Source: Clostridiales bacterium (lineage in GTDB: Bacteria; Bacillota_A; Clostridia; Oscillospirales; Oscillospiraceae). Taken from it: DNA of 17,228 bases. Each line of letters begins with the position of its first letter. Position 1 is the first letter of the stretch. The notes beneath the pieces were generated by a model that was given only the letters and a program-made list of their open reading frames with translations, was not told the origin of the DNA and did not search any database. The position numbers were made by a program, and so were the translations under genes. The stretch is from assembly GCA_019417795.1 (NCBI GenBank), contig DXUR01000025.1:1-17228 (forward strand), in the 5' to 3' direction. Shown here piece after piece: positions 1 to 17,228 of the stretch.

Positions 1-823
1 AATTATCCCGTCTGAAAATGACGGATTCGTGCTTGTCCTTTTTGATTTTGCCCTCCTTGATGAGCCGTTGTTTCTCCGCCCGAATACGCTTCAGCAGAGC
101 CTCTGCAGGCTCGTCAGACGGGTCTTGTGGTACCAGTTTGCCCTGCACTGCCTCTTGCAGTATCGACTTCTTGAGAGCTTCTGGGAAGGCGGTGATGAGT
201 ATCTGAGCCTTATCGTAGGCATTACTATATGCCGCTATCAACGGTTGTAATTCTGTGTACTTCTGTACGATCCTCAGTTGCTCTTGAATGGGTGGCAGCG
301 GGCACAACTGCCTTTTGAGCATTTCTTGCGTTACTTGATTGATAGTTGTAGTAGTTGCGCCCTCAAGCTGTCCGCGGAACAGATAAGAATTTATAAATAG
401 CTGGATATAAGGGTTACATGAGCTGCGGTAAATAGCCATGAACGCTCCGAAGGCCATGCCGTCAGCGTCTACAATAGCGGATTTGCCAACCAGCGCGCGG
501 CTTCCGTTTCTGGCGCAGATAAGAATATCCCCTTTATGAGCATAAGCCCGTTCGGGTACTGCACAGCTTACATATAGCAGCTCAGAGTAGTCTATCTGCC
601 CGTTTTGGATATTATTTGAGCGAAGTACAGGAACCCCATCACTTGTAACATCGCTTGGCTTATAGGTCAGCCCAATATTCGTTTCACCGATGTTGCCCAG
701 CCGCACCCACTCCCACGAATCGGGGATGTCAAACGGTACCTCATCTGCAAGCGACCGTACTTCATCGCCGATTTTCTCATAAGGAGTATTATAAGAAACT
801 GGGCATAGCTTGAAGAAAAGCAC
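1..823 (-). CDS. hsdS: Type I restriction-modification specificity subunit (HsdS), partial and 5'-truncated
   Basis: The minus strand is open from position 919 to the left edge of the window. From about 790 downward it reads as HsdS: a linker (YEKIGDEVRSLADEVPFDIP) followed by DSWEWVRLGNIG, which opens a target recognition domain. That domain ends with LCPLPPIQEQLRIV, and the central repeat follows (LKKSILQEAVQGKLVPQ, then EKQRLIKEGKIKKDK). HsdS sets the DNA sequence recognised by the type I methylase and nuclease complex. Complete relatives begin with a conserved helical segment before the first recognition domain; here it is missing, and no ATG with a ribosome binding site is present. The GTG at 823 is only a nominal start. 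A small-gene promoter occupies the place where the N-terminus should be. It could be a silent recombination cassette or a remnant. The family call is firm; the start is not. Confidence 0.8.
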   Translation of the reverse strand, partial: MLFFKLCPVSYNTPYEKIGDEVRSLADEVPFDIPDSWEWVRLGNIGETNIGLTYKPSDVTSDGVPVLRSNNIQNGQIDYSELLYVSCAVPERAYAHKGDILICARNGSRALVGKSAIVDADGMAFGAFMAIYRSSCNPYIQLFINSYLFRGQLEGATTTTINQVTQEMLKRQLCPLPPIQEQLRIVQKYTELQPLIAAYSNAYDKAQILITAFPEALKKSILQEAVQGKLVPQDPSDEPAEALLKRIRAEKQRLIKEGKIKKDKHESVIFRRDN

Positions 824-838
824 ATTATTTGATATTAT
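810..838 (+). promoter_or_regulatory. Sigma-A type promoter for the small gene at 877
   Basis: TTGAAG at 810-815 and TATTAT at 833-838 are separated by exactly 17 bases. The predicted transcript would begin near 845, about 30 bases before the start codon at 877. Confidence 0.6.
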
Positions 839-876
839 AAAGAAAATAGGGGTCTTGTAATAGAAAGGAGCACAGC

Positions 877-1116
877 ATGGCAAAGCAGGAACTCTCTCTG
901 AAACAACAATACCAGCGGCTCACGCAGGCCAAGGCGCAGGCAACCCGGAATGGACAACCTACCCCTAAACTCGATAAGAAGATTGAAAAGATGAAGGCAA
1001 TGATGGGCAGCACCGTACAGAAAGTGCCGGCTGCAAAACCATCTGCCAGCAAGTTCGTGGACTACAAGGGTGTCAACAAGCTGCCCATGCAGGGTGGTGC
1101 CTGCACTCCGAAATAA
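877..1116 (+). CDS. Small basic protein of unknown function (79 aa)
   Basis: The ATG at 877 is preceded by AGAAAGGAG at 862-870 with a spacing of six bases, and by a well-spaced promoter at 810-838, so this looks like a real expressed gene. The 79-residue product is rich in Lys and Gln. Its N-terminal half (QQYQRLTQAKAQATRNGQ, then KLDKKIEKMKAMMG) should be helical and may form a coiled coil; the C-terminal third is Ala/Pro/Lys-rich and ends with GGACTPK. It has no membrane segment or signal peptide and I recognise no family. It lies divergently beside the truncated hsdS gene, and an AbrB-like fragment follows on the same strand. A role with the restriction system is possible only from position. 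Confidence 0.65.
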   Translation: MAKQELSLKQQYQRLTQAKAQATRNGQPTPKLDKKIEKMKAMMGSTVQKVPAAKPSASKFVDYKGVNKLPMQGGACTPK

Positions 1117-1169
1117 GATTTGCCCTAAATTGTTCATCGCACGGGAAGAACAGGATTATAGAATCAACT

Positions 1170-1295
1170 ATGTTTAGTGATGGGCAGATCCATATTGCAA
1201 AATGGGTGCGGAATGCATTGGATCTTAACGACAGAGATGAGCTACTTTTCGAAGTCGTTGATAACAAAATAATCTTTACAAAAGCCGGGGGCTAG
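1170..1295 (+). CDS. AbrB/MazE-like swapped-hairpin protein, short or N-terminally decayed
   Basis: The frame from ATG 1170 encodes 41 residues with a clear SpoVT/AbrB-type pattern: DGQIHIAKWVRNALDLNDRD followed by ELLFEVVDNKIIFTK. This is the DNA-binding fold of AbrB-type regulators and MazE-type antitoxins. Homology continues upstream of the ATG in the same frame (GKNRIIEST), where full-length relatives usually begin, but no ATG, GTG or TTG is available there. Translation from ATT at 1155, seven bases after GGGAAG, is conceivable; otherwise the gene has lost its start. No toxin gene follows. The fold assignment is fairly sure; whether it is expressed is not. Confidence 0.5.
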   Translation: MFSDGQIHIAKWVRNALDLNDRDELLFEVVDNKIIFTKAGG

Positions 1296-1345
1296 TGGGA
1301 AGCTCCTCGTTGCCCCGCTGACCCAAAATGTATGAAGCGAAAATG

Positions 1346-1399
1346 ACACGCCCCAAAAGTGAACGCCGGTGTTTTGGTGCACTCTTGGGGCGTGTTTTT
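1346..1399. terminator. Intrinsic terminator, possibly bidirectional
   Basis: ACACGCCCCAA at 1346-1356 pairs perfectly with TTGGGGCGTGT at 1385-1395, and the stem extends to about 16 pairs with one imperfect position (a G-U wobble if read from the minus strand). TTTTT follows at 1395-1399 on the plus strand and ATTTT lies on the minus-strand exit. It sits between the plus-strand AbrB-like frame and the end of the minus-strand operon, so it probably serves both. Confidence 0.65.
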
Positions 1400-1416
1400 C
1401 ATATTCAGTTCACTCT

Positions 1417-1438
1417 GTCAAAAGGTATGCCTTTTGAC
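1417..1438. terminator. Short hairpin just past the end of the minus-strand operon
   Basis: GTCAAAAGG at 1417-1425 and CCTTTTGAC at 1430-1438 form a perfect 9-bp stem around a 4-base loop, directly after the stop codon at 1440 on the minus strand. It lacks a clean minus-strand U tract, so a role in termination or in 3'-end protection is only plausible. The 1296-1439 gap otherwise holds only the terminator at 1346-1399. Confidence 0.3.
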
Positions 1439-1439
1439 A

Positions 1440-1637
1440 TTACTTTTTCTGGCGTTTAAGCTGCTCTTTGAAAAGATTCTTCATCACTTCTTTGCCTTTA
1501 TCCGTACCGATATCAGATGCGTTCATCTCCCCCTTGAAAATCTGGGCCATAAGCAAGATGTACGCTTCACCCAGAGCGGTAGTGATTATGCCGGCAGTTG
1601 AACCAGAGATTTCCCCTCCGTTATGAATCGAACGCAA
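1440..1637 (-). pseudogene. C-terminal fragment resembling DUF697-type GTPase tails, out of frame with the preceding gene
   Basis: The minus frame encodes SIHNGGEISGSTAGIITTAL, then GEAYILLMAQIFKGEM, and ends KNLFKEQLKRQKK. The small-residue helix followed by ALGEAYI, then a GE(M) turn and a Lys-rich end, resembles the C-terminal helix of DUF697-type proteins linked to GTPases. This is a recollection of the pattern, not a search result. The nominal start at 1637 is TTG with no ribosome binding site, and the frame overlaps the end of the upstream frame by 17 bases. Reading the upstream frame and shifting +1 near 1625-1640 would join the two into one protein of about 200 residues. I therefore read it as the 3' part of a frameshifted gene rather than an independent one. 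Confidence 0.5.
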
Positions 1638-1986
1638 TTGTACTTAAAGCCGAGAGCGTCTCAATCGTTAACAAAGCCTGCACGCGTTCAACATCAATTG
1701 TGCTTTCGTCGGTTACTTCCATCAACATTTTCTGCAGTAGATCTTTTTGCTTTTTGGTTTCCTCTTGTACGGAACTAAGTTCAGCATCTGCGATAATTAG
1801 CATTTTTTGGCAGTATTCTTTCTTGGTTTGGGAGCACTGTGTCTTAAACTTCTGTTCGGCTTCTGTCAGAACTTTGGCCTTGAATTCGTCTGCCCTCCTC
1901 TTTCGTTCGGAGTCATCGTAGATATCAAGTATTTCTTTACACTCCTTATCATCCAAAGACAATCTGGGCTGAATATACTTCATCAC
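1621..1986 (-). CDS. Coiled-coil protein of unknown function, likely part of a frameshifted gene
   Basis: The frame begins with GTG at 1986 and ATG at 1983 and encodes about 121 residues. It is strongly charged and helical (SERKRRADEFKAKVLTEAEQ, then KKEYCQKMLIIADAELSSVQ), typical of a coiled coil. No good ribosome binding site precedes 1986. The same frame stays open and looks coding back to 2051 (SDLSRLNENYESEIQTKLTG), and a strong AGGAGGT plus ATG sits at 2057-2063 and 2053, but that ATG is one base out of frame and reaches TGA after two codons. A second apparent +1 shift joins its end to the 1440-1637 frame. It is the last gene of the WYL-MoxR-VWA operon, immediately after the VWA stop codon. 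It may be a decayed gene or, less likely, one using programmed frameshifting. Confidence 0.5.
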   Translation of the reverse strand: MMKYIQPRLSLDDKECKEILDIYDDSERKRRADEFKAKVLTEAEQKFKTQCSQTKKEYCQKMLIIADAELSSVQEETKKQKDLLQKMLMEVTDESTIDVERVQALLTIETLSALSTIAFDS

Positions 1987-2061
1987 TTGTCCCGTTAGCT
2001 TAGTTTGTATTTCGGACTCGTAATTCTCGTTGAGCCTACTGAGGTCAGAACATGGTACCTC

Positions 2062-3429
2062 CTATTTTCGGAAGTACGCCGCCTGCCCCCAGGGAATCCT
2101 AACACGGTTATTGGTGAGCAGCCAGAGCACAGGTATGCCGGATGAGGCCTCATATTCCGGGAAATCGCTTTTCCCATCTGTCATGATGACGATTTCTGAA
2201 GGAACATTGTCAGACATATGTTCCCGAACATAATCAAAAATGCACTGGAAACTTGTCCCGCCTCCGCTATATGGCTTCAGTTGCAGCAGGTTTTCCGCAC
2301 TGGTAATGGGAACTACCCGTCGGACTTCCGAATCAAAGAAACCGATGGAGCCGCTAAGCATCCCGCCGAATTGCTCAATAGCTGCGCAGATCTCGGCGGC
2401 GGCCATGGCCACTTCCTGATCTTTCAAAGAGGCAGAGATATCAACCATGAACAAAACATTGAGCCTGGGCGTTTCAGACTCGTTGTAATCCGGCAGAAAG
2501 AAGTCCAGGTCCTGCAGCCTGCGATCGGGAGGGGTAAAGCTGTAGTCCCTTGTTTCGTCCATGATAAAGTGGTTCAAGAGAGATTGCCAATCGTGAGTCG
2601 TGATTTTCGATCGGTGAAGGACGCGCTCACAAAGGGTGCTACTGTCATAGTTTTCTGCATCGCGGTCCTTTGAACCCCGGATTTCCCGAATTGCCTCTTT
2701 GAGATTCGCACTCGGGCGTGTTGTATACTCGAAGATGAGATCGTCCAGTTCGTCATCATCATCTGCTTCCGGGCGATATACTTCAGGCATCTCCTGCTTG
2801 CGGAACCCTTTGCACACTCGCTCGATGATTCCTCGAATGCGCTCAGATGGAATTAGGTCATCGGGATCAGGGTCATCCGGGCTGAGAATCAGGACCCCAT
2901 CCTCGGTGCGGGCGTTTGGCCTATCCCACCACTCATCTGAATCCAGCAGGAGATTGCGGCGCTGCGCATCACTCAACGTGGAAGGATCCAAAGGTGTCAT
3001 CTGAAATGCCTCGTAAGGCGTCAACTCGCAGCCTTCAACTTTGGGATAAAAAGTCTCATGGTGGATCTCGCCGATTCCAGGGAGCTTGTCATCCGTGAAG
3101 TCATACCGGATAAGCGAGGAGTTGACAACGATATTGCAGGCAAAGTGAAAACGGTCACCTTTATAAAACTGCGGGCGTGAGAGATGCCCTAACCGGATAT
3201 GCATGAGCTGGTGGCAGAGCGCAAAATCCAAGCTGTTGTCGTCGAGCTTTTCCAACCAGCTCGCGTCAAAGTAGATGCAACTCCCGTTTGTTGACATCCG
3301 GCGCACATCCACATTGGTGACAAACAACATCTCTACCAGCGGCGCCGCCAACTCCGGCTCCCGTGTCAGAAGCCGATACCGGGCCTCCTGGAGTTTTCTT
3401 TTGAGCTTATTGATTCGCTTATCAGTCAT
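2062..3429 (-). CDS. VWA-like protein with degenerate metallopeptidase domain (DUF2201 type)
   Basis: 455 residues starting at ATG 3429, which overlaps the MoxR stop codon by four bases (ATGA), so the two are translationally coupled. The N-terminal domain (about 1-140) matches the putative metallopeptidase domain of DUF2201 proteins, but the zinc motif at 73-77 reads HQLMH instead of HExxH: the general-base Glu is Gln, so peptidase activity is doubtful. An acidic linker (EADDDDELDDL, about 221-231) follows. The C-terminal VWA domain starts near 323 and has an intact metal-ion-dependent adhesion site: D330, S332 and S334 (DISAS), T392 (GGGTSF) and D418 (MTDGKSD). MoxR ATPases and VWA proteins act together as chaperone or remodelling pairs. 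Here the client is probably an RNA-repair component or RNA-protein complex, an inference from the divergent TROVE-rtcB genes. Confidence 0.85.
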   Translation of the reverse strand: MTDKRINKLKRKLQEARYRLLTREPELAAPLVEMLFVTNVDVRRMSTNGSCIYFDASWLEKLDDNSLDFALCHQLMHIRLGHLSRPQFYKGDRFHFACNIVVNSSLIRYDFTDDKLPGIGEIHHETFYPKVEGCELTPYEAFQMTPLDPSTLSDAQRRNLLLDSDEWWDRPNARTEDGVLILSPDDPDPDDLIPSERIRGIIERVCKGFRKQEMPEVYRPEADDDDELDDLIFEYTTRPSANLKEAIREIRGSKDRDAENYDSSTLCERVLHRSKITTHDWQSLLNHFIMDETRDYSFTPPDRRLQDLDFFLPDYNESETPRLNVLFMVDISASLKDQEVAMAAAEICAAIEQFGGMLSGSIGFFDSEVRRVVPITSAENLLQLKPYSGGGTSFQCIFDYVREHMSDNVPSEIVIMTDGKSDFPEYEASSGIPVLWLLTNNRVRIPWGQAAYFRK

Positions 3430-4514
3430 TTCATGCCTGCCTTAACCGCATCCAGGTATATTGCGTTTTCTGCAAGAATGGGGCGGAGCTTAGGGATGAG
3501 CTGATAATCATGGAGGAGGTTGGTGCGGAAAGTCCAAGGAAGATCACAAGCGAATACTATAGAGTTGTTGATGAGCTCCTTTTCCGGATGCTGATGCGCA
3601 TAGGCGACCATCTCAGCCCTAAGGGCCTCCTGCATTTCCGGAGACTTCTCAACAGCAGTCTTTTTCCCGGCGAAGATGTCTTCGATTGAAGGCAGGTTTG
3701 AAAACAGAGTGCACCATTTCGCAAAATTGTAAGTTACGCTTGCCCCGATACAGCCGGATATCAAAGGCTGAATTGCGTCCATGTTTTCTGAGATATTGGT
3801 AAGGATGTTGCTGACCATCTCCCAGGAACGAGGTGTTGGAAAAGCCAAGGTGGATTCAGGGCTATCGGAGCGCATGAGAGCGGTTGGGTTATACTCCAGA
3901 AAACTGGTGACAAAGCGGTGAATGCCTGATTTGACAGCCCAGTCGTGCCAGGAGTCAGGATCGCCCTTCACAGTAATGTGCAAGAGACGGTTGGCTAATG
4001 CGCGTGGCATATTATAGGCAACGGATTTATCGGTAACGCGGTTGCCAGCGGCAATGACGATACAGTTCTCCGGCAGCTTATGCTCACCAATAACGCGATC
4101 CAGCGTGATCTGATAGGCAGCGGCCTGCACCGACTGCGGTGCGGCGGTGATCTCGTCTAGGAAGAGGATGTTGATCACATCTTCACTTTCATCCATCTGG
4201 AAAATCTGAGGCTTCAGCCACACCGATAGGGTTTTATCCGCGTTGGTCGTCGGGATGCCTCTGAGATCTACCGGGTTGAATAGCAACAGGCGTACATCTG
4301 TGATGGAAACCTTTTTTCCGGTCTTAGCCTGGATGTTGCCCGCTATCTCACGAACACCCTGGGATTTGCCGATACCCGGAGGCCCCCACAGCATCACGGA
4401 GGGAAAAGATTTTAGTGGGGTACCGTTTTTGATGAGCTTGATATAGGCCCGGGACAATAGGCTCACAATCTGATTCACATTCAGTAAGGTCAAATTGGTT
4501 TCGTTATCAGTCAT
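3426..4514 (-). CDS. MoxR-type AAA+ ATPase
   Basis: 362 residues. Walker A is GPPGIGKS at 44-51, Walker B is ILFLDE at about 116-121, sensor 1 is the Asn of AAGNR near 158, and a following MPRALANRL supplies the Arg typical of MoxR proteins. The length and motif order match the MoxR branch of AAA+ ATPases, which form hexameric rings and work with VWA partners to remodel or load cofactors on other proteins. The VWA gene begins inside its stop codon. The ATG at 4514 is preceded by AGAAAGG at a rather long distance of about eleven bases, while the WYL gene upstream ends at 4566, leaving a 51-base gap with no promoter that I can see. No key residue is missing. The target of the ATPase cannot be read from sequence. 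Confidence 0.9.
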   Translation of the reverse strand: MTDNETNLTLLNVNQIVSLLSRAYIKLIKNGTPLKSFPSVMLWGPPGIGKSQGVREIAGNIQAKTGKKVSITDVRLLLFNPVDLRGIPTTNADKTLSVWLKPQIFQMDESEDVINILFLDEITAAPQSVQAAAYQITLDRVIGEHKLPENCIVIAAGNRVTDKSVAYNMPRALANRLLHITVKGDPDSWHDWAVKSGIHRFVTSFLEYNPTALMRSDSPESTLAFPTPRSWEMVSNILTNISENMDAIQPLISGCIGASVTYNFAKWCTLFSNLPSIEDIFAGKKTAVEKSPEMQEALRAEMVAYAHQHPEKELINNSIVFACDLPWTFRTNLLHDYQLIPKLRPILAENAIYLDAVKAGMK

Positions 4515-4565
4515 TTCTCGTGCAGCCTTTCTGACGAATGATGGTTTTTTCTGTGCTTAGGAGAA

Positions 4566-5477
4566 TTATTGGCAGAAGCGCTGTTTCTGAACGGCAATCC
4601 GCTTTCTCATCAGCGTGACAAAAGCGCTTGGTTCAATGACTTCCAGCACCGGGCCGAAGGACAGCACCCTAATAAGCAGCTCGGTCTCATCGTCCTTGTC
4701 GTAACGGAGCCTGATCTGATAGAGCCGATCGGCCAACTTCTGAGTCTCTTTTTCAAAATGGGAGAAGTGTAGCAGCACACGTTCCAGCCCGTTGCGCTCG
4801 TCATGAAGCAGCATTACAAGCTCTTCGGAATTTTCCTGAGGCAGCGTGATGGATTTGGGATCATAGGCATCCAGCAACTCGCATGAACGCACACGAGCCA
4901 TATTGATCGTGTTGAGCCGTCGCTTGCCGGTTGCCAGTAACCTGAACTTATCGTCCTTGGCGGAATATTCCAGGCGGTAAGGTATACACTCGATCGAATG
5001 GCGGGCGCCGGTATGGCCACGGAACCGGATACGCAGTTTTCTCTTCTTTCGAATTGCCTTCAGTGCTGTTTGGAAGCAAGCTATGTAGGCGGGATCCCCA
5101 TACGGATCTCCGTCCGCGTACTGGTCAAAGAGAATGAAGGTGTCCTGAGCATACAGCGGATCAACATCTTCCAGCCCGGTCGTGTCCGGATCAAACAGAG
5201 CGATTCTGGGATCAGACAGCAGCGCTTTGAGCCATCTCTTTTGGAGCATTGTCAAAGGCATGGTTGGCTTGTGGTGAAGTATGGAATGATACTCCTGATC
5301 GAGTAAAGGCCAGGTTCCGGATTTCAGCGCTGCCGGAATTGCAAGCGCGCTTTCCGCGAAAGCCTTTTCCCGGACAAGCTCGGTCATTCTTCGATCTGTC
5401 AACTTCCCATCGGATGCTTCGGAAAGGACAGCTGCGACGACATTGAAATAGCTTCCGTAGATCTCACTGAATAACAT
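4566..5477 (-). CDS. WYL-domain regulator (second of a pair)
   Basis: I place the start at ATG 5477, because GGAGGT lies seven bases upstream; the frame is open further upstream but overlaps the preceding gene more. The 303-residue product has an N-terminal helical region (1-100) that may be a winged helix, then a WYL fold at about 135-205: AIRKKRKLRIRFRG, IECIPYRLEYS, KFRLLATGKRRLNT and ARVRSCELL follow the expected strand order. WYL domains are ligand-sensing modules, usually of transcription factors, thought to bind nucleotides or nucleic acid. The gene overlaps the end of the first WYL gene by 14 bases, so the pair is co-translated and may form a heteromeric regulator. It is the second gene of the minus-strand operon. 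Confidence 0.85.
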   Translation of the reverse strand: MLFSEIYGSYFNVVAAVLSEASDGKLTDRRMTELVREKAFAESALAIPAALKSGTWPLLDQEYHSILHHKPTMPLTMLQKRWLKALLSDPRIALFDPDTTGLEDVDPLYAQDTFILFDQYADGDPYGDPAYIACFQTALKAIRKKRKLRIRFRGHTGARHSIECIPYRLEYSAKDDKFRLLATGKRRLNTINMARVRSCELLDAYDPKSITLPQENSEELVMLLHDERNGLERVLLHFSHFEKETQKLADRLYQIRLRYDKDDETELLIRVLSFGPVLEVIEPSAFVTLMRKRIAVQKQRFCQ

Positions 5478-6711
5478 CGTTGCCACCTCCGTACAGAGCG
5501 TCCATCCGAGCCAAATCTTCTTGGAACATATCCAAAACATACTGGCTGGAGCATTTGAGATCTACAATGCGGCCGATGAAGGTGCGCAGCCAGGGCAGTA
5601 TCTCTGAGGCATCATAGACATCGGCTGAAAACCTGCAAGTCTGTGAGTCCAATAGTTCGACTGTACCATGGCGCTTCTCGCGCTCCAGGCGGTGCAGCAC
5701 GAATTCCTCGCCCGGGTCAAAATGGACCGTCATTTCAATATGATCCAAATTATGGTCGGGACCCGTTGAGACACCCCAAAGGTGCTGGTCAAACTTCTCC
5801 TGGTACCCTAAGTACTTGCTGTAGTGTTTCTCGACATTCCCAATCGTGACCTTTTTGATGGCATCCAACCGGAAGAAAGATAAGTGCCGCCCCCGGTAAT
5901 GGTAGCCGAGCAGATACTGGCGCCCGGACTGGGTGCTGACATAGATCTTCAGAGGACAAACCGTCCTTTGATAGTCGCGGCCACTCCGCAGGCTCCTGAC
6001 GGTCAGTTCCGCAGCTCTTTTTTCATCGATTGCCGCCAACAGATCACAGAGGACATCACTGTCCAGGGCGTGGAGCATGTAGTGATGTTTGAATCGGAAG
6101 CTATCAGAAGGTTTTTCCAATTTATCGATCAAGAAGGAGCCAATCACCCCGAGTGGATCCTCCTCGGAGAAAAAGGATAGGGCGTCTGCCCAGGTATTCA
6201 AATCAACGGTGTTATCATCCGTTCTCCGGTAGAGTACCTCACGACCGCATTTCTCGGAGCTTAGCAGACCAAGCGCCTCATATTCCTTGAGCTTTTTCCG
6301 CACGGTGGATTCGTCTGGAGAGAAGGCGCCGCTGAAATGAGAGAGATAGTCATCATTGATGCAATCGACAATCTCTCTGGAAGAAAGCGCGCTGCCATCG
6401 GCCAGCAGGTCCATCACATAGAAGTGGAGGGTGATGTCCTTATCGGTAAAGCTTTTGGCTTTAAAAGCCTTGTGGAGCGGGTTGTGTGGGATCCGCCTGC
6501 TGTCAACCGAGAGGAATACATTCTTGCCGGATGTGTCCTGATGGAAGGACATAAAGTCGCCGATCCAACTCTCAATTCTTCGCCGCTCATTATCGTAGCT
6601 GCGGGCACTCTTGATGCTGTACTCTTCCCGACTCTTAAACCCATAGACATAGAATTCGCGCATGTAGCTCCGGATACGCTCAAAACTCTTGACCAACTCA
6701 CTATATGCCAC
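5464..6711 (-). CDS. WYL-domain transcriptional regulator with winged helix (first of a pair)
   Basis: 415 residues from GTG 6711. That start is preferred to the GTG at 6720 because AGGAGG lies eight bases upstream of 6711 and directly abuts 6720. Residues about 92-160 contain a winged helix-turn-helix (LHFYVMDLLADGSALSSREI, then DESTVRKKLKEYEALGLL). The WYL domain is at about 230-295 (VCPLKIYVSTQSGRQYLLGY, then SFFRLDAIKKV), with a C-terminal WCX-type extension at about 325-405. WYL proteins sense ligands and regulate stress and defence genes; in RNA-repair neighbourhoods they are natural candidates for sensing RNA fragments or cyclic-phosphate ends. It is the first gene of the minus operon, divergent from the RNA array and TROVE gene. 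Its promoter sits inside a perfect inverted repeat, consistent with autoregulation. Confidence 0.88.
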   Translation of the reverse strand: MAYSELVKSFERIRSYMREFYVYGFKSREEYSIKSARSYDNERRRIESWIGDFMSFHQDTSGKNVFLSVDSRRIPHNPLHKAFKAKSFTDKDITLHFYVMDLLADGSALSSREIVDCINDDYLSHFSGAFSPDESTVRKKLKEYEALGLLSSEKCGREVLYRRTDDNTVDLNTWADALSFFSEEDPLGVIGSFLIDKLEKPSDSFRFKHHYMLHALDSDVLCDLLAAIDEKRAAELTVRSLRSGRDYQRTVCPLKIYVSTQSGRQYLLGYHYRGRHLSFFRLDAIKKVTIGNVEKHYSKYLGYQEKFDQHLWGVSTGPDHNLDHIEMTVHFDPGEEFVLHRLEREKRHGTVELLDSQTCRFSADVYDASEILPWLRTFIGRIVDLKCSSQYVLDMFQEDLARMDALYGGGNDVIQ

Positions 6712-6717
6712 GAAATC

Positions 6718-6758
6718 CACCTCCTGCAGTTTATGGCCTCATTTTACCACAGGAGGTG
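6718..6758. promoter_or_regulatory. Inverted repeat spanning the minus-operon promoter (candidate operator)
   Basis: CACCTCCTG at 6718-6726 and CAGGAGGTG at 6750-6758 are perfect inverted copies centred on 6738. An extended -10 element for the minus strand (TGGTAAAAT, plus-strand positions 6741-6749) lies between them, and the left arm contains the WYL ribosome binding site. The right arm would be upstream of the transcript, so the repeat is better explained as a DNA site than as an mRNA hairpin. A WYL regulator could bind it. Confidence 0.45.
6741..6749 (-). promoter_or_regulatory. Extended -10 promoter of the WYL-WYL-MoxR-VWA operon
   Basis: The minus strand reads TGGTAAAAT, an extended -10 element. 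The -35 region is poor (TTTCAT), as is common with extended -10 promoters. The start would be near 6734, about 22 bases before GTG 6711, leaving just enough leader for AGGAGG. Confidence 0.5.
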
Positions 6759-6763
6759 TCCAA

Positions 6764-6808
6764 ATGAAAGAACAGCTCCTTGCCAACTGCGGTCTGGAAT
6801 GGGTTTGA
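6764..6808 (+). CDS. Possible 14-residue leader peptide
   Basis: AGGAGG at 6751-6756 followed by ATG at 6764 opens a 14-codon frame (MKEQLLANCGLEWV) that stops at 6808, 25 bases before an intrinsic terminator. A leader peptide followed by a terminator, upstream of the RNA array, could form an attenuator. The ribosome binding site is, however, also the right arm of the inverted repeat around the divergent promoter, so the match may be a by-product of that repeat. Confidence 0.25.
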   Translation: MKEQLLANCGLEWV

Positions 6809-6833
6809 ACCAATTTTTCGCAGACTTTTAGGT

Positions 6834-6861
6834 AGTTGCTCTTGAGTTCGCAACTTTTTTT
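6834..6861 (+). terminator. Intrinsic terminator upstream of the RNA array
   Basis: AGTTGC at 6834-6839 pairs with GCAACT at 6850-6855 around a 10-base loop, and seven T residues run from 6855 to 6861. It could insulate the array from upstream transcription or act as an attenuator. Nothing else is supported in the 6862-6902 stretch; I saw no convincing -35/-10 pair there for the array. Confidence 0.6.
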
Positions 6862-6902
6862 CCGTGTTTTTCCTCTGAACAGGCAGTATTCTTAAATCAC
6901 GA

Positions 6903-6996
6903 AAAGCGCATACAGCAAACCCATGCATATGACTTTTAATCATAGACGCTGTTCTGGTCTGGCGTAGTAACCTCTCCGGAATAAAGAATGCGCTTT
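6903..6996 (+). ncRNA. tRNA-like RNA element 1 (anticodon loop CTTTTAA, UUU)
   Basis: Closing helix AAAGCGCAT (6903-6911) with ATGCGCTTT (6988-6996), nine perfect pairs. ACAGCAA follows at 6912-6918. A perfect five-pair anticodon stem, TATGA (6928-6932) with TCATA (6940-6944), encloses the seven-base loop CTTTTAA, which is the classic tRNA-Lys loop with anticodon UUU and U33. A hairpin ACGC/GCGT (6946-6949 and 6962-6965) occupies the T-arm position, but its loop is not T-loop-like, and no proper D arm is visible. It lacks a seven-pair acceptor stem and an encoded CCA, so it is not an ordinary tRNA gene. GT follows the helix, as in four other elements of the array. Confidence 0.6.
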
Positions 6997-7000
6997 GTAA

Positions 7001-7111
7001 AAGACGCTAACAGCATTATCTATTAACATTAGCTCAACGAAGGAGCACCTGCTTTCGGGGCAGGCCGACAAAGGGTGAGACCCCCTTTATGATGATAAAG
7101 GACAGCGTCTT
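7001..7111 (+). ncRNA. tRNA-like RNA element 2 (anticodon loop TTTCGGG, UCG)
   Basis: Closing helix AAGACGCT (7001-7008) with AGCGTCTT (7104-7111). The box reads ACAGCAT (7010-7016). Three tRNA-like arms occur in the right order: D-like stem GCTC/GAGC (7032-7035, 7043-7046), one linker base, anticodon stem CCTGC/GCAGG (7048-7052, 7060-7064) around TTTCGGG with anticodon UCG at 7055-7057, then a T-like stem AAAGGG/CCCTTT (7070-7075, 7083-7088). The T-like loop TGAGACC does not match the usual TTCRANY and the D loop lacks GG. Inner pairs TTATC/GATAA partly replace an acceptor stem. It begins only four bases after element 1, so the two are probably cut from one transcript. Confidence 0.65.
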
Positions 7112-7114
7112 GTC

Positions 7115-7200
7115 GAATACATCTCCGGTAGTTCAGATGGTAGAACGGGAGACCCCAATCTCTGTGTCGTGGGTTCGAGCCCCACCCGGATGATGTATTC
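7115..7200 (+). ncRNA. tRNA-like RNA element 3 (extended acceptor helix, six-base anticodon loop)
   Basis: This is the most tRNA-like core: D arm GTTC/GAAC with a GG-containing loop (7131-7146), T arm GTGGG/CCCAC with canonical loop TTCGAGC (7169-7185), and T-A at positions 8-9. The acceptor is TCCGG/CCGGA, then a bulged T (7191), then nine more pairs GAATACATC/GATGTATTC (7115-7123, 7192-7200), about 14 pairs in place of seven. The anticodon stem GGAGA/TCTCT (7148-7152, 7159-7163) closes on a six-base loop CCCCAA without U33, so no normal anticodon can be assigned. It is the only member without the ACAGCA box. No CCA is encoded. Variable and T-arm bases resemble tRNA-His or tRNA-Met, suggesting descent from a real tRNA. 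Confidence 0.65.
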
Positions 7201-7214
7201 ACTCCTTAGACAAA

Positions 7215-7311
7215 AAGGCACCAACAGCAAAGATTGAATAGCTAAGATGGTTATAGCAGGCGGTTCATACCCGTCGTTCGTGGGTTCGATTCCCACTTCA
7301 CATGGTGCCTT
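7215..7311 (+). ncRNA. tRNA-like RNA element 4 (anticodon loop TTCATAC, CAU)
   Basis: Closing helix AAGGCACCA (7215-7223) with TGGTGCCTT (7303-7311), nine perfect pairs, then ACAGCAA (7224-7230). The core has all three arms: D stem GCTA/TAGC (7241-7244, 7254-7257) with GG in the loop, anticodon stem GGCGG/CCGTC (7259-7263, 7271-7275) around TTCATAC with anticodon CAU at 7266-7268 and U33, and T arm GTGGG/CCCAC (7280-7284, 7292-7296) with canonical loop TTCGATT. Only four inner acceptor pairs remain (TGAA/TTCA), separated from the closing helix by an 11-base versus 2-base internal loop that holds the ACAGCAA box. A normal tRNA-Met would have a continuous seven-pair acceptor, so this is a mimic. 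A gene finder may call it tRNA-Met or a tRNA pseudogene. Confidence 0.7.
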
Positions 7312-7323
7312 GTTTTATCAATA

Positions 7324-7426
7324 AAGATGCCCACAGCAACACCCAACGGTCTTGAATCCGATCCGATGCAGAGGTCAGGGCGCCGGTCAACTGGCGGCTT
7401 AGGACTTGCGATATGTCAGGCATCTT
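7324..7426 (+). ncRNA. tRNA-like RNA element 5 (divergent core)
   Basis: Closing helix AAGATGCC (7324-7331) with GGCATCTT (7419-7426), eight perfect pairs, followed by ACAGCAA (7333-7339), and GT after the 3' arm, so the frame matches its neighbours. The core is the least tRNA-like. A strong hairpin CGCCG/TGGCG (7381-7385, 7392-7396) encloses the six-base loop GTCAAC. A second possible hairpin, CGG/CCG (7347-7349, 7358-7360), has the loop TCTTGAAT. A weak GAC/GTC hairpin (7403-7405, 7415-7417) occupies the T-arm place. It may have a different fold, or be a class II (long variable arm) mimic that I could not resolve by eye. Confidence 0.5.
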
Positions 7427-7430
7427 GTGA

Positions 7431-7507
7431 AAGGCACCAACAGCAATTCTTGGTAACAACTACGACTAGAAATCGTACTTTCGGGTTCAAATCCCTGATG
7501 GTGCCTT
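7431..7507 (+). ncRNA. tRNA-like RNA element 6 (anticodon loop CTAGAAA, AGA)
   Basis: Closing helix AAGGCACCA (7431-7439) with TGGTGCCTT (7499-7507), then ACAGCAA (7440-7446). The D region is reduced to a TTG/CAA mini-hairpin with loop GTAA (7451-7459). A perfect anticodon stem TACGA/TCGTA (7461-7465, 7473-7477) encloses CTAGAAA, with anticodon AGA at 7468-7470 and U33. The T arm GGG/CCC carries the canonical loop TTCAAAT (7486-7492). At 77 nt it is the shortest element. It ends 33 bases before the TROVE start codon, so it shares a transcript with that gene or is cut from its leader. Confidence 0.68.
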
Positions 7508-7540
7508 GTATAACCAATTCATCACGGAGGAGTGATTTCC

Positions 7541-9001
7541 ATGCTGAAGTTTCTAAAGAAAGAAGCAAATATGACCCATACGGAAAATGGCGCAGTTACA
7601 TATCGTTCCACCCAGTCTGAATGTCTGGATCTGTTCGCTACGATCGGCGCCCTGCGCAGAGAGCGTGACGAGGAGATCACGAATCGCTTCCTCCGCGCCT
7701 ATGCCGAAGACGCTGATCTGGCCATGAAGACCCTGTTCTTTGCGAGAGATATTCGTGGCGGTATCGGCGAGCGCCGTGTCTTCCGTACCATTCTGAAGTG
7801 GCTGGCCGACAACGAGCCGCAATCCCTGGAGAAGAACATCCAGTACATTGCAGAGTATGGACGCTACGATGACCTGCTGGTCCTGATGGGCACCACATGC
7901 GAAGGCAAGGTGCTGCATCTGATCAAAAAGCAGCTGGCAGCCGACTGTGCCGCTCTGGAGGCTGGCGAGTCCGTGTCCCTGCTGGCCAAGTGGCTCCCCT
8001 CCGTCAATGCCTCCAACGAAGATGTGATCCGGCAGGCGAAGCGAATTGCCCGTGCGATGGGTATGAACGACGCCCAGTACCGCAAAACGCTGAGCGCCCT
8101 GCGCACCAAGATCAGCATCATCGAGAACAACCTGCGCGAAAAAGACTACACCTTCGATTACTCCAAGCAGCCCTCCAAGGCCATGTTCAAGTATCGTAAG
8201 GCCTTCATGCGAAATGATGGAGACCGCTATGATGAATTCATGAGCCGTGTCGCCGAGGGTACGGAGCAGCTCCACACTGGCACCCTGACGCCCTATGAGA
8301 TGATCAAGCCCTTCTTCGGTCGCGGCGATATCTCCGATCAGGAGCGCAAGGCCATTGACGCAACATGGAAGACACAGGAGGATTTCACTGGCGGTGAGAA
8401 CGCTCTGGTCGTCATTGATGGCTCCGGCTCCATGTACGGTGGTGCTGATCCCATCCCCGCTACTGTGGCGCTGTCTCTTGGTATCTACTATGCCGAGCTC
8501 AACACCGGCGCATTCCAAAACCACTTCATCACATTCTCTGAGAATCCCAAGCTGGTGGAGATTAAGGGCAAGGATATCTACGAAAAGGTGCGGTACTGTC
8601 ACCAGTTCAACGAGGTCGCCAACACCAATATCCAGCGTGTGTTTGAGTTGATCCTCAAGACTGCCGTGAAGAACCGTGTGCCCCAGAAGGATATGCCTGC
8701 CAAGATCTTCATTATCTCCGATATGGAGTTCGACTACTGTACTGAAGATTGCTCCTTGACCAACTTCGAGTATGCGCAGCGGCTCTTCGAGGAACATGGC
8801 TACCAGCTGCCCGAGGTGATGTTCTGGAATGTGGCAAGCCGTAATCAGCAGCAGCCCGTCAAGATCAACGACCAGGGCGTTGCGCTGGTATCCGGCTGTA
8901 ATCCCCGAATCTTCTCCATGCTGAAAGCCGGCATTCTTTCCCCCTATGCCTTCATGATGGATGTTCTGGGTTCCGAGCGTTACGCGGCGATCGTGGCATA
9001 A
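7541..9001 (+). CDS. TROVE/DUF2828-type Ro60-like RNA-binding protein
   Basis: 486 residues from ATG 7541, preceded by CGGAGGAG at 7525-7532; GTG 7532 lies inside that ribosome binding site and is rejected. The N-terminal 270 residues are helical repeats of the TROVE/DUF2828 type (ENGAVTYRSTQSECLDLF, DLAMKTLFFARDIRGGIGER, then YGRYDDLLVL). They are followed by a VWA domain with an intact metal site: D293, S295 and S297 (VIDGSGSM), T362 (ANTNI) and D394 (ISDMEFD). Ro60 proteins form a ring that binds Y RNAs on the outside and the 3' ends of misfolded or damaged RNA in the centre. The gene follows the six-RNA array directly, like the Ro-YrlA pairing known in bacteria. DUF2828 and TROVE are related, and I cannot separate them by eye. 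Confidence 0.85.
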   Translation: MLKFLKKEANMTHTENGAVTYRSTQSECLDLFATIGALRRERDEEITNRFLRAYAEDADLAMKTLFFARDIRGGIGERRVFRTILKWLADNEPQSLEKNIQYIAEYGRYDDLLVLMGTTCEGKVLHLIKKQLAADCAALEAGESVSLLAKWLPSVNASNEDVIRQAKRIARAMGMNDAQYRKTLSALRTKISIIENNLREKDYTFDYSKQPSKAMFKYRKAFMRNDGDRYDEFMSRVAEGTEQLHTGTLTPYEMIKPFFGRGDISDQERKAIDATWKTQEDFTGGENALVVIDGSGSMYGGADPIPATVALSLGIYYAELNTGAFQNHFITFSENPKLVEIKGKDIYEKVRYCHQFNEVANTNIQRVFELILKTAVKNRVPQKDMPAKIFIISDMEFDYCTEDCSLTNFEYAQRLFEEHGYQLPEVMFWNVASRNQQQPVKINDQGVALVSGCNPRIFSMLKAGILSPYAFMMDVLGSERYAAIVA

Positions 9002-9011
9002 TAGAGCTGAC

Positions 9012-9052
9012 GCAGGAGGTGATAGCAGGTATGTTATCGCCTCCTGCTTTTT
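9012..9052 (+). terminator. Terminator or attenuator between the TROVE gene and rtcB
   Basis: GCAGGAGGTGATA (9012-9024) pairs with TATCGCCTCCTGC (9035-9047) over 13 positions including one G-U pair, around a 10-base loop, and TTTTT follows. It begins ten bases after the TROVE stop codon, so the RNA array plus TROVE form a unit at least partly separate from rtcB. Confidence 0.75.
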
Positions 9053-9069
9053 CTTTCCCAACAAAAGTG

Positions 9070-9098
9070 TTGCTGTTGGCAGAGATGAACCGTAAAAT
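9070..9098 (+). promoter_or_regulatory. Promoter for rtcB-rlaP-cca
   Basis: TTGCTG (9070-9075) and TAAAAT (9093-9098) are spaced by 17 bases, directly after the terminator at 9012-9052. The start would be near 9105, about 22 bases before the rtcB ATG at 9127. Confidence 0.5.
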
Positions 9099-9126
9099 AA
9101 AGAGTATGAAGGAAAGGGAGATCGTT

Positions 9127-10329
9127 ATGATTACGATTCAAGGTTTATATAATACTGCGGTCTGTTACACCCCCGAGTTGGAGGAGGCAGCCCGCAAGCA
9201 GATCCAGACCGTTTGCGATCAGGCCGAGTTTGCCGGCTGCAAGATCCGGATCATGCCCGATGTCCACGCTGGCAAGGGCTGTACCATCGGTACCACCATG
9301 ACCATCCAGGACAAGATCGTGCCCGGTATGGTTGGCGTCGATATCGGCTGCGGTATGGAGACTGTTGAGCTTCGTGAGCGGGAGGTCGACTTTGAGAAGC
9401 TGGACGCCCTAATCCGCAGGGAGATCCCCTATGGCCGTGAGGTTCGAGACATTCCTCATGCACTGAACGCTGAGATCGATCTGACTCACCTCCGCTGCAC
9501 AGATCAAGTCAATCTCAACCGGGCCATGCGCAGCATCGGCTCTTTGGGTGGCGGCAACCACTTCATTGAGGTGGATCGCGCGGAGGATGGCCGGTTGTTC
9601 CTGGTGGTCCACTCTGGCAGCCGTCATCTGGGCACCGAGGTGGCTGAGCACTACCAGAATGAGGGTCGGCGTGCCCTTTGGGGCGGCGCCCAGTATCAAG
9701 TTCAAGCCGCCATTGACCAGCTGAAGGCCGAGGGCCGGTTCCAGGAAATCCAGAAGACCATCAAGGCGCTCAAGAAGGAGCACGAGCTGAATATCCCCAA
9801 AGATCTGGCCTATGTGGAGGGTAAGCTGTTCGAGGACTATATCCACGATATGAAGCTGACACAGCAGTTCGCCATGCTCAACCGCAAGGCCATGGTGGAT
9901 GTTATCATGACTGGCATGGGCTTCACGGCGGTGGAGACCTTCACCACCATCCACAACTATATTGATACGGACGCCATGATCCTGCGTAAGGGCTCTGTCT
10001 CCGCCAAGGCCGGCGAGAAGCTGCTGATCCCCATCAACATGCGTGACGGTAGCCTGATCTGCAGCGGCAAGGGCAACGAGGATTGGAATTGCTCCGCACC
10101 TCATGGCGCCGGCCGGCTGATGAGCCGCAAGGCGGCCTTCAATGCTCTGTCCATGGAGGAGTTCCAGAAGGAAATGGAGGGTATCTACACCACCTGTGTT
10201 GTGCCCGACACGCTGGACGAGTCTCCCATGGCCTATAAGAGCATGGAGGAGATCGTCGCTCAAATCGGCCCTACTGCGGAGATTATTGAGCGGATCCGTC
10301 CTGTCTATAACTTTAAGGCAGCAGACTGA
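9127..10329 (+). CDS. rtcB: RNA-splicing ligase RtcB
   Basis: 400 residues from ATG 9127, preceded by GGAAAGGGAG at a good distance; the longer open frame upstream lacks homology and runs through the terminator. RtcB joins RNA ends carrying a 2',3'-cyclic or 3' phosphate to a 5' hydroxyl using GTP and Mn2+, which is the kind of break made by many anticodon nucleases. Family motifs are all intact: RIMPDVHAGKG (H47), VDIGCGM (metal ligand C75), GGGNHFIEV (H145), VVHSGSRHLG (metal-region His 162 and 167), TIHNYID (H276), and the guanylylated His in SAPHGAGR (H326). The length suits the shorter bacterial branch. It has its own promoter and is followed 28 bases later by rlaP, so the ligase and end-processing genes share an operon. 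Confidence 0.95.
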   Translation: MITIQGLYNTAVCYTPELEEAARKQIQTVCDQAEFAGCKIRIMPDVHAGKGCTIGTTMTIQDKIVPGMVGVDIGCGMETVELREREVDFEKLDALIRREIPYGREVRDIPHALNAEIDLTHLRCTDQVNLNRAMRSIGSLGGGNHFIEVDRAEDGRLFLVVHSGSRHLGTEVAEHYQNEGRRALWGGAQYQVQAAIDQLKAEGRFQEIQKTIKALKKEHELNIPKDLAYVEGKLFEDYIHDMKLTQQFAMLNRKAMVDVIMTGMGFTAVETFTTIHNYIDTDAMILRKGSVSAKAGEKLLIPINMRDGSLICSGKGNEDWNCSAPHGAGRLMSRKAAFNALSMEEFQKEMEGIYTTCVVPDTLDESPMAYKSMEEIVAQIGPTAEIIERIRPVYNFKAAD

Positions 10330-10357
10330 AATACAATGATGAAAGGCGGTGTTGACC

Positions 10358-11113
10358 GTGGAAGCATTGATCAAAGAAAAGCTTCATGAAATCGAGCAGC
10401 GGGAGAACTGCCGCATCCTTTTGGCCGTGGAGTCCGGTAGCCGTGCTTGGGGCTTTGCTTCTCCGGACAGCGACTATGATGTGCGCTTCATTTATGTGCG
10501 CCCCAGAGAGAGCTATCTCAGGCTCAACCGGGTCCGTGATGTGATCGAGCTGCCCATCAATGGTGTTCTGGACATCAACGGTTGGGATGTGGACAAGACA
10601 CTGAAGTTGCTCCATAAATCCAACCCCACCGTATTTGAGTGGTTTTCCTCTCCCATCGTGTATCAGACCACTGACTTCACTGAGGCGTTTAAGCCCGTCA
10701 TGCGGCGCTACTTCTCGTCCAAGAATGGCCTTTGGCACTATCTGCAGATGGCGGAAGGAAACTATCGAGAATACCTGCGCGGCGACATGGTGAAGGCCAA
10801 GAAGTACTTCTATGTACTGCGGCCAATCCTTGCTTGCCGGTGGATCCTTGAAAAAGGTACTCCGCCCCCAATGCTCTTTTCTGAACTGGCGGCGAGCCAG
10901 CTTCCGGACTACCTGGAGAAAACCGTTGCGAAGCTGCTTGATCTGAAGATGAACTCCCCTGAGGTGAAGATGATCCCGAGAATCGATATCCTCAACGCTT
11001 ACATGGATCGGAGCATTGCAGAGGTGCGTGCTCTGGTGGAGCAGTATCCGAGAGAAATCACGAAGGACTGGGAGGAACTCAATGCGCTGTTCCTCGCCGC
11101 ACTGGAGATGTGA
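10358..11113 (+). CDS. rlaP: RlaP-type nucleotidyltransferase (RNA-repair-associated)
   Basis: 251 residues from GTG 10358, chosen because AAAGGCGG (10342-10349) lies eight bases upstream; GTG 10349 overlaps that site. The polymerase-beta fold signature is clear: GSRAWGF (27-33) followed by SPDSDYDVR with the metal-binding D39 and D41, then a long helical C-terminal part (about 100-251) that could bind nucleic acid. This matches the RlaP family, nucleotidyltransferases repeatedly found beside RNA ligases and thought to modify RNA ends during repair; the exact reaction is not established to my knowledge. It sits between rtcB and the CCA-adding enzyme with short gaps (28 and 4 bases), so the three are co-transcribed. 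Confidence 0.85.
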   Translation: MEALIKEKLHEIEQRENCRILLAVESGSRAWGFASPDSDYDVRFIYVRPRESYLRLNRVRDVIELPINGVLDINGWDVDKTLKLLHKSNPTVFEWFSSPIVYQTTDFTEAFKPVMRRYFSSKNGLWHYLQMAEGNYREYLRGDMVKAKKYFYVLRPILACRWILEKGTPPPMLFSELAASQLPDYLEKTVAKLLDLKMNSPEVKMIPRIDILNAYMDRSIAEVRALVEQYPREITKDWEELNALFLAALEM

Positions 11114-11117
11114 TCTT

Positions 11118-12452
11118 ATGATGAAATTGCCACCACAAGTGAATACAGCATTTGAGATGCTTGAAGCGGCCGGCTATGAGGCGTACCTTGTTGGTGGCGC
11201 AGTGCGTGATTATGTGCGTGACAACAGTCCTGCGAAGGATTGGGACATCACCACCAACGCGCTCCCAGAGCAGGTGGAGGAGATCTTTACAGGCTACCAC
11301 CTGATTGAGACTGGCTTGAAGCATGGGACTGTAACTGTTGTGATCGACCAAGAGCCTCTAGAAATCACGACCTATCGCGTTGACGGGGACTACTCCGACC
11401 ATCGGCATCCGGACTCAGTCAGCTTTACCCGCAGCCTGAAGGACGATCTTGAGCGCCGGGACTTCACCATGAACGCTCTGGCCTACAACCCCAGGACAGG
11501 TGTTGTTGACTTCGTAGGAGGCAAGGCGGACATTGCCGGCGACCTTGTCCGCTGCGTGGGAGATCCAGATCGGAGATTCCAGGAAGATGGCCTGAGAATG
11601 CTCAGAGCCCTTCGCTTCGCCTCCGTGTATGGCATGACGATCGAAGCTGCCACGGCAGCGGCCATCCACAGGAACAAGCACTTGCTCAAAGGTATCGCTG
11701 CGGAGCGCATTCTGGTTGAGCTTACCAAAATGCTCTGCGCTCAGGGCGCGGCAGGTGTTCTGCGGGACTTCGCCGATGTGCTGGCCGTCCCGATCCCGGA
11801 GCTCACACCCATGTTTGGCTTTCCGCAGCATAATCCACATCATGACAAGGATGTCTGGGACCATACCATCGCGGTCATTGAAAGTATCACCCCTGAACCG
11901 GTGCTTCGTTGGGCAGCCCTGCTGCATGACATTGGGAAGCCTTCCTGTTTCTCGCTCGCCGAGGATGGCATTGGCCACTTCTTCGGGCACTCGGATCAGA
12001 GTACTTCAATGGCGGAGAGTATCCTCAGTAGACTTCGCTTCGATAACGCCAGCAAAGAACAAATTGTAAGACTCGTTCGCTATCATGACATGCCCATCAC
12101 GGCCGACAGGAAGCCAATCAAACGGCTTTTGAGCAAGCACGGTGAGGATGCTACCCGGCAACTGATCGAGCTGCACAAGGCAGATACGCTTGGTCAATCG
12201 GCCATCTGCAGACACCGGATCGCAATCTTTGAGGAAGTATCGCAAATGATCAATGAGATCCTGCAGGAAGAGAGCTGCTTCACACTCAAGGACTTGGCAG
12301 TTAATGGACATGATATGATGACATTGGGCTTTCAGGGACCGACCATTGGCCGTGTGCTGCAGGAATGCCTGGATGCAGTCTTGGATGAGCAGATCCCCAA
12401 CGAGCATGAGGCGCTGATGGCCTTTGCAAAGGATAGACAGCTGAAGAGTTAA
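11118..12452 (+). CDS. cca: CCA-adding tRNA nucleotidyltransferase with HD domain
   Basis: 444 residues from ATG 11118 (a second ATG follows at once), four bases after the rlaP stop, with GGAG ten bases upstream inside rlaP. The class II polymerase-beta head is complete: YLVGGAVRDYV, DWDITTNALP (D41 and D43), HGTVTVV, RRDFTMNALAY and EDGLRMLRALRFA. An HD phosphohydrolase domain follows (HTIAVIE, then AALLHDIGKP). The enzyme adds or restores CCA at tRNA 3' ends, and HD domains in this family can trim phosphates. As the last gene of the rtcB-rlaP unit it probably rebuilds damaged tRNA or mimic 3' ends. Whether it is the only CCA-adding enzyme of the host or a second, repair-dedicated copy cannot be told here. 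Confidence 0.92.
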   Translation: MMKLPPQVNTAFEMLEAAGYEAYLVGGAVRDYVRDNSPAKDWDITTNALPEQVEEIFTGYHLIETGLKHGTVTVVIDQEPLEITTYRVDGDYSDHRHPDSVSFTRSLKDDLERRDFTMNALAYNPRTGVVDFVGGKADIAGDLVRCVGDPDRRFQEDGLRMLRALRFASVYGMTIEAATAAAIHRNKHLLKGIAAERILVELTKMLCAQGAAGVLRDFADVLAVPIPELTPMFGFPQHNPHHDKDVWDHTIAVIESITPEPVLRWAALLHDIGKPSCFSLAEDGIGHFFGHSDQSTSMAESILSRLRFDNASKEQIVRLVRYHDMPITADRKPIKRLLSKHGEDATRQLIELHKADTLGQSAICRHRIAIFEEVSQMINEILQEESCFTLKDLAVNGHDMMTLGFQGPTIGRVLQECLDAVLDEQIPNEHEALMAFAKDRQLKS

Positions 12453-12493
12453 TACCAAAACGGCAATACCAAGCAGGTATTGCCGTTTTGGTA
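12453..12493. terminator. Strong terminator ending the RNA-repair region
   Basis: An 18-base perfect inverted repeat (TACCAAAACGGCAATACC at 12453-12470 and its complement at 12476-12493) surrounds a 5-base loop, starting at the cca stop codon. Within it an AAAA-stem-TTTT arrangement works on both strands. Confidence 0.8.
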
Positions 12494-12513
12494 TGCACAG
12501 GAACTTAGGTGGG

Positions 12514-12542
12514 TTGTAGGGTTTTGTCGATGGTCGTATAAT
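12514..12542 (+). promoter_or_regulatory. Promoter upstream of the envelope-protein gene
   Basis: TTGTAG (12514-12519) and a consensus TATAAT (12537-12542) are 17 bases apart. The leader to ATG 12707 would be about 160 bases. That leader contains a 40-codon frame starting at ATG 12548 without a ribosome binding site; I do not annotate it as a gene. Nothing else is supported in 12494-12706. Confidence 0.5.
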
Positions 12543-12706
12543 GAGTGATGAAGCAAAGTGACGATCGTGAGGTTGCCTTTGACTTCGATTATGCTACTCA
12601 CTTGTTCCGGCAACTCTCTAAATCGCATCACAAGGGAACATTTTCCCTATTTTTGCGTCTATATCAATAAGGGATTCATGGCTGATATGAAAAGGAGGCT
12701 GCTGAT

Positions 12707-14398
12707 ATGAAACAGAAAAAGAAATGGGTTATTCCCCTCTGTGTGATAGGAGTCATACTGCTACTTTGTGCGGGTGGCCTTTGGTATATGATAAATCACT
12801 CCATGAGTTTCTCTGTCGGACGCTGCTTAGTAGCGGACAACGGATCGTATATGTTCATCGACGGAAACTCACCCATTATCATGAGCAACCGAAAGGATAA
12901 GGAAGGTCTGTTCTCTGGCTTGGGGACCGGCGATAAGATTTTGATCTTCCACGATGGGATTGCGGATACCTATCCAGGCAGGACCGGTGCGTATTGGTGT
13001 GTGAAATTGGAAGACGGTACGCAGGCCGATATTCCGGAACAGGTCATAGAAGAGCTTACGGAACTCGGATGGACCATTGTAGGAAATGAAGCTGATCCAG
13101 ATTCCGTGACGCCTGAACCGGGAGCATACGCTTTTGAGGCGCAGTACATCCGGACCAATGGCGGACCTGAAGATGGCTATCCTTACCACACCGTGATCAG
13201 TTCCAGAGCGGAATTGGAAGCCTATTACGAGGCATACAAGGACATTTATAGTCTGGAACGAAGAGAGACAGTCTACTCCGACAGCACAATCGGCTTTTTG
13301 GATGCCTGCGACAAATACGATAACGCCTATTTTGAACGGCAGAATCTTGTTCTGATCGTACTGCAGGAAGGCAGCGGATCAATTCGGCATGAGATTACAG
13401 ATGTGCGTCGTCACCGTATTGAGAACGGTGCATTGGATGGGTGGGACATTACGATTGACCGTAAGGTCCCTGAGGCAGGAACAGAGGATATGGCTCAGTG
13501 GCATCTATTCCTTGAAGTGCAGATGGGCGATGTGATCAAGGCCACCGACAAGGTTTGGATCAATGGAAAACAGAGCGAACGCACTCCGGCAATATCCGGT
13601 CTTGTTGGTATCAGTCGTACTCCGTCGATAAGCGCCTATCAGGATCCCTGGGGAGTGAAGCTTACTGCAAAGAATATTACCCCGTCTGGATTGACCATTG
13701 TTTGTACGCAGCAAGATGGAGAACCAACCGGTGAGCTGCAGACCGGCAGTTACTACGGACTCGAAATGCTGCAGGATGGCGAGTGGGTTGCGGTCGAGCT
13801 GCTTCCTATGGAGTATGAGCTTGCCTGGACGTCAGAAGCATGGATGATCCCTAACAATGCGGAAACAGAATGGGAAGTGAATTGGAGCCGCCTGTACGGA
13901 GAGCTTCCCGCAGGTTCCTACCGGATCAGCAAATCGGTTATGGATTTCCGGGGTACCGGTGATTATGACACCAAAACCTATTATGCAGGCTTTGATCTCG
14001 TGGACGCCGCTGACACAAGTAATGTTTCCTACGAACACGGCGGATTTGGCGTCAGTGTGCCGCTTCTTTCTGGTTGGGAATACAAGGTTGAGGAATACAG
14101 TGCCGATGGCATGAGCTATGGCGTCAGTTTCCGACCCGCTGGTGAAGATGGATGGATCGATTTCCAATATTGGCCTACATTCGGCGTCTGTGGCACCGGA
14201 TTGTCAATGAAGGAATTTGGAAATGGTTCCATGGGCACCTACGATGGCGGTGCTATCTGGAACTTTATCAGTTACCCTGCCAGCAAAGGCAACTTTGTGG
14301 CAACGACCCAGGGTGTAAATAGCTGGTGGTCACGCTACGGCGAGACTGCTATGGAAATCATAACGCAGGTAATCTGCACAGACACCATCGTAGACTAA
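12707..14398 (+). CDS. Membrane-anchored extracytoplasmic protein with Ig-like domain, unknown function
   Basis: 563 residues from ATG 12707 with AAGGAGG at the ideal distance. KQKKKW precedes a hydrophobic helix (about 7-29, VIPLCVIGVILLLCAGGLWY), giving an N-terminal anchor with the rest outside the membrane. A small beta-rich segment at about 30-115 (GSYMFIDG, GTGDKILIFHDG) resembles an OB-like or DUF3221-type domain. Residues about 310-435 (WGVKLTAKNITPSGLTIVCT, LPAGSYRISK) look like a bacterial Ig-like domain, and the C-terminal 120 residues are beta-rich and uncharacterised. The serpin gene begins 14 bases after its stop codon, with the AAGGAGG of that gene overlapping the stop, so the two form an operon. 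A shared envelope role is likely, but I cannot name it. Confidence 0.7.
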   Translation: MKQKKKWVIPLCVIGVILLLCAGGLWYMINHSMSFSVGRCLVADNGSYMFIDGNSPIIMSNRKDKEGLFSGLGTGDKILIFHDGIADTYPGRTGAYWCVKLEDGTQADIPEQVIEELTELGWTIVGNEADPDSVTPEPGAYAFEAQYIRTNGGPEDGYPYHTVISSRAELEAYYEAYKDIYSLERRETVYSDSTIGFLDACDKYDNAYFERQNLVLIVLQEGSGSIRHEITDVRRHRIENGALDGWDITIDRKVPEAGTEDMAQWHLFLEVQMGDVIKATDKVWINGKQSERTPAISGLVGISRTPSISAYQDPWGVKLTAKNITPSGLTIVCTQQDGEPTGELQTGSYYGLEMLQDGEWVAVELLPMEYELAWTSEAWMIPNNAETEWEVNWSRLYGELPAGSYRISKSVMDFRGTGDYDTKTYYAGFDLVDAADTSNVSYEHGGFGVSVPLLSGWEYKVEEYSADGMSYGVSFRPAGEDGWIDFQYWPTFGVCGTGLSMKEFGNGSMGTYDGGAIWNFISYPASKGNFVATTQGVNSWWSRYGETAMEIITQVICTDTIVD

Positions 14399-14412
14399 GG
14401 AGGGTACGCAGT

Positions 14413-15801
14413 ATGAAACGAATTGTAGCGCTATGCCTCGCAGCGGCTTGCCTGATTTCTATGGTAGGCTGCGCAGGAGATACCAATATGGACGAAAAGA
14501 AACCAAACAACTCCGCATCGGCCTATGCTCTGGCACTGGCTAGCTATCCGGAGATGGCTCCCTACCCAAACGAGATGGAGTATTTTGATGAAAAGACCGG
14601 TGAGTTTGACAGCGATGGCTTTGATGTGGTCTATGACGCCTGGCAGTCGGACAGAAAGGCCCAACGCAGTCAGCCGGAAGGCTATGCAGACGGTCTGGAA
14701 CCGTTCTTCGCCAGTTCAATCCGAGAGTTTCTCAGCAATTCCAACGGGGAGAACAAGGTATACTCTCCTCTGAGTGTTTACATGGCCCTCGCCATGCTGG
14801 CAGAGGTGACGGACAGTGAAAGCCGCCAGCAGATCCTTGACCTTCTAGGAAGTGAAAGCATTGAGGCTCTGCGCTCCCAGGCGGCCAGTGTTTGGAACGC
14901 CAATTACAGCAATGACGGCGCCGTGACAAGCATTCTGGCAAACTCCCTGTGGCTGAATGAGTCCGTAAATTTCAACCAGTCCACAATGGACAGTCTGGCA
15001 AAGAATTACTATGCGTCCTCCTTCCGTGGTGAGATGGGCAGCGAGGAATTTAATCGGGCCTTGCGGGACTGGATCAATGAGCAGACCGGAGGACTGCTGG
15101 ATGCGCAGGCCGATGGCCTGTCGATGGACCCCGAGACCGTTATGGCTTTGGCCTCTACCATCTACTACCGAGCCAAGTGGCACAGTGAGTTCAATGAGGC
15201 CGGAACGGAAAAGGGCCTGTTCCATCTGTTCAGTGCTGATGGAGAGACCGTGGAGTGCGACTTCATGCACAAGGGCGGCAGCAACACCTATTACTGGGCA
15301 GATCAGTTCGGCGCTGTTGCTCTGAGCCTGGAGGGCAGCGGCAAAATGTGGTTCCTCCTGCCTGATGATGGCGTGGCTATGGATGATCTGCTTGCCGATG
15401 AGCAAACGATGGAGTTCCTAAACAGCAATGGAAACTGGGAGAACAGCAAGCACCTGATCGTGAATATGTCCGTTCCCAAATTTGATGTTGTCTCTGATCT
15501 TGACCTGCGTGATGGCCTGAATGCGCTGGGTATTACCGGTGTATTCGATGCCACGGTGGCCGATTTCAGTCCCATGACTTCGAAAGTTGCAGAGATATTC
15601 CTTTCCAAAGCCGACCATGCAGCCCGCGTTGCCATCGATGAAGAGGGGGTTACCGCAGCGGCATATACCGTCATGATGATGGCTGGTGCTGCGGCGCCAC
15701 CTGAAGAGGAAATGGACTTCGTATTGGATCGACCGTTCTTATTCGCCATTACTGGTGCAGATGGACTTCCACTCTTTGTTGGCGTAGTCAATAGACCGTG
15801 A
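14413..15801 (+). CDS. Serpin family lipoprotein (serine protease inhibitor)
   Basis: 462 residues from ATG 14413, just after AAGGAGG at 14397-14403. A lipoprotein signal (KRIVALCLAAACLISMVGC) ends in a lipobox Cys near residue 20, so the protein should be lipid-anchored outside the cell. The serpin core begins near 95 (VYSPLSVYMALAMLAEVTDS) and includes SLWLNESV, ASTIYYRAKW and the C-terminal RPFLFAITGADGLPLFVGVV. The reactive-centre hinge reads DEEGVTAAAYTVMMMAGAAA: the EEG and small Ala/Thr residues fit an inhibitory serpin that inserts its loop. Counting 17 residues from the hinge Glu places P1 at an Ala, suggesting elastase-like targets, but the register is uncertain. Gut Firmicutes and bifidobacteria use such serpins against host or microbial proteases. 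It is co-transcribed with the upstream envelope protein. Confidence 0.92.
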   Translation: MKRIVALCLAAACLISMVGCAGDTNMDEKKPNNSASAYALALASYPEMAPYPNEMEYFDEKTGEFDSDGFDVVYDAWQSDRKAQRSQPEGYADGLEPFFASSIREFLSNSNGENKVYSPLSVYMALAMLAEVTDSESRQQILDLLGSESIEALRSQAASVWNANYSNDGAVTSILANSLWLNESVNFNQSTMDSLAKNYYASSFRGEMGSEEFNRALRDWINEQTGGLLDAQADGLSMDPETVMALASTIYYRAKWHSEFNEAGTEKGLFHLFSADGETVECDFMHKGGSNTYYWADQFGAVALSLEGSGKMWFLLPDDGVAMDDLLADEQTMEFLNSNGNWENSKHLIVNMSVPKFDVVSDLDLRDGLNALGITGVFDATVADFSPMTSKVAEIFLSKADHAARVAIDEEGVTAAAYTVMMMAGAAAPPEEEMDFVLDRPFLFAITGADGLPLFVGVVNRP

Positions 15802-15819
15802 ACTGAAAAAAGGCAATAA

Positions 15820-15855
15820 GAAAACGGCAGTGCCACAATGTGGCATTGCCGTTTT
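15820..15855. terminator. Bidirectional terminator between the serpin gene and the convergent gene
   Basis: GAAAACGGCAGTGCCAC (15820-15836) pairs with GTGGCATTGCCGTTTTC (15840-15855 region) through 17 positions with one G-U pair and a 3-base loop. AAAA and TTTT at the two ends let it work in both directions. Its AAAACGGCA start is the same as in the terminator at 12453. Confidence 0.75.
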
Positions 15856-15881
15856 CATGTATATCCGATGCATTGAGTCGT

Positions 15882-16295
15882 TTACCCCTCATAGGACTGC
15901 GGCTGGTAGCCATAGTGCTTGGCAAAAGCTTCATAGTCAACCCATTTCGGGTTGTCAAAGATCCTTGCAGCGTAGAGCTCAAGCGTGTAATGCTCCAGTT
16001 CTGCTTTCGTCTTTAACCAATAGGTGTGCTCCTTCTCCCACTCCAGGAGTTTATCGAACAAGTCTTCTTCGTGGCTCCGGACAATGAGCTCACGCACCAA
16101 ATCGAGCCAGACATCGTTCCTGATGTCTCCAAGATCCGTCTGGATACCATTGCGGTACCCGTACTTCTTATCTCTCCCAGAACCAGAAAGAAGAATCGAT
16201 TGACCAGTGCTGAAATGTGCGTGTAGATCTTTATGCGTGAGTTGATCTCTGTTAGGAACTGCCGATAGTGAGTCAATAATCGTGCGCGGATACAT
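15882..16295 (-). CDS. Unknown protein (137 aa)
   Basis: I place the start at ATG 16295 because GGAGGT lies six bases upstream of it; ATG 16301 touches that site, and the longer frame upstream (to 16388) reads like a non-coding leader. The protein is soluble and charged (LTHKDLHAHFSTGQ, DVWLDLVRELIVRSHEEDLF, WEKEHTYWLKTKAELEHYTL) with Trp/Tyr-rich helices and no signal or membrane segment. I recognise no domain. It is convergent with the serpin gene and shares the terminator at 15820. It is transcribed away from the toxin-antitoxin pair. Its size and charge could suit an anti-restriction or regulatory protein, but nothing shows this. Confidence 0.6.
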   Translation of the reverse strand: MYPRTIIDSLSAVPNRDQLTHKDLHAHFSTGQSILLSGSGRDKKYGYRNGIQTDLGDIRNDVWLDLVRELIVRSHEEDLFDKLLEWEKEHTYWLKTKAELEHYTLELYAARIFDNPKWVDYEAFAKHYGYQPQSYEG

Positions 16296-16407
16296 AGACA
16301 TACCTCCATTCTGGTAAGTCTTACGGATTAACGGTCGAAAATGCAACAAATCGATCATAATGAGCAAAAAAGGAAAACCGCGCCACACTGTTGTCGCCGT
16401 TCTGTGA

Positions 16408-16413
16408 TATAAT
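16408..16413 (+). promoter_or_regulatory. Extended -10 element (TGATATAAT) before a leaderless ATG
   Basis: TATAAT at 16408-16413 is preceded by TGA, giving an extended -10. Transcription starting seven bases later would begin at the A of ATG 16420. The remaining noncoding stretch 16302-16407 shows no other feature. Confidence 0.4.
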
Positions 16414-16419
16414 CGAACT

Positions 16420-16485
16420 ATGTCGAATAATCAATTCCCTTTGGATCAGCCGCATCCGACCATCATCAAGAAACGACCGGATTGA
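16420..16485 (+). CDS. 21-codon orphan frame, perhaps the start of a lost gene
   Basis: ATG 16420 opens MSNNQFPLDQPHPTIIKKRP and one further residue, then TGA at 16483-16485, which overlaps the TTGACA of the next promoter. The sequence looks like ordinary coding DNA and its codon use fits the neighbours, but it has no ribosome binding site and would have to be leaderless. It could be the N-terminus of a gene cut off by insertion of the toxin-antitoxin module, or a chance frame. Confidence 0.25.
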   Translation: MSNNQFPLDQPHPTIIKKRPD

Positions 16486-16510
16486 CAATGCACATATTAT
16501 GTAGTATTAT
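16482..16510 (+). promoter_or_regulatory. Promoter of the toxin-antitoxin operon
   Basis: Consensus TTGACA (16482-16487), a 17-base spacer and TATTAT (16505-16510). The start would be near 16517, just before AAGGAGG at 16520-16526. Antitoxins of this kind usually repress such a promoter; no clear palindromic operator was recognised. Confidence 0.75.
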
Positions 16511-16533
16511 TGTAGTGCAAAGGAGGCTTGAAC

Positions 16534-16785
16534 ATGGATTCCAACATGACTTTTCGCATTGATTCTGAAGTGAAAGCGCAAATGGCAGCCATCTGTGATG
16601 CACTGGGCATGTCAACTTCTACTGCCTTTAATATTTTTGCCAATGCCTTTGTTCGAGCAAAAGGCATGCCTTTTGCTGTCACGATTCATGAGCCTGTAAC
16701 AGCTGTGAGCCGCGAAAAAATGCTGGCGGACACCGATCAACTATTGAGCGAGTTCGCTTCTGACTATAAGAGGATGGCAGAATGA
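16534..16785 (+). CDS. RelB/DinJ family antitoxin
   Basis: 83 residues from ATG 16534, seven bases after AAGGAGG; TTG 16528 is too close to that site. The N-terminal half is a typical ribbon-helix-helix DNA-binding domain (MTFRIDSEVKAQMAAICDAL, then GMSTSTAFNIFANAFVRAKG), and the C-terminal tail (VSREKMLADTDQLLSEFASD) should wrap the toxin. It neutralises the toxin and represses its own operon. The last four bases overlap the Doc toxin start (ATGA), so the two are translationally coupled. RelB/DinJ antitoxins classically pair with RelE/YafQ nucleases; here the partner is a Doc-type Fic protein. Confidence 0.88.
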   Translation: MDSNMTFRIDSEVKAQMAAICDALGMSTSTAFNIFANAFVRAKGMPFAVTIHEPVTAVSREKMLADTDQLLSEFASDYKRMAE

Positions 16786-17159
16786 TTTGGGTTACAGCAG
16801 AAGATGTCGTAGCGATTCATAGCCGTATCATTCAAGTTTCTGGTGGCATTGATGGTCTGCGTGATCGTGCTGGATTAGAAGCGGCTATTGCCGCACCCCT
16901 TCAATCATTTGGAGGAGAAGATCTTTTTCCAACTGACATAGAGAAAATCGCTCGTATTGGGTTTGGGTTAGCGTCCAATCACGCATTTATCGATGGCAAT
17001 AAGCGAATTGGCGCCATGGTCACGCAACTGCTACTCAAATGGAATGGATATCAGTTCCAATTGGAGCAGAATGAGCTGGCCGATATGTTCATTGGTATCG
17101 CGGATGGCACAAAGGACGAAACGGAGCTTCGGTATTGGATCAACGACCATATTGAATAA
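16782..17159 (+). CDS. doc: Doc-type (death-on-curing) Fic domain toxin
   Basis: 125 residues starting inside the antitoxin stop codon. The Fic/Doc signature is HAFIDGNKRI at 67-76, with catalytic H67, D71, N73 and R75. The N-terminal part (VTAEDVVAIHSRII, GGIDGLRDRAGLEAAIAAPL) matches Doc, including the LRD...LEAA segment of that family. Doc from phage P1 phosphorylates elongation factor Tu and stops translation; its partner there is Phd. The length is normal and no active-site residue is missing, so the toxin should be active unless bound by the antitoxin. No terminator is visible after it; a repeat resembling an insertion sequence end begins ten bases later. Confidence 0.9.
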   Translation: MIWVTAEDVVAIHSRIIQVSGGIDGLRDRAGLEAAIAAPLQSFGGEDLFPTDIEKIARIGFGLASNHAFIDGNKRIGAMVTQLLLKWNGYQFQLEQNELADMFIGIADGTKDETELRYWINDHIE

Positions 17160-17168
17160 CGAAAAGGT

Positions 17169-17228
17169 TGCCTCGTAAGCGTCAAAGCTAACGTAAGCGT
17201 CAATTCTGACAACGTATAAAAATCTCCA
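17169..17228. mobile_element. Possible insertion sequence end with direct repeats, cut by the window edge
   Basis: CGTAAGCGTCAA occurs at 17174-17185 and 17192-17203, 18 bases apart, starting a few bases after a TG at 17169-17170. Repeated short subterminal copies of this sort are typical of IS21-type ends, where several transposase binding sites are found. No transposase is visible because the window stops, so the type and even the nature of the element are uncertain. Confidence 0.3.

Follow-up and report, generated by a model that had tools for sequence, protein, structure and literature searches.

Bacterial and phage arrays of predicted Y-RNA-like elements with swappable heads on a covarying ACAGCA stem, linked to a DUF2828-type Ro protein

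Y RNAs that mimic tRNA and lie near Ro genes are already known in bacteria. Chen et al. reportedly described in 2014 tRNA-mimicking Y RNAs adjoining Ro genes, and Sim and Wolin are said to have treated bacterial Y RNAs with Ro60/Rsr in 2018. In type III toxin-antitoxin systems, ToxI RNA repeats that resemble one another lie in tandem before a nuclease gene. According to PMC7790460 and PMC8394870, YrlA, YrlB and the D. radiodurans Y RNA are encoded beside a Ro gene, sometimes in an operon with rtcB, and have paired ends and a tRNA-like domain; YrlA resembles the D, T and acceptor arms, set on a basal stem (PMC8394870), and has been reported in several phages (PMC7765460). An anticodon-nuclease role for YrlA was suggested before this analysis: in PMC7790460 (Cell Reports 2020) the authors write that its tRNA-like part might competitively inhibit an anticodon nuclease, and report that in Salmonella YrlA fragments were not detected while tRNAs were cut. 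In PMC7824862, jumbo phages are described as carrying tRNAs along with RNA ligases, RlaP and CCA enzymes, a TROVE protein being present in a few of them, and these genes are proposed to undo tRNA cleavage; the section concerned mentions a tRNA-like partner of ROT/TROVE briefly and describes no array.

The window, meaning the whole stretch of 17,228 nucleotides that was analysed, contains the following features.

2062-3429, minus strand: DUF2201 metallopeptidase/VWA protein (Pfam)
3426-4514, minus strand: MoxR-type AAA ATPase (Pfam)
4566-5540 and 5464-6720, minus strand: two WYL-domain regulator genes (Pfam; the PADLOC WYL model matches both)
6847..6863, plus strand: operator-like box TTCGCAACTTTTTTTCC, upstream of the array
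6887..6892, plus strand: TATTCT, a -10-like hexamer read from the sequence, about 10 nt before element 1
6903..6996, plus strand: element 1, closing helix AAAGCGCAT/ATGCGCTTT, arm pair CGCAT/ATGCG, ACAGCA at 6912-6917
7001..7111, plus strand: element 2, closing helix AAGACGCT/AGCGTCTT with ACAGCA, arm pair ACGCT/AGCGT
7115..7200, plus strand: element 3, His-tRNA-like cloverleaf whose acceptor stem is prolonged by GAATACATC/GATGTATTC, a 9-base-pair extension
7215..7311, plus strand: element 4, closing helix AAGGCACCA/TGGTGCCTT, arm pair GCACCA/TGGTGC, ACAGCA at 7224-7229
7324..7426, plus strand: element 5, closing helix AAGATGCC/GGCATCTT with ACAGCA, arm pair ATGCC/GGCAT
7431..7507, plus strand: element 6, closing helix AAGGCACCA/TGGTGCCTT with ACAGCA, arm pair GCACCA/TGGTGC
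7541..9001, plus strand: Ro-like protein, DUF2828/DUF7788 (Pfam, phrog_850); a longer ORF starts at GTG 7532
9019..10329, plus strand: RtcB RNA ligase (Pfam PF01139)
10349..11113, plus strand: RlaP, RNA-repair nucleotidyltransferase (Pfam PF10127)
11016..12452 (ORF), plus strand: CCA-adding-type tRNA nucleotidyltransferase (Pfam/NCBIfam), true start probably about 11100

The six elements (6903-7507) are flanked by the WYL genes on one side and the DUF2828 gene on the other, and the Ro-like/RtcB/RlaP/CCA cluster is divergent from the WYL, MoxR AAA ATPase and DUF2201 VWA genes. Structural comparison of an AlphaFold model of the 7541..9001 protein with Foldseek/VIA gave best matches that were all Ro60, the modelled protein having the Ro60 fold of a helical-repeat ring with a VWA domain; by sequence it did not match PF05731 TROVE, Pfam giving DUF2828 and DUF7788 only. 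The neighbourhood of a Ro60-like gene and rtcB, proposed in an earlier sequence-only reading of this DNA, was thus borne out by structure match for the former and by Pfam for the latter. Pfam scored WYL at 34.9 bits for 5464-6720 and at 20.4 bits, slightly below the cut-off, for 4566-5540; the best NCBIfam model for the CCA-adding-type ORF was also slightly below its cut-off. RtcA and RtcR were absent from the 16 window ORFs scanned with Pfam, so that, compared with the RtcR-controlled rtcBA operon, the cluster has RtcB but RlaP, the CCA enzyme and WYL proteins replace RtcA and RtcR. PADLOC places none of the Ro-like protein, RtcB, RlaP and the CCA enzyme in a family, and the DUF2828 literature found concerns plants, judging by titles. 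The box TTCGCAACTTTTTTTCC, slightly relaxed and on the plus strand, was detected in 21/48 loci, 3' of WYL genes and 5' of the elements where these are visible, and hexamers similar to TATTCT occur in L004, L006 and L003, the last being a locus of Pseudoflavonifractor phocaeensis An858.

Five of the window elements share one plan, in which AA(A)G and a variable arm are followed by an ACAGCA bulge, a head, the complement of the arm, and CTTG or CTTTG. These AAG-arm elements and their arm pairs were found where the sequence-only reading had placed them; the ACAGCA bulge had been missed. Element 1 has an anticodon-arm hairpin, TATGA(CTTTTAA)TCATA, with the UUU (Lys) loop, and no T arm. Element 2 combines a D-like arm with the anticodon-like arm CCTGC(TTTCGGG)GCAGG (UCG) and, at the T-arm position, the hairpin AAGGG(TGAGACC)CCCTT. 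Element 4 is a cloverleaf in direct order, D - anticodon GGCGG(TTCATAC)CCGTC (CAU, Met loop) - T arm, with 44.6 bits against Rfam tRNA and a tRNA z of 18.7; a short piece of the acceptor stem survives in some heads, measuring 4 bp in element 4 and those related to it. Element 6 carries the anticodon arm TACGA(CTAGAAA)TCGTA (AGA) and a T arm adjoining the closing helix. Element 3, which lacks ACAGCA, has a 6-nt anticodon loop and scores 40.1 bits with Rfam tRNA; ARAGORN calls it tRNA-???, and its likeness to tRNA-His was judged by eye. The head of element 5 showed no tRNA likeness (best tRNA z 2.6), with neither anticodon nor T arm, and the element's fold was not above shuffles (z -1.08), the other five elements having fold z values of -2.0 to -3.1.

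The description of the array as six tRNA mimics, with recognisable anticodon and T loops and neither CCA nor a seven-pair acceptor stem, holds in part. The array does contain tRNA-mimicking elements, but element 3 is of another build and not every head is a tRNA mimic; clear T-loops occur in three of the six only (7115, 7215 and 7431), the element at 6903 having an anticodon arm without a T arm and that at 7324 having neither. CCA is indeed missing, and so is the 7-bp acceptor stem in the five AAG-arm elements, apart from the remnant in element 4. None of the window elements combines a 7-bp acceptor stem, a 7-nt anticodon loop and a CCA-ready end, as a functional tRNA would. ARAGORN detected one of the six, with an undefined anticodon, and two of the six reached the Rfam tRNA threshold; in the Rfam search tRNA was the sole model matched, both with E up to 1 in the window and at the gathering threshold in 11 loci.

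A perfect helix of at least 7 nt was sought 20-260 nt downstream of ACAGCA in 25 loci, namely the window and 24 close relatives (including L005, a near-copy of the window). In the 3 kb upstream of the Ro-like gene, 79/110 ACAGCA sites had such a closing helix, compared with 10/103 sites elsewhere in the same 25 loci. Among 30 permuted control motifs, 28 gave 0-7 upstream helices, and two that overlap ACAGCA in register gave 23 and 30. For a non-circular test that made no use of complementarity, AAG...ACAGCA served as the anchor of the 5' arm and the nearest downstream CTT(T)G as that of the 3' arm. In 45 upstream regions, 62/104 anchored pairs, with 25 different arm sequences, were complementary at all five variable positions, whereas 2000 permutations of the partners yielded 3.7 perfect pairs on average and never more than 12; L005 and L084 (a copy of L011) were left out of this test, and other related loci, e.g. 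L101-L103, were all counted. The closing helix covaries and is under selection, as had been claimed from its differing arm pairs, and its complementarity is kept in homologous loci.

The search behind the close-relative set retrieves close relatives only, and all 24 of these bacterial loci have elements beside the Ro-like gene: 22 were detected by the finder, L005 repeats the window, and in L025 the elements lie only 4.4-5 kb upstream of the gene. A single locus contained up to seven elements, and six of the 93 finder elements in this set were discarded by eye as background. The Ro-like gene was carried by 17/391 genomes of the class and 7/398 of the phylum (G001 counted in both). A further genome set of 22 loci (L083-L104, where L084 repeats L011 and the L097 sequence stops inside the Ro-like gene) had elements in 21: 19 by the finder, L100 with motif variants, and L098 by eye (ACAGCT). 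An element precedes rtcB in L085 and L093, and one lies between rtcB and the Ro gene in L010 and L104. Since rtcB was not found within about 6 kb on each side of the Ro-like gene in L004, L008, L018, L022, L025 and L026, the constant partner of the elements is the Ro-like protein. In the 391 genomes the pattern AAAGGCRCCNACAGCAA occurred at five sites in four genomes, each within 1.7 kb of the Ro-like gene and all four genomes belonging to the 17 carriers, and reversing the pattern yielded a single site, in a different genome. In a control with six PF05731 matches, the four loci with a whole Ro-size ORF showed no array in their 0.8-0.9 kb flanks, only stray helices without the AAG/CTTG plan; L122 and L127 are partial matches, outside the four assessed.

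The Ro-like protein was found by tblastn in 673/50,697 phage records (some of them duplicates) and 4/72,556 plasmid records. Of 18 phage and plasmid loci, 15 had one or more ACAGCA sites within 2.5 kb that were closed by a helix of at least 7 nt, and none was found at this threshold in L081, L108 and L114; 36/60 sites were paired, compared with 0-4 of 10-30 for 11 control motifs. The site in L118 (2.0 kb from the gene) and one in L120 (1.5 kb downstream, without the usual plan) may be unrelated. ACAGCA is constant in the phage elements, yet it was the search criterion; the arms vary by lineage, being AGGAATC/GATTCCT in Listeria phage LP-048, AAACAGAAGTT/AACTTCTGTTT in Fusobacterium phage Fnu1 and TGAGCGC/GCGCTCA in mycobacteriophage UPIE. 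In three phages, UPIE, Staphylococcus phage PG-2021_46 and coliphage wV8, the elements found follow the Ro gene instead of preceding it, and those of wV8 stand among tRNA genes. T-arm order was analysed in 32 of the 36 phage and plasmid elements (four of L107 left out): the T arm stands at an early position, resembling that in a permuted tRNA, in 5/7 T-arm-bearing phage heads and 2/34 bacterial ones, one of these two being a chance T-loop in the 23S-like head of L010, and in the other 32/34 bacterial heads it lies near the 3' end, in ordinary tRNA order. Arrays do occur in related Clostridia, where a search had been suggested earlier, but they are not confined to Clostridia or to rtcB neighbourhoods and extend to phages; the array follows the DUF2828-type Ro protein.

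Hairpins and exact loops were counted in 123 heads of 20-135 nt, with L005 and L084 left out and other related loci counted. Hairpins with a 5-bp stem and a 7-nt loop numbered 65, compared with 5.2+-2.2 in 50 dinucleotide shuffles, and 30 of the 65 loops were T-loop-like; loops of 8-12 nt were at chance and those of 3-6 nt were raised 1.6- to 3.3-fold. When 51 anticodon-loop sequences from the tRNAs of the nearest genome were sought on stems of at least 4 pairs, exact host loops were present in 17/123 heads, against 0.36 in shuffled heads (maximum 3 in 200 shuffles) and 2 on the antisense strand. Eleven anticodons are copied: Lys UUU, Met CAU, Cys GCA, Ser CGA, Ser UGA, Arg UCU, Phe GAA, Glu UUC, Tyr GUA, Leu UAA and Asn GUU. 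Exact loops alone were used as evidence because generic YTNNNRN loops did not separate the strands (sense 33, antisense 32). U33 is missing from the otherwise good loops CAGCTAA, CGCCAAA and CGGTCAA. A tRNA match with z >3 was obtained for 29/87 heads, and 58/87 had z <=3.

Twelve sequences orthologous or closely related to element 4 (7215-7311) show swapping of the anticodon arm: they retain the closing stem, ACAGCAA, the D arm and the T arm and have the anticodon arm replaced; the invariance of ACAGCA is partly by choice, since these rows were selected for alignability and found by a motif-based finder. Their loops are TTCATAC (window, L003, L007), TTTACAT (L004), CTGAAAA (L008), CTCATAA (L107), TTGAAAA (L021), CTAAAAA (L024) and CTCACAG (L014), corresponding to the anticodons CAU, UAC, GAA, AAA and CAC, and no standard anticodon loop was found in L006, L009 and L016. 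The majority share was 0.89 in the D and T arms compared with 0.63-0.67 in the anticodon arm, where all five stem pairs are altered on both sides. The cloverleaf was paired in 94.4% of cells, compared with 37-45% when slid, and covariation was 0.393 against 0.150+-0.017 in shuffles, a figure that is not a probability, as the rows are related.

In seven loci, heads copy a single place of 23S rRNA (about 1870-1912 in the nearest genome, CGAAATTCCTTGTCAGGTAAGTTCTGACCCGC), which we take to be E. coli helix 70/71. The copies had z values of 15.0 (L083), 10.8 (L008), 10.5 (L023, whose head was chosen by eye ahead of testing), 7.7 (L011), 7.2 (L009) and 4.8 (L024), and L010 has a weak one at the same place (z 1.3); against antisense-strand rRNA nothing among 87 heads rose above z 4.0, reached by one head. 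The stem is retained in the copies, and the helix-71 loop is changed in four of the seven (L010, L023, L024, L083). A MazF toxin cuts helix 70 of 23S rRNA; our literature search found no text on this cleavage. As single cases, a head of L010 matches 23S 902-944 (z 6.5) and the head L083_1290 matches a 16S region (z 4.1). The view of the heads as tRNA mimics throughout does not survive these results, as some copy helix 70/71 and most of those tested match nothing known.

Compared with described systems, the arrays share with bacterial Y RNAs a Ro-family gene as neighbour and a basal stem formed by paired ends. The partner of bacterial Y RNAs is a PF05731 TROVE protein, whereas that of the arrays is DUF2828/DUF7788 by sequence. 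The YrlA type, as described in PMC8394870, lacks an anticodon arm, whereas elements 2 and 4 of the window keep an anticodon-like arm; its permuted T-arm order would fit the five early-T-arm phage heads but not most of the T-arm-bearing bacterial heads, whose T arm lies close to the 3' end. The 12 relatives of element 4 differ from bacterial Y RNAs in their D - anticodon - T order with the handle on the acceptor side, and the arrays in general differ in their exact swapped anticodon loops, up to seven elements per locus, common ACAGCA and 23S copies. Genes similar to the phage tRNA and repair sets adjoin the window array, whose elements, however, are without a full acceptor stem and CCA. ToxI arrays are alike in having tandem RNA elements before a protein gene, but here the elements differ from one another and the protein has a predicted Ro fold. 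In the accessible portions of the literature compared, which did not include key Y RNA papers, we found no arrays with exchanged anticodon heads, no ACAGCA handle and no 23S copies, and no RNA decoy tied to RNA repair and anticodon toxins was found in the literature search; the handle and the head swapping look new.

That the array encodes Y-RNA-like RNAs, with swappable heads on a covarying ACAGCA stem, which act as RNase decoys or bait on a Ro ring is a prediction that we consider about evenly poised. We infer that transcription would start from the -10-like box before element 1, the transcript being cut into single RNAs; the base stem with ACAGCA is likely a docking handle for the adjacent Ro-type protein, whose ring would bind it, and the heads would capture anticodon nucleases or rRNA-cutting toxins. 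The heads should stay out of translation, since they are without a full acceptor stem and CCA, and RtcB, RlaP and the CCA enzyme may reseal and refill cut tRNAs, and perhaps the baits too, under WYL control. The decoy reading is drawn from three points: in the tRNA-like and rRNA-like heads the varied or copied parts coincide with ribotoxin cut sites, handle and tRNA body stay constant, and the heads are expected to be unusable in translation. Counting against it are the 58/87 heads without a tRNA match above z 3, the T arms, which anticodon nucleases do not cut, the 3/12 relatives of element 4 without a standard loop and the loops without U33, the changed helix-71 loop in 4/7 23S copies, the six loci with no rtcB found nearby, the permuted YrlA-like order of some phage elements, which conceals the anticodon, and the finding in PMC7790460 that YrlA fragments went undetected in Salmonella under tRNA-cutting conditions.

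Other readings were weighed against the same evidence. The elements could be ordinary bacterial Y RNAs that serve as gates or tethers, the Ro ring guiding PNPase or further enzymes towards structured RNA, with the tRNA-like heads recruiting tRNA-modifying or -binding factors, so that head diversity would reflect client enzymes, not toxins. The Ro60 fold, the basal stem and tRNA-like domain as in YrlA (PMC8394870), the early T arm of the five phage heads and the majority of heads, which match neither tRNA nor rRNA, are in keeping with this; we nevertheless regard it as rather unlikely, as it leaves the exact anticodon loops of 11 kinds, the confinement of swapping to the anticodon arm and the 23S copies unexplained. 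An array acting in cis, as an mRNA leader in which ribotoxin cutting of a head alters expression of the downstream repair genes, would suit the many bacterial loci where it precedes the first gene and where often 16-46 nt separate the last element from the start, but is improbable given elements downstream of the Ro gene (UPIE, PG-2021_46, wV8), before rtcB (L085, L093) or between rtcB and the Ro gene (L010, L104). We think it more doubtful still that the heads are references or guides for repair, displaying an intact anticodon arm or placing RtcB and RlaP on broken tRNAs of like sequence: the three repair enzymes do share one cluster with the array, but array and Ro gene occur without a nearby rtcB in several loci. 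Functionless debris of tRNA genes or repeats, to which the two elements at the Rfam tRNA threshold and the unsupported interior fold of element 5 might point, is very improbable indeed. Decayed tRNA genes, an alternative raised by the sequence-only reading, are contradicted by the covarying closing helices together with the covariation in the element 4 relatives, and the common ACAGCA and the tie to one protein family across bacteria and phages likewise go against debris.

The broader form of the decoy reading, a widespread system of bacteria and phages in which Ro-ring RNPs bear interchangeable replicas of ribotoxin cut sites on one handle, with swapping that tracks new nucleases, is put forward tentatively, at slightly less than even confidence. 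For the Y RNAs that accompany Ro proteins in bacterial RNA-repair operons, the arrays suggest a possible function. Many heads vary at ribotoxin cut sites, and from every such head a specific nuclease can be predicted, one that it would bind or that would cut it. The ACAGCA handle provides a marker for finding these RNAs in hundreds of phages, whose elements, if decoys, would serve as counter-defence to anticodon nucleases; it may also represent a standard scaffold for the display of RNA decoys.

In the bacterial elements, the 3' side opposite the ACAGCA bulge (the handle) was found to be A-rich: the last five nucleotides 5' of the closing helix had an A content of 46%, versus 28% in the remaining head. 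Given this A-rich stretch, the handle possibly takes the form of an internal loop, ACAGCAA/AAAA. Anticodon-like loops with G or A in place of U33 were observed in three heads, L020_1925, L007_5322 and L007_5382 (loops CGGTCAA, CGCCAAA and CAGCTAA).

The ACAGCA array was not found at L124, a locus of the PF05731 (TROVE) Ro type used as a negative control, with short flanks, in which an ORF resembling by eye the RNA-repair nucleotidyltransferase RlaP immediately follows the Ro gene:

L124:760-3167, reverse strand: PF05731-type Ro gene and the next, RlaP-like ORF

In the nearest genome, G001, extra tRNA genes were densely clustered at C2:88000-96500 (L061), some of them odd; this cluster is perhaps phage- or element-borne.

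Further features located in the window were:

2-883, reverse strand: type I restriction specificity subunit, truncated at the window edge
6847-6863: box TTCGCAACTTTTTTTCC, between the two WYL-domain regulator genes and the array
14326-15801: bacterial serpin, scoring 218.6 bits against Pfam Serpin
16528-17159: RelB-family antitoxin gene adjoining a Fic/Doc-family gene (Pfam)

The serpin start was lipoprotein-like by eye. The pairing of a RelB-family antitoxin with a Fic/Doc-family gene is uncommon.

Macro-domain plus SIR2-like genes, and an AAA/nSTAND3-like ATPase, separated the WYL genes from the arrays in two other loci (L011:3181-4771 and L008:3527-4663). The box was present in 21 of 48 loci, in many loci in the interval that separates the array from the WYL genes, and may be the WYL operator.
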